This document shows positions 1 to 48,180 of a stretch of 48,180 bases of DNA, one piece after another. The notes under the pieces are model-generated. The model saw only the letters and a program-made list of their open reading frames with translations. It searched no databases and was not told the origin of the DNA. Where the stretch lies: the NCBI GenBank assembly GCA_020061705.1, contig JAGUXT010000052.1, positions 1 through 48,180 on the forward strand. Reading direction: 5' to 3'. Source of the stretch: Halothiobacillus sp. (GTDB taxonomy: Bacteria > Pseudomonadota > Gammaproteobacteria > Halothiobacillales > Halothiobacillaceae). The number at the start of each line of letters is the position of its first letter. Position 1 is the first letter of the stretch. Both the position numbers and the translations under genes were made by a program.

Positions 1-144
1 AATTTGCTCGGCAAATACTTGAACGGAAGCGTCGTCATGGTTGTTGGTCGTGGCGAAGTTGGCAAGCATTTGGCTGAGTAAAGCTCGCTGCGCAGTTTCG
101 TCGAGCAGCTCGCGGCGTAGGTCGTTGAGGGTGGGAAGTGACAT
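1..144 (-). CDS. Partial CDS at left edge, unknown product
   Basis: An open frame of 48 codons runs from an ATG at 142-144 off the left edge without a stop. It begins MSLPTLNDLRRELLDE. A purine-rich AAGG lies a few bases upstream of the ATG. The peptide is rich in Leu, Arg and Gln and looks helical, but I do not recognise a family. It is divergent from the peptidase gene that follows, with about 170 bp between them for promoters. The competing frame at 35-238 has poor composition and is likely a shadow. Confidence 0.5.
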   Translation of the reverse strand, partial: MSLPTLNDLRRELLDETAQRALLSQMLANFATTNNHDDASVQVFAEQI

Positions 145-314
145 GGAAGGCCTTGGAATTGTTATGGGTGATATGGGTATTCAAAGCTTGGAAACCCCGT
201 GAGTGTCCATAGCTTAACTCGATACTACCTGTTTGCATGGTAGCATCACGCGCTTTAAGAACCTGTCCGTAAAGGCAGTTTCAGTTCCTGACCACGTACC
301 GAGAATCTATTCTA

Positions 315-3245
315 ATGAATGCCATTCCAGAACATCACCCCGCCTTTGTATTCAAGCGCCGCCAGTGGATTGAGGCACTTAAGCTGCATGTTGATGAGTT
401 TGAACACCTGGCCACGGGCGCGCGGCATTTTCATCTGGCAGCTGAGGATGATAACAATGTATTCCTCGTGGGTTTGCGCACCGTGCCGCAAGATTCCACC
501 GGTGTGGCGCATATTCTTGAACATACGGTGTTATGTGGCAGTGAGCGTTTTCCGGTGCGCGATCCGTTTTTCATGATGACGCGGCGCTCCCTGAATACCT
601 TTATGAATGCGTTTACCTCCAGCGATTGGACGGCCTATCCCTTTGCCAGTCAAAACAAAAAGGATTTTTTCAATTTGCTGGACGTTTATTTGGATGCGGT
701 ATTTTTTGCGCGTTTGGATGCCCTAGATTTTGCGCAGGAAGGTCATCGAGTGGAGTTTGTCGAGGCTGAGAATCCGGATAGCGACCTGGTATTCAAGGGC
801 GTGGTTTTCAATGAAATGAAAGGGGCGATGAGTAATCCGGTGAGTGTGCTTTGGCAGACGCTCACGCAACATGCTTATCCGACGGTGACGTATCACCACA
901 ATAGCGGCGGCGAGCCGGAAGCGATTCCTGATTTAACCCATGAGCAACTGGTGGCGTTTTATAAGCGTCATTACCATCCGTCAAATGCCGTATTTATGAC
1001 CTATGGCGATATGTCGCTGCTCGACGTGCAGGACATGATGCACAGTCGTGCCCTGTCGCGTTTTACGCGCATTGATCCGCATACACGCGTGCCTGCCGAG
1101 CAGCGCTTTAGCGTACCGCAGGCGGTGAGCGAGCCCTATGCGGCTGAAGCTGACCCCGAAGGCAATACGGCGGATAAAACCCATGTCGTCGTGGGTTGGT
1201 TGTTGGGTGAAAATACCGATCTTGAAGGACTGTTGGAGGCGCAACTGCTTTCCGGCGTGCTGCTCTCCAACAGTGCTTCACCGCTGATGCTGGCGCTGGA
1301 AACCACCAAGCTGGGCAATGCGCCCTCGCCGTTATGCGGTCTGGAAGACTCGCAGCGCGAGATGCTGTTTGCCGCTGGAGTGGAAGGCTCCAACCCGGAG
1401 CAGGCCGGTGCGGTCGAGCAGATGATGCTTGATGTGTTAACCGACGTGGCCGACAACGGCGTGCCATTGGAGATGGTTGAGGCCGTGCTGCATCAACTGG
1501 AGCTTTCGCAGCGTGAAATTAGTGGCAGCTCGTACCCCTATGGCTTGCAACTGATTTTGCACGCCTTGCCCGCAGCGATTCATGAGGGCGACCCGGTGGC
1601 GCTGCTGGATTTGGAGCCTGTGTTGGCGCAATTACGCGAGCGGGTGCAAAACCCTGACTACATCAAGGGACTGGTGCGTCGTTTGTTGTTGGACAACCCG
1701 CATCGGGTACGTTTGGCGCTGGTGCCTGATACCGAACTGGCAGCGCGCAAGGTGCTTACTGAATCTGCTCGCCTGGCTGCAATGAAGGCCGCGATGACCG
1801 AGGCGGACAAACAGTCGGTGGTGGCGTTGTCCAAAGCTTTGCTTGAACGTCAGGCGCAGCAGGATGACCCTGATATTTTGCCCGAAGTGACCCGCGCGGA
1901 TATCCCTGCGACGCTGCACACCCCAGCGGCACACCATGTTGATACGGCGCCACGCCGCACGACCTGGTTTGATGCCAGTACCAATGGCCTGGTGTACGGC
2001 CAGGTGGTGATGCCCTTGCCGAAGTTGTCCAAGGTTGAGCTGGAACTGTTGCCCTTTGTGACGGGCATGATGAGCGAGTTGGGCGCGGGTGAGCACGATT
2101 ATCTGGAAATGCAGCAACGCCAATCGGCGGTCACGGGCGGTGTTCATGCCTATGCCTCGGTGCGTGCCACGGTGGAAAACGAGCAGCAAACCCATGCGCA
2201 TTGGGTGCTTTCCGGAAAGGCATTGGCACGCAATGGCGCGGCCTTGCAGGACTTGATGTGCGAGACGCTGGAAACCGTGCGCTTTGACGAACTGCCACGC
2301 TTGCGCGAGCTGGTGGCGCAAACCCGTGCCGGGCGCGAGCAGGGGGTCACGTCGGCGGGACATAGTCATGCCATGGGCATTGCCGCGTCACGCTTGTCGC
2401 CTTCGGCAGCGCTGTCTCATGCCTGGGGTGGGTTGCTCGGTTTGCAACGCCTGAAAACGCTGGATGATGTGCTTGATGACGAGGTGGAGCTGACGGGGTT
2501 TGCTGCATGTTTGACTGCTTTGCATGAAAAACTGGTCAAGACTCCGCGCGAGTGGTTGTTTGTTGCCGAAGCGCGTAATTTTGACGGACTGGCGGTTGCG
2601 CAAGCGGCAACCTGGAAGGTTTCATCAGGTCAGGCTGCATGGGATATGGCCTTGTCGCCGACGCGCGCAGCCACACGTGAGGCATGGTTGACGAACACGC
2701 AGGTGCATTTCTGTGCCAAAGCCTATGCTGCCGTGCCTCTGGACCATGCGGATGCCGGCGCGTTAGCACTGCTTGGCGCGTATTTGCGCAATGGCTATCT
2801 GCATCGTGCCATTCGTGAGCAGGGCGGGGCGTATGGGGGCGGCGCAAGCTATGATGCCGAATCGGCCAGCTTCCGCTTCTACTCCTACCGTGATCCGCGC
2901 TTGACTGAAACTCTGAACGACTTCGATCGTGCACTGGATTGGCTGCACGGCGACGGGCATAGCGCACAAGCTCTCGAAGAGGCCTTGTTGTCGGTCATTT
3001 CGAGTATTGATAAACCCAGTTCGCCGGCAGGCGAGGCCAAAAAGGCCTATTACAGTGCGTTGCATGGTGTGACGCCTGAACGGCGCATGGCTTATCGTGC
3101 GCGGTTGCTGGACGTCACGCTAGACGATTTACGTCGTGTGGCCAGTGCCTATCTGCAGCCGGATACGGCCAGCATCGGTGTTGTGACCCATACAGGGGCG
3201 CGGGCGGAGGTCGAGGCTTTGGGCTTGGCGATCCAGCAGGTTTAA
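315..3245 (+). CDS. PreP-like M16C zinc metallopeptidase (insulinase family)
   Basis: A protein of 976 residues, the normal size for presequence-protease-type M16C peptidases, which degrade short unfolded peptides inside a two-half clamshell. The inverted zinc motif HxxEH is present as HILEH at residues 66-70 (H66, E69, H70). The third zinc ligand is probably the Glu of NEMKGAM about 100 residues later. The C-terminal half has the degenerate M16 fold with the substrate-binding segment RNGYLHRAIREQGGAYGGG. No signal peptide is visible, so it probably acts in the cytoplasm. It is transcribed alone and is followed by a strong terminator. The Shine-Dalgarno at the ATG is weak. Confidence 0.9.
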   Translation: MNAIPEHHPAFVFKRRQWIEALKLHVDEFEHLATGARHFHLAAEDDNNVFLVGLRTVPQDSTGVAHILEHTVLCGSERFPVRDPFFMMTRRSLNTFMNAFTSSDWTAYPFASQNKKDFFNLLDVYLDAVFFARLDALDFAQEGHRVEFVEAENPDSDLVFKGVVFNEMKGAMSNPVSVLWQTLTQHAYPTVTYHHNSGGEPEAIPDLTHEQLVAFYKRHYHPSNAVFMTYGDMSLLDVQDMMHSRALSRFTRIDPHTRVPAEQRFSVPQAVSEPYAAEADPEGNTADKTHVVVGWLLGENTDLEGLLEAQLLSGVLLSNSASPLMLALETTKLGNAPSPLCGLEDSQREMLFAAGVEGSNPEQAGAVEQMMLDVLTDVADNGVPLEMVEAVLHQLELSQREISGSSYPYGLQLILHALPAAIHEGDPVALLDLEPVLAQLRERVQNPDYIKGLVRRLLLDNPHRVRLALVPDTELAARKVLTESARLAAMKAAMTEADKQSVVALSKALLERQAQQDDPDILPEVTRADIPATLHTPAAHHVDTAPRRTTWFDASTNGLVYGQVVMPLPKLSKVELELLPFVTGMMSELGAGEHDYLEMQQRQSAVTGGVHAYASVRATVENEQQTHAHWVLSGKALARNGAALQDLMCETLETVRFDELPRLRELVAQTRAGREQGVTSAGHSHAMGIAASRLSPSAALSHAWGGLLGLQRLKTLDDVLDDEVELTGFAACLTALHEKLVKTPREWLFVAEARNFDGLAVAQAATWKVSSGQAAWDMALSPTRAATREAWLTNTQVHFCAKAYAAVPLDHADAGALALLGAYLRNGYLHRAIREQGGAYGGGASYDAESASFRFYSYRDPRLTETLNDFDRALDWLHGDGHSAQALEEALLSVISSIDKPSSPAGEAKKAYYSALHGVTPERRMAYRARLLDVTLDDLRRVASAYLQPDTASIGVVTHTGARAEVEALGLAIQQV

Positions 3246-3270
3246 CCCCTTAATTTTTGAAGTGCATTTA

Positions 3271-3305
3271 AGAAAAAAGCCCGGTACATGCCGGGCTTTT
3301 TCGTT
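3271..3305. terminator. Rho-independent terminator between convergent genes
   Basis: Perfect 7-bp stem AGCCCGG/CCGGGCT with a 6-nt loop. An A-run precedes it and a T-run follows it, so it can serve both the rightward peptidase gene and the leftward rhodanese gene. Confidence 0.85.
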
Positions 3306-3322
3306 TGTGTCCAATAAGGATG

Positions 3323-4141
3323 CTATTTGGCTTTGCCGCTCAGCATGTCGAAATAACCGGCCATGCCGCCTTGCAGGAAGTAATACTCCTTCACGCCCTG
3401 GTCTTCGAGCAAATACTGCAGAGGCTTAACTTGTAGTCCTGTCGCATCATAAAAATACATTGGCTGATTGCTTTCCTTGGCGGTGGCGATGACCTTTTTC
3501 AGTTTGGCAATATCAAGGCCGGTGCGAATGTCGCGACCAGGGAACAGGGACACGCCTTCAATCTGAAAGCTATCGCGCACATCAATCACCATGGCAGTGG
3601 GTTGAGCTTGCGCCTTACTCATGAAGTCTTTGGCAGAGAGTGCGTGTGCCTTGAATTGCGCATCGCCAATCAGCGCTTTTGGATCAAGTGGTTTGTCGAG
3701 CAAAACGGTGAGTTCAGGGTAGGCCTTGGCCCAATCAGAAATACCGCCGTCGTAGGCGATGGTATTGTTTGCTCCGGCCTTGGTCATGGCCATTGCGGCT
3801 TCATAGGCTTTGGCACAGCGATGTCCGTTGCAATAAAACACCAAGGACTTGCCTGTGTCAGAGGCTGCCTGTTTGGCGCTTGCGATGAATTTTTTGTCGG
3901 CAAGCGGAAGGTTAATTGCCCCTTGAATATGCATGATCGAGTATTCGAACGGTGAGCGCACATCGACAATGGTATTACTACCCATTACATTTTTTAGATC
4001 AGCTGTTTCGATGGTCTTGATTTCAGGAAAGTTCTTTCGTAACGGGAAGTCCTCAGCATCCGCAGCAAAAGTGACTGGATTAGAAATCAAAGAGCCAAAA
4101 ACCAGTGAAGCGGTTAATAGCAAAAAACGGCGCTTGTGCAT
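3323..4141 (-). CDS. Periplasmic tandem-domain rhodanese-like protein
   Basis: 272 residues beginning with a cleavable signal peptide (hydrophobic core about 6-24, cleavage near FAA-DA), so it is exported. Two rhodanese domains follow. The first carries DVRSPFEY and the active-site loop FYCNGHRC with the candidate catalytic Cys104. The second (about 155-270) keeps DVRDS but has FYDATGLQ where the loop should be, so it lacks the cysteine and is probably structural. Family role: sulfur transfer from thiosulfate or persulfide donors; the substrate here is unknown. It is a paralogue of the gene at 4410-5225, with the Cys at the same residue number. Each gene has its own terminator. Confidence 0.85.
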   Translation of the reverse strand: MHKRRFLLLTASLVFGSLISNPVTFAADAEDFPLRKNFPEIKTIETADLKNVMGSNTIVDVRSPFEYSIMHIQGAINLPLADKKFIASAKQAASDTGKSLVFYCNGHRCAKAYEAAMAMTKAGANNTIAYDGGISDWAKAYPELTVLLDKPLDPKALIGDAQFKAHALSAKDFMSKAQAQPTAMVIDVRDSFQIEGVSLFPGRDIRTGLDIAKLKKVIATAKESNQPMYFYDATGLQVKPLQYLLEDQGVKEYYFLQGGMAGYFDMLSGKAK

Positions 4142-4320
4142 AGGTGAAAAACTCCAACTTAAGACTTGTGGGCTTGAATTCTGTTGCTACACCCTTGCAG
4201 ATGTACCAAGCAGAAATCTAAAAAGGAGGGTAGCTGTTTGCTGGTGTTTTTGCTTTGGATTTGGGTCTTGAGTTTTTTTATGTTTGTGTTGATTAAATCT
4301 ATCGTTGGCTGTTTAAAATT

Positions 4321-4355
4321 CGAAAAAAAACGGTTTGCGTATTAAGCAAACCGTT
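4321..4355 (-). terminator. Terminator of the upstream rhodanese gene
   Basis: Ten-base-pair stem AACGGTTTGC/GCAAACCGTT at 4329-4355 followed on the minus strand by a run of eight Ts. It separates the two rhodanese paralogues into independent transcripts. Confidence 0.8.
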
Positions 4356-4409
4356 GATGCGGATAAGTGAAGAGCTTCGAGATGTTAACGCGGTATCAAC
4401 ACGCTTGGC

Positions 4410-5225
4410 CTACTTGCCATTGAGCATTTCGTAGTAGCCGCCCATGCCACCTTTCATGAAGTAGTACTCCTTCATGCCCATATCTTCGAGAAGATATTGA
4501 AGTGATTTGATTTTATTTCCGGCATAGTCATAGAAATAAATAGCCTGATTTGCTTGCTTCGCTTCGGCGATAATTTTTCTTAAACTCACGATGTCAAGAT
4601 TGGTGCGAATTTCGCGCACGGGAAATACAGACACACCCTCTGTTTGAGATCGATCGCGCAAATCAACTACTTTGGCATTGATGTCGGCGGTTGCCTTGCT
4701 GATGAAGTCTTTTGGCGAGAGTAGATGCGCCTTGAATTTGTCTTCGCCAATCAGCGTTTTTGGGTCGAGAGGTTTGTTTAGCGAAATTGTTAGTTGTGGG
4801 TTGGTTTTGGCCCAAACCTCAACACCGCTGTCATAAGCCCAGGTGCGATCAAGCCCAATCACGTTACGAGCTTTCATCGCGGCTTGATACGATTTCGCGC
4901 AACTTTCGGAGCCGCAATAAAAAACCAGAGCCTTGCCCGTTTCAGCGTTTGCTTTTTTTGCGCTTTCGACAAATTTACTGTCTTCAATGGGAAGATTGAT
5001 CGCACCCTTGATATGGGTAAGTTCGTACTCAAATGACGGGCGTACATCGATAACAGTCAAATCATCCAATTTTCCTGTGAGGTTTGCCGTGTCGATGACT
5101 CTGATTTCAGGATAGATTTTACGCAGGGGAAATGTGTTGCTCTCGTCGGCGTTAGCCAGAGGACTCGCGGCTAAAGCGCTGATCACGAGGGACGTGGTTA
5201 AAACCAGAAAACTGCGCTTATTCAT
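4410..5225 (-). CDS. Periplasmic tandem-domain rhodanese-like protein (paralogue)
   Basis: 271 residues with an N-terminal signal peptide (cleavage near ANA-DE) and the same two-domain layout as the gene at 3323-4141. The first domain has DVRPSFEY and FYCGSESC with candidate nucleophile Cys104. The second has FYDYAGNK and no cysteine. The C-terminal segment YYFMKGGMGGYYEML matches its neighbour's YYFLQGGMAGYFDML, so the pair arose by duplication. The sequences have diverged enough, including in the active-site loop (GSES versus NGHR), to suggest different substrates or partners. The start is supported by a GGAG in the leader. Confidence 0.85.
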   Translation of the reverse strand: MNKRSFLVLTTSLVISALAASPLANADESNTFPLRKIYPEIRVIDTANLTGKLDDLTVIDVRPSFEYELTHIKGAINLPIEDSKFVESAKKANAETGKALVFYCGSESCAKSYQAAMKARNVIGLDRTWAYDSGVEVWAKTNPQLTISLNKPLDPKTLIGEDKFKAHLLSPKDFISKATADINAKVVDLRDRSQTEGVSVFPVREIRTNLDIVSLRKIIAEAKQANQAIYFYDYAGNKIKSLQYLLEDMGMKEYYFMKGGMGGYYEMLNGK

Positions 5226-5311
5226 TGACCTGAACTCTCCTTAAAAACTTTTATGATTACTGCTATGCGCAGGCTATGCGTTTGCAGACTTTATGGCAAG
5301 TGAAGTTCCAT

Positions 5312-6241
5312 TCATCCCTGTGGCGCAGATGCGACGGAGCCAAAGGCTTGTACGCGGGTCAAAATGGCCTTGGCCCAGCTTTTGTGGGTGCTGATTTCGC
5401 ACATACTTCCGCCATGCCCAAAAACAGCGGGGCTGTGTTCGTGCAGGATAATTTGTGCGGCTTCAATGTCATTCGGGCAGACGCGGTAGTGGCTTTCAAT
5501 CAGTGGGACTTGCGTGGGGTGGATGGCGGTTTTACCGATCAGGCCGTGCAGAAGGTCTTCTGAGACCTCCTCGGACAGGAGTTCCGGCCGATCCATGTGC
5601 TCGAATACGGGTGCGGTGAGGTGGAATCCATGCGGGCGCATGGTGGTAACGAGACGGGCGATGATGCCGCCGAGCGGGGTGCGGTAGATAGTGACATGGC
5701 GCGGTCGGCGGATGCCGAGCAGGGCGAGGAGATCGTTGCCGCCGATGCGCAGGGCAAGGATGCGCGGTTTGATGTGCGGCTCGCTGATCTTTTTACGCAA
5801 CATGCGCATTTCGCGTTCGCAGAACACTTCGTGGGTTTCCAGGGTGGGCATGATCAGGTGTTGGCTGTGGCGTATCGGTTCAAGATAGCTTTCGATATTG
5901 TGGCGGGTGGCTTTGGGAATGACGAAGCCATCGAGCTTGTTGACCCCCGACATGGTCATGATTTTTCGCATGATGTCGAGATTGCGCACGCGCACGAAGC
6001 GCAGGGTCGCGCTGTTTGCAGGCATGCGCGCAAGGGTGTGTGCGAGGTTGTCGAGTGCGCCGGGTAGCTCGCGCTCGCTGACCGCATCTTCGGTGCAAAA
6101 AATCACCGAGCGTAAAAATGGGAGTTTGCTGCCTTCGGCAATCAGTGCCAAATCAGCGTGGGTACATGGCACATACAGCGAGGCTCCAAGGCGTTCGGCG
6201 AGGTGGATGTTGCGCTCAGCGTTCGGTTCATGGGGTTGCAT
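5312..6241 (-). CDS. HpcH/HpaI aldolase / citrate-lyase-type protein of ter operon
   Basis: Last gene of the ter operon. I start it at the ATG at 6239-6241 (MQPHEPNAERN), which has a good AAGGAG seven bases upstream, rather than the longer frame from 6310. It overlaps the previous gene by 14 bp, which fits translational coupling. About 309 residues. The fold family is recognisable from the segments SVIFCTEDAV, GFVIPKA and LRIGGNDLLALLG and the late GKTAIHPTQV motif typical of HpcH/HpaI/CitE TIM barrels. These enzymes make or break C-C bonds next to carboxylates. In Ter systems this member is predicted to act in biosynthesis of a nucleoside-like metabolite; that is family inference. Confidence 0.8.
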   Translation of the reverse strand: MQPHEPNAERNIHLAERLGASLYVPCTHADLALIAEGSKLPFLRSVIFCTEDAVSERELPGALDNLAHTLARMPANSATLRFVRVRNLDIMRKIMTMSGVNKLDGFVIPKATRHNIESYLEPIRHSQHLIMPTLETHEVFCEREMRMLRKKISEPHIKPRILALRIGGNDLLALLGIRRPRHVTIYRTPLGGIIARLVTTMRPHGFHLTAPVFEHMDRPELLSEEVSEDLLHGLIGKTAIHPTQVPLIESHYRVCPNDIEAAQIILHEHSPAVFGHGGSMCEISTHKSWAKAILTRVQAFGSVASAPQG

Positions 6242-7334
6242 GCGGCATCTCCTTGATGATGGCGATGGCTTGATAGGGGGCGATGTCAGGCTCGATAAGC
6301 ACAGGGACATTCTTTTCGTTGGAGAGGGTGCGCATGTGAGCTACATCCTGTCCGGCGTGTTCGCCGATTATAAGAAGGCCAGGTGTGCGACGCAGCAGGA
6401 CGCGGGTCGCTTCGCCGATACCGGGCTTGATGTGGTTGATATGTGTGATGCCATGTTGTTGCATGAGGCGAGTCATGAGTTGTTGAACCTGATGTCGGCG
6501 CCCATTGGTGGCCGGGTCAATGGGTGTGCAGTTGCTCGGGACAGCGGCCTGTTGTGCAATCGCTTTGGCGCGTTGACTGAGGTCATCGACGTAACGCCGG
6601 GACAGGTCTTGAGCCGCGAGGTGTTCGTAATAGCAACAGCCGTGGAAGTCGTTGACTCCGATGCTTTCATCAAGAATCGAACGACTAATCAGACCGGAAA
6701 TGGTGGCATTGAGGATGCTGGAAGGAATGAGGTAGTCGTCCTGGGTGGCGGCGTGAGTGGCTACGCCCGCAAGGTCGGCGTGCACCCACAGGCCGGGGTC
6801 GATGTGGCTGGCGTGGCGCTGGTTGTAGTCGGTGATCGATGTGAATAATTCCTGGGTAATCACACCCTTGCCAGTCCAGCCGTCGATAAAGGCAATGGAT
6901 TCTTGCGGATGACCGTGAGCGAGGATGTGCGTGATCGCTTGGTTGTCGATTCCCCGGTCACGGATGATGGATACGGAGTAATGGCTTACTTCTCGCCTAA
7001 AAACGCTTTCGAGCAGGCGTTTGAGAATTACGCCGACCGGGGTACCCGCGCGAGCAAGGGAAACGAGAGTGATCGGTCCTTGTTTGGCAGAATCAAGCAT
7101 GGCAGCAAGCTTGAGCAAATCGCCCGCCACACGCGAGCCGTTGTGCGTCCAGGCGCTTTCAAACAGCTGCATGTAAGCGGCGGAAGGGTGTTGCTCGGGC
7201 GAGATCATTTCGCTGTAGTGCTTGGCGCCGCTTTGAATGAGTTGTTCTTTGGCGGCAACATCGACCAGGGTGACATTGCTTAGCGGCTTGAGTAAAAAGG
7301 TGACATCGCCGGGAAGGTAGCTGCCGTGGAACAT
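6228..7334 (-). CDS. StiP-type phosphoribosyltransferase-like protein with C-terminal PELOTA-like domain
   Basis: 368 residues, a standard length for the family annotated as cysteine protease StiP, which comparative work places in the phosphoribosyltransferase superfamily. The N-terminal half contains SLARAGTPVGVILKRLL, the sheet-and-loop of a PRTase, and FIDGWTGKGVITQEL in the position of the PRPP loop. The C-terminal about 100 residues (HINHIKPGIGEATRVLL through LIIGEHAGQDVAHM) resemble the PELOTA/L7Ae-like domain seen in this family. It lies in the biosynthetic half of the ter operon, one base from the HAD gene. The protease label is doubtful; a role in nucleotide-like chemistry is more likely. 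Confidence 0.8.
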   Translation of the reverse strand: MFHGSYLPGDVTFLLKPLSNVTLVDVAAKEQLIQSGAKHYSEMISPEQHPSAAYMQLFESAWTHNGSRVAGDLLKLAAMLDSAKQGPITLVSLARAGTPVGVILKRLLESVFRREVSHYSVSIIRDRGIDNQAITHILAHGHPQESIAFIDGWTGKGVITQELFTSITDYNQRHASHIDPGLWVHADLAGVATHAATQDDYLIPSSILNATISGLISRSILDESIGVNDFHGCCYYEHLAAQDLSRRYVDDLSQRAKAIAQQAAVPSNCTPIDPATNGRRHQVQQLMTRLMQQHGITHINHIKPGIGEATRVLLRRTPGLLIIGEHAGQDVAHMRTLSNEKNVPVLIEPDIAPYQAIAIIKEMPHATP

Positions 7335-7335
7335 G

Positions 7336-8103
7336 TTAGGAATCCTGCGCGAGGTTGCGCATGAGTTGGGCGTGTTTGGGAATCAGGGCGTAGTCACAAA
7401 GCTGTAGAAAGTCGGCATCACTTTGACTATCACCCGCGCCAAGCACGAGAAGTTCGGGGTGTTCGCGGCGGTAGTGTTCGAGTAAAAAGCGCACGGCATG
7501 AGCCTTGTCGAGGTTTTTGGGCATGACGGTAAGATTGTTGCCGTTGTGGTGCAGAGTGAGCTCTGGGTGTGGCTCAAGCCAGGCGGCCAGCAGTTCGTCG
7601 CGGAGGCGTGGCAGGCTGATTGGGTGCTGTTTGTCGCGATCCTTGACCAGAACGTAGAAGATTTGGCCGTGATCGCCAATCAGTCGTGCGTGCAGGCCGG
7701 GAGCATGTTGCGCTGCCCATTGGTTGATCTGTGTGTTCAAATCTTCAAAATGTGACAGCCACGGGCGCATGATGCCTTGCATGTGTGCGCTCCAGACAGG
7801 GTGCGGCTGGCTGCTTGGGTCAAGTATCGTTCCGCCGTGGTTGAGAATGACCCAATTGGGAGGTGGGATGTCGAGTTTTACGCGTTGGTAGCTGGAGGTA
7901 TGGCGGGCGGTGGTGGGGATGATTTCGACGCCGCGCATGAGTTGCAGAAACTGGCGTTGTGGGGGGGTGCTGAAGCCGTGTGCGAGGCCATTTTCGAGGA
8001 AGGCGGTGGGCTCAAGAGCCTCAGAACATCCATGGTCGTGCAGGCATTTGGCCTGGGTTTGGAACACTGTGTCGTCAAGGTCGAGAAAAAGCAGGGTTTT
8101 CAT
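7336..8103 (-). CDS. HAD-superfamily phosphatase of ter operon
   Basis: 255 residues with all HAD motifs: FLDLDDTVF (nucleophile D8, acid D10), PTTAR (motif II Thr), K214-region LDKAHAVRFLLEH, and GAGDSQSD (metal-binding acids). The cap insertion between motifs II and III is of the sucrose-phosphatase/Cof type. It probably dephosphorylates an intermediate made by the adjacent PRTase-type enzymes. It overlaps the upstream PRTase gene by 4 bp and is followed one base later by the StiP-type gene, so all three are translated together. Confidence 0.85.
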   Translation of the reverse strand: MKTLLFLDLDDTVFQTQAKCLHDHGCSEALEPTAFLENGLAHGFSTPPQRQFLQLMRGVEIIPTTARHTSSYQRVKLDIPPPNWVILNHGGTILDPSSQPHPVWSAHMQGIMRPWLSHFEDLNTQINQWAAQHAPGLHARLIGDHGQIFYVLVKDRDKQHPISLPRLRDELLAAWLEPHPELTLHHNGNNLTVMPKNLDKAHAVRFLLEHYRREHPELLVLGAGDSQSDADFLQLCDYALIPKHAQLMRNLAQDS

Positions 8104-9293
8104 AACACACTGCCGCGGTTGCTGGTTGGCCGCTTCGTGGGCTTGGGCCAGTGCTGAGCACAGGAAAGAGTCTGTGCGCCTAGGGCGTGGGCGAAGCGGC
8201 TAATGGCTGGGTTAAGTTCGGTTTCGTGCAGGATCAGGGTGATTTGCCGATCGTCCGCTGGCGCGTTGTAAATAAAGTAGGGGTCGCCTTGACCATAAGG
8301 GTCGTCAAGACGTTGTGTGTGCTGAATGGGGCCGAATTCCAGAATGGGCGAGCGCGTGCTGGATTGCAGACTGACTTGGCGGCCCTGGTGTTCGAGATGA
8401 AGCGCAAGCAGGTAGGGGACGTGCATGAATTCGCCGGTGCCGATAATTCGTAGTGGCTTCTCGCTGGGGTGAAGATCCAGACGATGGGCTACTTCATCCA
8501 ATAGGCGTGTGGGCAGAACAAGGGGGCAATCAATGCCGGCTCGCCCCAGATGAGCCAAGGGCTTGAGCTTGGAATTGTGATGAGGTTGGGGGGATATCAC
8601 TTGTGTAGCAGACCATGCTTTGGGTGTGAAGCGCCATTCAGCACGCGCTGCGCTGATATGGGATGTTGGGACATCGAGAGCCTTGTCGAGCGCATCGCGA
8701 GCGACCGTACCCATGAAGTCGGTCAAAGTAACGATGTTGATCTGTTCGATGAGTGGGCATTGCGGGCGCAAGGCACGCCAAAGGTTGAGAAAGGTTTTTC
8801 CGGTACTGACTTCATCATCGAGCAGTACAAGGGTTTTGGCGCGACGCATCTGCTCAAGGTGTACAGGCGCCGCGGGCAAGTGCAGGGTCTGATTGGGGGC
8901 GTGGCAATGACTTTCTTCAAAGTCGAGTACGGGCAGGTTGTGCAGTGGGTAACGCGTGCTGTGAATAAATATGGCTTCTCGATCGGCATGATTTTTTGCC
9001 CAGGCTTCATACACCCCATAACTAAAACCAATCCCGGTTTCAGCCATGCCGATAAACAGGGCTGGAGCATCGTCGAGGGCACGGATTTTGGCGGCAAGGT
9101 GCTGATGTATCGCCAACATTTTTGTCGGTTGTGCAGGCAAATGTTTGCCAAGCACCGTACTCACAAAGAGAAAACCGCGCTTCGGATTGTTACGTGCGCC
9201 AAAGTGACATAGCGAGGCTAGGCTGTAGGTATTTGTGGGGTCTTCGCGCACCTCTAGGGTGCCATTGGGAAGTTCAATGATCTGCCAATTCAT
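8100..9293 (-). CDS. Phosphoribosyltransferase with TRSP domain
   Basis: The ATG at 9291-9293 (MNWQIIELPNG) is preferred; the longer frame begins with TTG. About 397 residues. The N-terminal PRTase domain shows the acidic PRPP-binding loop LVLLDDEVSTGKT. The C-terminal domain carries SSTRSPIL, the RSP-containing motif that gives the TRSP domain its name. PRTases of this kind in ter operons are predicted to attach a base-like moiety to ribose phosphate. It follows the ATP-grasp gene after a gap of about 47 bp and overlaps the HAD gene by 4 bp. Confidence 0.82.
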   Translation of the reverse strand: MNWQIIELPNGTLEVREDPTNTYSLASLCHFGARNNPKRGFLFVSTVLGKHLPAQPTKMLAIHQHLAAKIRALDDAPALFIGMAETGIGFSYGVYEAWAKNHADREAIFIHSTRYPLHNLPVLDFEESHCHAPNQTLHLPAAPVHLEQMRRAKTLVLLDDEVSTGKTFLNLWRALRPQCPLIEQINIVTLTDFMGTVARDALDKALDVPTSHISAARAEWRFTPKAWSATQVISPQPHHNSKLKPLAHLGRAGIDCPLVLPTRLLDEVAHRLDLHPSEKPLRIIGTGEFMHVPYLLALHLEHQGRQVSLQSSTRSPILEFGPIQHTQRLDDPYGQGDPYFIYNAPADDRQITLILHETELNPAISRFAHALGAQTLSCAQHWPKPTKRPTSNRGSVL

Positions 9294-9340
9294 AAATTGA
9301 TGCTTTGGTGTGTAGCTACGCAAGGGGGCAGCAAGGAAAT

Positions 9341-10390
9341 TTATAAAGCGAGGGCGCAGGGCTGCATGGTTTGGTGGATATGCAAGCCGAGAGTCTGTGC
9401 CTTCGCAGGCGGGGTGCGCGCGCGCAGTAGGGCTTGCGCTTCGGGTGCGAGCGCACGCAGGATGGATTCAAAGGGCAGGTTGACACCGGTCGCACAAGCC
9501 ACCGGTGAGCCGCCGGATGGACGTGCGTTGATTTCCAGTACGCGTATGCCACGTTCACCCATGCGGAATTGAATATTGAACAAGCCATTGAGTTTGAATT
9601 GCTGGGTCAAGACATCTGTCATGCGTGCAATATCCGGATGATTGTCAATATATTGAGGTGTGCTCAGTTCATTCGATTTGCGACGTTGAATGGCGTAGAT
9701 CAATTCACCGTATTCTGCCACGCAATCCACGCTCCATTCCTCGCCGGCCAGAAACTCCATCAATATCAAACTTGGTTTGAAATCGGGCTTGCCTTGCATG
9801 GCTCGTGTAAGCTCGTGGATATTCAGCATTTGTTCTTGGCCAGCAAGAATATGTTCAAGTGCATCATGTGACTCATCAATAATGCGGAAGCCAAGGCCGA
9901 ATACCGAAACGGAAGGTTTCAAGCACAGTGTGGAGTGGCGTTGTCTCAGGTCTGCATAAGCAGCTTGAAACTCGGAGAGACTGTTTATTTCAATGGTTTC
10001 AGCGGTGGGTGTGCTGGCTTGGTTCACGGCGGCGCTAAAGGCCGCTTTGTTATCCAAAAGAATTAAAGTGTCGGCATCGGCGCAAAGTAAAACTCGCGTG
10101 CCAATATCAAGAAATTCATTCAGGCGCCGGGCAATATTGATGGCAGCTTTTCCGGGCACGAAAAGCGAAACATGCTGTTCCGCACAAAATTGCAAGCACC
10201 AATCAACATAAGCCTGACCGCTGAGTTCAGGTTCAACAAACCAGTCATCCGCCGCCAACCTCGCCATCGCCGTATTAACGGAATGCGAGGCCAATAGTTG
10301 CAGATTATTGTCTATATCGCCCTGCCGGATTAAGTCCAACAGGTTATGCGTTACAGAAAAGCTTTTGTTGAACCAGATTTTAATGGGCAT
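9341..10390 (-). CDS. ATP-grasp family ligase of ter operon
   Basis: About 350 residues from the ATG at 10388-10390; a TTG three codons earlier would abut the terD stop and is an alternative. ATP-grasp features: LCLKPSVSVFGLGFR (phosphate-binding loop region), LILMEFLAGEEWSVDCVAEYG, and the Mg/ATP-binding FRMGERGIRVLEINARPSGGS near the C terminus. The family joins a carboxylate (as acyl phosphate) to an amine or thiol. Its place between terD and the PRTase genes links the TerD sensor half of the operon to the biosynthetic half. Confidence 0.85.
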   Translation of the reverse strand: MPIKIWFNKSFSVTHNLLDLIRQGDIDNNLQLLASHSVNTAMARLAADDWFVEPELSGQAYVDWCLQFCAEQHVSLFVPGKAAINIARRLNEFLDIGTRVLLCADADTLILLDNKAAFSAAVNQASTPTAETIEINSLSEFQAAYADLRQRHSTLCLKPSVSVFGLGFRIIDESHDALEHILAGQEQMLNIHELTRAMQGKPDFKPSLILMEFLAGEEWSVDCVAEYGELIYAIQRRKSNELSTPQYIDNHPDIARMTDVLTQQFKLNGLFNIQFRMGERGIRVLEINARPSGGSPVACATGVNLPFESILRALAPEAQALLRARTPPAKAQTLGLHIHQTMQPCALAL

Positions 10391-10399
10391 GTTGCTCAA

Positions 10400-10978
10400 T
10401 TACAGTTGGGGAATAATCAGCGGAACGAGGTCATCAAAGGTCGCGCCACGGCTGTTTTCACCAATCGCGTGCATTTTCCAGGCTCCATTATGGCGGTAGA
10501 TTTTGGCCATAATCTGCGCTGTATGTGCACCCTGACCACTCAGGTTGTATTTGGCAATTTCCTGATTGCTGGTTTGGTCGACCAGGCGGCAATAAGCGTT
10601 TTCAACCTGCTGGAAGCTTTGCCCGGTAAAGCTGTTCACCGTGAAAACCAGGGCGGTGATGTTTTCAGGCACGCGGCTTAAATCCACACTAATGGTTTCG
10701 TCGTCGCCATCACCTGCGCCGGTGCGGTTGTCGCCTGAGTGCACAATACTGCCGTCTCTGGATTTCAATTGGCGAAACCAAATCACATCGGCAACCTGTT
10801 GCCCGGCAAACATGATGCAAGTCGCATCAAGGTCAATCTCTGCCGTGCCGCCACCAAATCCAAACATGCCCTTGGTTTTTACGCCGTCCCAACCCAAACC
10901 CATGGCGACGCGGGTTAGCGCGGCTCCACCGTCTTTGCTGAGGGAGATTTTCTGGCCTTTTTCTAGATTAATGCTCAT
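10400..10978 (-). CDS. terD: TerD-family calcium-binding stress protein
   Basis: 192 residues, the typical single-domain TerD length. It starts MSINLEKGQKISLSK and shows GLGWD, DLDATCIMF and the acidic HSGDNRTGAGDGDDE loop that binds calcium in TerD structures. All key acidic residues are present. Compared with the second copy at 14769-15347 it has an insertion KTKGMFGFGGGTAE and a divergent C terminus (NSRGATFDDLVPLI instead of the usual GGLAPL...FGV), so it is the TerX/TerZ-like, more divergent paralogue. It acts in the cytoplasm, probably near the membrane with TerC and TerB. The ATP-grasp gene follows directly. Confidence 0.9.
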   Translation of the reverse strand: MSINLEKGQKISLSKDGGAALTRVAMGLGWDGVKTKGMFGFGGGTAEIDLDATCIMFAGQQVADVIWFRQLKSRDGSIVHSGDNRTGAGDGDDETISVDLSRVPENITALVFTVNSFTGQSFQQVENAYCRLVDQTSNQEIAKYNLSGQGAHTAQIMAKIYRHNGAWKMHAIGENSRGATFDDLVPLIIPQL

Positions 10979-11006
10979 GGTTTATCTACCTATGGTTTGG
11001 GAGTAA

Positions 11007-11450
11007 TTAAAGATCAAAATTCTTCGGGTTTAGGCCGAGTTCATGACAAATGGTAGTCACGGCCTGGCGCTCTTGTTCGTCGAAATTGCCATCCGAACTG
11101 CCAATCGCAATACACACGCGTACCAGCAGCTGAGCCTGATCGGGTTTGCTTTTCATTTTGACAATGGCCGCCAATGCTTCGCCGCGTCCGATGCCATGAT
11201 CGAATTCAAACTTGCCGATATATTTCTCAAAAGTCTTGATGACATCATCGGTTTCAAAAACTTTTAGGGTCTCGGACTGCTTGATAAAACCGAGCATTTT
11301 CTGCTTTTCGGCACTGCTTGCACTGCCATCGGCGTACGCAACCAGTGCGCAGCCCGCCACGATGCCTTCCATCATGTCTTTGTTGCGGAATTTGCCAATT
11401 TCAGTTTGCACATTGGTGGTTTGCTGCTTAATCCAGTTCATTACGGACAT
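11007..11450 (-). CDS. terB: Tellurite resistance protein TerB
   Basis: 147 residues with the TerB (all-helical, metal-binding) signature: VAGCALVAYADGSASSAEKQKML, then FDHGIGRGEALAAIVKM and CIAIGSSDGNFDEQERQAV. The acidic residues that bind divalent metal in TerB are conserved. In Ter systems TerB links TerD and other complexes to membrane-bound TerC. It lies between the AIM24-type gene and terD with short gaps. Confidence 0.92.
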   Translation of the reverse strand: MSVMNWIKQQTTNVQTEIGKFRNKDMMEGIVAGCALVAYADGSASSAEKQKMLGFIKQSETLKVFETDDVIKTFEKYIGKFEFDHGIGRGEALAAIVKMKSKPDQAQLLVRVCIAIGSSDGNFDEQERQAVTTICHELGLNPKNFDL

Positions 11451-11485
11451 AAAATAACCTCATGGGTAACAGTGGACATTAAAGA

Positions 11486-12178
11486 TCAGTTTGTTTTGGA
11501 AGCTGCCCAGCGAAGGAAGTTTGTTCGGTTACGCGAGCAAACCAGGACATTTCCATGCCCCGAGAATCGCAAAATAATACCCTCGCCTGATGTCGCTGCG
11601 TTGACAACACCACCCAGAAAACCGGTATTTGAAGTGCTCATGCCTAGTGAGTAACGCAAATTTGCGTCCCAGGCCACGACATGCCCATTATCAATCATGG
11701 TTTCCTTGCCTTCGTTTATCTCCAGGGTAAAGATGGAGCCAAAGCCGGAAACCACCAGTTGACCCTGGCCGCTGGAGGTCATGACCACAAAGCCACCGCT
11801 GCTGGCAAATAACGCATTGCCGATGCTTTGCATTTTGACCTTCATCTCGACACCGGAGGTGGCGGCAACAAACGCACCGTCTGCAAGAATGTATTGCGCC
11901 TTGCCAATGTCCAAAATTTCAATCGCACCGGGCAGGGTGGGCGCGAGCAGGCAGTCACCATTCCCGCGCACGGCTTCTATGTGCTGCTGAAAGAAATTTT
12001 CACCGTTGGTGAACTTGCGCAGTAAGGCGCTGCCCAGCCCGCCAGTCATGCGCCCTTTAAGTTCAAGAGCTGATTCCATCATCACCATGGCATCGGATTC
12101 GCAATAAATCCGGTCGCCCTTTTGCATGGCAACATGCAGGAAAGGATCGTCATCGCCGAGGATACTGAACGTGGTCAC
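11486..12178 (-). CDS. AIM24 / TIGR00266-family protein
   Basis: 230 residues, all beta, glycine-rich: the AIM24 (TIGR00266) family of trimeric double-beta-barrel proteins related to the TerD-type jelly rolls in ter operons. Recognisable segments are FLHVAMQKGDRIYCESDAMV, GGLGSALLRKFTNGENFF and SGEGIILRFSGHGNVLV. No signal peptide or membrane segment is present. The start overlaps the stop of terA by 4 bp (ATGA). Molecular function is not known; co-occurrence with TerA/TerD suggests a scaffold in the same complex. Confidence 0.85.
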   Translation of the reverse strand: MTTFSILGDDDPFLHVAMQKGDRIYCESDAMVMMESALELKGRMTGGLGSALLRKFTNGENFFQQHIEAVRGNGDCLLAPTLPGAIEILDIGKAQYILADGAFVAATSGVEMKVKMQSIGNALFASSGGFVVMTSSGQGQLVVSGFGSIFTLEINEGKETMIDNGHVVAWDANLRYSLGMSTSNTGFLGGVVNAATSGEGIILRFSGHGNVLVCSRNRTNFLRWAASKTN

Positions 12179-13311
12179 GTCTCTTTACTCCCGGCACGCC
12201 AGCGCAGACCGAAGCCATAGGCATGATCGAGCATTTCTTCATCACCATGAAAGGTTACATGCTTGGTAATGCGCACCGCCCCGCCAATATTGTCGATTGA
12301 GGCGACGGCACAGACGCGGTGATAACGGGAGTACTCATCCAGTTCGACCACAATATCGTCTTGTCCTGGCGCCCGAATGGTGATTTGCGCGTCGGTGGAT
12401 GCCCAGTTGGGCGCACCGTCGTAAATGGAGGCGAAAATCATGATGCGCCGAATCGAAGGCCAGTGTTGCCCGTTGATGCGTATGGTTTCGCCTTCGCTGA
12501 TTTGTCCACTGCGGTCGTCGCCCATGAGTTCAATCCAGGGGGCGTAGAAATAATCGCCAAAGTTTTTGCCCAAGGCTTGTACCGCGCCCGGTCGCCCGCC
12601 GGCTAATTCGAATAAACAACCAAGATCCAGATCCATCGCCGACATGGAGCCGGTTTGGTTCCAGTTTAAGTTCACGGTGATTTCGCCAAAGTTTTCGCTT
12701 TTCTTTTCCAGGCTCACCGACTGGTTTTTCTTCAGGGTGACTTTGTTCAGGCTGACCGGGGGCGCAGCAGGAGCGGGCACTGCTGTCTGGGGGGCGCTCA
12801 CTTCGCCGCCAAAGTGTTTGACCAGGGCTTCAAGCCCGCCATTGAAACCTTGTGCCGTCGCCCAAAAACGCCATGCGCCGTCCTTGCGATAAAACTCGCC
12901 GAGCATGACGGCTTTTTCGGTTGAAAAATCACCGCCCGTGAAGCTGAAACGACTGGTTTCATTCTCGCCGTCAAGAATTCGCACATAACCTGCGCTGACA
13001 TTACCCATCGTACCTACGCCGTCGACCGAGGCGGTCAATACAAGACGCTCAATGCCGGGCGGCAACATGAAATTGCGAATGACAAAACCAGCCTGATCGC
13101 CTGCAGGGGGGCGCAACTCGATCCCGCCACAAGGTGAATGGGGTTGGTTGAAGAAAATCATGTAACGCTCATCAGACAGTTTGCCCTGCGCATCCAGTCC
13201 AAACAGCGCGATGTCAGTCGCCAGTCCTTCAATATGAATTCCTATATCCCAAGTCGCCGTGTTGGGAGTGATGTCGCGCACGGCGGCGCGTTGCCCGCGT
13301 TGGATCTGCAT
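12175..13311 (-). CDS. terA: TerA-like protein with two TerD-type domains
   Basis: 378 residues, close to classical TerA. Residues about 1-175 form a degenerate TerD domain (GLDAQGKLSDERYMIFFNQPHSPCGGIEL) that has lost the calcium-loop GDNRTG. It ends in the conserved FNGGLEALVKHFGGEV and is followed by an Ala/Pro linker (PQTAVPAPAAPP). The second domain (about 195-378) has NLNWNQ, DLDLGCLFEL and MGDDRSGQISEGETI. The N-terminal domain is clearly related to that of the vWA protein at 13361-14749, so a domain duplication links the two genes. Probably a cytoplasmic component of the Ter complex. Confidence 0.85.
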   Translation of the reverse strand: MQIQRGQRAAVRDITPNTATWDIGIHIEGLATDIALFGLDAQGKLSDERYMIFFNQPHSPCGGIELRPPAGDQAGFVIRNFMLPPGIERLVLTASVDGVGTMGNVSAGYVRILDGENETSRFSFTGGDFSTEKAVMLGEFYRKDGAWRFWATAQGFNGGLEALVKHFGGEVSAPQTAVPAPAAPPVSLNKVTLKKNQSVSLEKKSENFGEITVNLNWNQTGSMSAMDLDLGCLFELAGGRPGAVQALGKNFGDYFYAPWIELMGDDRSGQISEGETIRINGQHWPSIRRIMIFASIYDGAPNWASTDAQITIRAPGQDDIVVELDEYSRYHRVCAVASIDNIGGAVRITKHVTFHGDEEMLDHAYGFGLRWRAGSKET

Positions 13312-13360
13312 GCCGAAGGACTCGTGTGTTAAATGATTGATTAAGTGATTTCTGTAGATT

Positions 13361-14749
13361 TTATTCGAGCAATCCTAGCTTGCGAGCTTTGGGAATCCAC
13401 TCCTTATATTCACCAAGCAGCAAGTCATACAGCCCCTCGTCGCTTTCTTGATCGGGCATTTCAACGGAAAAAAAGTTGGCATTGTCGATATAGCGGTTTT
13501 GCATGGTGTCGAGTTTTTCCAGAAAGGAAAAATCCGTGCTGGTGAGTTGTTGCCAAAATCCCTTTTTAGTGGATTTATTCGATTTACCTATGCCCATAAA
13601 TTGCCAGAAAATTGGCTCGTAACTGGCTTCGATGATTTGACGCTCGGCTTCGCGTTCGTTCGAGGTTTGCCCATCGGTCAGAAACATCACGTACACCGGC
13701 AGGCGATCTTTTTGCGGTTGTTTCTGCGTCGCAGAGCTTGTGGGGTAGTAATGACGACGGATCAGGCTCATCGCTTGGGCGTAGTCGGTGCCGCCTTCCA
13801 GCGGGTATTGCTGGGTGATGCGCTGAATATAGGCCTGAGAGTTGGCAAGTTGCATGGGGGGTGGCTGATGTGCATTTTCACCAAACAGGAAAACGTCCAG
13901 CTCACCGTCATCATCAAAACGTGCCGCCAGTGCAAGTATGCGTTCAGCGAAGCGAGAGATTTTGCCGCTGGAGTAAAGCTTGTGCATCGAGCCGGAAATA
14001 TCGAGGCAGAGCGCGACGCGGGCGCGGTGTTGACCCAGGCCGACTTTATCGAGCGATACACCCACTTTCTTAACTAGGCTGACAAGGTGCGGAGCCTCTT
14101 TTTCAACACGTTTTTCCAGCGAAATTCGCGCTGCATTGGCAGCCGTTTGCGCCGGAGTGGCGGGGGTTGGCATTTGGGTTGACGCCGGAGCAATCGGAGT
14201 GGCCGCAGTTTTTTCCTCAGCCACTTCGCCGCCAAAGTGTTTGACCAGAGCCGCGAGACCACCATTGAAGCCTTGGCCGGTGGCGGAAATACGCCATGTG
14301 CCATCCTTGCGGTAGATCTCCAGCAGCATGGCGGCGCGTTCCTGGTCAAAGTCCTGACCGGTGAGGCTGAATGCGGCGACTTCGCTGTTGTTATTGGCGG
14401 CGCTGTTGGAGTGCAAAACAACCTGTCCGCGCTGGAGTTGGCGCAAAGTTCCCGCACCGTCCAGTGCAGCGGTAAAGACCAGTCGATCAATGCTTGGTGG
14501 CAACTGATCCAGAATAAGGTCAAACCCGACCGAAGCACCTCCGGCGGGGTTTGAGAGCACCACGCCCGCGCAGGGGCTGGCGGTTTGGTTATAGAAGATC
14601 ATGTAGCGCTCGTCGGCCAGATGGCCTTGAGCATCCAGTCCAAAGCAGGCGACATCGGCCTGCACACCCTGGAGTGCAACCTCGACACGCAGGCTGTGCG
14701 CCGGGGTGAGTGCGCTGAGAGCAAGCCGTTGGCCGCGGTTGAGCTGCAT
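13361..14749 (-). CDS. TerF-like protein: TerD domain fused to vWA domain
   Basis: The start is the ATG at 14747-14749 (MQLNRGQRLALSAL), matching the start of the neighbouring TerA N-terminal domain; the longer frame to 14875 runs into the upstream terD gene. About 462 residues. Residues about 1-175 are a TerD-like domain ending GFNGGLAALVKHFGGEV. Next come a Thr/Pro/Ala linker and a vWA domain with an intact MIDAS (CLDISGSMHKL, then GGTDYAQAM and FLTDGQTSN). The vWA domain implies metal-dependent protein binding. This layout is that of TerF of plasmid ter loci. Genes terA and terD flank it. Confidence 0.85.
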   Translation of the reverse strand: MQLNRGQRLALSALTPAHSLRVEVALQGVQADVACFGLDAQGHLADERYMIFYNQTASPCAGVVLSNPAGGASVGFDLILDQLPPSIDRLVFTAALDGAGTLRQLQRGQVVLHSNSAANNNSEVAAFSLTGQDFDQERAAMLLEIYRKDGTWRISATGQGFNGGLAALVKHFGGEVAEEKTAATPIAPASTQMPTPATPAQTAANAARISLEKRVEKEAPHLVSLVKKVGVSLDKVGLGQHRARVALCLDISGSMHKLYSSGKISRFAERILALAARFDDDGELDVFLFGENAHQPPPMQLANSQAYIQRITQQYPLEGGTDYAQAMSLIRRHYYPTSSATQKQPQKDRLPVYVMFLTDGQTSNEREAERQIIEASYEPIFWQFMGIGKSNKSTKKGFWQQLTSTDFSFLEKLDTMQNRYIDNANFFSVEMPDQESDEGLYDLLLGEYKEWIPKARKLGLLE

Positions 14750-14768
14750 GATCGTGTCCTCGTACTGA

Positions 14769-15347
14769 TTAGCCGACTGATACACCAAAGTGAGTTGCCA
14801 GCGGTGCCAGTCCACCGGCAAAGCCTTGACCAACGGCCTTGAATTTCCACTCGCCTGAGTGGCGATAGAGTTCACCGAAAATCATGGCAGATTCGGTCGA
14901 GCCATCTTCCGACAGGTCGAAGCGGGCAATTTCCTTGTCGTCGGCAGCATTAATGCAGCGGATGTAGGCTTTGCTCACCATGCCGAAGTTTTGCTTGCGC
15001 GCAGCGGCATCGTGAATGGTGACAGCGAATGCCACTTTGTCGATTTCAGCCGGTACTTTGGCCAGTTCGACGCTGATGACTTCGTCGTCGCCGTCGCCTT
15101 CGCCGGTGCGGTTGTCGCCCATGTGGTTAATTGAGCCGCAGCTTGAGGTTTTGTTGTTGTAGAAAATAAAGCCACTGTCGCTAACCACTTTGCCGTCGGC
15201 CTTGAGCATAAAGCCGCTGGCATCAAGATCGAACTCTGCACCGTCGGTGGCACGTGTATCCCATCCCAAGCCCAGTTTGACTGTGGCCAGGCCGGGGGCT
15301 TCTTTACTCAGGTTGACGTTGCCGCCTTTGCTCAAACTAATCGCCAT
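14769..15347 (-). CDS. terD: TerD/TerE calcium-binding stress protein
   Basis: 192 residues with every TerD hallmark: [45 protein letters not shown] (calcium loop) and the C-terminal [17 protein letters not shown]. The best-conserved TerD in the window, so likely the ancestral copy. A good Shine-Dalgarno (AGGAGA) lies seven bases before the ATG. It is the second gene of the operon after the terC-like gene, 138 bp downstream of it. Confidence 0.92.
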
Positions 15348-15445
15348 GGAAATCTCCTCGTGAGTGCTGGGAAAGTTGACCCAATGAAGGGCCAGGGGAA
15401 GGTTTTGGGTTTGATCGTCAAATTACAAGGGTAAAACGCTTGTTG

Positions 15446-15464
15446 GTGACTCTGTTGGAGTCAC
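15446..15464. other. Perfect hairpin between terC-like gene and terD
   Basis: GTGACTC/GAGTCAC, a 7-bp perfect stem with a 5-nt loop, sits in the 138-bp gap between the first two ter genes. No T-run follows, so it is more likely an RNA processing or stability element, or an operator, than a terminator. Confidence 0.4.
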
Positions 15465-15485
15465 TGTTGGAATGTAGCGCTTTGT

Positions 15486-16532
15486 TCAGGATTTGGCATC
15501 TGCGTTCAAACGCCGATGCTTGACCGAGGACATGAATGCCACGCCAATAAAGGCGATACCAATCAAGCCGGTAACCACTTCCGGGATATGGAATTTGACC
15601 GAGGCGATCATGATGAGCGCCAGAGCGCCAATAGCATAATGCGCGCCGTGTTCGAGGTAGATGTATTCGCTGAGTGTGCCTTTTTCCACGAGGTAAATGG
15701 TCATTGAGCGCACAAACCACGCGCCGACACCCAGGCCAATCATGATGATGATGATGTCTTTGGTAATCGCAAACGCACCAATCACGCCATCAAACGAGAA
15801 CGAGGCATCGAGAACCTCAAGGTACAAAAATGCGCCAATGCTGCCGCGTTTGACGATTTTCCCGATGACGGGGTCTTCTTCCTCTTCCTTCTCCAGAAAG
15901 CTGGAAATAAAGTCCACCAAAAGATAGGTGAGAATGCCCCAAACACCCGCAATCATTACGGCAAACTTGTGGCTGCCCTCAACAAAGCCGACAGCGGTGA
16001 CCAAGGTAAGAAGCGCGATAAGGACAGATACGGCGTTCACGCGTCCGAGTAAACCGGCCTTTTCCTCAATCCAGTGCAGCCAGTGGATGTCCTTGTCTTC
16101 ATCAAGGAAGTAATTGAGAAACACCAGCATCAGGAACATGCCGCCAAAAGCCGATATTTCTGCGTGATGTTCAAGCACCCGGCTTGAGTATTCTTCGGGG
16201 CGTTCAATCGCCATCGTCCACACATCCATCAAACCGATGTCGGCGGTTACTCCCACAATTAACAGCGGGAAGAGCAGACGCATACCAAAGACCGCGACCA
16301 GCATACCTACTGTCAAAAACATGACTTGCCAGAAGCGATCCCAGGTTTTCAGGATGGAGGCATTAACCACCGCATTATCAAAGGATAATGACACTTCCAT
16401 CACGATCAGGATGCTGGTGATCGCAATGGCAGTCAGTGCGCCTGCCCAGCCATTGGTGCTAAACCCCCACCAGGCGGCGAGGGCAAGCCCTAGCGCGGTG
16501 ATTACAAAAGAGACTCCAAAATGCTTCAACAT
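15486..16532 (-). CDS. TerC-type integral membrane protein (DUF475)
   Basis: 348 residues, polytopic with about eight to nine membrane segments. It is the DUF475 branch of the TerC superfamily. Diagnostic features are MEVSLSFDNAVVNASIL and LDASFSFDGVIGAFAIT: two conserved S(F)D(N/G) motifs inside membrane helices that are thought to bind metal. A charged loop KEEEEEDP separates the halves. It is the first gene of the leftward ter operon and presumably anchors the Ter complex to the membrane. The operon promoter must lie between 16533 and about 16777, a stretch largely filled by an inverted-repeat element. Confidence 0.88.
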   Translation of the reverse strand: MLKHFGVSFVITALGLALAAWWGFSTNGWAGALTAIAITSILIVMEVSLSFDNAVVNASILKTWDRFWQVMFLTVGMLVAVFGMRLLFPLLIVGVTADIGLMDVWTMAIERPEEYSSRVLEHHAEISAFGGMFLMLVFLNYFLDEDKDIHWLHWIEEKAGLLGRVNAVSVLIALLTLVTAVGFVEGSHKFAVMIAGVWGILTYLLVDFISSFLEKEEEEDPVIGKIVKRGSIGAFLYLEVLDASFSFDGVIGAFAITKDIIIIMIGLGVGAWFVRSMTIYLVEKGTLSEYIYLEHGAHYAIGALALIMIASVKFHIPEVVTGLIGIAFIGVAFMSSVKHRRLNADAKS

Positions 16533-16626
16533 GCCAAAAAACCTAACGTTAAAAAATGATGATAAAGCCTATCACGAGATGCGTTGGCGAACTCAAGATC
16601 GGCCTTTTTCCAAGAGTGCCTTTGAA

Positions 16627-16766
16627 GGGCGCTTCTATAAATCCACTGAAGCCGCGCTTGCTGCGTCAAAGCACGGCTCAAAATGCTCACACAGCCATCC
16701 ATGCTGCGCTTTTTCGCCGTGTTTTGCCTTGCCATCATCGGCTTGATTGAATTTATAGAAATGCCC
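16627..16766. repeat. 140-bp imperfect palindromic (MITE-like) element upstream of the ter operon
   Basis: The 27 bases at 16627-16653 match the reverse complement of 16740-16766 at about 22 positions. The next 27 bases inward also pair, more weakly. The whole unit can fold into one long hairpin and has no coding frame of its own. It occupies most of the gap between the terC-like gene and the DUF2062 gene. Confidence 0.6.
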
Positions 16767-16777
16767 TGAACAGGTTC

Positions 16778-17299
16778 TTAAGGGGCGGGGGGACGCTGGC
16801 CGCGTTTTTTGAGATACAGCGCCACATAGATGCGCCAAAACGCCTGAATACCCCAATAGCCCAGAATGGCGGTGATAACTGAAAGCATAAAATGCCCGAC
16901 GATCAAGGGGAGCCCGATGGATGATAGGTTGTCCCAAATCCAGCGCCATTCAAAGCTTTCGGGCAGAGGTTTGAATTCGCCCGGCACAATGAGGCTACCC
17001 AGCCAGTAGGCTGAAAGCTCGATGGGTACCATGGTAAGCGGATTGGTGATGAAGACCATTAAGACTGCAATCGGCAGGTTGGCGCGCAACCAGATCGCTA
17101 AAATCGCGGCGAATGGGCTTTGGAAGGGAATGGGCAGGAAGGCAGCAAACAAGCCCGCACTGAATGCCCGCGCAACTGAGTGACGATTGAAATGCCAAAG
17201 GTTCGGGTCGTGCAGAATATGTGCGAAGCGTTGGAAGAGTTTATGCTCGCGCAGGGTGTCGGGGTGCGGTGCCATGCGGCGAAACAGTTTTTTGGGCAT
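16778..17299 (-). CDS. DUF2062 membrane protein
   Basis: 173 residues with the DUF2062 layout. A basic N terminus (MPKKLFRRMAPHP) is followed by LFAAFLPIPFQSPFAAILAIWLRANLP and NPLTMVPIELSAYWLGSLI, and a final membrane helix near 135-157. Two to three transmembrane segments. The family is widespread in proteobacteria and its function is unknown. It is transcribed toward the ter operon and ends about 12 bp from the palindromic element. Confidence 0.82.
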   Translation of the reverse strand: MPKKLFRRMAPHPDTLREHKLFQRFAHILHDPNLWHFNRHSVARAFSAGLFAAFLPIPFQSPFAAILAIWLRANLPIAVLMVFITNPLTMVPIELSAYWLGSLIVPGEFKPLPESFEWRWIWDNLSSIGLPLIVGHFMLSVITAILGYWGIQAFWRIYVALYLKKRGQRPPAP

Positions 17300-17319
17300 A
17301 TCGGGGTCTCAGTGAATCT

Positions 17320-17484
17320 AGCAGCCTGTCGGACTTGAGCGGCTGAAGCGAAAAAGTCGCCGACCGAGGACAGATTTTGACGATTTTTTTTGGCAATAGC
17401 AGGGACTATTGGCTAAAAGATCGGTGAAATATGGACCGGTCAGCGGCTTTTGCAGCCAGAACGTCTCAAGTCCGACAGGCTGCT
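17320..17484. mobile_element. 165-bp MITE-like element with 20-bp perfect terminal inverted repeats
   Basis: The 20 bases at 17320-17339 are the exact reverse complement of 17465-17484. Pairing continues imperfectly inward for about 30 more bases. No transposase frame is present, so this is a non-autonomous element between the DUF2062 gene and uvrB. I see no unambiguous target-site duplication. Confidence 0.75.
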
Positions 17485-17517
17485 TGCGTTTATACGCGGG
17501 CATTATGAACGCTGCAA

Positions 17518-19554
17518 TCATGCCGTTGAGGGGCTTTGAAGTCCGAAAGCCAGCTCGCGCAACTTGGTCAGTTCATCACGTAGGCGGGCAGCTTCTTCAA
17601 ACTCAAGATTGCGTGCCTTGGCATACATTTCCTGTTCCAGCTTTTTGATTTTCTTGGCGGCGATGTCGGGTGAAAGATACTCGCTACTCACTTCCTGGAT
17701 GCGTGTGGCCTGACCGGGACGTGAGCCGGGAATGCGGGCATAGCCGGTGTCCAGGATATCGGCAATGCTCTTGCGGATGCCTTGCGGGGTGATGCCGTGC
17801 TCCAGGTTGAACGCGATTTGCTTGGCGCGACGACGCTCGGTTTCGTCGATGGCTTTCTGCATCGAGTTGGTGATGCGGTCGGCATACAGAATGGCCTTGC
17901 CATTGACGTTGCGTGCGGCGCGGCCGATGGTTTGAATCAGAGCGCGTTCGGAGCGCAAAAAACCTTCCTTGTCGGCATCGAGGATGGCCACCAGCGAGAC
18001 TTCGGGAATATCAAGGCCTTCGCGCAACAGGTTAATGCCAATCAGTACATCAAAGGTGCCCAAACGCAGGTCGCGGATGATTTCCACCCGCTCCACCGTG
18101 TCAATGTCGGAATGCAAATAGCGCACCTTGACGCCATGATCGTGTAAATATTCAGCCAGATCCTCCGCCATGCGCTTGGTCAGCGTCGTGACCAGCACCC
18201 GCTCGCCCTTTTCGGCGCGCAGATTGATCTCGGATAAAACATCATCGACCTGAGTGCCAACCGGGCGCACTTCAAGCAGCGGGTCCACCAGGCCGGTAGG
18301 GCGTACCACCTGCTCCACCACTTGGCCGCTGTGCTCTGCTTCATAGGTCGAAGGCGTGGCGGACACAAAAATGGTCTGCGGCATGATGCTTTCAAATTCA
18401 TCAAAACGCAGCGGGCGGTTGTCCAGCGCAGACGGCAGGCGGAAGCCGTAGTTGACCAGATTTTCCTTGCGCGAACGGTCGCCTTTGTACATGGCACCGA
18501 CCTGCGGCACGGTGACATGCGACTCGTCGATCACCAACAGTGCATCACGCGGGATGTAGTCGTACAGACAAGGCGGCGGCAAGCCCGGATCGCGCCCCGA
18601 CAAATAGCGCGAGTAGTTTTCGATGCCGCTGCAATAGCCCAGTTCGGCCATCATCTCCAGATCAAACTGTACACGCTGCTCAAGGCGCTGCGCCTCCACC
18701 AGACGGTCGGCTTCGCGCAGCTCGATCAGGCGCGCTTTCAGCTCAATCTTGATCTCTTCCATCGCCTTGAACACACGTTCCTTGGGCGTGACGAAGTGCG
18801 AGGAAGGGTAGACGGTATAACGCGGCACACGATGCAAAACTTCGCCCGTGAGCGGATCAAATAATGTGACCTGCTCGATTTCATCATCGAACAGCTCCAC
18901 ACGCACCGCTTCGTTATCGCTTTCGGCTGGGTGAATGTCGATCACATCGCCACGCACACGGAAAGTTCCGCGGCGGAAATCGATGTCGTTGCGGTTGTAC
19001 TGCATATCGGACAAGCGGCGCAAAATGGCGCGCTGATCCATGCGGTCGCCTTTTTTCAGGTGCAGAATCATCGACAACACGGCTTGCGGGTCGCCCAAAC
19101 CGTAAATCGACGACACCGTGGCGACAATAATCACATCCTTGCGCTCAAACAGGGCTTTGGTGGCCGATAGTCGCATCTGTTCAATGTGTTCGTTCACCGC
19201 CGAATCCTTTTCGATAAAGGTATCTGACGCGGCGACATAGGCTTCCGGCTGGTAATAATCGAAGTACGAGACAAAGTATTCGACCGCGTTATCGGGAAAA
19301 AAGCTCTTCATCTCACCGTAAAGCTGCGCCGCCAGCGTTTTGTTATGCACCAGCACCAGCGTTGGCCGTTGAATTTGTTGGATGACATTGGCAATGGTGA
19401 ATGTTTTGCCTGAGCCGGTCACGCCAAGTAGCGTTTGACCTGCAAGACCTGCATTAAGGCCTTCCACGAGCTGGGCAATTGCCGTCGGTTGGTCGCCAGC
19501 GGGGGCGTAATCCGAGGTCAGTTTGAACATCTTTGTATTTGGAGTGTCGGACAT
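17518..19554 (-). CDS. uvrB: UvrABC excinuclease subunit B
   Basis: 678 residues, the standard UvrB length. Walker A is [10 protein letters not shown]; the beta-hairpin region [15 protein letters not shown] inserts between DNA strands; helicase motifs include DESHVTVPQ and [10 protein letters not shown]; the C-terminal UVR motif ([18 protein letters not shown]) contacts UvrC. It acts in nucleotide excision repair in the cytoplasm. It is divergent from the aminotransferase gene, with only about 60 bp between starts, so their promoters overlap. Confidence 0.97.
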
Positions 19555-19618
19555 GCGGCGCAGGTTACGTTAAAATGCCAAAACTTGCGTTTTGTCACAT
19601 ATTATTGAGGTTGTGTTC

Positions 19619-20800
19619 TTGGACATTCATCTGTCGCACCGGGTTCAACGGATTAAGCCATCGCCAACACTGGCGGTATCGGCACTCGCCGCCAAACTGA
19701 AAGCTGAAGGCCGCGATATTATCAGTCTCGGCACCGGTGAGCCGGATTTTGATACCCCGATGCACATCCGCGAAGCGGCGATTGAAGCCATTCGCAATGG
19801 CTTTACCCGCTACACTCAGGTTGATGGCATCCCGTCGCTCAAGAAGGCGGTCATCGACAAGCTCGAACGTGACAGCGGCCTGCACTATGTCCCTAATCAG
19901 GTGCTCGTCTCTGTGGGCGGCAAGCAAAGTTTCTACAATCTAGCCATGTCGCTGTTGGATAGTGGCGATGAAGTGATTATCCCCGCACCTTACTGGGTAT
20001 CGTACCCCGACATGGTGCTGCTGGCGGATGGTCAACCTGTGATTGTCGAGTGCGAGCAGGCGCAAGGCTTCAAGCTCACGCCCGCGCAGCTTGAAGCCGC
20101 GATTACCGTGCGCACCAAACTGTTTGTCATCAATAGCCCTTCCAACCCGACCGGCGTGGCTTACACCCGCAAGGAGTTGGAAGCCTTGGGCGAAGTACTG
20201 CGCCGCCATCCGCATGTGCTGATTGCAACGGATGACATGTACGAAAAAATTCTCTGGGCTGATGAGGCGTTTTGCAATATCGCCATGGCCTGCCCCGATT
20301 TATATGAGCGCACCATCGTGCTCAATGGCGTATCCAAGGCCTATGCCATGACCGGATGGCGTATTGGCTATGCGGCAGGGCCGGTCAAGCTCATCAATGC
20401 AATGGCCAATGTTCAGTCGCAAAGCACCTCGAATCCCACCTCGATTTCCCAGGTGGCCGCGCAAGCCGCCCTGGAGGGGGGCGATGCCTGCATCCTGCCG
20501 ATGATTGAAGCTTTCAAGTCGCGGCATGACTTTGTGGTCAGCGCGCTGAACGCCTTGCCGGGTGTGTCCTGCCTGCCTAGTCAGGGTGCCTTTTACGGCT
20601 TCCCGGATATGAAAGAGGCCATGCACCGCTTGAACCTCAAAGACGACATCGAGCTTTCCAACAAGCTGCTCTACGATGCCGGCGTTGCCGTGGTTCCCGG
20701 CTCGGCCTTCGGTGCGCCAGGGCATGTGCGTTTGTCCTACGCCACATCCATGAGCCAACTCGAAGAAGCCATGCGTCGAATTGCACGTGCGTTGGTGTAA
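19619..20800 (+). CDS. Class I PLP-dependent aminotransferase (aspartate aminotransferase type)
   Basis: I place the start at the TTG at 19619 (LDIHLSHRVQRIKPSPT), nine bases after a GAGG; the frame is open from 19592 but that start would also be TTG and lacks a ribosome site. About 394 residues. Key features: GTGEPDFDTP, substrate-side NSPSNPTGV, and the PLP-lysine motif GVSKAYAMTGWRIGY. The sequence fits the Igamma aspartate/prephenate aminotransferases, which move the amino group between aspartate (or prephenate) and 2-oxoglutarate. It ends 21 bp before the tRNA promoter. Confidence 0.9.
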   Translation: MDIHLSHRVQRIKPSPTLAVSALAAKLKAEGRDIISLGTGEPDFDTPMHIREAAIEAIRNGFTRYTQVDGIPSLKKAVIDKLERDSGLHYVPNQVLVSVGGKQSFYNLAMSLLDSGDEVIIPAPYWVSYPDMVLLADGQPVIVECEQAQGFKLTPAQLEAAITVRTKLFVINSPSNPTGVAYTRKELEALGEVLRRHPHVLIATDDMYEKILWADEAFCNIAMACPDLYERTIVLNGVSKAYAMTGWRIGYAAGPVKLINAMANVQSQSTSNPTSISQVAAQAALEGGDACILPMIEAFKSRHDFVVSALNALPGVSCLPSQGAFYGFPDMKEAMHRLNLKDDIELSNKLLYDAGVAVVPGSAFGAPGHVRLSYATSMSQLEEAMRRIARALV

Positions 20801-20821
20801 GAAATTTTAAACAAAAAGGCG

Positions 20822-20849
20822 TTGACAGCTCACCTTAAGCCTCTATAAT
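20822..20849 (+). promoter_or_regulatory. Consensus sigma-70 promoter for the tRNA-Asn/tRNA-Arg unit
   Basis: A perfect -35 TTGACA (20822-20827) and a perfect -10 TATAAT (20844-20849) are separated by 16 bp. A GC-rich GCGCCCCC just after the -10 resembles a stringent discriminator. The tRNA-Asn begins 19 bp beyond the -10. Confidence 0.85.
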
Positions 20850-20867
20850 GCGCCCCCACAGAGTTAC

Positions 20868-20942
20868 TCCCGAATGGCGCAGCGGTAGCGCAGCGGACTG
20901 TTAATCCGTTGGTCGCTGGTTCGAATCCAGCTTCGGGAGCCA
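20868..20942 (+). tRNA. tRNA-Asn (GTT)
   Basis: Acceptor stem TCCCGAA/TTCGGGA, anticodon GTT at 20900-20902 in a normal 7-nt loop, T-loop TTCGAAT, encoded CCA at 20940-20942. Confidence 0.96.
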
Positions 20943-20956
20943 TCTGTGAAAGTTAA

Positions 20957-21033
20957 GCGCCCGTAGCTCAGTTGGATAGAGTATCTGGCTACGAACCAGA
21001 GGGTCGGGCGTTCGAATCGCTCCGGGCGCACCA
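20957..21033 (+). tRNA. tRNA-Arg (ACG), integration site of element 1
   Basis: Acceptor stem GCGCCCG/CGGGCGC, anticodon ACG, T-loop TTCGAAT, encoded CCA at 21031-21033. It is cotranscribed with tRNA-Asn 14 bp upstream. Its 3' part from the anticodon stem onward is duplicated at 27310-27357, so the functional gene now carries an element-derived 3' end. Confidence 0.96.
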
Positions 21034-21036
21034 TAT
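20989..21036 (+). repeat. attL of element 1
   Basis: 48 bp running from the tRNA-Arg anticodon stem through CCA and TAT. It matches 27310-27357 except for C at 21005 versus A at 27326. Confidence 0.9.
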
Positions 21037-21042
21037 GAATCA

Positions 21043-21080
21043 AGCACTTAGACAGGAATGTCTAGGTGCTTTTTCTTTGG
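21043..21080 (+). terminator. tRNA-Arg terminator carried by element 1
   Basis: Stem AGCACTTAGAC/GTCTAGGTGCT (one G-T pair) at 21043-21070 followed by TTTTTCTTT. It resembles the host terminator now displaced to 27364-27398, so the element supplies a replacement terminator along with the tRNA 3' end. Confidence 0.8.
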
Positions 21081-21088
21081 GCGCGGCT

Positions 21089-21114
21089 CCACGTGACCAC
21101 TCACGTGACCACTT
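21089..21114 (+). repeat. Left inner repeat of element 1 (putative integrase arm sites)
   Basis: 26 bp containing CACGTGACCACT in tandem. An identical 26-bp copy in the same orientation lies at 27167-27192, just upstream of the integrase. The rest of 21037-21423 holds only this repeat and the two terminators listed; I see no gene there. Confidence 0.75.
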
Positions 21115-21365
21115 GCCTTGCGGTAGGCTGCTTTTTGGGTGTATTTGCTTGAGGGTGGGGGTTCGGCAAGGCGGGCGCTTTTTGCCGGGTGGGTAGGTGG
21201 GTACTTGGTTATTTGCGCGGCTGCAACTTTTTCACTTAGAGCGGCTTGGCTTCGCTCTCATTCGATAAACACGGTCTTAGAACACTTACTCCTAGCCCTA
21301 ACCCAATTTTATAAATCCAGTTCTTCCCGGTGTTTTGGCGTGGGCGTGTGGGGTGTGGGAATTGG

Positions 21366-21422
21366 TCAAAAAAACGCCAGACAGTTTGCAAGGGCTTAGA
21401 AACACCCTAAGCCTTGGCTGGC
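21366..21422 (-). terminator. Terminator of the element 1 replication operon
   Basis: On the minus strand a nested stem (outer GCCAG/CTGGC, inner CAAGGCTTAG paired with CTAAGCCCTTG with one bulged base) is followed by GTTTTTTT. It lies directly downstream of the last gene of the operon. Confidence 0.75.
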
Positions 21423-21423
21423 A

Positions 21424-21876
21424 TTAAATTCTGCGCTGGGTGTGTGGGTTAGGTTGCTGCGCATCCTCAAACGCACATGCGGCGCTGAATGCAAAGGTTG
21501 GCGGCTCACCCACTGCCACACGGTGAAGGAAGTTCTCAGCGCCTCCAGCCGTGCGAAGCAGGCAGGAATCAATCAAGCGGCCATTGTGCATATGCACTGC
21601 ACGGCTAGGCATGTCTTGGTCAATGCACCAGCCTTCGGGGTGGTGGGTGTCGTTGTTGCAATGTGCAGGCATTGTGCGCGGCAATGTGCAGTTGTCACTG
21701 GTAATGTGCGAATGTGCGTTCCTAGGGTCTGCACATTCGCACATTACACTTGACCGCTTCAAAACCGCGCCAGCAATGGCTTTCAGGCTGCCCGGCTTGG
21801 TGTTTTGTTCGGGGTAATGTGCGGGGTGTTTTTCGGTATTGTGCGCAGATTGTGCGGGGTAATGTGCGCGGCTCAT
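21424..21876 (-). CDS. Element 1 TubC-like C-terminal-domain protein with repeat-encoded N terminus
   Basis: 150 residues. The C-terminal half (HPEGWCIDQDMPSRAVH, DSCLLRTAGGAENFLHRV, ACAFEDA) is clearly homologous to the C-terminal half of the element 2 protein at 39539-39982. The N-terminal half is low-complexity (AHYPAQSAHNTEKHPAHYPEQ, CECADPRNAHSH) because it is the translation of the repeat array at 21660-21868. The TubC N-terminal docking-like segment present in the element 2 homologue is missing. The start overlaps the helicase stop by 4 bp. Function unknown; conserved position after the helicase suggests a role in replication or copy control. Confidence 0.65.
   Translation of the reverse strand: MSRAHYPAQSAHNTEKHPAHYPEQNTKPGSLKAIAGAVLKRSSVMCECADPRNAHSHITSDNCTLPRTMPAHCNNDTHHPEGWCIDQDMPSRAVHMHNGRLIDSCLLRTAGGAENFLHRVAVGEPPTFAFSAACAFEDAQQPNPHTQRRI
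21660..21868. repeat. Element 1 iteron array (putative origin)
   Basis: Eleven copies of the 8-mer A(A/T)TGTGC(A/G): forward at 21660, 21671, 21683, 21703, 21711, 21816, 21838, 21849 and 21861, reverse at 21730 and 21738. Two tandem forward copies and the two reverse copies make a perfect 17-bp inverted repeat (21701-21717 with 21731-21747, 13-nt loop). The array lies within the 5' half of the small gene after the helicase, a position typical of intragenic replication origins. Confidence 0.7.
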
Positions 21877-22865
21877 TCGTCACCCCCGGCTTTTTTGCGA
21901 GCGTCGGGCAGTCGAATCTTTTTCATGCGCTCAGCGTTGGCGCGGTCAACGGTGCGCTTGAGTTGAAAGCGTGAAAGACCTGTTTCATCTTCAATGTCTT
22001 TACGACTTACACCTTCATCAATCATTGCTTCGATGCGGCTAATGATGGAGGTCTCAGCCGTGCGCCATGTCCACTTGATACCGTCGCCCACAGATAGCAT
22101 TTCAATTTCAAGACTTTCGGCATCATCGCCGGTCAGGTTGCGCGCTTTCTCAAAGTGAAGTTCAAATGCCGCCCCCTGCTTAGCGTCGTAGTCTGGGGGG
22201 CGCTTGAGGCTGATAACGGTATCAAGAACGTCCTCACGACGGCTTGACCCACGTTGTTGGCCTCCCTTGCCGCTGTGGTGAATAAACAGCACGGCGCGGC
22301 CTTGGGCGCGGTGCTGGAGCGCCCACTGTTGGACGGGTAGCCAGCTCTCGCCTTCGTTCTCTTTGCCGCTCCGTGCCATTGTGGAAAGGTTGTCCACGAT
22401 GATTAGGTCGGCTTTGCGTGCATGAACATCAATCGCGGCCTGCCCTATCGGGTCGGACAAGTTGGGCATAATCCCGTCGCGCTGCATGTCCGGCGTGAGA
22501 ATCTGAAAATAATCAGCTTGCGGCGGCTCCTTGTCGAAGGATTTAACAATCATCGCCATGCGGTTTTGCAGGACGTTTGCGGGTAACTCACCGTCGATGT
22601 ACAGCACGCGGGCGGGTGCTGGTGCGTTCCATCGTAGCAGTGGGCTACCTGTCGCCACGGCATAGCCTATGGATAATGCGAGCCAGCTCTTACCGATTCC
22701 GCGCCATGCGTAGAGCATCGAAAGGCTTTGCTTGCTCAGAATCGGCTCTAGCAGCGGTTGGCGTGGCTCGATTTCCATCGCCAGCAGCTCACCTATGTTG
22801 ATGGAGGTTGCCGGACGTGGTGCTTCGGGTTGCTCCACTTCAACGATGGTATCAACTAGCGCCAT
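21873..22865 (-). CDS. RepA-like RecA-fold ATPase/helicase of element 1
   Basis: 330 residues of the AAA_25/RepA hexameric-helicase type. Walker A is YAWRGIGKSWLALS (about 52-65), Walker B DLIIVDNLSTMARSG, followed by the helicase H-motif AVLFIHHSGKGGQQRGSS, a pattern shared with RSF1010 RepA. A C-terminal helix-turn-helix-like segment (GVSRKDIEDETGLSRFQLKRTV) could bind DNA. It probably unwinds the element origin, which would be the repeat array starting at its 3' end. Its start overlaps the previous gene by 14 bp, and its stop overlaps the next start by 4 bp. It occupies the slot held by a DUF3631 helicase in element 2. Confidence 0.85.
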   Translation of the reverse strand: MALVDTIVEVEQPEAPRPATSINIGELLAMEIEPRQPLLEPILSKQSLSMLYAWRGIGKSWLALSIGYAVATGSPLLRWNAPAPARVLYIDGELPANVLQNRMAMIVKSFDKEPPQADYFQILTPDMQRDGIMPNLSDPIGQAAIDVHARKADLIIVDNLSTMARSGKENEGESWLPVQQWALQHRAQGRAVLFIHHSGKGGQQRGSSRREDVLDTVISLKRPPDYDAKQGAAFELHFEKARNLTGDDAESLEIEMLSVGDGIKWTWRTAETSIISRIEAMIDEGVSRKDIEDETGLSRFQLKRTVDRANAERMKKIRLPDARKKAGGDE

Positions 22866-23220
22866 GTGTCACCCCCTGCGCAACGAACAAGGCAGAACGG
22901 GCGGGCGGCTGGAGTACCAACACACGGCGCGCACCATCGCGCAAACAAGCTTTAGCGGTCGCTGCTAAATGCGCGTCACAGGCATTGCGGTTAATGACCA
23001 ACACGGGGGGCGTGGCGAGCTGGCACACGCTCCAGTCATAGGCGGTGGGGTCTTGGTCTTCCGGTGATAGCACGGCGGCGCGGGTGTCATTCTTCCATTC
23101 CCATGCGGCGCGGCCTGCGTGAATGAACAGTGTTCCAAACCCTGCAACCTTGTTGCGCATGTACTCCGACAAGCGGGCGCGTGCGGTGCGGCTGTAGGGT
23201 GGTTGTGCGCGGCAGTTCAT
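22852..23220 (-). CDS. Conserved protein shared by both elements, unknown function
   Basis: 122 residues. I do not recognise a named family. It is homologous to 41550-41978 in element 2: both contain RTARARL, a GFGTLF(I/V)HAGR segment, W-W-DTRAAVL-PE-QDP, DWSVC-LAT-PVL-INRNA and LRDGAR-VL. In both elements it lies directly upstream of the replicative helicase with overlapping start and stop codons. That fixed position suggests an initiator, loader or primase-accessory role, but no catalytic motif is evident. Soluble, no signal peptide. Confidence 0.75.
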   Translation of the reverse strand: MNCRAQPPYSRTARARLSEYMRNKVAGFGTLFIHAGRAAWEWKNDTRAAVLSPEDQDPTAYDWSVCQLATPPVLVINRNACDAHLAATAKACLRDGARRVLVLQPPARSALFVAQGVTHGAS

Positions 23221-23459
23221 AACTCACCACTCGATAGCAGCGTGTAGACCGCCACATTTTTGAACACGCGGCCTGTTGAATCTGTGGTGGTGGTGCGCCC
23301 TACGCTGATTTCATTGCCGCGCTTGCGTAGATCAAAAACTCTTGCCGCCGGGCAGAGAATGCCCAGCACTTCGATTGCGTAAACCGTTGATATTCCGTAA
23401 GGTTTAGCGGCAATGAGCGCGTCTAGCAAAATGGTTTTTTGGCAAGGTTGCTGCATCAT
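23217..23459 (-). CDS. Small winged-helix protein (HTH_39-like)
   Basis: 80 residues from the ATG at 23457-23459, which overlaps the alpA stop as ATGA; an upstream frame from 23495 is inside alpA. The sequence LDALIAAKPYGISTVYAIEVLGILCPAARVFDLRKRGNEI fits the phage helix-turn-helix family PF14090 (G-I-T--A----G-----R--DLRKRG--I). Such proteins sit in phage and satellite replication modules and probably regulate transcription. It has no counterpart in element 2. Confidence 0.75.
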   Translation of the reverse strand: MMQQPCQKTILLDALIAAKPYGISTVYAIEVLGILCPAARVFDLRKRGNEISVGRTTTTDSTGRVFKNVAVYTLLSSGEL

Positions 23460-23647
23460 GCGGCCTCCGCCTTGGGTTGGCGGCTCGCAAGCCATTGATT
23501 TATCTCGGCTTCACGCCATGCGCTTGCACGTTCAGAAAGTTTGACGGGGGCGGGGAATCGCCCAAGCTGGACAAGGCGATAGATGGAACTTCTGGATAGC
23601 GCGGTGCGCTCGATTACGGCGGGAAGGCGTAGTGCTTTGTTGGTCAT
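23456..23647 (-). CDS. AlpA-family MerR-like transcriptional activator
   Basis: 63 residues: MTNKALRLPAVIERTALSR then SSIYRLVQLGRFPAPVKLSERASAWREAEINQWLASR, the complete AlpA helix-turn-helix. AlpA proteins of P4-like elements activate excision or replication genes. It shares its first 13 residues and the core helix with 41975-42214 in element 2. It heads the replication operon, with overlapping genes downstream. An inverted repeat overlaps its start codon (23647-23678), implying translational or autoregulatory control. Confidence 0.9.
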   Translation of the reverse strand: MTNKALRLPAVIERTALSRSSIYRLVQLGRFPAPVKLSERASAWREAEINQWLASRQPKAEAA

Positions 23648-23678
23648 TGCTGGCTCTCTTTGGTTGGAGTGCCAGCAA
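23647..23678 (-). promoter_or_regulatory. Inverted repeat covering the alpA ribosome site, element 1
   Basis: TTGCTGGC (23647-23654) and GCCAGCAA (23671-23678) are separated by 16 bp; the left arm touches the alpA ATG. In RNA the stem would enclose the ribosome-binding site. The same arms and the same 16-bp spacing occur in element 2 at 42214-42245. Confidence 0.65.
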
Positions 23679-23723
23679 GGTTAAAGATGTGGTTTTAGCT
23701 TTTGTTCCTATTGGAAAATTCCG

Positions 23724-24470
23724 TTAGTCCGATAGATTCAAAGCGTCGGTAATGACCTTGGCGATTGTTTCGGTTTTGGATGGAACTTGAACCTTATGCT
23801 TGGTTGTAAGAGCCTTAATTGATTCAGCATCGCTATGTGGTTTTTTTCCGTCAAACTTCAACTCTTTCAGCAATACCCGGATTATTTGCAAATAGGTTTT
23901 TTCCTTGCGTGGGTCGAGTTTGTCCGGCTTGCTCAAGTCGGGCATTTGGGCGGGCTTGCCTATGCCGAGTGCTTCAATCTCGGAACGGATGAAGCGCAAT
24001 TGACTGCGCATTATTGTTTGTGTTTCAACGAGCGAAACCATGCTTTCATCTCCCCACGGCATGATCTCTTCACCTAATTCACGGCATACATCGCCATGCG
24101 GCCATAAGAAACTGATTTCAATCGGTGTGTCAGATACCCCAAGCGTCCCTATACACCCAATCTTCCAGAACCCTCTAACCCTGAAAACAGGCACAACGTG
24201 TGCAGGTTGGTGTTCTGAGGAAACATGCTTTTCAGTAGCTACAAACTCATCTCCTACATAGCGGCCATTGGTTGTGCCAATCTGAGTATTTCCGCTATTT
24301 ATTGGAACTGCATACCCTTTCCAGAAAGGGGCAATGATTCCTACGCTGATTTGGCAAAGCATAACGGCATCAAGAATTTCATGCTCTTCCAGCCTTGATA
24401 ACTTGCAGGCTTTAGTAAGAGTCACATATTGCCCGATGCTTGGTGCGAAGTTATTCTTTGTATCAGCCAT
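23724..24470 (-). CDS. Hypothetical protein, element 1 cargo
   Basis: 248 residues; family not recognised. No signal peptide or membrane segment. The middle contains GFWKIGCIGTLG and FLWPHGDVCRELGEE. The C-terminal 70 residues (EKTYLQIIRVLLKELKFD through KTETIAKVITDAL) are lysine-rich and resemble small domains found in proteins upstream of alpA genes in satellite elements. A clear GGAG lies before the ATG. It stands alone between the alpA leader and the terminator of the HicAB pair, so it has its own promoter. Candidates are a regulator or a phage-defence or interference cargo gene; nothing in the sequence decides this. Confidence 0.6.
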   Translation of the reverse strand: MADTKNNFAPSIGQYVTLTKACKLSRLEEHEILDAVMLCQISVGIIAPFWKGYAVPINSGNTQIGTTNGRYVGDEFVATEKHVSSEHQPAHVVPVFRVRGFWKIGCIGTLGVSDTPIEISFLWPHGDVCRELGEEIMPWGDESMVSLVETQTIMRSQLRFIRSEIEALGIGKPAQMPDLSKPDKLDPRKEKTYLQIIRVLLKELKFDGKKPHSDAESIKALTTKHKVQVPSKTETIAKVITDALNLSD

Positions 24471-24500
24471 GTGCGCATCTCCTTCATGCGTGAATGGTTA

Positions 24501-24537
24501 AAAGGCCGGGTTGGTGTTGGTCGCACCCCCGGCCTTT
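24501..24537 (-). terminator. Terminator after hicAB
   Basis: Ten-base stem AAAGGCCGGG/CCCGGCCTTT with a 17-nt loop, followed on the minus strand by TTTT. It separates the HicAB operon from the hypothetical gene at 23724-24470. Confidence 0.75.
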
Positions 24538-24543
24538 GTTGTG

Positions 24544-24879
24544 TCAGGCGTGCGCGGCCTTGCTCAATACTTCGGCTGCCCACTGGTTCAGGCTCTTGCC
24601 GGATGCACCAGCGGCCACCAGCGCGGCATGATGGACTTCTTGCGGAATGCGCAACATGAGCTTACCGCTTGCGGGTTTGTCCGGGGTCTTGCCAAGTTTC
24701 GCGCAGGCTTCCAGATAGTCATCTACAGCTTCACGGAAGGCTTCGCGCAGTTCGTTGACCGTGTCAGCGTGAAACCCCACCACGTCGCGTATGCCCAACA
24801 GGCGCCCGTGAAAGATGGAATCGGCATCATCAAATTCGATGCGGGCGGTAAAGCCCTTGTAGGTCATGGCGTTGGTCAT
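24544..24879 (-). CDS. hicB: HicB-family antitoxin
   Basis: 111 residues. The N terminus MTYKGFTARIEFDDADSIFHGRLLGIRDVVGFHADTVNEL is the degenerate RNase-H-like HicB fold. The C-terminal KPASGKLMLRIPQEVHHAALVAAGASGKSLNQWAAEVL is the ribbon-helix-helix DNA-binding domain. It neutralises HicA and represses the operon. The start overlaps the hicA stop by 4 bp (ATGA). Confidence 0.88.
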   Translation of the reverse strand: MTNAMTYKGFTARIEFDDADSIFHGRLLGIRDVVGFHADTVNELREAFREAVDDYLEACAKLGKTPDKPASGKLMLRIPQEVHHAALVAAGASGKSLNQWAAEVLSKAAHA

Positions 24880-25130
24880 GGTGTCACCCCAAGATGTTGT
24901 AGAAAATCCCGCGAATCGCGTACTTGGTAGGGCTTGGCTTCCTTGTCCGGGTGGGGGCGGTGGAAGGTCGCCACCACGTCACCCCTCACGAAGCGAACCC
25001 GCGAGCCTTGGCCTTCAATGGTCTGGCAACCAATGGCCGTGAACAGAGCCTCAATTCTTGCCCATTCCAAGCCGGACGGTGTGGGCTGGGTGAAAATGGC
25101 TTCCAGCGTTTTGCGGTGCTTGCTGTTCAT
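24876..25130 (-). CDS. hicA: HicA-family mRNA interferase toxin
   Basis: 84 residues from the ATG at 25128-25130 (MNSKHRKTLEAIF); the longer frame begins TTG. The dsRBD-like HicA fold is seen in WARIEALFTAIGCQTIEGQGSRVRFVRG and the catalytic-His region ATFHRPHPDKEAKPYQVRDSRDFL. HicA toxins cleave mRNA when HicB is degraded. The toxin-first order matches most hicAB loci. The pair probably stabilises the element. Confidence 0.88.
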   Translation of the reverse strand: MNSKHRKTLEAIFTQPTPSGLEWARIEALFTAIGCQTIEGQGSRVRFVRGDVVATFHRPHPDKEAKPYQVRDSRDFLQHLGVTP

Positions 25131-25172
25131 GGGTTGATGATAGCGCAATGTGCAAGCATGTAGCTATCTCCT

Positions 25173-25198
25173 TTAAGCGGCTTGGGTGAAGCTGGCAT
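25173..25198 (-). pseudogene. Remnant of an integrase 3' end
   Basis: These 26 bases are identical to 43831-43856, the last codons of the element 2 integrase, and on the minus strand read ASFTQAA then TAA. They abut the stop of the XRE antitoxin gene and are not part of the element 1 integrase, whose own end reads ASFKAA. This looks like a scar of an earlier integrase gene or a recombination junction. Confidence 0.65.
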
Positions 25199-25489
25199 TC
25201 ATCCTGTACAGGCTTCAATCTTCACCACGGCGCGGCTTCCGGTGGCTTCGGCATAGCGGCTTAGGGTGCGCAGGCTGGGGTAGCCTTTGCCACTCTCCAA
25301 CCGGGCAATGGTGGATTGCGTGGTGTTCATTTTGGCGGCTAACTGCGCTTGGCTCAGGCCAGCGCGGGCGCGGGCGGCTATCAGTTCGCGGGCAATCGCA
25401 TATTCCTGTTCGAGCGCGTCATATTCGGCCTTGACTTCGGGGTTTGCCAGCAGGCGGGCTTCGAGTTCGTCAAAAGGTATGGTGTTCAC
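25199..25489 (-). CDS. XRE-family antitoxin (HigA type)
   Basis: 96 residues from a GTG that overlaps the toxin stop (GTGA). The N-terminal helical part (FDELEARLLANPEVKAEYDALEQEYAIARELI) is the toxin-binding segment. The Cro/C1 helix-turn-helix follows (GLSQAQLAAKMNTTQSTIARLESGKGYPSLRTLSRYAEATG). It represses its own operon and blocks the RelE-fold toxin encoded just upstream. Its 3' end is fused directly to the integrase remnant. Confidence 0.88.
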   Translation of the reverse strand: MNTIPFDELEARLLANPEVKAEYDALEQEYAIARELIAARARAGLSQAQLAAKMNTTQSTIARLESGKGYPSLRTLSRYAEATGSRAVVKIEACTG

Positions 25490-25809
25490 GGCGTTATCCT
25501 CTTTAAGCGTTCAAGTGCGGTGTTTATGGCCTTGCGCGGGGTGGTTTGGGTGGTCTTGCTGAATACATGCAGCACAATCAGGCGTTGCCCGCTTTGTGCC
25601 ACATACACGGCGCGGGCTATGCCGTCCTTGCCCTTCATGCGCATCTCCCACAGCTTGCCCTCCAGTGGGCGCACATGCGGCATTCCTAAGTCTTGCGCTC
25701 CAAACTCGATAATCAGGCGGCGGATGCGCAGGAAGTGGGCTTGAATGTCCGGCGGCATGGCGAGTAGTTCGGCTTCGGCTTGCGGTATCAGGTCAACAGT
25801 CCACGGCAT
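25486..25809 (-). CDS. RelE/HigB-type toxin (phage-derived Gp49-like)
   Basis: 107 residues: MPWTVDLIPQAEAELLAMPP, then HVRPLEGKLWEMRMKGKDGIARAVYVAQSGQRLIVLHVFSKTTQTTPRKAI. The pattern P-L-G-LWE-R---G--R--Y----G---VLLH-F-KK---TP is diagnostic of the Gp49-like HigB family of ribosome-dependent mRNA interferases. The toxin precedes the antitoxin, as in higBA. It starts 27 bp after the integrase stop. Confidence 0.9.
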   Translation of the reverse strand: MPWTVDLIPQAEAELLAMPPDIQAHFLRIRRLIIEFGAQDLGMPHVRPLEGKLWEMRMKGKDGIARAVYVAQSGQRLIVLHVFSKTTQTTPRKAINTALERLKRITP

Positions 25810-25836
25810 GAGTGTATCTCTTTTTAGCGATTGCAG

Positions 25837-27135
25837 TTAGGCCGCTTTGAAGCTGGCATGAATGACGTTATCTGCCTTGCCATACAGCAGCGCGTCAAGA
25901 TGCGCACCCAATCGCCGCCATGCCTCCCGGCGTTCGGCTTTGAGTTCGTGCCGCTGATAGGTGCGTTTGAGTTTGTTGGCTTCGACGTGGTTTAAGCATT
26001 TTTCGACGATCTCGGACAATATGCCAAGCTCCCCCATAAGGGTTGCACCTGTGCGGCGCAGGTCGTGTGCCGTCCATCCACCGCCGGGCAGAGTCAGCGC
26101 CCCCAAACCTCTCAGGCTGCGATTGCTCAGCGCGGTGTCGCGTTGACGGTCTTTGATCTGTTTGCTGATTGAGCGCAAACAGATATGCGTGTCGGTGGTG
26201 CGTGTTGACGGATAACACCATGCGCTCCAGCCGGTCAGCGTGCGCAATTCTTCAAAGTGTCGCGCCGCAAACTCCGACAAGAAGATGGTGTGCTCCTTCG
26301 CGTTCTTCGAGTTCCCGGCGGGGATTGTCCATGTCCCGGCGTTGAAGTCGATATGCTCCCAGCGGGCTTGTGTTAGTTCACCCACGCGGGCAAGGGTGGA
26401 AAGCATCAACCAGATTGCAAGCTCGGTGGTGCGCTCCATGTGGGCGGCTGGGAGTTGGTCGCGTAACTGTTTGAGTTCGTCATTGCTCAGGACGCGCTCA
26501 CGTTCGGGTTGTGTGCCGCCTACGTCGGTTTTCTTCAATCCGCGCAATGGATGCTTTGTGATTAGGTCGCGCGCCTCACACCAGTTAAAGAACTGTCGCA
26601 GGTCGCCAAAGATGTGGTTAGCCAGTACCTTAGCGCCGCGCTTTTTGACCCGGTCGAGAATGTTCAACAGGTCGGCTTTGCTGATTGCTCCAAGCTCCTT
26701 GTCAGCAAGGTGTGGCATCACGTCCTTGGAAAATGTGCGCATCGTTTCCTTGCCGCCATCCTTGCGGCCACTGAGTGAAAGCTCAAACCATTCTTCAACG
26801 GTCGCACCGAAGATGCGACGGCTTTCACGTTCGATGCGTGCGGCCTCTTCTTGGCGTGCCAGCGCTTCGGCTTCAGTCTTGGCATGGGTCAGCGGGCAGA
26901 TACCGCCATCAAGGTGCTTGCGGGCTTCGGCGGCCTTGGTGCGTGCTTCTTTCAGTGTGACGTGTTCGTAACTCCCCAAAGGCATAACCCGGCGCTTGCC
27001 ATCGAATTGATAGCGGAATTGCCATGCACGCTTTCCGCTGGGGTAGATGCGAAGCTGCAAGCCTTCACCGTCGATCAAGAACACGTCCTTGTCACCCGGT
27101 TGTGCGGCTTCAATTTGTTTGACTGTTAGCCCCAT
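25837..27135 (-). CDS. Tyrosine integrase of element 1
   Basis: The true start is the ATG at 27133-27135 (MGLTVKQIEAAQPGDK) with AGAGGG upstream; the open frame to 27234 would translate the 26-bp arm repeat and is rejected. About 432 residues. The N-terminal DUF4102 arm-binding domain (LIDGEGLQLRIYPSGKRAWQFRYQ) precedes the catalytic domain, with Arg in RVGELTQARWEHID, HDLRR in the box II position and the nucleophile in LKRTYQRHEL. It is a P4-type integrase, and its tRNA-Arg target is visible in the flanking repeats. The C terminus NVIHASFKAA is nearly the same as that of the element 2 integrase. Confidence 0.93.
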   Translation of the reverse strand: MGLTVKQIEAAQPGDKDVFLIDGEGLQLRIYPSGKRAWQFRYQFDGKRRVMPLGSYEHVTLKEARTKAAEARKHLDGGICPLTHAKTEAEALARQEEAARIERESRRIFGATVEEWFELSLSGRKDGGKETMRTFSKDVMPHLADKELGAISKADLLNILDRVKKRGAKVLANHIFGDLRQFFNWCEARDLITKHPLRGLKKTDVGGTQPERERVLSNDELKQLRDQLPAAHMERTTELAIWLMLSTLARVGELTQARWEHIDFNAGTWTIPAGNSKNAKEHTIFLSEFAARHFEELRTLTGWSAWCYPSTRTTDTHICLRSISKQIKDRQRDTALSNRSLRGLGALTLPGGGWTAHDLRRTGATLMGELGILSEIVEKCLNHVEANKLKRTYQRHELKAERREAWRRLGAHLDALLYGKADNVIHASFKAA

Positions 27136-27166
27136 GTCCAACCCTCTGTCTGAATCATGCCAATTT

Positions 27167-27192
27167 CCACGTGACCACTCACGTGACCACTT
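27167..27192 (+). repeat. Right inner repeat of element 1 (putative integrase arm sites)
   Basis: Identical to 21089-21114, with two tandem CACGTGACCACT units, located 32 bp upstream of the integrase start. Binding there could both assemble the recombination complex and repress the integrase. Confidence 0.75.
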
Positions 27193-27309
27193 TATCTTGG
27201 CTGTAATGATACAGCGCAGGACGCTATAAAACACTAATTACATGAATATCAGCATGTTAGTTGATGTGGTGGGATGGTGTGCAACACTATAAAACATGCA
27301 AATAACTAA

Positions 27310-27357
27310 CTACGAACCAGAGGGTAGGGCGTTCGAATCGCTCCGGGCGCACCATAT
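27310..27357 (+). repeat. attR of element 1
   Basis: Copy of the tRNA-Arg 3' portion, 47 of 48 bases matching 20989-21036. It lacks the 5' half of the tRNA, so it is not a functional gene. Confidence 0.9.
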
Positions 27358-27363
27358 AAGCAG

Positions 27364-27398
27364 AGGTCTAGGTAGAAATGCCTAGGCCTTTTGTTTTG
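27364..27398 (+). terminator. Original host terminator of tRNA-Arg, displaced by element 1
   Basis: Stem AGGTCTAGG/CCTAGGCCT (one mismatch) followed by TTTTGTTTT immediately after attR. It is a diverged relative of the hairpin after attL. Confidence 0.75.
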
Positions 27399-27445
27399 GT
27401 TGCTGTTTTAGTTGAGCACCTGGTTATATTTGCTTGGCGGGAAGC

Positions 27446-29593
27446 TCAGTTTTTTTGCTCCTGTGCTTCAAGCAGCCTAAAGAAATCCTCGGCGCTCATG
27501 GGTTTACCGAAATAATAGCCTTGCATCATCTGGCAGCCACGTTCCTGCAACCAGATTTGCTGGGTTTCGTTCTCGACGCCTTCGGCAATAACCGGGATGT
27601 TAAGACGGTGGCCGAAAGCAAGAGTCGCCTCAACCAGGGCGCAGTCGTCCTGATCTTCGGGAATGTTGTGGATAAATGAACGGTCGATCTTGATGTAGCT
27701 GACGTGCATTTTGCGCAGGTAGGTGAGCGATGAGTAGCCGGTGCCGAAATCATCAAGCGAGAGGCCGACACCCATCTGGTGTAGTCGTTCGAAGAGTCCG
27801 CTGGCATGTACGGCATCGTCGATCAGGATGCTTTCGGTCATTTCCAGCTCAAGTGCTTCGGCGGGATAGTTGTAGCTTTGCAGAAAAGTGGATACCCGCT
27901 GGGTAAAGTCGCTCTGTTTGAGTTGTAGGCCAGATACGTTGACGTGCAGCCTGAAGTTGCCCGAACAAAGCTCGACCCATGGTCGAGCATCCTGAATTGA
28001 GCGCTCAAGCACCCATGCACCTAGTTCAAGGATCTGGCCGGACTGTTCAGCAATGTGAATGAAGTGGTTTGAGCCGAGCAGGCCATGGCGTGGATGTTGC
28101 CAGCGCAACAACGCCTCGGCACCGATGATTTGCAGTGAGCAGGCATCAATTAATGGTTGGTAATGCACGAGTATCTGATCGCCATCAAGAGCAAGGCGCA
28201 ATTCATCCCTCATGGTCAGCTGGGTCACGACCTCTTCGGTCATCGTGGTGTTGTAGCGGCAGATGCGATTGCGCCCTTGCGCTTTGGCTTGGTACATCGC
28301 TGTGTCAGCGTGTTTGATGAGGGTTTGCGGATCCTCGCCATCATTGGGGAAGGTCGCCAGTCCGCAGCTGGCAGTGACATAGAATTGCTTTTGCCCAATG
28401 AGGTACTGGGTACGGAGGCACCCGAACAGTTTCTCCATGACAATGCCTGCTTCACTCGCGTCGCTCAGATCGTCAATAAGAATGACAAACTCATCCCCGC
28501 CGAAGCGGGATAGGGTGTCGCTGGCGCGCAGGCGCTCGCGTAGGCAACGCGAAACAGCCACAAGCAGAAGGTCGCCTACGTCGTGACCATGTTGATCGTT
28601 GATGGACTTGAACCCGTCGAGATCGAAAAAAGCGACTGCGCCAACGCGTCCATTGCGTGTACCCCGGGCGATGGCTTGTTCAAGGCGTGATTCGAGTAAC
28701 ACCCGGTTTGGCAGTCCACAGAGCAGATCATGGGTGGCCATGTGCTCGGCTTCGTCTCGCGCAGTGCGTATAGCTTTGAGTGTCTGGTTTAGCTTGGAGT
28801 TGGTCGCGTTCAGTTGCCGCACGGAGGTCAAACCGAAGAGCAGTGTGAAAATGATCACCAACGCCATGAGAGCCATTTCAAGGAGCTGATACTGGCTGCG
28901 CTTGTTTGCCAGCTCCGCTTCAATGCGCTCGATTTCCTGGTTGCTGCCATAGAAAAGCCGGTTGGCGTTTTCGCTGAGGCGGTGGAAAAAAGGGGGAATA
29001 CTTTTCAGAAAGTTTTCCAGCTCGCGCCGAGCCTGATCATTTTCGGCCTGGCTTGGGTGCGCGCTATTTCCGGAAATCGCCTGTGTAAGTGTCAGCAAGG
29101 TGGCAGTGTTGTTGCGGATTAGGTCGAGGTGTGGGGCGATCTCGATGACCTCCATGGTGTATGCCGAGCGCCCATGCGGCTGGTAAGTGACTTCGCGAAC
29201 CATTTGATCGACGTTGTCGATGTTGAGCTGGAAGATCTGCTGAACCGTGCCGCCATACTGGAGTACGTGCAAACTGTTTTCCAGGGCATTCACGTTTTCA
29301 AGAATGCCGGTTGAAATGATTTCGCGTGCACGCGCGCTGCGCGTGGCGACGATCCGATAAAAGTCCTTTTCGATCAGGTTGATTTTGCGCACGATGTCTT
29401 CGCCAATGAACAGGCGTGCACGTTCATTGGCACCCTGTTTGTCCAAATCGTTGATGAGTTGCGAAAAGAAAAAACTCAGGCAAAGCATGAGCACGAGGCC
29501 AACTGTAAATACGCTGACCAGCAGATAAAGGCGTCTTTTGCTTGCCTTGTGCGTTGTTCGCGTATCCTGCAAAAGTTCGGCGTGCTCAGTCAT
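27446..29593 (-). CDS. Membrane-bound GGDEF-EAL protein (c-di-GMP turnover)
   Basis: 715 residues. Membrane helices at about 22-44 and 239-258 flank a periplasmic helical sensor domain of about 195 residues. The GGDEF domain has an intact active site (FGGDEF, 364-369) and an inhibitory I-site RASD (356-359) exactly five residues before it. The EAL domain follows with EAL at 493-495, EMTES, DDFGTGYSSL and IAEGVE. Both activities may be functional. The gene overlaps, by 4 bp, the stop of a periplasmic binding-protein gene upstream, which suggests that protein presents a ligand to the sensor domain. Confidence 0.95.
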   Translation of the reverse strand: MTEHAELLQDTRTTHKASKRRLYLLVSVFTVGLVLMLCLSFFFSQLINDLDKQGANERARLFIGEDIVRKINLIEKDFYRIVATRSARAREIISTGILENVNALENSLHVLQYGGTVQQIFQLNIDNVDQMVREVTYQPHGRSAYTMEVIEIAPHLDLIRNNTATLLTLTQAISGNSAHPSQAENDQARRELENFLKSIPPFFHRLSENANRLFYGSNQEIERIEAELANKRSQYQLLEMALMALVIIFTLLFGLTSVRQLNATNSKLNQTLKAIRTARDEAEHMATHDLLCGLPNRVLLESRLEQAIARGTRNGRVGAVAFFDLDGFKSINDQHGHDVGDLLLVAVSRCLRERLRASDTLSRFGGDEFVILIDDLSDASEAGIVMEKLFGCLRTQYLIGQKQFYVTASCGLATFPNDGEDPQTLIKHADTAMYQAKAQGRNRICRYNTTMTEEVVTQLTMRDELRLALDGDQILVHYQPLIDACSLQIIGAEALLRWQHPRHGLLGSNHFIHIAEQSGQILELGAWVLERSIQDARPWVELCSGNFRLHVNVSGLQLKQSDFTQRVSTFLQSYNYPAEALELEMTESILIDDAVHASGLFERLHQMGVGLSLDDFGTGYSSLTYLRKMHVSYIKIDRSFIHNIPEDQDDCALVEATLAFGHRLNIPVIAEGVENETQQIWLQERGCQMMQGYYFGKPMSAEDFFRLLEAQEQKN

Positions 29594-30387
29594 GGCCGGT
29601 GCTGTCCGGGGGGGGCTTGGTGTGTTACGCCATTATCGAGGAAGCCGTATTTACGAAATATCGCCTGACCTTCAGCGCTTGTGGCGTACGTCATGAACTT
29701 TCGCGCGAGATCCGGGTGTTTAGAAAAAACCAGTTGGTTGAGCAATAATGCCTCGGGCTTGGCCAATTTTGGGTCGAGGTCGATGACATCGACAATGGGT
29801 ATGTTGTCGGGAAAGAAACCCACCGCGCGCCAATTGAGAATAATGTCGGCCTCACCTTTTTTCATCGCAGTGATTAGGGCGCGTGAATCGGGCGCCAGAT
29901 AGATTGCCCGATCCAGCACCTGTTCATAAATCCCAAGGGTCTTGAGAATTTTTTCGGTTTCACTGCCGACGCTTCCCGATTTGGCATTGCCGATGATGAC
30001 ATCCAAATCCGGACGCAGCAGTTCAGATGGTTCACCCTTGACAGCACGCGGATTACCTTTGGCGACCATGATAGCCATGCGGTTGTAGCCTACGGTGACG
30101 ACATCGCCGAGCAATCCCTCGGGAAGATAAAGATCGCGGTAGGTCGGTTCTCCAGGTAAATAAAGATCCCCCACCTTGCTTTGCTTGGCGCTTTGGTAGA
30201 GATCCTCTGAGCCGCCTTGTGAAATTCTGACTTTGACGTGCTCGGCTTTTTCGAAGTTTTGCGCGATTTCGCTAATGGGGCGAACCATGGTAATGCCGCA
30301 GTAAATGAGCAGTTCAGTGTCTTCGGCATGTGTGGGGGCGCAGACCATTGCCAGGAGGAGTGCGCTCAAGCGGAGTAACAGTGACAT
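29590..30387 (-). CDS. Periplasmic substrate-binding protein (molybdate/phosphate-type), partner of the GGDEF-EAL protein
   Basis: 265 residues with a signal peptide (hydrophobic core 3-16, cleavage near THA-ED). The mature part is a type II solute-binding fold: LLIYCGITMVRPISEIAQNFEKAEHVKVRISQGGSEDL, GDLYLPGEPTYRD, VTVGYNRMAIMVAKGNP, ADIILNWRA and the C-terminal ATSAEGQAIFRKYGF seen in ModA/PstS-like proteins. No ABC permease or ATPase genes are adjacent. Instead it is translationally coupled to the c-di-GMP enzyme, an arrangement suggesting a sensory rather than transport role. Ligand unknown; an oxyanion is plausible from the family. Confidence 0.85.
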   Translation of the reverse strand: MSLLLRLSALLLAMVCAPTHAEDTELLIYCGITMVRPISEIAQNFEKAEHVKVRISQGGSEDLYQSAKQSKVGDLYLPGEPTYRDLYLPEGLLGDVVTVGYNRMAIMVAKGNPRAVKGEPSELLRPDLDVIIGNAKSGSVGSETEKILKTLGIYEQVLDRAIYLAPDSRALITAMKKGEADIILNWRAVGFFPDNIPIVDVIDLDPKLAKPEALLLNQLVFSKHPDLARKFMTYATSAEGQAIFRKYGFLDNGVTHQAPPGQHRP

Positions 30388-30691
30388 ACGGGCAACCTCC
30401 CTGATGAATCAAGCACTAAACAGAAGCCATTGCGCGGCTTGCACAACGCTACAATCGCAAAAGCCAGTACCCAACAGCTCAGTGCCCTGTTCTGCTTGCC
30501 AAAGGATGCATTTTATGCAATCTCACGCTACTTCTAGGGAAAATATAGCACGAGAAGGATGTGTAGATGTGCGCCGGCAAAGCTTGGGGATGTGAGTTTG
30601 TTTTTGCTGGATTCAAATTTGTTATGCCAAATTGTTGGTCTATTGGTTTACCTTTACCTGGACTTTTTACACCTAGTCAGAGGCGTTCACT
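30388..30691. other. 304-bp intergenic region between divergent genes
   Basis: Separates the leftward binding-protein operon from the rightward hydrolase gene, so it must hold two promoters. I can see AT-rich stretches but no convincing -35/-10 pair, and only a short TGCAT/ATGCA inverted repeat near 30510-30523. No coding frame of quality. Confidence 0.4.
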
Positions 30692-31618
30692 ATGTTTTCA
30701 AAGCAGCGTTATTCCGGGCTTCAACGTTCAGTGATTTCGGCGTTCATGCTTTTATTGGTCTTGTTGTCGGCTCCTGTGTACGCAGAAGAAGTCATTACCA
30801 AACTGAATGATTTGACCTTGCGGGGTAATCTCGAGCTTGCGGCAGGCAAGACGATGAAGGATGGCGTGGTGCTGATTACCCACGGCACCTTGGCTCACAA
30901 CAGCATGGAGCTTATCAAGTCCCTGCAAAGCGGCTTGCAGGCCAAGGGCTACAACTCGCTGGCGATCAACCTGGGCCTGGGACTGGATAAGCGTGCATCG
31001 TCGATGTACGACTGCCCGACACCGCATGTACACAAGCATACTGATGCGGTGAGTGAAATCGCCGCCTGGACGAAGTGGCTCAAGGACAAGGGGGCGACGC
31101 GCATTGCCTTGATGGGGCATTCTCGCGGTGGCAATCAGACGGCCTGGGCGCTGGCGGAAAAGGATGATGCGGCGATTACTTCGGCCATTCTGATTGCGCC
31201 GCAGACCTGGGAAGCGGGCTATCACCTCAAGGATTACAAGGATAAGTACAAGGCGGATTTGGCACCGCTTTTGGCCAAGGCCGAAAAGCTGGTGGCCGAA
31301 GGCAAGGGTGACACCTTGATCGACATGGACTTTATCTACTGCGAGAAGACCCGTGCGGCGGCCAAGAGCGTGGTCAGCTATTACAAGGAAGACCCGCGCA
31401 TGGACACGCCAACCTTGCTGGCACAAACCAAAAAGCCTCTGCTGGTGATTATCGGCTCGGCAGATACCACGGTGAAGGGTTTGCCGGAAAAGATGGCCAA
31501 AGCCGCCGATGGCAAGCGCATCAAGGCGCATACGGTCGAGGGCGCAGATCACTTCTTCATGGATTTGTATACGGATGAAGTCGTCGAAGAGACGGCGAAA
31601 TTCCTCAGCTGGAAATAA
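30692..31618 (+). CDS. Secreted alpha/beta hydrolase
   Basis: 308 residues with a signal peptide (cleavage near VYA-EE, about residue 31). The alpha/beta hydrolase elements are VVLITHGTLAHNSME (oxyanion region), the nucleophile elbow GHSRGG with Ser144, an acid in IIGSADTTVKG, and the late HFFMD that should supply His. It probably acts in the periplasm on an unknown ester or peptide. AGAGG lies eight bases before the ATG. It is monocistronic: a terminator follows and the next gene has its own leader. Confidence 0.82.
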   Translation: MFSKQRYSGLQRSVISAFMLLLVLLSAPVYAEEVITKLNDLTLRGNLELAAGKTMKDGVVLITHGTLAHNSMELIKSLQSGLQAKGYNSLAINLGLGLDKRASSMYDCPTPHVHKHTDAVSEIAAWTKWLKDKGATRIALMGHSRGGNQTAWALAEKDDAAITSAILIAPQTWEAGYHLKDYKDKYKADLAPLLAKAEKLVAEGKGDTLIDMDFIYCEKTRAAAKSVVSYYKEDPRMDTPTLLAQTKKPLLVIIGSADTTVKGLPEKMAKAADGKRIKAHTVEGADHFFMDLYTDEVVEETAKFLSWK

Positions 31619-31679
31619 GTTGTTCTGTGATTTGAGTCATATTATTTGATCTATATGTCGCTTGATTCATAACACCATG

Positions 31680-31707
31680 CACCCTCGGCCATGCCGGGGG
31701 TTTTTGT
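31680..31707 (+). terminator. Terminator after the hydrolase gene
   Basis: ACCCTCGG paired with CCGGGGGT (one mismatch) around CCATG, followed by TTTTTG. Confidence 0.65.
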
Positions 31708-31751
31708 TTGCGGTAAACTGCGCGCATTCTTTCATTCAACCCGTTTCCCAT

Positions 31752-31790
31752 GCCCGGTTATGCCGGGTGTTCATTTTTTAGACGATGTGA
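31752..31790 (+). promoter_or_regulatory. Hairpin plus T-run in the glyA leader
   Basis: CCCGG/CCGGG with a 5-nt loop, followed by TGTTCATTTTTT, lies about 25 bp before the glyA ATG. It has the form of a weak terminator and may act as a leader attenuator; no antiterminator or known riboswitch fold is evident. Confidence 0.4.
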
Positions 31791-31800
31791 GGTGCGCCCT

Positions 31801-33066
31801 ATGTTTACCCGTGACATGACCATTGCTGGCTATGACGATCAACTCGCGCAGGCGATGGCGCAGGAAGTTGTGCGTCAGGAAGAGCACATTGAGCTGATCG
31901 CCTCCGAAAACTATGCCAGCCCGCGCGTGATGGAAGCGCAAGGCTCGGTATTGACCAATAAATATGCCGAAGGTTATCCCGGCAAGCGTTATTACGGCGG
32001 TTGCGAGTACGTCGATGTGGTTGAGCAGCTTGCCATTGACCGCGTCAAGGAACTGTTCGGTGCCGATTGGGCGAATGTGCAGCCGCATTCCGGTTCGCAG
32101 GCCAATGGCGCGGTGTTTCTGGCTTTGTTGCAAGCTGGCGATACCGTGCTGGGCATGTCGTTGGCGCATGGCGGTCACTTGACCCACGGTGCCAAGCCCA
32201 ACTTTTCCGGCAAAAGCTATAACGCGGTGCAGTACGGTCTGGTGCCGGAAACAGGCGAGATTGACTACGACCAAGTGGATGCTTTGGCGCGTGAACACAA
32301 GCCGAAGCTGATTATTGCGGGCTTTTCAGCCTATTCCCGCGTGATCGACTGGGCGCGTTTCCGTGCGATTGCCGATGAAGTCGGTGCGTATTTCCTGGTG
32401 GATATGGCGCATGTGGCCGGTCTGGTGGCGGCGGGTGTCTATCCCAACCCGGTGCCGTTTGCCGATGTGGTCACATCCACTACGCACAAGACCCTGCGCG
32501 GCCCGCGTGGCGGCATTATCCTCGGCAAGGTAGGTGCCGGTATTACGGCTGAGATCGAGAAAAAGATCAACTCGGCGATTTTCCCCGGTATTCAGGGCGG
32601 CCCGCTGGAGCATGTGATTGCCGCCAAGGCGGTGGCTTTCAAGGAAGCGCTGGAGCCTGCGTTCAAGACCTATCAGCAGCAGGTCGTCACCAACGCCCGC
32701 GCCATGGCGGCGCTGTTTATGGCGCGCGGGTTTGATGTGATTTCCAAGGGCACGGATAACCACCTGTTCCTGGTGAGCTTTATTGCACAAGGTTTGACCG
32801 GCAAGGATGTGGATGCCTGGCTGGGTGCCGCGAATATCACCGTGAACAAGAACGCCGTACCGAATGACCCGCAATCACCGTTTGTGACATCCGGTATCCG
32901 TATCGGCACCCCGGCGATCACCACACGCGGCTTCGGCGAGGCCGAGTGCGTGGCACTGGCGGGCTGGATTTGCGATGTGATCGATGCCAAGGGCGACGCG
33001 GCAACCATCGACGCGGTGAAGGGCAAAGTGCTTGAAGTGTGCAAGCGTTTGCCGGTGTATGCCTGA
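31801..33066 (+). CDS. glyA: Serine hydroxymethyltransferase
   Basis: 421 residues from the ATG at 31801 ([14 protein letters not shown]), preceded by GAGGTG; an upstream in-frame ATG at 31750 lies in the leader hairpin and is rejected. It interconverts serine and glycine with tetrahydrofolate. Motifs: [36 protein letters not shown], and the PLP lysine in [15 protein letters not shown]. It heads a run with the lipoprotein gene (overlapping), nrdR, the NnrS gene and ribD. Confidence 0.97.
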
Positions 33067-33284
33067 TGCGTGGGTTTTCCGGTGCGCTGACTGGCTGCGC
33101 CGGGCTGCTCCTTTATTTGTTATGTTCAGGCTGCTCGGTGCAGCAAGGCTATGCTGGTGCACAGAATTTCCAGCGTAACCAGTGCTTGCAGAATCCAGAT
33201 ATTTCGGCGCGTGAGGCCTGTCTTGGTGGCTCGGATCGCTCCTATGCGGAGTATACGAAGGATGTCCAAGGCAGCACACGCTAA
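33066..33284 (+). CDS. Small putative lipoprotein
   Basis: 72 residues starting with the ATG that overlaps the glyA stop (TGATG). A hydrophobic leader (GALTGCAGLLLYLLCSGC) ends in a lipobox-like CSGC, so the mature chain would begin with a lipidated Cys. Four more cysteines are not evident beyond two (NQCLQNP, EACLGG), which may form a disulfide. Function unknown. The peptide includes QCLQ-P--SAREACL, a pattern seen in short proteobacterial outer-membrane lipoproteins. Confidence 0.6.
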   Translation: MRGFSGALTGCAGLLLYLLCSGCSVQQGYAGAQNFQRNQCLQNPDISAREACLGGSDRSYAEYTKDVQGSTR

Positions 33285-33323
33285 CGATTTTGGGCGTCTG
33301 TTTTGGCGCCGGGGGATGAATGG

Positions 33324-33788
33324 ATGAAATGTCCTTTTTGCGGTGCGGACGATACCCGCGTGGCCGATTCGCGCTTGACGCAGGATGGCACTCAGGTGCG
33401 TCGTCGGCGCGAATGTCCGACCTGTGGCGAGCGCTTCACCACCTTTGAAACCGCTGAATTGCAGTTGCCGCGCATTATCAAGCGCGACGGCACGCGCGAG
33501 CTGTTTTCGCAGGACAAACTGCGTCGCGGCATGTTGCGCGCCTTGGAAAAACGCCCGGTGCCGACCGAGCGGGTGGAAGAGGCCGTGGCGCATATCGAGC
33601 GCGAATTGATGAAGCGTGGCGAGCGTGAAGTCGAGGCGCGCCTGCTGGGCGAGATGGTGATGGACGCTCTGCGTAAACTCGATCAGGTGGCCTACATTCG
33701 CTTCGCTTCGGTTTACAAAAGCTTTGAAGATGTAGCCGCTTTTCGTGAACTGATCGAACGTTTGCAGCAGGAGCCGCGTGGTTCTTAA
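33324..33788 (+). CDS. nrdR: Transcriptional repressor NrdR
   Basis: 154 residues, standard length. The zinc ribbon uses C3, C6, C31 and C34 ([20 protein letters not shown]). The ATP-cone domain follows ([31 protein letters not shown]). It senses ATP/dATP and represses ribonucleotide reductase genes. The start at 33324 is the family start; the longer frame from 33303 is rejected. Position between glyA and ribD is typical of gamma/betaproteobacteria. Confidence 0.96.
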
Positions 33789-33808
33789 ATCTGTCCAAGG
33801 AGTTCGGC

Positions 33809-34981
33809 ATGTTTATCCGTGACCCCAATGCTCCCACTCCCAAGGGCTTTGCCCTGTTCAATCTGGGCTTTCGGGCGTTTTTTTTCGGTGCGTCGCTTTG
33901 GGCGGTGTTGGCGATGTTGCTGTGGGGGTTGGCGTTTACCGCACTTATTCCGGCCAGCGTTGCATCCGTCTCCTGGCATGGTCACGAGATGTTGTTTGGC
34001 TATGCACAGGCTGTTGTTGCTGGCTTTCTGCTGACGGCCGCGCGTAACTGGAGCGGGGTGCGCACGCCGCAAGGTTGGGCGCTGGGCGGCTTGTTTGCGC
34101 TGTGGCTGATTCCGCGTGTGTTTTTGCCTTGGGCAAGCAGCGCGATGTTGCCTTGGCTTGCTTTGGCTGATGTAGTGTTCGATCTATTCTTGGCGGCGAT
34201 TTTGGCGCTCACCTTGTGGCGTAATCGCGCCAATCTGTTCATCTTCCCGCCGTTGTTGCTGCTGGTTGCCCTGGCGAATGCGGCATGGTGGCTGGCTACG
34301 CTTGGTCTGTGGTCACAGGGTCATGTTTTTGGATTGGTGTTGGGACAAGGGGCGCTGCTCGGCATCGTGCTGATTATGGGTGTGCGTGTCGCACCTTTTT
34401 TTATTGAAAAACGTTTGAATGTGTCGATCACAGCGCGCGTCCCGGTGTGGGTGTATCGAAGCGGGGCGGCGTTGTACGGGCTTTTGGTGGTTGCGGAGCT
34501 GTTGGGCGCGCCGTGGTTGCAAGCCGTCATGGCGGCTGCGCTGGCGGCGTTGAGCGCTTGGGTGTTGTGGCGCTGGTATGCCCCTGGCTTGTGGCGCGAG
34601 CCGCTGTTGTGGATTTTGTGGCTGGCCGGGGGGTGGTTGGTGCTCGGTTTGGTGCTCAAGGCGCTGGGCGATCCGGGCGGTGTGGCGCGCCATGCTCTGT
34701 TGGTCGGCGGCGTGGGGCTGGCCAGCCTCGGCATGATGGCGCGGGTGAGTCTCGGTCATTGTGGGTATGTGGTTTACCCCGCGCCGCGTGGCAGTGTGCT
34801 CGCCTTTGTCCTGCTGCTGATGGCGGCACTGTTGCGTGTGGTTCCGCCGCTGTTTTCGCCCGCCGCACTTGCTTGGGCAGTGCCGCTGTCGGCGTTGTTG
34901 TGGGTGCTGGCCTTTGCGCTATTTTTGGTCGTGTATGCGCCGATGCTTTGGCGGCCTCGTGTCGATGGCAAACCGGGGTAA
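33809..34981 (+). CDS. NnrS-family membrane protein
   Basis: 390 residues with about twelve membrane helices. Family marks are the N-terminal FALFNLGFRAFFFGA and SWHGHEMLFGYAQAVVAGFLLTA, with histidines that bind heme/copper in NnrS. It protects against nitrosative stress in denitrifiers and related bacteria. It is inserted between nrdR and ribD, an unusual neighbour that breaks the common nrdR-ribD adjacency. An AAGGAG lies upstream of the ATG. Its 3' end overlaps the probable ribD start. Confidence 0.9.
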   Translation: MFIRDPNAPTPKGFALFNLGFRAFFFGASLWAVLAMLLWGLAFTALIPASVASVSWHGHEMLFGYAQAVVAGFLLTAARNWSGVRTPQGWALGGLFALWLIPRVFLPWASSAMLPWLALADVVFDLFLAAILALTLWRNRANLFIFPPLLLLVALANAAWWLATLGLWSQGHVFGLVLGQGALLGIVLIMGVRVAPFFIEKRLNVSITARVPVWVYRSGAALYGLLVVAELLGAPWLQAVMAAALAALSAWVLWRWYAPGLWREPLLWILWLAGGWLVLGLVLKALGDPGGVARHALLVGGVGLASLGMMARVSLGHCGYVVYPAPRGSVLAFVLLLMAALLRVVPPLFSPAALAWAVPLSALLWVLAFALFLVVYAPMLWRPRVDGKPG

Positions 34982-36098
34982 GCAGGTGAGTGACGATCTC
35001 CGCTTTATGGCGCGCGCGCTGGAACTGGCGCGGCGCGGGCTTTACACCACCCACCCCAATCCGCGTGTCGGTTGCGTCATCGTGCGTGATGGCGAAGTCG
35101 TCGGTGAGGGTTTTCATGCACGGGCGGGCGAGCCACATGCAGAGATTCACGCCCTGCGCATGGCCGGTGAGCGGGCGCGGGGGGCGACGGCCTATGTCAC
35201 GCTGGAACCCTGTTGTCATCATGGGCGCACGCCGCCGTGTTCGGATGCCTTGATTGCAGCCGGGGTGGTGCGCGTGGTGGCGGCAATGCGTGACCCCAAT
35301 CCGCGTGTTGATGGCGGCGGTGAAGCGGTGCTGTGTGCGGCGGGTGTTGCGGTCGAAAGCGGACTTTTGGAAGCTGAAGCACGTGAGCTGAACGCGGGCT
35401 TTAGCAAGCGCATGACGCTGGGTTTGCCTTTCGTGCGCCTGAAGTGGGGCGCTTCGCTTGATGGGCGCACGGCGCTGGCGAATGGTCAAAGCCAGTGGAT
35501 TACCGGTGAGCAAGCGCGGCGCGATGTGCAATTTTGGCGCGCGCGTTCGTCCGCCATATTAAGCAGTGCAGCAAGCGTCATTGCCGATCAGGCGCGCCTG
35601 AATGTGCGATTAACGGCGGATGAATTGGGTATTGAGGGTCATGTACACCAGCCGGTGCGAGTTATTCTTGACCGCGAGCTACGCATGACCCCGGATCTGC
35701 CGATTTTTGACGGGCAGGGTGATATTTGGATTTATACCGCCGCGCCGGATGTGCCGTACCGGGATGCACTGCTCGCAACGGGGGCGAAGATTTTGGCGGC
35801 TCCCGCGAACGGGCATGGCTTGGATTTGGCTTTCATTCTGCGTGATTTGGCGCAACGTGAAATCAACGAGCTGTGGATTGAAACCGGCGCACGCTTGGGT
35901 GGTGCTTTTTTGGCGCAGGGCTTGGTGGATGAATTGATTGTTTACCTTGCGCCAATGCTGCTCGGTCACACCGCACGTCCACTTGCGGAATTACCTGAAA
36001 TAACACAGCTCAATCAGGCTCAGCGCTGGCAATGGCAGGATGTCACCCGCGTTGGTGATGATTTGCGCCTGGTTTTGAGGAGTGCGCAGAACGCTTGA
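34965..36098 (+). CDS. ribD: Bifunctional riboflavin biosynthesis deaminase/reductase RibD
   Basis: 377 residues from the ATG at 34965; a GTG at 34986 with GGGG seven bases upstream is an equally good start, giving 370 residues. The open frame back to 34836 is a shadow of the NnrS gene. The N-terminal deaminase has the zinc site HAE (58-60) and PCCHHGRTPPC (C83, C92). The C-terminal reductase begins near RLKWGASLDGRTALANGQSQWIT and has the NADPH segment ELWIETGARLGGAFL. It catalyses steps two and three of riboflavin synthesis. ribE and ribBA do not follow, because the gene is cut off downstream by element 2. Confidence 0.95.
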   Translation: MANRGKQVSDDLRFMARALELARRGLYTTHPNPRVGCVIVRDGEVVGEGFHARAGEPHAEIHALRMAGERARGATAYVTLEPCCHHGRTPPCSDALIAAGVVRVVAAMRDPNPRVDGGGEAVLCAAGVAVESGLLEAEARELNAGFSKRMTLGLPFVRLKWGASLDGRTALANGQSQWITGEQARRDVQFWRARSSAILSSAASVIADQARLNVRLTADELGIEGHVHQPVRVILDRELRMTPDLPIFDGQGDIWIYTAAPDVPYRDALLATGAKILAAPANGHGLDLAFILRDLAQREINELWIETGARLGGAFLAQGLVDELIVYLAPMLLGHTARPLAELPEITQLNQAQRWQWQDVTRVGDDLRLVLRSAQNA

Positions 36099-36124
36099 GC
36101 GTGTGCGCTTTTGTGAGCAACAAA

Positions 36125-36150
36125 AAAGCCGCACAAGGCGGCTTTGATTT
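36125..36150 (+). terminator. Terminator after ribD
   Basis: AAAGCCGC/GCGGCTTT, an 8-bp stem with a 5-nt loop, followed by GATTT; A-rich upstream side. The following 36146-36245 is host or junction DNA with no gene that I can see. Confidence 0.75.
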
Positions 36151-36249
36151 GGATTGATTTTTAGTAAAACTGAATTAAATCAATCAGTTATGTTATAGGT
36201 GCTATCACATCACTAGGCGGAATGCGGGTTGCGGCGTGTCGATTTCAGA

Positions 36250-36272
36250 TATACCCCCAAATATACCCCCAA
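36250..36272 (+). repeat. Left-end TATACCCCCAA repeats of element 2
   Basis: Two copies of TATACCCCCAA, 12 bp apart. Related repeats occur upstream of the integrase at 45138-45198. Candidate integrase arm-type sites. Confidence 0.6.
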
Positions 36273-36288
36273 AAAGTTACGCACAGGC

Positions 36289-36310
36289 TTATCCACATGA
36301 CTTATCCACA
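36289..36310 (+). promoter_or_regulatory. Pair of perfect DnaA boxes
   Basis: TTATCCACA at 36289-36297 and again at 36302-36310, same orientation, 13 bp start to start. Both match the high-affinity R-box exactly. Confidence 0.65.
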
Positions 36311-36410
36311 GACGTGATATTTTCAGCTTCACAGTCAGCGCGGGGCTTTTTATCTCAGTGGCATGAATCGCGCCTTAGCATAAAACATGCCACCTAGTTA
36401 AAAACGCCCG

Positions 36411-36467
36411 CTATATTTCGTTCGGAGCGGTCATTGCGGATTGGTCGCTGCATTCGATATTGATCAT
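36411..36467 (-). CDS. Possible 18-residue leader peptide
   Basis: A short frame MINIECSDQSAMTAPNEI preceded by AGGAG at a six-base distance. It lies just outside the closing stem of the structured RNA region. Good ribosome site but no homology that I can cite; it could be chance. Confidence 0.25.
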   Translation of the reverse strand: MINIECSDQSAMTAPNEI

Positions 36468-36481
36468 GGTATGCTCCTGAT

Positions 36482-36634
36482 TAGTTGGCGTGACACGGTG
36501 ATATTCTCCCGGCCGTAGCACCGCATTCGTGCGGGAGCGTCATGTGGGGTTTCCGGTGAAAACCGGGTGGGAGGCCTCGCCGCCAACTCAAGCTTCCCCC
36601 TTCTTCAGCAGTCGCTGTACCTCACGCTCCCGCA
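36482..36634 (+). ncRNA. Structured RNA resembling phage C4 / P4 CI antisense RNA
   Basis: An 8-bp closing stem (36483-36490 with 36581-36588, AGTTGGCG/CGCCAACT) encloses two perfect hairpins: CCGCA-TTCG-TGCGG at 36521-36534 and CCGGT-GAAA-ACCGG at 36553-36566. UUCG and GNRA loops favour the plus strand. An extended -10 (TGGTATGCT, 36467-36475) would start transcription at about 36482, the foot of the stem. The 11-mer at 36530-36540 is exactly complementary to 36624-36634, as expected of an antisense RNA acting on a target in the same transcript. C4 RNAs regulate phage antirepressor genes; the class assignment is by analogy. Confidence 0.45.
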
Positions 36635-36654
36635 TGTCCTAAACATCGCAGACA

Positions 36655-36680
36655 ACAAAAAACCCGGCACATGGCCGGGC
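36655..36680 (-). terminator. Terminator of the element 2 operon
   Basis: CCCGGC/GCCGGG with a 5-nt loop (36663-36679), followed on the minus strand by TTTTTTGTT. It lies just after the Mor-type gene and ends the long leftward operon. Confidence 0.8.
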
Positions 36681-36709
36681 TGGGTTGGTGGGTACGTGGT
36701 GGGGGCGGT

Positions 36710-37123
36710 CTAAAGTGGGTTGGCTGCTTTCATTGCCTTGCCCCTTTGCAGGTAGTACAAAACTTGCCGTCTTGATTGCCGCGTGGCTTCCACCATTTCA
36801 TCTATGCTCTTTCCCTTGCGCCTCAAGTCCATGATGAAGCGCACGTTAGCTTTAGATATGGCCTGCTTGCATGTGGGAATTTCAATGTATGTTCCCCCAT
36901 ACATACCAATCATCTTTAGGGCGGCATCCTCCCCAGCAACGGCGGCGATTGCCTCAAACTTTTGCCGCCCCCCTTGCTCGTTGTCAGTCCCAAGCGGGAC
37001 GTGAATCCGCCTCCCGCAAAATGCTTCTTGCAGCTTCATAGCCGCTTCATAGCCTATTTGGCTAATCAGATACTTTAGGCTTTCCGGCAAGTCACCTTCT
37101 TGAACGTCTCGAATCCCAATCAT
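36710..37123 (-). CDS. Mor-type (Mu middle operon regulator) transcription activator
   Basis: 137 residues with the Mor/C fold: LPESLKYLISQIGYEAAMKLQEAFCGRRIHVPLG, then the intercalating beta strand region GGTYIEIPTCKQAISKANVRFI and a C-terminal helix-turn-helix (KGKSIDEMVEATRQSRRQVLYYLQRG). Mor activates middle or late phage promoters. It is the last gene of the element 2 operon and overlaps the previous gene by 4 bp. In an element without late genes, the target may be a helper-phage or self promoter. Confidence 0.85.
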   Translation of the reverse strand: MIGIRDVQEGDLPESLKYLISQIGYEAAMKLQEAFCGRRIHVPLGTDNEQGGRQKFEAIAAVAGEDAALKMIGMYGGTYIEIPTCKQAISKANVRFIMDLRRKGKSIDEMVEATRQSRRQVLYYLQRGKAMKAANPL

Positions 37124-37479
37124 CGCGCCCCCCTTATTTGTTCTACTTGCTTGGCTAGCTTTTCCAATTCGCGCATACCTTCAAAAAACTTAACTAGGTG
37201 TAGCGCCTCCATGCTCTCCATCTCGCCATTTATCACCCTTTTGGTGACTTCGCTTATTAGCTCTGTCATTGTCTGGCTGCTTATCGGCGGCCTCTCATTC
37301 ACGGCTGAAAGCGCAGGCAATGAGCGGTCTAGCAACAGCTTGGCGGCTTGCACGTCACCCGCTAAAGCCATTTCGTAGAGTTTGGCAAGGATAGGGGGCA
37401 GGGCGCGCCTGATTGCCGTCCTTAGCTTTTGGGTATCGCTGGCATTGACTGCCATGTTTTTGCTGATACCCCTAGCCAT
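37120..37479 (-). CDS. Phage-type small hypothetical protein
   Basis: 119 residues from the ATG at 37477-37479 (MARGISKNMAVNASD). The longer frame from 37500 lies inside the RuvC-like gene. Helical: LRTAIRRALPPILAKLYEMALAGDVQAAKLLLDRSLPAL resembles the DNA-binding/oligomerisation segment of small phage proteins of the DUF5681 type. The C-terminal 30 residues form an amphipathic helix. Function unknown. Overlaps both neighbours. Confidence 0.6.
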   Translation of the reverse strand: MARGISKNMAVNASDTQKLRTAIRRALPPILAKLYEMALAGDVQAAKLLLDRSLPALSAVNERPPISSQTMTELISEVTKRVINGEMESMEALHLVKFFEGMRELEKLAKQVEQIRGAR

Positions 37480-37954
37480 GCCGCGCCCCCCACGATGCAA
37501 TCAGCACAGCGTCACCACGATCATGACGCGCCTGCTTGCCTTGGAGGAATGGCCGGGCGGTTGGGTGGAGTCGAACAGCAGCGGCTAGGCTGGCATTCTT
37601 TTCTGCACCTGCTGCGATTCCTGCCAGCCGTCGCCATGCGATAGGCGAGATGCGCATCATGGGTAGATGTGCCGCTGTCACCAAAGCCTCGATAGCGCCT
37701 ATGTTGCGACCGAAGGTATGCGCTCCCGTCTTGGAGTCAGTGGGTCGTGCACCAACAAGCTCAACAGCAACCAGGCGGGGGGTGGGGTGTGTGTTGAGTA
37801 GCTCCATGAAGCTCACAGCGTCAACGGATTTACGTTTGCCTTCAAGCTCAACAGGCAGGTCGGCCACGTCCAACACCTCGCCTGTGCTGGCATCCATCCA
37901 ACACAGCGCACCAGCTAGGCCGGGGTCAATGCCCAACACAACGGCGGCGGTCAT
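37472..37954 (-). CDS. RuvC-like Holliday junction resolvase
   Basis: 160 residues with the RNase H-like fold of phage RuvC-type nucleases: VLGIDPGLAGAL (catalytic D10), VAVELVGARP (catalytic Glu), and HDRGDAVLIASWGARHG (C-terminal catalytic Asp). It probably resolves branched DNA during element replication or recombination. The start overlaps the stop of the 37951-38193 gene by 4 bp. It is slightly shorter than cellular RuvC, as phage versions usually are. Confidence 0.82.
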   Translation of the reverse strand: MTAAVVLGIDPGLAGALCWMDASTGEVLDVADLPVELEGKRKSVDAVSFMELLNTHPTPRLVAVELVGARPTDSKTGAHTFGRNIGAIEALVTAAHLPMMRISPIAWRRLAGIAAGAEKNASLAAAVRLHPTARPFLQGKQARHDRGDAVLIASWGARHG

Positions 37955-38193
37955 GTTGCCACCTCCGACTCGTTGTCACTGGTGGCATCCAACACGGTCA
38001 CGCCAGCAAGCATGTGCTCCACCACTTCCAGCGAGTGCGCCGGGCGGCATGACATGGTTTCACGCGCCACACGTCGCAATGCCTGTGCTTGGCTGGTGGC
38101 TTTGACAAGGCGGATTGGAGCAAAGCCGCTTTTTTGCATAAAGCCGGTATCGTCCTGCATGACAACGTAAATCCGAGTGCTTGACTTCTTCAT
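37951..38193 (-). CDS. Hypothetical protein of element 2
   Basis: 80 residues beginning MKKSSTRIYVVMQDDTGF. The middle (PIRLVKATSQAQALRRVARETMSCRPA) resembles small phage proteins that modulate host functions, but I cannot assign a family. Overlaps both neighbours by 4 bp, so it is real operon content. Confidence 0.55.
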   Translation of the reverse strand: MKKSSTRIYVVMQDDTGFMQKSGFAPIRLVKATSQAQALRRVARETMSCRPAHSLEVVEHMLAGVTVLDATSDNESEVAT

Positions 38194-38909
38194 GCTGCAT
38201 CCTCCATCACGGCATCCTCATAGACCATGCGCAGCCAGCAAGCGCGTGTGGCCACCACGTCGCGCATGTTGTACTCAGCAATCTGCGCATACTCTCCGGC
38301 CTGCCACATATCGAACACATGACCGCCATCCATGCCCATTGCTTTAGGTGACGGAATGCCCAAGGCCTTACACAGACGGTCTAGGCTGATTCGCTGCCCG
38401 TACCCTGCCCACATGGTCATTGTGTCGCCATAGTCGCGCCCAAGGCGGGCTGCGGGGCTTGGGATGAATGACGGCGGGATGATGTTATGCACCCATGCAC
38501 GCCGACGGATAAACCCTAAATCGAAGTCGATAGAGTGGCCGATAACGTAGCTGGGTTCAGGGAACTCCGGGCGGCTATTGATGCGCTCAAATTCATCAAA
38601 GGCCGTGCGCATCTTGTCGAATGCGAACTCCAAAAACACTGCTTCGTCCTGTTCAAGCGGTCGGACAATCACGGCGGGCGGATTGGTATCCATCGCCCAA
38701 GCAATCGACACAATTTCACCCTCAGCCGCGTCTAGTGCCTGTTTGCGGTAAGCGTCCTCAGCGGCCTGCTCCCCCTGTTCTGCCCACCATGCAGCAATCG
38801 TGTCCTCCTTCTTGTAGTTGCCGGGCGGCTTGATACCCGCTTTGGCGGCTTCACGCGCGCCGGGTTGTTGGCTGGGTATAGTTTCAATATCTAGGTAAAT
38901 TCTTGGCAT
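38190..38909 (-). CDS. DEDDy 3'-5' exonuclease (PolB-exonuclease-like)
   Basis: 239 residues. Exo I is IYLDIETIP with D7 and E9, Exo II is YVIGHSIDFDLGFIRRRA, and Exo III is AQIAEYNMRDVVATRACW with the Tyr and Asp of the DEDDy class. This matches the family of predicted 3'-5' exonucleases related to the DNA polymerase B exonuclease domain, common in phages. It probably trims 3' ends in replication or annealing. Twelve bases separate it from the SSB-like gene upstream. Confidence 0.82.
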   Translation of the reverse strand: MPRIYLDIETIPSQQPGAREAAKAGIKPPGNYKKEDTIAAWWAEQGEQAAEDAYRKQALDAAEGEIVSIAWAMDTNPPAVIVRPLEQDEAVFLEFAFDKMRTAFDEFERINSRPEFPEPSYVIGHSIDFDLGFIRRRAWVHNIIPPSFIPSPAARLGRDYGDTMTMWAGYGQRISLDRLCKALGIPSPKAMGMDGGHVFDMWQAGEYAQIAEYNMRDVVATRACWLRMVYEDAVMEDAA

Positions 38910-38921
38910 GGTGTTGTCTCC

Positions 38922-39542
38922 TTAAAATCCAATGTCATCATCAAACGCTTCACCGTTGGCGGGTGACGTGGGTGCGGGTTTGGGTTTGTCAGGTTCGCCC
39001 CATCCTTGTGCCGCCTGATATTCCGGTGACGCTGCAATGGTGGCTTGGAGGCGTTCTCCGAGCGTGTCGTAGATGTTCCAATCGGGTTTGCTCAAGTCAA
39101 AGAGCTGCAACTCGTTCACGCCTTCGGGCTTGGGCATTCCCTTTGGCAGTGGCATGACCGAAGCAATGTTCATGTACGTTTTGCCGTCGCGCTCGCTCTC
39201 GGTGGCGTTCAACAAGCACGACGCGCCCAGCAGTTTCTTCACGTCATATCCTGCGCGAATCTCATCTTCACTTAACGCGCGACCGCGCCATTGATTGATA
39301 AAGGCGCGTAAGGCTGCTTTTTCTCCGAGTGACGCTGTGAAGCGGCGGCTGATTGTGAACGGCTTACCGTCCTGCATACGTTCATCACCCAACAATTCAA
39401 AGCTCAATAGCAGCTTGCGCGCCTTGGTCGGCTTGCCTTGGTAATCGCCTGTTTGCGTGCCTAAATCAACCAGGCGGTACAGGCGGGCGGTGTGAACTCC
39501 GGCGGGTGCTGATTCAAATGTCTGGGATGCTGAAATAATCAT
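38922..39542 (-). CDS. Putative phage single-stranded-DNA-binding protein
   Basis: 206 residues. An N-terminal beta-rich part (HTARLYRLVDLGTQTGDYQGKPTKARKLLLSFELLGD) has the look of an OB-type fold found in phage proteins that coat single strands. The chain ends in a disordered Pro-rich linker and the acidic tip EAFDDDIGF, closely resembling the DDDIPF tail by which SSB recruits partner proteins. Placed between the TubC-like gene and the exonuclease. The assignment rests on the tail and context rather than on a recognised OB motif. Confidence 0.65.
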   Translation of the reverse strand: MIISASQTFESAPAGVHTARLYRLVDLGTQTGDYQGKPTKARKLLLSFELLGDERMQDGKPFTISRRFTASLGEKAALRAFINQWRGRALSEDEIRAGYDVKKLLGASCLLNATESERDGKTYMNIASVMPLPKGMPKPEGVNELQLFDLSKPDWNIYDTLGERLQATIAASPEYQAAQGWGEPDKPKPAPTSPANGEAFDDDIGF

Positions 39543-39982
39543 GATGCTGATTTCCTATGAGGTGGTTTGGCTTGGATTTTCTCGGTCTGGGTCTCGGTCT
39601 GGTTCGGTCGTAAATCGGTTTGGCTGGCATCCTCAAAGGCGCAAGCGGCATGAAAGGCAAGGGTTAGCGGCTCACCTGATTGAACTCTGTGCAGGAAGTT
39701 TTCACCGCCCCCAGCGGTGCGGAATAAGCAGCTATCAACCAAGTGACCGCTGCGCACATGAACGGCGCGGCTGGGTATATCCGGGTCAACACTCCAGCCC
39801 TCGGGGTGGCTGGTGTAATCGGCGGACACCAATCTTTTCAGCGCGGGCAAGTTGGCGCGGATGTTGGCGCGGTCGGGGTCTGTCAGACGATTGCCGGGCG
39901 CAACCAACAGGCGGCCATCCTCACCAAGCCGAACGTCAAAATCACGGTCATGAAGGTTTTGCAGCAGGGTGAAGGCAGTCAT
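39539..39982 (-). CDS. TubC-N-domain protein, homologue of the element 1 protein
   Basis: 147 residues. Residues 1-50 (TLLQNLHDRDFDVRLGEDGRLLVAPGNRLTDPDRANIRANLPALKRLV) match the TubC N-terminal docking-domain family, which here is a phage/plasmid accessory domain. The C-terminal half (HPEGWSVDPDIPSRAVH, DSCLFRTAGGGENFLHRV, ACAFEDA) is shared with 21424-21876 in element 1. The ATG overlaps the helicase stop (TAATG). Function unknown; it follows the helicase in both elements. Confidence 0.75.
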   Translation of the reverse strand: MTAFTLLQNLHDRDFDVRLGEDGRLLVAPGNRLTDPDRANIRANLPALKRLVSADYTSHPEGWSVDPDIPSRAVHVRSGHLVDSCLFRTAGGGENFLHRVQSGEPLTLAFHAACAFEDASQTDLRPNQTETQTEKIQAKPPHRKSAS

Positions 39983-41553
39983 TAAAATGACTCCGGGCTG
40001 GGTTCGCCTTCGGGGTGTATCTCTCCCGCTACCCTGTTTTTATCCGCAACTCCGCAACTTTTGTCACTTTCCCCTTGTAATTCAATGGGTTGAGTGGTTG
40101 CGGATGTTTTTCCGGTTGCGCAACTTTTCGATTTATCCGCAACCTTTAGGGCTGTGTCGGTTGCGGATGTGGCCTCTGGTTGCGCAACCTGTTTTTTATC
40201 CGCAACCTTAAAACCTGAATCAGAACAATGACTTGCGCTAAAAGTTGCGTGGTTGCGGATAATTTCGGGGGTTGCCGGGTGAAGGTATCGGCTGAATGCG
40301 TCGGTGAATTTTTCCAACTCGTAAGCCTTCAACGTGCGGCCGCTCACCTTGGCGTCCTTGCTCTTGATACCGAACTCGCCCAACTTTTTAGCGAGCTGTC
40401 TCTGAGTAATCGGGTTGCCCCGGTTGTACGTTGACCACGGTGCTTCCCCATCCTCGGAAAGTTCGCGCACCAACTCATCTGAAGTCATGCGCGTCCTGAT
40501 AGTGCGTCCAAATGCGTCACGAATATCACTGAGCAACTCAGCGGCATGTGACGGCTCGGTCTCGCCCTTCGCGTTGATCTTGAGCAAGGCTTGACGCGCC
40601 ATGTCCGGCCATCGCCCTCCGACAATATCGGCGATTGCCAGCAACGGCTCAGCATTGTCTTGGGCGCGGTCGTTCAACGCTTCGGGCAACGCAGGCCGGG
40701 CATGTCGCACCGAGTGGGCATGGTCTAGTGCAAACCTCGACACCTTCGCTGCCAAGCCTTCAAACAGTCCTGGGGGTGCATGTCGCAGACGTTCGACGGC
40801 TTCGTGTGGCAACTTGCGGCGCAGCTCAAGACGGATGCACCTATCCATAAGCGTTTCAGGCAAAACACCAATGCCGGATATGCACTTAGCGCCCCATGTA
40901 CTGAAGCGTGTCGGTGTGTGGTCATCACCTACCGAACGGATGACATAAGCACTTTGGCGCGTGTGGCCTGAGTTGATGACACCGCGTAACTCTTCGTTCT
41001 CTTTCATCCACGCGTCAGCCTCATCAAGCATCAGTGTCGGGCGGTGCGCTTCGATAACCCGGTACGTGGCGGCGGGTGAAATGCTTGATGCGGCCAATGC
41101 ACGGCATGACAATCTTCCGATCAAGTCGAGCAACTGCGTCTTGCCGCATCGTTTCTCCGGCGCGGTAATGACTGCCAGCGGGCAAACCTGAATTTCATCA
41201 ATGAACCACGTCATCACCGCCCAAAGCGTTGCAGCTATGGCCGTTTCAGGCTCGCACACGATGAAGCGGCGCAAGGTGTGCAAGATGTCGTTTAGCAGCT
41301 CTTCACCGATCACCTCGCCGGGATACGGTTCCACCTCTGGGAAGAGTCCGTTATCTGTCGTGGAGGGCTTGGACGCGGCCTTAACTGCGTCATCCAAAGC
41401 TGAAACACGAATGCCAAGGGCGGCGGCTTCGGCTTCACGCGCCTGCTCATAATCGAGTCTGGGAAGTTTTGCCAGACGTGCGACGGCGGCGTGAGCATCT
41501 TCAGGAAGTGGCGGCGGGAGGCCTTCCCTCTGGATAACCTTGTCTTCGATCAT
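39982..41553 (-). CDS. DUF3631-domain replicative ATPase/helicase
   Basis: 523 residues from the ATG at 41551-41553, which overlaps the upstream stop as ATGA. The ATPase core has Walker A APEKRCGKTQLLDLI and Walker B TLMLDEAD, then a sensor region INSGHTRQSAYVIRSVGDD; DUF3631 covers the rest (DDHTPTRFSTWGAKCISGIGVLPETLMDRCI). The family acts as phage and plasmid replicative helicase or primase-helicase. The last about 85 residues are low-complexity, with recurring VAD and SAT triplets, because they are the translation of the repeat array at 40042-40260. It sits where element 1 has an unrelated RepA-like ATPase. Confidence 0.85.
   Translation of the reverse strand: MIEDKVIQREGLPPPLPEDAHAAVARLAKLPRLDYEQAREAEAAALGIRVSALDDAVKAASKPSTTDNGLFPEVEPYPGEVIGEELLNDILHTLRRFIVCEPETAIAATLWAVMTWFIDEIQVCPLAVITAPEKRCGKTQLLDLIGRLSCRALAASSISPAATYRVIEAHRPTLMLDEADAWMKENEELRGVINSGHTRQSAYVIRSVGDDHTPTRFSTWGAKCISGIGVLPETLMDRCIRLELRRKLPHEAVERLRHAPPGLFEGLAAKVSRFALDHAHSVRHARPALPEALNDRAQDNAEPLLAIADIVGGRWPDMARQALLKINAKGETEPSHAAELLSDIRDAFGRTIRTRMTSDELVRELSEDGEAPWSTYNRGNPITQRQLAKKLGEFGIKSKDAKVSGRTLKAYELEKFTDAFSRYLHPATPEIIRNHATFSASHCSDSGFKVADKKQVAQPEATSATDTALKVADKSKSCATGKTSATTQPIELQGESDKSCGVADKNRVAGEIHPEGEPSPESF
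40042..40260. repeat. Element 2 mirror-symmetric iteron array (putative origin)
   Basis: Six copies of the 9-mer ATCCGCAAC alternate in orientation: plus at 40042, 40135 and 40198, minus at 40097, 40160 and 40252. Two copies of the palindrome GTTGCGCAAC lie at 40115 and 40179. All members are arranged symmetrically about position 40151.5; successive 9-mer start distances are 55, 38, 25, 38 and 54. The repeats lie inside the 3' end of the helicase gene. The pattern indicates cooperative protein binding, most likely a replication origin. Confidence 0.75.
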
Positions 41554-41978
41554 GCGGCAACCTCCCACATGGGAAGCGTTCCCAATCCGACAAACAGCAC
41601 CTTGCGCGCTCCGTCACGCAGCAAGGCGCGGGCTGTCGCCTCTAAATGAGCTTGGCTTGCGTTACGGTTAATCAGCAGCACGGGCTGCGTTGCCAGCTTG
41701 CACACGCTCCAATCCAGCAAGGCCGGGTCTTGGTATTCGGGCGCTAGGACGGCGGCGCGGGTGTCATACATCCAATCCCAAACATCACGCCCGGCATGAA
41801 CAAACAGCGTGCCGAATCCGGCAATCTTGGTTGCCATGTATGGCGCTAGACGGGCGCGGGCGGTGCGTGCGTTGGGCGGTTGCGGGCGGCGTGCTGGTGC
41901 GCTATTGTTGGCGCGTTGGTTGCTCGCCAGCACATCGCCCCCGTTCACTCCGGGGGCTTTTTTGTGGGCGGCGTTCAT
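41550..41978 (-). CDS. Conserved protein shared by both elements, unknown function
   Basis: 142 residues, homologous over about 100 residues to 22852-23220: ARTARARLAPYM, AGFGTLFVHAGRDVWDW, DTRAAVLAPEYQDP, DWSVCKLATQPVLLINRNAS and LRDGARKVLF. The N-terminal 30 residues are low-complexity and not conserved, so the real start could be further in. Overlaps alpA upstream and the helicase downstream by 4 bp each. No known catalytic motif; the Trp-rich centre and conserved INRNA are notable. Confidence 0.75.
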   Translation of the reverse strand: MNAAHKKAPGVNGGDVLASNQRANNSAPARRPQPPNARTARARLAPYMATKIAGFGTLFVHAGRDVWDWMYDTRAAVLAPEYQDPALLDWSVCKLATQPVLLINRNASQAHLEATARALLRDGARKVLFVGLGTLPMWEVAA

Positions 41979-42214
41979 GCCCGCACCCCGGCCTTACCGT
42001 CTAGCAGTTTGCGGGCTTCTTTGTAGATTGCGCCGGGGTTATTGGGTAGGTCGGCAAGCCATTGATTAACGTCATGCTCAAACCATGCCGAAGCGCGGGC
42101 GGATAGTTTGACCGGGGGCGGGAATTTGCCTTCTTGGATAAGGCGATAAATGGAGGAACGGGAAAGGCCGGTTATCTCAATAACGGCGGGAAGGCGTAGG
42201 GCTTTGTTGGTCAT
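41975..42214 (-). CDS. AlpA-family MerR-like transcriptional activator
   Basis: 79 residues: MTNKALRLPAVIEITGLSR then SSIYRLIQEGKFPPPVKLSARASAWFEHDVNQWLADL, followed by a C-terminal extension of about 20 residues not found in the element 1 copy. It heads the long leftward operon of ten overlapping or closely packed genes. The inverted repeat at 42214-42245 covers its translation start. Confidence 0.9.
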   Translation of the reverse strand: MTNKALRLPAVIEITGLSRSSIYRLIQEGKFPPPVKLSARASAWFEHDVNQWLADLPNNPGAIYKEARKLLDGKAGVRA

Positions 42215-42245
42215 TGCTGGCTGCTCTAGGAGTGAGTGCCAGCAA
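42214..42245 (-). promoter_or_regulatory. Inverted repeat covering the alpA ribosome site, element 2
   Basis: TTGCTGGC (42214-42221) and GCCAGCAA (42238-42245), 16 bp apart, identical in arms and spacing to element 1 although most of the loop bases differ. Conservation of arms but not loop argues for a selected RNA or protein-binding structure. Confidence 0.65.
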
Positions 42246-42339
42246 GGTTAGGGATTGAATTTCACCCTGTAACGGGCTTATTTTTGTGCAAAACGCACCC
42301 AAAAAAGGCCGGAATTGTTCGGGATTTAAGCATTTTTGC

Positions 42340-42939
42340 TCAAAATTTAAGCGTTATATCCTCCCTGTTTAGCCAGTTTTTAACAGCATCCCTGCTTACA
42401 TGGTCGCCTATCGCGGCCTGAATAATTAAAACCCAATCAGATTCCGTTAACTCTAGCGGTTTGCTGTATGGGGTTTTCCGGTACTGCATTGACTTAAGGC
42501 TGTCATGAAAAAAACGCGCCCAATCCTGCCAGTTAGACTTTTGGAATCTGTTGCCTTTTTCAATGAATATGCGCTCTAAATGATTTTCTATAATGTCTAA
42601 CTCATTGATTAGCTCGTCGATACTATTTTCAATAAGCCCAAGAAACTCTTTTGCCTTGGCAATGTGCATTAGCGCTTTCTTGGCGTGTGGCTTGTTCCTT
42701 CGCCTTCTTTCCCTCGCCTCGCTTGATTCTCCGCATACATAATCAGGGGTGACGCATAACGCTAAAAAAACATCACTTGCGGCGTTGTATTTTTCATCCT
42801 CGTTTAATGTTTCAATCCATTCATCAAACACGGGGGCGGCTTGAATTATCGTCCGTGTAAAATCCTTGGCTTTGCCTGCTTCATCCCATGAATAGGCCTT
42901 CCGCTCAACTCTCGCAGCTAAGTAAGACGGTTTATCCAC
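42340..42939 (-). CDS. Hypothetical protein, element 2 cargo
   Basis: 199 residues; not recognised. Soluble and largely helical, with a basic stretch RERRRRNKPHAKK and a coiled-coil-prone middle (FLGLIENSIDELINELDIIENHLERIF). The C-terminal WVLIIQAAIGDHVSRDAVKNWLNRE may be a small helix-turn-helix. Lower GC than its neighbours, like the small gene upstream that it overlaps, which suggests a separately acquired two-gene cargo unit. Confidence 0.6.
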   Translation of the reverse strand: MDKPSYLAARVERKAYSWDEAGKAKDFTRTIIQAAPVFDEWIETLNEDEKYNAASDVFLALCVTPDYVCGESSEARERRRRNKPHAKKALMHIAKAKEFLGLIENSIDELINELDIIENHLERIFIEKGNRFQKSNWQDWARFFHDSLKSMQYRKTPYSKPLELTESDWVLIIQAAIGDHVSRDAVKNWLNREDITLKF

Positions 42940-43138
42940 GGCTTTTTAGCTCCAATTCATGCAGCTTGTCAGATAGTAAGTCAGCAAAAAAGGCGGCTGA
43001 TTCTGATAGGTTTATCGCTATATTTTTTTCCTCACATTCATCTCTTATGGTGTAACCCCCCGTAAGCATGGCGCTTGCATTTGAAAGGCATTTGATGCGG
43101 TTGGCTAAGATTTGAATATCGTTAAAGTCTTGGTTCAT
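42932..43138 (-). CDS. Small hypothetical protein, element 2 cargo
   Basis: 68 residues from the ATG at 43136-43138, which has AAGGAG eight bases upstream; an ATG two codons earlier is too close to that site. The peptide is helical, with NRIKCLSNASAMLTGGY and FFADLLSDKLHELELK. It overlaps the next gene by 8 bp, so the two are probably translated together. Function unknown. Confidence 0.5.
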   Translation of the reverse strand: MNQDFNDIQILANRIKCLSNASAMLTGGYTIRDECEEKNIAINLSESAAFFADLLSDKLHELELKSRG

Positions 43139-43170
43139 GGTCATGTCTCCTTGGGTGGTGTGGGCTGGGG

Positions 43171-43494
43171 TTACGGGGTGGTGTCTTCGGGCTTGAATGC
43201 CAAGGCCGCGCCCAATCGCATAGCAGGGGGGCGCGGTGGCTCGCTTGGGGGCGTGGGTGTGTCTTCGGTGCTTTTGCGGCTCGCTGGCTCAATCACATAG
43301 GCATCATGCAGGCGCTTAATCTCGATCAGCAGGCCAAGGTAGTGACCCGCCCACATGGGGACGGGTTCGCTATCTTCGGTTGTGCTCCAGCGGCCTACCG
43401 CCGATCTGCTTACCCCGGTTGCGCGGGAAAAGTCGGACATATTCCAGCCTAGGGCGGCTAGATTGGCTTTGAACTCTTCAACGGTCATCCGCAT
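43171..43494 (-). CDS. XRE-like helix-turn-helix regulator of element 2
   Basis: About 107 residues from the ATG at 43492-43494 (MRMTVEEFKANLAALGW). Helix-turn-helix: MSDFSRATGVSRSAVGRWSTTEDSEPVPMWAGHYLGLLIEIKRL, a Cro/C1-type domain without an obvious protease domain. The tail is Pro-rich and disordered. It is the best candidate for the element's repressor; it lies between the integrase and the cargo genes and reads leftward. Confidence 0.75.
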   Translation of the reverse strand: MRMTVEEFKANLAALGWNMSDFSRATGVSRSAVGRWSTTEDSEPVPMWAGHYLGLLIEIKRLHDAYVIEPASRKSTEDTPTPPSEPPRPPAMRLGAALAFKPEDTTP

Positions 43495-43830
43495 AAATTG
43501 TCCTCGCGTGCGTGTGAGGCTGGATTGCTTCACGGCCTAAAGTCTAATCTTCCCGATAAAATAAAGCAAAGTGGGTATTTCTTACAAAAGTGGGAAAGTG
43601 CTATTTAACATATTACCCATTATGCGCAGTTATTTTTGGCGGTGGGAAAATGAAGTGTTCCACGGCCTGTTTTATGGGTTGAAGTGGGAAACCGCGTTAG
43701 AACGCCATTTGCGGGGGCGGTTTTCGCCTGTTTTGGCGTGAATTTGAGGCGCAAAGGCCATAAATCCCCGTGAAACATCTCGCACACGCTCTGCGCAATA
43801 ATTATTGAACCGCGTGTTTTCATCGCAGGG
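43495..43830. other. 336-bp region between regulator and integrase: likely regulator promoter/operator
   Basis: No convincing gene. Just upstream of the regulator start are direct repeats AAGTGGG (near 43568 and 43588) and an inverted partner TTACCCA near 43612, in AT-rich DNA suited to a promoter. A small frame at 43620-43856 overlaps the integrase stop and looks like a shadow. Confidence 0.4.
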
Positions 43831-45123
43831 TTAAGCGGCTTGGGTGAAGCTGGCATGAATGACGTTCTTGGCTTCGCGCAATTCGTCCAAGTAATCCGCC
43901 CACACTTGCATCATGCGCTTGCGCTCTGTCAGGTGTTTGGTGCGGTTGTAGGCGCGGCCTAGTGGGTCTTTAATCTGGTGGGCAAGCTGCAACTCGATAG
44001 CGTCACGGTTGAAGCCATGCACTTCATCCAGCAGCGTGCGTGCCATCGCTCTAAAGCCGTGTCCTGTCAGTTCGTTTTGCGTATCAATGCCAAGGCGCTT
44101 GAGCGCGGCGTTGACCGTGTTGGCGGACATGGGGCGGCTGTCAGTGCGTGCGCCGGGGAAAACGTATCTGCCGCCCCCAGTAAGCGGCTGAATCTCTCGC
44201 AGGGCGGCTATGGCTTGTTTTGCCAGTGGCACGATGATTTCCACGGCGGTCTTGTTGCGGGTCTTGGGCGGGGTGTAGCGCAGCTCGCAGGCTTCAAAAT
44301 CAATGTCAGCCCATTGCATAGCACGCAATTCTCCCGGTCGGATAAACAGCAGCGGCGCAAGGGATAGGGCGCACTTGGTCAGCACCGAACCGTTATATGT
44401 CGCCATCATGCGCAGCAGCGGCGCTACGTCCTTGGGTTCGGTGGGGGCGGCAAAGTGTTTTGGGCTGGGTTTGGGTATCAGTGCGCCACTCAGCGCCGGG
44501 CATGGGTTGTACGTTGCCCGGCCTGTGGCGACGGCGTAGTTCATCACCTGGCTGATATGGTGTTTGGTGCGGTGTGCGGTTTCAATCGTGCCGCGTGCTT
44601 CAACACGGCGGATGATCTCCAACACCAGCGGCGCGGTGACGGCATCGGCGGGCAGGTTGCCAATGTAGGGGAATACATCACGCTCAAGCCTACCCATAAC
44701 CTTTTTCTTGTGGGAATCCGCCTTGTTTGCCATGTGGTTTACTTCCCACTCCAAGGCCACGGCGCGGAATGAATCCGGTAAGGCTCCACCGGCCTGCAGC
44801 AGCCTCTCCACCTCAGCGGCTTGTATCTGCGCTTGCTTGGCTTCGGATAGCGTAACCTTCTCAGTCTTGCGCAACTCAGCAGGGTCTATGCCGTTGGCTA
44901 TGAGCTTGCGGGCATCGTCACGGTGTTCCCGTGCTTCCTTTAAGCTCACTTGGGGATACACGCCCAAGGCCAATAATTTTTCTCTACCCCCAATGCGGTA
45001 TTTCAATCGCCAGTATTTGGAGCCGTTCGGATTGATTAAGAGGAACATGCCCTTTTCATCACTCAGCTTAAACGGCGTTGTGGCGGGCTTTGCTTGACGT
45101 ATGAGGGTATCTGTCAGCGGCAT
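43831..45123 (-). CDS. Tyrosine integrase of element 2
   Basis: About 430 residues from the ATG at 45121-45123 (MPLTDTLIRQAKPATTPFKLSDEKGMFL), with AAGGA upstream; the frame to 45219 is leader. The N-terminal DUF4102 domain has LLINPNGSKYWRLKYRIGGREKLLALGVYP. The catalytic residues appear in RPGELRAMQWADID, HGFRAMARTLLDEV and LGRAYNRTKHL. P4-type integrase; its right-hand neighbour is tRNA-Met, about 120 bp away from the leader, but no tRNA-Met duplication is seen on the left. Confidence 0.93.
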   Translation of the reverse strand: MPLTDTLIRQAKPATTPFKLSDEKGMFLLINPNGSKYWRLKYRIGGREKLLALGVYPQVSLKEAREHRDDARKLIANGIDPAELRKTEKVTLSEAKQAQIQAAEVERLLQAGGALPDSFRAVALEWEVNHMANKADSHKKKVMGRLERDVFPYIGNLPADAVTAPLVLEIIRRVEARGTIETAHRTKHHISQVMNYAVATGRATYNPCPALSGALIPKPSPKHFAAPTEPKDVAPLLRMMATYNGSVLTKCALSLAPLLFIRPGELRAMQWADIDFEACELRYTPPKTRNKTAVEIIVPLAKQAIAALREIQPLTGGGRYVFPGARTDSRPMSANTVNAALKRLGIDTQNELTGHGFRAMARTLLDEVHGFNRDAIELQLAHQIKDPLGRAYNRTKHLTERKRMMQVWADYLDELREAKNVIHASFTQAA

Positions 45124-45137
45124 GGTGGTACGTCCTT

Positions 45138-45198
45138 GGGGGTACGGAAAAACGGGGGTATCAGCGCTAGGCCATGTACCCCTATTTATACCCCCCAA
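45138..45198. repeat. G/C-run repeats upstream of the element 2 integrase
   Basis: GGGGGTA at 45138-45144 and 45154-45160 face TGTACCCCTA (45175) and TATACCCCCCAA (45187-45198) in opposite orientation. The plus-oriented pair matches the left-end repeats at 36250-36272. Probably integrase arm sites that also overlap its promoter. Confidence 0.55.
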
Positions 45199-45238
45199 GT
45201 TGCCGGGCTGCAATAGCACGATATGGGATGCTATAGGC

Positions 45239-45275
45239 GTAAAAAAACCCGCAAACCTTATTCTGGTGCGGGTTT
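45239..45275 (-). terminator. Terminator of tRNA-Met
   Basis: AAACCCGCA/TGCGGGTTT, a 9-bp stem at 45245-45275, followed on the minus strand by a run of Ts. It sits about 45 bp downstream of the tRNA. Confidence 0.8.
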
Positions 45276-45318
45276 AGTGGTTTTGTTAGTACCGCTTGGG
45301 ACGGTAAAAAACTTAAAA

Positions 45319-45396
45319 TGGTGGCTATAGGTGGACTCGAACCACCGACCCCAGCATTATGAGTGCTGTGCTCTAACCGACTGAGCTATATAGCCA
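45319..45396 (-). tRNA. tRNA-Met (CAT, elongator type)
   Basis: On the minus strand: acceptor stem TGGCTAT/ATAGCCA, CAT anticodon in loop CTCATAA, T-loop TTCGAGT, encoded CCA. The fully paired acceptor start distinguishes it from initiator tRNA. A tRNA-Ile2 (lysidine) identity with CAT anticodon cannot be wholly excluded. Confidence 0.93.
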
Positions 45397-45515
45397 AAGT
45401 GTTGTGTTGATCTGGTCAATCAAGATAAGCGCGGCATTATCCATACGAAGGATGAGTGCGTCAACGGTTTTTTGACACGATTTTTTGTCTTGCAGCCATG
45501 CTGCTCGGGTTTGTT

Positions 45516-46715
45516 TTACTCCTCGCGTAGCGCTTCAATCGGATCGAGGCGGGCGGCATTCATGGCGGGCCAAACGCCGGCGACAAGGCCGATCAGTAAG
45601 GCAAGGGCTTCGGCAATCAGTAAGTAATCCATGCGTGGCGCGAAGGGCAGGGCAGGGATGGCGAGGTGCAGCAGGCTTAACCCGGCCAGACCAATCACGA
45701 CACCCAGGAGTCCGCCGAGTGCACCCAGAATGACGGCTTCACCGAGAAATAATTGCAGCACGAGGTTTGACGGCGCGCCCAGAGCAGTCAATAAGCCAAT
45801 TTCGCCGCGCCGCTCGGATACGGCGATGCTCATTAAGGTGAGGATGCCGACTCCGCCGGTGAGCAAGGCGATACCGCCGAGTGCGCCGACGGCGAAGGTA
45901 AGGACATCCAGAATCTTGCCCAGCGAGGCGAGCATCTGATCTTGCGATTGCACCGTGAAATCTTCCGCGCCGTGGCGCTCGATCATGCGTCGGGAAATGC
46001 GTTTGACCACGCTGGAAGAGGCTTCCTGCTCGTTGTAAAGCACGTCGATTTCCATCAGCCCTTCGCGGTTGAACAGCTGCAAGGACAGTGCCGCCGGGAT
46101 GTAGGCCGCATCATCAATATCGAAGCCGAGCATTTGCCCCTTGGCCGCCAACACGCCAATGACGCGGAAACTCATGCCGCCGATACGCATTTTTTCACCG
46201 AGCGGATTGACGTTGCCGAACAGGGAATTTGCCAGCGTGTGACCGAGTAGCACCACGGGGCGCGGGGCGATCAAGTCATCTTCGGGTAAAAACTGGCCAC
46301 GCGCCAGAGACATGCCCCACACCGTGGGGGCTTGCGGGCCGATGCCAAACGCCAGGGTGCGGCGGCTTTTGCCGGCAAATTCTGCGCTGAGTTGGCCGCT
46401 CACGACGGGGGTCATGGCCTCGACTCCGGGAATATCGAGCAGGCTTTGCGCGTCGCGCAGGGTCAGCGGGCGCTGGGTGTCGATGGCGCTAATCGAGAAG
46501 CCGGTGGTGTTTTCCTTGCCGGGCGTGATGGCGATCAAGTGTGTGCCAAATTGGGTGAACTGGCCGACCAGATAGCGTTGCAGTCCCGAGCCCAGGCCGG
46601 TCAGTAGCACCACGGCGGCAATGCCGATGGCAATGGCCAACATGGTGAGTGCACTGCGTTGGCGTTCGGCCAGTAGGCTGTTCAGCGTGAAGCGGGTCAG
46701 GTCGGTGATGCGCAT
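45516..46715 (-). CDS. MacB/FtsX-type ABC transporter permease
   Basis: 399 residues. One N-terminal membrane helix (SALTMLAIAIGIAAVVLLTGLGSG) is followed by a large periplasmic MacB-PCD domain and a C-terminal FtsX domain of three helices (near 275-395). It ends WPAMNAARLDPIEALREE, the usual coupling tail of this family. Three bases separate it from the paralogous permease upstream. With the ATPase at the edge it forms an ABC exporter, typically for lipoproteins, peptides or macrolide-like compounds; the substrate cannot be told. Confidence 0.9.
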   Translation of the reverse strand: MRITDLTRFTLNSLLAERQRSALTMLAIAIGIAAVVLLTGLGSGLQRYLVGQFTQFGTHLIAITPGKENTTGFSISAIDTQRPLTLRDAQSLLDIPGVEAMTPVVSGQLSAEFAGKSRRTLAFGIGPQAPTVWGMSLARGQFLPEDDLIAPRPVVLLGHTLANSLFGNVNPLGEKMRIGGMSFRVIGVLAAKGQMLGFDIDDAAYIPAALSLQLFNREGLMEIDVLYNEQEASSSVVKRISRRMIERHGAEDFTVQSQDQMLASLGKILDVLTFAVGALGGIALLTGGVGILTLMSIAVSERRGEIGLLTALGAPSNLVLQLFLGEAVILGALGGLLGVVIGLAGLSLLHLAIPALPFAPRMDYLLIAEALALLIGLVAGVWPAMNAARLDPIEALREE

Positions 46716-46718
46716 TTT

Positions 46719-47942
46719 TTAGCGTCCCACCAAGGCTTGCACGGGATCTAGTCGCGCCGCACGGCGAGCAGGAAGCCAGCCAAAGAGCAGCCCCGCACCC
46801 AGTGCCGTGCATGAAGCGGCAAGATAAGCCCAGAGGGGCGTGATAAGCGGAAAACCTGGGTAGGCGCTGGCCAAGGCCAATACGCCGAGCCGCCCGATCA
46901 GTACGCCGACCAGGGCGCCCAGCACGCCAAGCAGCAGGGCTTCGATCAGGAACAGGCGCAAGACTAGGCCGGGCGGAGCACCCACCGCCATGAGCAGGCC
47001 GATTTCGGCGCGGCGCTGGCTGACGGAAACCAGCATCACATTCATGATGATAATGCCGGCCACCAGCAGGCTAATCGCGGCAATGCCCGCCACCACCAGC
47101 GTCAGGACGCCAAAAATGGCATCAAAGGTCGAGAGCACGGCATCCTGGGTGATGAGGGTGAAGTCTTCCTCATTTTGGTGCAGTTCCTTTAACAAGCGTG
47201 TGGCGTTTTGTTTGACGTTGTCCATGCGGTTGCGGCCATTGACTTCGAGCATGATGCGGAACAGGGCGGGATTGTTGAACAAGGCCTGAGCATTGGCGAT
47301 GGGGATAATGGCCACCTCATTCAAATTCTGGCCCAGCGAGGTGCCTTGTTCTTCCAGCACTCCGATGACGCGAAAACGGTGCTCGCCGAGGCGCACCCAT
47401 TCGCCCAGTGGCGAGGCGTTGCCAAATAGCTCGCTTGCAATCACCGGGCCGAGTACGGTGACGGCCTGTGCGGTATCAAGTTCAAGTGGTGGCAGAAATT
47501 CTCCACGCGCGACTTTCAGTTTGCGGGTTTGTTGCAGCGTGTTGTCTGAGCCGAGCAGGGTGGCGGTACGCGAGTGCGCGCCGGCTGAGACCTCGATAGA
47601 ACCCACGGAAAGGGGCGATACGACATTGACATGCGGCAGGCGACGCAGCGCGGCGGTATCTTGCAGGGTCAAATCGCGCTCGCTCTCGAAAATCATTCCC
47701 GGCGGCCCGCCGCCCTTTTCGTTCTTGCCGGGAAGCACGATCAGCAGGTCACTGCCTAGCTGGCTGAACTCGCCCATGATGTACAGGCGCGCACCTTCGC
47801 CGAGCGCTGTCAGTAAAATCACCGCCGCCACGCCGATGGCCGCCGCACCAATCACCAGTACGCTACGCATCCGCGCGGCGGTGAGCGCCACCCAGGCAAA
47901 GCCGAGTTGGGCGCGCAGGGTCATGCCCGGCGCCGTACTCAC
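46719..47942 (-). CDS. MacB/FtsX-type ABC transporter permease (paralogue)
   Basis: 407 residues with the same layout: an N-terminal helix (SVLVIGAAAIGVAAVILLTALGEGA), a periplasmic domain containing GGGPPGMIFESERDLTLQD, and a terminal FtsX domain ending ARLDPVQALVGR. It is paralogous to the next gene. Having two different permeases suggests a heterodimeric exporter rather than the usual MacB homodimer. The start overlaps the ATPase stop by 4 bp. Confidence 0.9.
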   Translation of the reverse strand: MSTAPGMTLRAQLGFAWVALTAARMRSVLVIGAAAIGVAAVILLTALGEGARLYIMGEFSQLGSDLLIVLPGKNEKGGGPPGMIFESERDLTLQDTAALRRLPHVNVVSPLSVGSIEVSAGAHSRTATLLGSDNTLQQTRKLKVARGEFLPPLELDTAQAVTVLGPVIASELFGNASPLGEWVRLGEHRFRVIGVLEEQGTSLGQNLNEVAIIPIANAQALFNNPALFRIMLEVNGRNRMDNVKQNATRLLKELHQNEEDFTLITQDAVLSTFDAIFGVLTLVVAGIAAISLLVAGIIIMNVMLVSVSQRRAEIGLLMAVGAPPGLVLRLFLIEALLLGVLGALVGVLIGRLGVLALASAYPGFPLITPLWAYLAASCTALGAGLLFGWLPARRAARLDPVQALVGR

Positions 47943-48180
47943 TTTTTCGCGTCCTGATGCGCATCTTCGGTGATGCGACCATCACGCAATACGATGCGGC
48001 GGCGGGCGCGCAAGCCCATGTTCGGATCATGGGTGACCACAATCAGGGTAATGCCGCTGGCATTAAGCATTTCCAGCAGTTCGATGACTTCTGCGCCTGA
48101 ATGGCTATCCAGATTGCCGGTGGGCTCATCGGCCAGCAGCAGGGCAGGGCGCATGACCGTGGCGCGGGCAATGGCCACGC
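47939..48180 (-). CDS. ABC transporter ATP-binding protein, partial (C-terminal end)
   Basis: The last 80 codons of an ATPase that continues past the right edge. It shows the end of the signature region (VAIARATV), Walker B LLLADEPTGNLDS, and the H-loop VTHDPN. The LolD/MacB-class sequence matches the two permeases that follow in the same operon. Confidence 0.92.
   Translation of the reverse strand, partial: VAIARATVMRPALLLADEPTGNLDSHSGAEVIELLEMLNASGITLIVVTHDPNMGLRARRRIVLRDGRITEDAHQDAKK

What the first reader, a model, noticed from the sequence alone, without database searches (positions are those of the whole stretch)
21660..21868. Second intragenic iteron array at the matching site in element 1
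Eleven copies of A(A/T)TGTGC(A/G), including a perfect 17-bp hairpin (21701-21717/21731-21747), occupy the first half of the gene after the RepA-like ATPase. Repeat sequence and helicase differ completely from element 2, yet the array is again at the helicase/TubC-like junction. This suggests that origin and helicase were swapped as one cassette into a conserved chassis.
Basis: partly seen in the sequence, partly recalled or inferred. Interest (0 to 1): 0.75.

Follow-up and report, generated by a model that had tools for sequence, protein, structure and literature searches.

The report
Helicase origin cassette with self-matching repeats
A small integrated genetic element carries, right after its DNA-unwinding enzyme gene, a cluster of short repeats that is very probably its replication start site, and across nearly eighty related elements the repeat sequence changes in step with the part of the enzyme that should read it.

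Summary
The array is real: 11 copies of A(A/T)TGTGC(A/G) at 21660-21868 and a perfect 17-bp hairpin. It lies directly 3' of an RSF1010-RepA-like helicase gene, in the first half of the next ORF of a 6.3-kb tRNA-Arg-integrated, int/AlpA-bearing element. In 106 relatives an array follows the helicase stop in 77 and never precedes the gene. Most start with the same figure: two direct iterons, a loop with CCCTAGG, two inverted iterons. Iteron sequence differs between lineages and tracks the recognition helix of a C-terminal HTH on the helicase (partial Mantel r=0.40, p=0.0002; none for the ATPase domain). Best explanation: the helicase is a self-recruiting initiator and the array its origin. Element 2 has an unrelated helicase (DUF3631) with its own array in the helicase's 3' tail, between homologous flanks, which supports exchange of helicase plus origin as a cassette. 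Correction: E1's post-helicase gene has no TubC-like part; the shared part is another C-terminal domain. The principle is known from SaPI/SCC/PICI replicons; the RepA+HTH type, conserved hairpin loop and origin inside a conserved ORF appear to be an undescribed variant. Origin activity itself is inferred, not shown.

The parts
21660..21868 (.). Iteron array, 11 copies of A(A/T)TGTGC(A/G); proposed replication origin
   Evidence: arrays at the same place in relatives
21701..21747 (.). Core hairpin: two direct iterons, 13-nt loop with CCCTAGG (21718-21730; AGACCCTAGGAAC on -), two inverted iterons; 17-bp perfect arms
   Evidence: same architecture in most relatives
21873..22865 (-). RSF1010-RepA-like hexameric helicase (AAA_25), 330 aa, proposed self-recruiting initiator
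   Evidence: Pfam PF13481 2.3e-28; PDB 1g8y 2.7e-11; fold match 1g8y Z 22.0
21930..22058 (-). C-terminal three-helix HTH of the helicase (residues 270-312); recognition helix 299-312
   Evidence: AF2 pLDDT ~95; covariation with iterons
21424..21876 (-). Post-helicase ORF, 150 aa; 5' half is the array, 3' half a conserved C-terminal domain shared with E2
21751..21789 (-). Conserved peptide SLKAIAGAVLKRS (family SLKALAxKVLxRN) encoded between the two halves of the array
   Evidence: 55 of 108 loci, 0 on reverse strand; codons also biased
21456..21650 (-). Downstream chassis segment homologous to E2 39623-39816 (74% DNA)
22852..23220 (-). 122-aa upstream chassis gene, homologous to E2 41550-41978 (72% DNA over 22927-23213)
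23217..23495 (-). HTH_39 winged-helix protein
23456..23647 (-). AlpA regulator
   Evidence: Pfam PF05930 3.8e-20
25837..27234 (-). Tyrosine integrase of E1
20986..21036 (+). att repeat 1 in 3' part of tRNA-Arg
   Evidence: 48 of 51 identical to 27307-27357
27307..27357 (+). att repeat 2
39982..41568 (-). E2 DUF3631 helicase, comparison element
40040..40262 (.). E2 array (GTTGCGGAT type) inside the 3' tail of the E2 helicase gene

Best explanation
E1 is a small tRNA-Arg-integrated, PICI-like element. Its RepA-like helicase ends in a helix-turn-helix domain that binds the A(A/T)TGTGC(A/G) iterons just 3' of its own gene. The hairpin of two direct and two inverted iterons around a CCCTAGG loop is the core of the origin: helicase subunits bound in both orientations would place hexamers there, open the loop and start replication of the excised element with host (or, in relatives, element-encoded Toprim) primase. 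Helicase and origin are contiguous and co-specific, so they move and diverge as one cassette; in E1 and E2 different cassettes sit between the same flanking genes. Shown here: array, its conserved place, the hairpin, the predicted HTH, repeat-HTH co-variation, homologous flanks. Inferred: binding, helicase loading, origin activity, role of the loop.
For: Arrays in the 500 nt around the helicase stop in 77/106 relatives, none in the 500 nt upstream or inside the gene; sites concentrated 0-280 nt after the stop. Hairpin score >=11 in 55% of loci vs 0.4% of shuffles; CTA in 62/87 loops vs mean 13 for shuffled loops. Iteron distance follows HTH distance after controlling for ATPase distance (r=0.40, p=0.0002), not the reverse (r=0.03, p=0.29), and the HTH window correlates better than any other window of the protein (0.454 vs at most 0.262). 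Recognition-helix Asn/Thr vs GTTGCG/GTTGCA: 15:0 vs 5:11, Fisher p=7e-5; on the ATPase tree the five supported independent pairs go the same way in 4.6 on average and never the other way. Top co-varying residues S298, R299, F300, K303, R304 lie at or in the predicted recognition helix. New loci not used before: of 11, five had the iteron class of the nearest HTH and three were one base off (my reading). RSF1010 RepA is the nearest solved structure. Precedent for the principle: SaPI Rep and SCC Cch2 bind iterons just downstream of their own gene through their C-terminal domains (PMC7581432); Gram-negative PICI origins lie 3' of rep (PMC6092414).
Against: No binding, replication, excision or copy-number data. 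No AT-rich unwinding region is seen in the averaged profile of the relatives, unlike PICI origins. About a quarter of relatives lack a detectable array by the simple test, though several of these still have the hairpin. A few Thr helices go with GTTGCG, so the code is not one residue. E1 has no packaging genes and no recognisable primase.
Confidence: 0.8

Rival explanations
1. The array is an operator: the helicase HTH (or another regulator) binds it to control expression or copy number rather than to start replication.
For: The HTH co-variation shows protein-DNA recognition but not which process it serves. Initiators often also autoregulate (established knowledge).
Against: The array lies downstream of the helicase start, inside the next ORF whose ATG overlaps the helicase stop; no array stands upstream of the helicase in 106 loci and no convincing promoter was found.
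Confidence: 0.12
2. The repeats are bound by another protein (AlpA, HTH_39 or the array-encoded protein), for example as an excision or partition site, and the HTH correlation reflects shared ancestry.
For: These DNA-binding genes sit in the same operon; the post-helicase ORF shows a conserved peptide and DNA-level constraint.
Against: AlpA is detected near the helicase in only about 30 loci and HTH_39 in one, yet arrays are general; the correlation is specific to the HTH after controlling for the ATPase domain and holds in independent pairs. The att sites are not at the array.
Confidence: 0.05
3. The repeats are a low-complexity protein-coding feature (repeated peptide such as AHYP/AHC), with no DNA role.
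For: They lie in an ORF; the translated N-terminal half is repetitive.
Against: Copies occur on both strands and in different frames; synonymous recoding of the same protein gives at most 7 sites in 2000 trials against 12; in other relatives, including some without such an ORF, different repeats occupy the same place.
Confidence: 0.02

Closest known systems
SaPI Rep/ori and SCCmec Cch2/ori (PMC7581432)
   Same: Initiator helicase recognises, through its C-terminal domain, short iterons directly downstream of its own gene
   Different: Those helicases contain DUF927 or Primase_Cterm (D5-type) domains; here the helicase is RSF1010-RepA/RecA-like with a small HTH, and the origin core is an iteron hairpin with a conserved loop inside a coding ORF
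Gram-negative PICI pri-rep-ori (PMC6092414)
   Same: int, alpA, rep then origin 3' of rep; two sets of iterons; several allelic rep types
   Different: PICI origins are described as two iteron sets around an AT-rich region; no AT-rich region here; E1 lacks a recognisable primase and packaging genes
IncQ (RSF1010) RepA-RepB'-RepC/oriV
   Same: Same helicase fold; iterons; conserved CCTAG-containing 15-mer in oriV (PMC7557826)
   Different: RSF1010 RepA lacks the appended HTH and iterons are bound by the separate RepC (established knowledge); IncQ iterons are 20-bp and in an intergenic oriV
Primase-RepA helicase-winged-helix fusions in mobile elements (PMC5862659)
   Same: RepA-type helicases with a C-terminal DNA-binding domain proposed for origin recognition
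   Different: No iterons or origin identified there; the primases are of AEP type

Membership tests
RSF1010 RepA-like (SF4/RecA-fold) hexameric helicase | RecA-like ATPase core homologous to 1g8y/1nlf | tested here: met
   Profile 2.7e-11; 1g8y Z 22.0, rmsd 3.0 over 230 residues
RSF1010 RepA-like (SF4/RecA-fold) hexameric helicase | Helicase activity, hexamer formation | not testable with these tools
   needs protein
IncQ replicon | Separate RepC iteron-binding protein, RepB' primase, 20-bp iterons in an intergenic oriV | tested here: not met
   no such genes recognised around 21873-22865; 8-bp iterons inside an ORF
Self-recruiting initiator helicase with downstream iteron origin (SaPI/Cch2 type of mechanism) | Iterons directly 3' of the helicase gene | tested here: met
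Self-recruiting initiator helicase with downstream iteron origin (SaPI/Cch2 type of mechanism) | C-terminal domain confers iteron specificity | tested here: inconclusive
   strong co-variation but no binding experiment
Gram-negative PICI | int-alpA-rep-ori order, unidirectional, at a specific att site | tested here: met
   (origin inferred)
Gram-negative PICI | Two iteron sets flanking an AT-rich region | tested here: not met
   no AT-rich stretch in the averaged profile of relatives
Gram-negative PICI | Phage induction and packaging | not testable with these tools
   no terS/capsid gene recognised in E1
DUF3631 helicase cassette (E2) | homology to the E1 helicase/array | tested here: not met
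   no DNA similarity between the two segments; different Pfam families

The most novel reading that the evidence does not exclude
A widespread, undescribed replicon class: RSF1010-type helicases that load themselves by an appended HTH onto an iteron cruciform whose conserved CCCTAGG loop is the opening/priming site, with an array-spanning ORF encoding a conserved SLKALAxKVLxRN accessory peptide under dual protein- and DNA-level selection, and a readable HTH-to-iteron code that drives replicon diversification and cassette exchange.
Probability: 0.35. Interest if true: 0.8.

Novelty: new variant of a known kind. Interest (0 to 1): 0.62.

Why it matters
It gives a testable recognition code for replication origins of a large set of integrated elements (Proteobacteria, Desulfobacterota, Nitrospirota and others), lets origins be located from sequence alone, and explains how helicase and origin can be exchanged together without losing compatibility. 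It also extends self-recruiting initiator helicases, known from staphylococcal islands, to the RSF1010-RepA fold.

Tried and rejected
A DNA- or RNA-level hairpin in the SLKALA coding segment was looked for; pairing with compensatory changes was not convincing. A circular form was sought: viral contig L021 (9.8 kb, int, Toprim primase, helicase, array, capsid-like and terminase genes) has 47-bp terminal repeats, but they are a tRNA 3' fragment, so they may mark att ends rather than a circle. A transcription terminator or promoter at the array: nothing above chance that fits. RSF1010 and two IncQ records were not in the collections; an IncQ2 plasmid was read instead, and its CCTAG element is only a short resemblance. 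Viral contigs gave no relatives of the E2 helicase. Pfam, PHROGs and NCBIfam gave no meaningful family for the post-helicase proteins.

Full report
Observation. Eleven A(A/T)TGTGC(A/G) sites lie at 21660-21868 (nine on +, two on -), with a perfect 17-bp inverted repeat 21701-21717/21731-21747 around a 13-nt loop. Shuffling the ORF gives at most 4 sites in 2000 trials and synonymous recoding at most 7, against 12 in the whole ORF. It is the densest 7-mer array of the window; the second densest is element 2's.

Context. E1 is bounded by a 51-bp repeat (48 identical) of the 3' part of tRNA-Arg (20986-21036, 27307-27357) and encodes, all on the - strand, an integrase, a RelE/HTH pair, HicAB, a 248-aa protein, AlpA, an HTH_39 protein, a 122-aa protein, the AAA_25 helicase and the 150-aa post-helicase ORF. 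The post-helicase ATG overlaps the helicase stop; its first half is the array, and its C-terminal part is 74% identical in DNA to the corresponding part of E2's 147-aa gene. The TubC-like N-terminal part exists only in E2 (my reading of the sequence; no Pfam match).

Relatives. A helicase profile, chosen without reference to repeats, brought in 80 genome loci and 29 viral loci. In 77 of 106 the 500 nt around the helicase stop hold a significant repeat array; none of the upstream or in-gene control regions reaches five copies. Sites concentrate 0-280 nt after the stop. The repeat differs between lineages (TGTGCG, GTTGCG, GTTGCA, TGTCCC, TGTTCC, GTTTCC, TGTTTCA, GGTGCA and others), but the layout is constant: two direct iterons, a loop of mostly 8-15 nt with consensus YYCCCTAGGGAA, two inverted iterons.

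Who reads the repeats. The helicase ends in a three-helix HTH (residues 270-312, pLDDT about 95). Iteron differences follow HTH differences after removing ATPase-domain relatedness (r=0.40, p=0.0002); the ATPase adds nothing once the HTH is known (r=0.03, p=0.29); no other protein window does as well. The clearest residue is the fourth of the [N/H]-K-S-[N/T] motif: Asn with GTTGCG rather than GTTGCA 15:0, Thr 5:11. Nine changes of each trait occur on the ATPase tree; the five independent pairs on supported branches agree in 4.6 on average with none opposed, too few to reach 0.05 alone. These residue tests were chosen after seeing the data; the Mantel test is global. In later, unused genomes I read 11 new loci: five matched the class of their nearest HTH, three differed by one base, two were wrong and one had no array.

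Helicase type. Profile and fold both place it with RSF1010 RepA, which lacks the HTH. In relatives the gene upstream is often a Toprim/CHC2-type primase, sometimes fused to the helicase (fusions read from sequence). An integrase lies near the helicase in about 46 loci and AlpA in about 30. L021 is a 9.8-kb capsid-forming-PICI-like element with the same module.

The ORF over the origin. An ORF spans the array in 83 of 106 loci, often starting at the ATGA overlap. In 55 of 108 it encodes SLKALAxKVLxRN between the array halves (E1: SLKAIAGAVLKRS), never on the reverse strand. Codons vary as expected of a protein, yet are strongly biased against the usage of the same helicase genes (z 4-10), so the DNA here is constrained as well. 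What for is unexplained.

Element 2. E2's helicase is DUF3631, unrelated; its GTTGCGGAT array lies in the last 280 nt of the helicase gene. Most of the E2-helicase relatives examined likewise have enriched or visible repeats there, with variable motifs, several ending in CGGAT, followed in most by a TubC-like gene (visual in part). E1 and E2 share DNA upstream (122-aa gene, AlpA) and downstream of the helicase+array segment, which itself is unrelated. That is what an exchange of helicase and origin as a unit predicts; stepwise replacement is not excluded.

Known versus new. SaPI Rep and SCC Cch2 recognise iterons just downstream of their own genes through C-terminal domains (PMC7581432), and Gram-negative PICI origins lie 3' of rep (PMC6092414). 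RepA-type helicases with C-terminal winged helices had been proposed to recognise origins (PMC5862659). I found no description of the RepA+HTH class, the iteron hairpin with CCCTAGG loop, the co-variation, or the embedded ORF in the papers searched, but only open-access papers were searchable. Origin activity remains an inference.

Noticed in passing
window 21751-21789 and 54 related loci: Conserved peptide SLKALAxKVLxRN encoded inside the array, with codon choice constrained beyond protein level (AAAGCCTTRGC....AAGGTTTTRGAGCGC).
   Followed up: partly
window 21090-21113 and 27168-27191: Identical 24-bp copies of (CACGTGACCACT)x2 near the two ends of E1, probably integrase arm-type sites.
   Followed up: no
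window 36249-36273 and 45189: ATATACCCCC repeats near both ends of E2, probably its integrase arm-type sites; no tRNA-Met att repeat was found in 30001-45300.
   Followed up: partly
window 37472-37954: RuvC-like Holliday junction resolvase (phrog_1770, 6.9e-25) in E2.
   Followed up: no
L135, L136, L138, L139, L141, L142, L143: DUF3631 helicase genes with different repeat arrays inside their 3' tails, a second helicase family with helicase-linked arrays.
   Followed up: partly
L022-L025: Viral contigs with the RepA+HTH helicase, iteron hairpin and then an HK97-like capsid gene (my reading) directly downstream, without the SLKALA ORF.
   Followed up: partly
L212, near 3409 of the reverse complement: IncQ oriV conserved 15-mer CTGCGCCTAGTGGAG shares CCTAG with the hairpin loop; may be a common opening or priming element.
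   Followed up: partly

Follow-up and report, generated by a model that had tools for sequence, protein, structure and literature searches.

What does a mirrored set of DNA repeats do inside the coding tail of a helicase gene? The window (the whole stretch of 48,180 nucleotides that was analysed) carries such a set, a mirror-symmetric iteron array and probable replication origin, at 40042–40260, centred at about 40151.5, with homologous arrays in relatives. It occupies the last ~90 codons of the gene for a 528-aa MCM-like AAA+ helicase of the DUF3631 family (PF12307; gene at 39985–41568, minus strand). The initial annotation had placed the array inside the helicase gene and read it as an intragenic origin bound by an initiator of the element. 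The array is indeed within the coding tail, at the 3′ end of the gene and past the last folded domain rather than in mid-gene.

The array, its gene and the inserted element

Six exact copies of ATCCGCAAC were found in strictly alternating orientation, at 40042–40050 (+), 40097–40105 (−), 40135–40143 (+), 40160–40168 (−), 40198–40206 (+) and 40252–40260 (−). The spacings between their starts are 55, 38, 25, 38 and 54. The palindrome GTTGCGCAAC occurs on the left at 40115–40124 and on the right at 40179–40188. The outer pair has its midpoint at 40151 and all other pairs at 40151.5. All of this agrees with the initial annotation, as does its statement that the intervening sequence is not a palindrome: the window spacers are at most weakly palindromic, with 19 of 63 positions pairing, which is near chance. 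It had overlooked that each outer end also carries a tandem copy, namely CTCCGCAAC with one mismatch at 40050–40058 (+), 8 bp from iteron 1, and a partial copy, GTTGCG, at 40244–40249 (−). These truncated copies form a 23-nt inverted repeat (I2) that is 91% complementary. With a strict site caller, the mirror-partner test gave p = 0.03 for the window.

The repetition goes well beyond what the protein requires. The top 9-mer of the window tail (both strands) occurs six times, while four was the maximum among 20,000 recodings of this protein with synonymous codons. The tail holds 43 inverted 8-mer pairs and the recodings at most 11. The iteron copies are translated in different frames (VAD; TSAT; IRN), which is not expected from a protein repeat. 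Elsewhere in the 2.27 Mb genome, GGTTGCGGAT was found as 13 scattered singletons. The AT content is 0.50 in the array vs. 0.43 in the core, which is weak for an AT-rich melting region; the highest AT in any 20 bp was on average 0.72 in arrays and 0.63 in the core.

The PF12307 match of the helicase reached 160.1 bits against a curated cut-off of 24. In the structure model (pLDDT 93), the predicted MCM-like AAA+ core comprises residues about 69–345 (model residues 50–326; 40534–41364, minus strand), and the fold search gave its best Z of 18.4 to Methanopyrus MCM over 241 residues of the core only. A C-terminal winged helix (residues about 360–428; 40285–40491, minus strand) was assigned from the secondary structure of the model; the model and the covariation described below make it the proposed iteron-binding domain. 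A profile search of PDB sequences with DUF3631 gave no match up to E 0.1. The protein is thus MCM-like by predicted fold, a similarity of fold and not a demonstrated membership of the MCM family by sequence.

The gene lies in an inserted element of ~9.2 kb (approximate extent 36100–45318, roughly 36.1–45.3 kb), because the site is empty in a relative of the same genus: there, ribD is found about 266 bp from the same tRNA-Met, with no insert. Judged from the genomes compared, the ribD/tRNA-Met site is an integration hot spot. Upstream of the DUF3631 gene are alpA (41975–42214, minus strand) and the tyrosine integrase gene beside tRNA-Met (43831–45219, minus strand). Downstream are the genes of a phage replication protein of the NGO0469 family (38922–39542), a PolB-like 3′–5′ exonuclease (38190–38909) and a RuvC-like Holliday junction resolvase (37472–37954), all on the minus strand. 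No 12-bp direct repeat (attL/attR) was found between the flanks, and an Rfam search over the element found only the tRNA. Near the left end of the element (36289–36310), the DnaA box TTATCCACA occurs twice without mismatch, the two copies lying 13 bp apart. A protein encoded at 36710–37123 matches phage late transcriptional activators (phrog_836); the element has no evident structural genes. Another genome of the genus (G749:C32, L146) carries a different segment of ~5.4 kb between ribD and the same tRNA-Met.

Repeats and mirror geometry in DUF3631 relatives

Relatives were sampled at 80 loci from genome contigs and eight from viral contigs, with further ones from genome searches. For the viral contigs, a single-protein scan returned no relatives and the alignment was used as the query instead. 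The GC skew of the annotated Phipami28 record was left out of account, since this record is Mu-like and has ABC-transporter genes of probable host origin.

Most sampled relatives carry an array at the same place; its sites lie in both orientations and follow the form TGTNNCGGAT, with a word specific to the locus. The initial annotation had asked for such an alignment and had named a shared protein tail with no conserved repeats as the outcome that would speak against it. The opposite was seen: inverted repeats beyond synonymous recoding were found in the tails of 62 of 78 relatives. Inverted 8-mer pairs numbered 13.9 per tail on average; the corresponding means were 1.0 after synonymous recoding and 0.6 for the core of these genes. 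By this statistic, a significant array was absent in 16 of 78 relatives, and no array was seen in L117, L121 and L123.

At nine loci, the open frame stops at the array or within it, with further repeats following as untranslated DNA (L058, L066, L080, L094, L025, L033, L082, L098 and L100); in the first three, the stop TAA falls within an iteron. Two circular Streptomyces plasmids, whose only evident replication genes are those for DUF3631 and a primase-polymerase, carry a mirror array of GTAGCGGA that straddles the stop and runs on beyond it. Outside the arrays, the locus words were at chance level (26 found, 26.7 expected). The exceptions are L029 and L074, where a partial second array of the locus's own word lies about 2.4 kb and about 4.9 kb, respectively, upstream of the main array. 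As the tail repeats exceed those of recodings, continue past stop codons and stay at chance elsewhere, the array is, on this sequence evidence, a DNA element rather than a protein repeat. A site of another type, GTAGCGGAT, was noted near the partial second array of L074.

The arrays consist of many sites over 130–240 bp, in most cases arranged as mirrored halves. In 60 loci, each end is formed by a tandem pair of sites; the offset is 8 bp in 51 of the left halves and 57 of the right halves, and the span is exactly 133 bp in 23 of 60 loci despite differing words. The loci are related to each other, so these counts and those given below are not independent. The left half and the reverse-complemented right half have a common consensus, including a GG-TTT spacer box, and this holds for distant loci too. 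Their agreement was 0.387 within a locus and 0.339 across loci (control: 0.252). Spacer positions paired at 0.41, compared with 0.24 when the centre was shifted. A mirror partner was found for 63% of the called sites, compared with 42% for shuffled gaps, leaving about 37% unpartnered. Mirror symmetry is a trait of the family that is imperfect in many members.

Covariation of the iteron word with the helicase wing

For the variable dinucleotide of the iteron word (NN), the strongest covariation among 310 protein columns was with helicase residues 412 (z 18.1), 405 (13.8) and 413 (10.3). In the model (residues 386 and 393–394 there), they are predicted to sit in the two strands of a wing hairpin (40330–40356, minus strand). 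At the first N, A is associated with V412, T or G with T412, and C with R or N at position 412; P413 pairs with the TG word. Independent sister pairs agreed with the link between V412 and A at the first N, on average in 5.6 of 6 pairs and with none against (median p 0.031), the test comprising just six independent pairs (with starred branches). When solely relatives of <70% identity were used, NN was predicted correctly from residues 405, 412 and 413 in 44% of cases, compared with 19% from the nearest relative and 38% from the best of 300 random column triples.

Loci fetched later mostly fit this code: V412 was found with GTAG (L109 and L110), T412–P413 with GTTG (L112), and R (L116) or N (L113) at 412 with GTC. 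L115 is a poor fit, with a mixed TG/AG array although it has V412. The window helicase itself has T412–L413, not the P413 of most TG loci. T412–L413 is loosely predictive of TG, and L413 was also found with AG, TA, TC and AA words. The window word is therefore not sharply predicted. By a parsimony count, the word changed ~40 times on the tree.

Since the sites and the DNA-reading residues change together across about 80 relatives, it is very probably the DUF3631 helicase itself that recognises the array within its gene, via the wing of its winged helix. As it likely recognises sites within its own gene, the initiator and the probable origin would be inherited as one piece. The initial annotation had proposed other proteins for footprinting, the one encoded at 41550–41978 and AlpA. 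The former had no tblastn match in 91 related loci, the latter was matched in 38 of 91, and the word tracks the helicase wing. Neither is supported as the binder by these comparisons. What stands of the earlier proposal is an origin-like intragenic array with an element-encoded binder, which is well supported; the binder is most probably DUF3631.

Some loci deviate in their words. From the RYL codon onward, L114 has two successive arrays with different words, GTGACGG/GTAACGG and then GTAGCGG/GTCGCGG; this has the look of an older specificity persisting beside a newer one. The array of L113 is a CG/CA hybrid, and this locus and L115 with its mixed array were possibly caught in the middle of a change of specificity.

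The origin reading and its alternatives

The array is very likely the replication origin of a PICI-like integrated element of ~9.2 kb, on which DUF3631 would bind as two rings, at the half-origins. This reading draws on the MCM-like fold, on RepAM as a DUF3631 initiator, on PICI origins located 3′ of rep and on Cch2. The origin would share sequence with the 3′ end of the gene that encodes its initiator helicase. This DUF3631 protein would bind the TGT-TG-CGGAT iterons physically, using the wing of its C-terminal winged helix, a domain encoded directly upstream of the array. Two oppositely facing rings would be loaded, one per mirror-image half-origin; the number of rings and the direction of replication are what we infer for this arrangement. 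The VAD/SAT-rich protein tail would be a side effect of translating across these sites.

Other functions have to be weighed against this. If the array were an autoregulatory operator, DUF3631 would control transcription, its own level or a plasmid-style copy number, and replication would start elsewhere. Helicase binding would account for the covariation equally well, and the partial second arrays of L029 and L074 lie upstream. However, the main array occupies the gene's 3′ end, not a promoter, the locus words outside arrays are only at chance level, and the many mirrored sites exceed the usual need of an operator, which makes this function improbable. Autoregulation may still exist on top of origin function. 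There is likewise only a small chance that the selected form is a long hairpin (ssDNA, RNA or cruciform), for example of a rolling-circle or lagging-strand origin, in which the mirror positions result from stem pairing. As a single strand, the window array does fold into one long, nested and very stable hairpin (DNA z −9.2, RNA z −12.3), spacers pair above the shifted control, and RepAM is a predicted rolling-circle initiator. Yet the spacer pairing is mostly due to the box common to both halves, more than a third of the called sites have no mirror partner, and pairing in the window spacers is near chance. Moreover, the DUF3631 model shows an MCM-like AAA+ core with a winged helix, and neither Pfam nor the fold search revealed an HUH nuclease.

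Sites for a host factor or another factor of the element (DnaA, AlpA or the 41550 protein) are very improbable. By eye, TTATCCGCA looks like the DnaA box, but TTWTNCACA was found in none of the arrays tested and 59 times outside arrays. The word covaries with the helicase wing, and the distribution of AlpA and the 41550 protein among the related loci also argues against them. The combination of direct repeats with DnaA boxes by which iteron plasmids are recognised was not found in the arrays, whose sites are mirrored and inverted. Finally, selection could act on the tail as a repeated low-complexity protein, with the DNA repeats arising from tandem peptide duplication. VAD/VTD and GVADK-like peptide motifs are in fact common to many relatives. 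This was rejected as scarcely credible, because the copies occur in opposite orientations and several frames, the repeats are lost in synonymous recodings and arrays extend beyond stop codons.

Known systems resemble the proposed origin in part. RepAM, of the same Pfam family as the window helicase, is the DUF3631 initiator of the actinobacterial AICE pMEA300 and was listed as a predicted rolling-circle initiator in a 2011 survey, the available part of which does not describe word–wing covariation or a mirror half-origin layout (PMC3218068). The rolling-circle label is at odds with the MCM-like ring fold predicted here. In the open-access literature checked, DUF3631 occurs in one paper, and RepAM is the sole member of the family linked there to autonomous replication. 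The pMEA300 origin was reportedly placed inside repAM, with an 8-bp inverted repeat, by te Poele et al. in 2006.

Gram-negative PICIs have the order int-alpA-rep-ori, with the ori just 3′ of rep and two iteron sets, and their plasmid maintenance was tested (PMC6092414). The window has the same order of int, alpA, rep and ori and the same single transcription direction. It, too, has a pair of iteron sets at the 3′ terminus of the initiator gene, in its case inside the coding tail. In SaPIs, the iterons are recognised by the C-terminal domain of the initiator (PMC7581432). The SaPI/PICI origin is intergenic and has an AT-rich melting region and Pri-Rep proteins, whereas the window origin would overlap the coding tail, is strictly mirrored and goes with DUF3631. 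SCCmec Cch2 binds iterons directly downstream of its gene through its C-terminal domain and forms oligomers consistent with hexamers and dodecamers (PMC7581432). It is likewise a mobile-element helicase with iterons at the 3′ side of its gene, but of a different family, with three direct 5-nt iterons and an intergenic putative origin. For RA3, oriV was mapped to the 3′ end of repB, the gene of the initiator (PMC9455977). RepB of this IncU plasmid is an initiator different from DUF3631.

The initial annotation had pointed to lambda ori. The likeness holds for iterons in the initiator gene and is otherwise loose; SaPI/PICI Rep-ori and SCCmec Cch2-ori are closer. In lambda, the ori iterons are translated as part of the initiator O, as in the window gene. 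Lambda O, however, is not a helicase and binds via its N-terminal part. Its iterons form direct repeats, and the AT-rich region lies apart from them.

There are known precedents for an initiator helicase whose iterons lie directly past its gene, and an origin embedded in the coding tail of the initiator is known in outline from lambda O and, reportedly, pMEA300. Judged against the open-access literature checked, the family-wide mirror half-origin in the tail and the word–wing code appear to be new. They offer dozens of natural initiator–origin pairs with a readable protein–DNA code. Origin specificity and plasmid-type incompatibility become testable by changing two or three residues and two bases. 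In many Proteobacteria, DUF3631 can now be given a likely role, and doubt is cast on describing RepAM as a rolling-circle initiator. Genes with such tails would otherwise still be annotated as having low-complexity C-termini. A wider generalisation is tentative, and we rate its chance as somewhat below even: DUF3631 proteins may be widespread bacterial MCM-like initiators of mobile elements that act head to head on mirror-image half-origins and take their specificity from three wing residues, with the adjoining winged helix and origin forming one co-inherited, fast-switching cassette inside the gene. Detached DUF3631 winged-helix fragments, with or without array remnants, were observed at L131, L133 and L135, in genomes that also hold a fuller copy.
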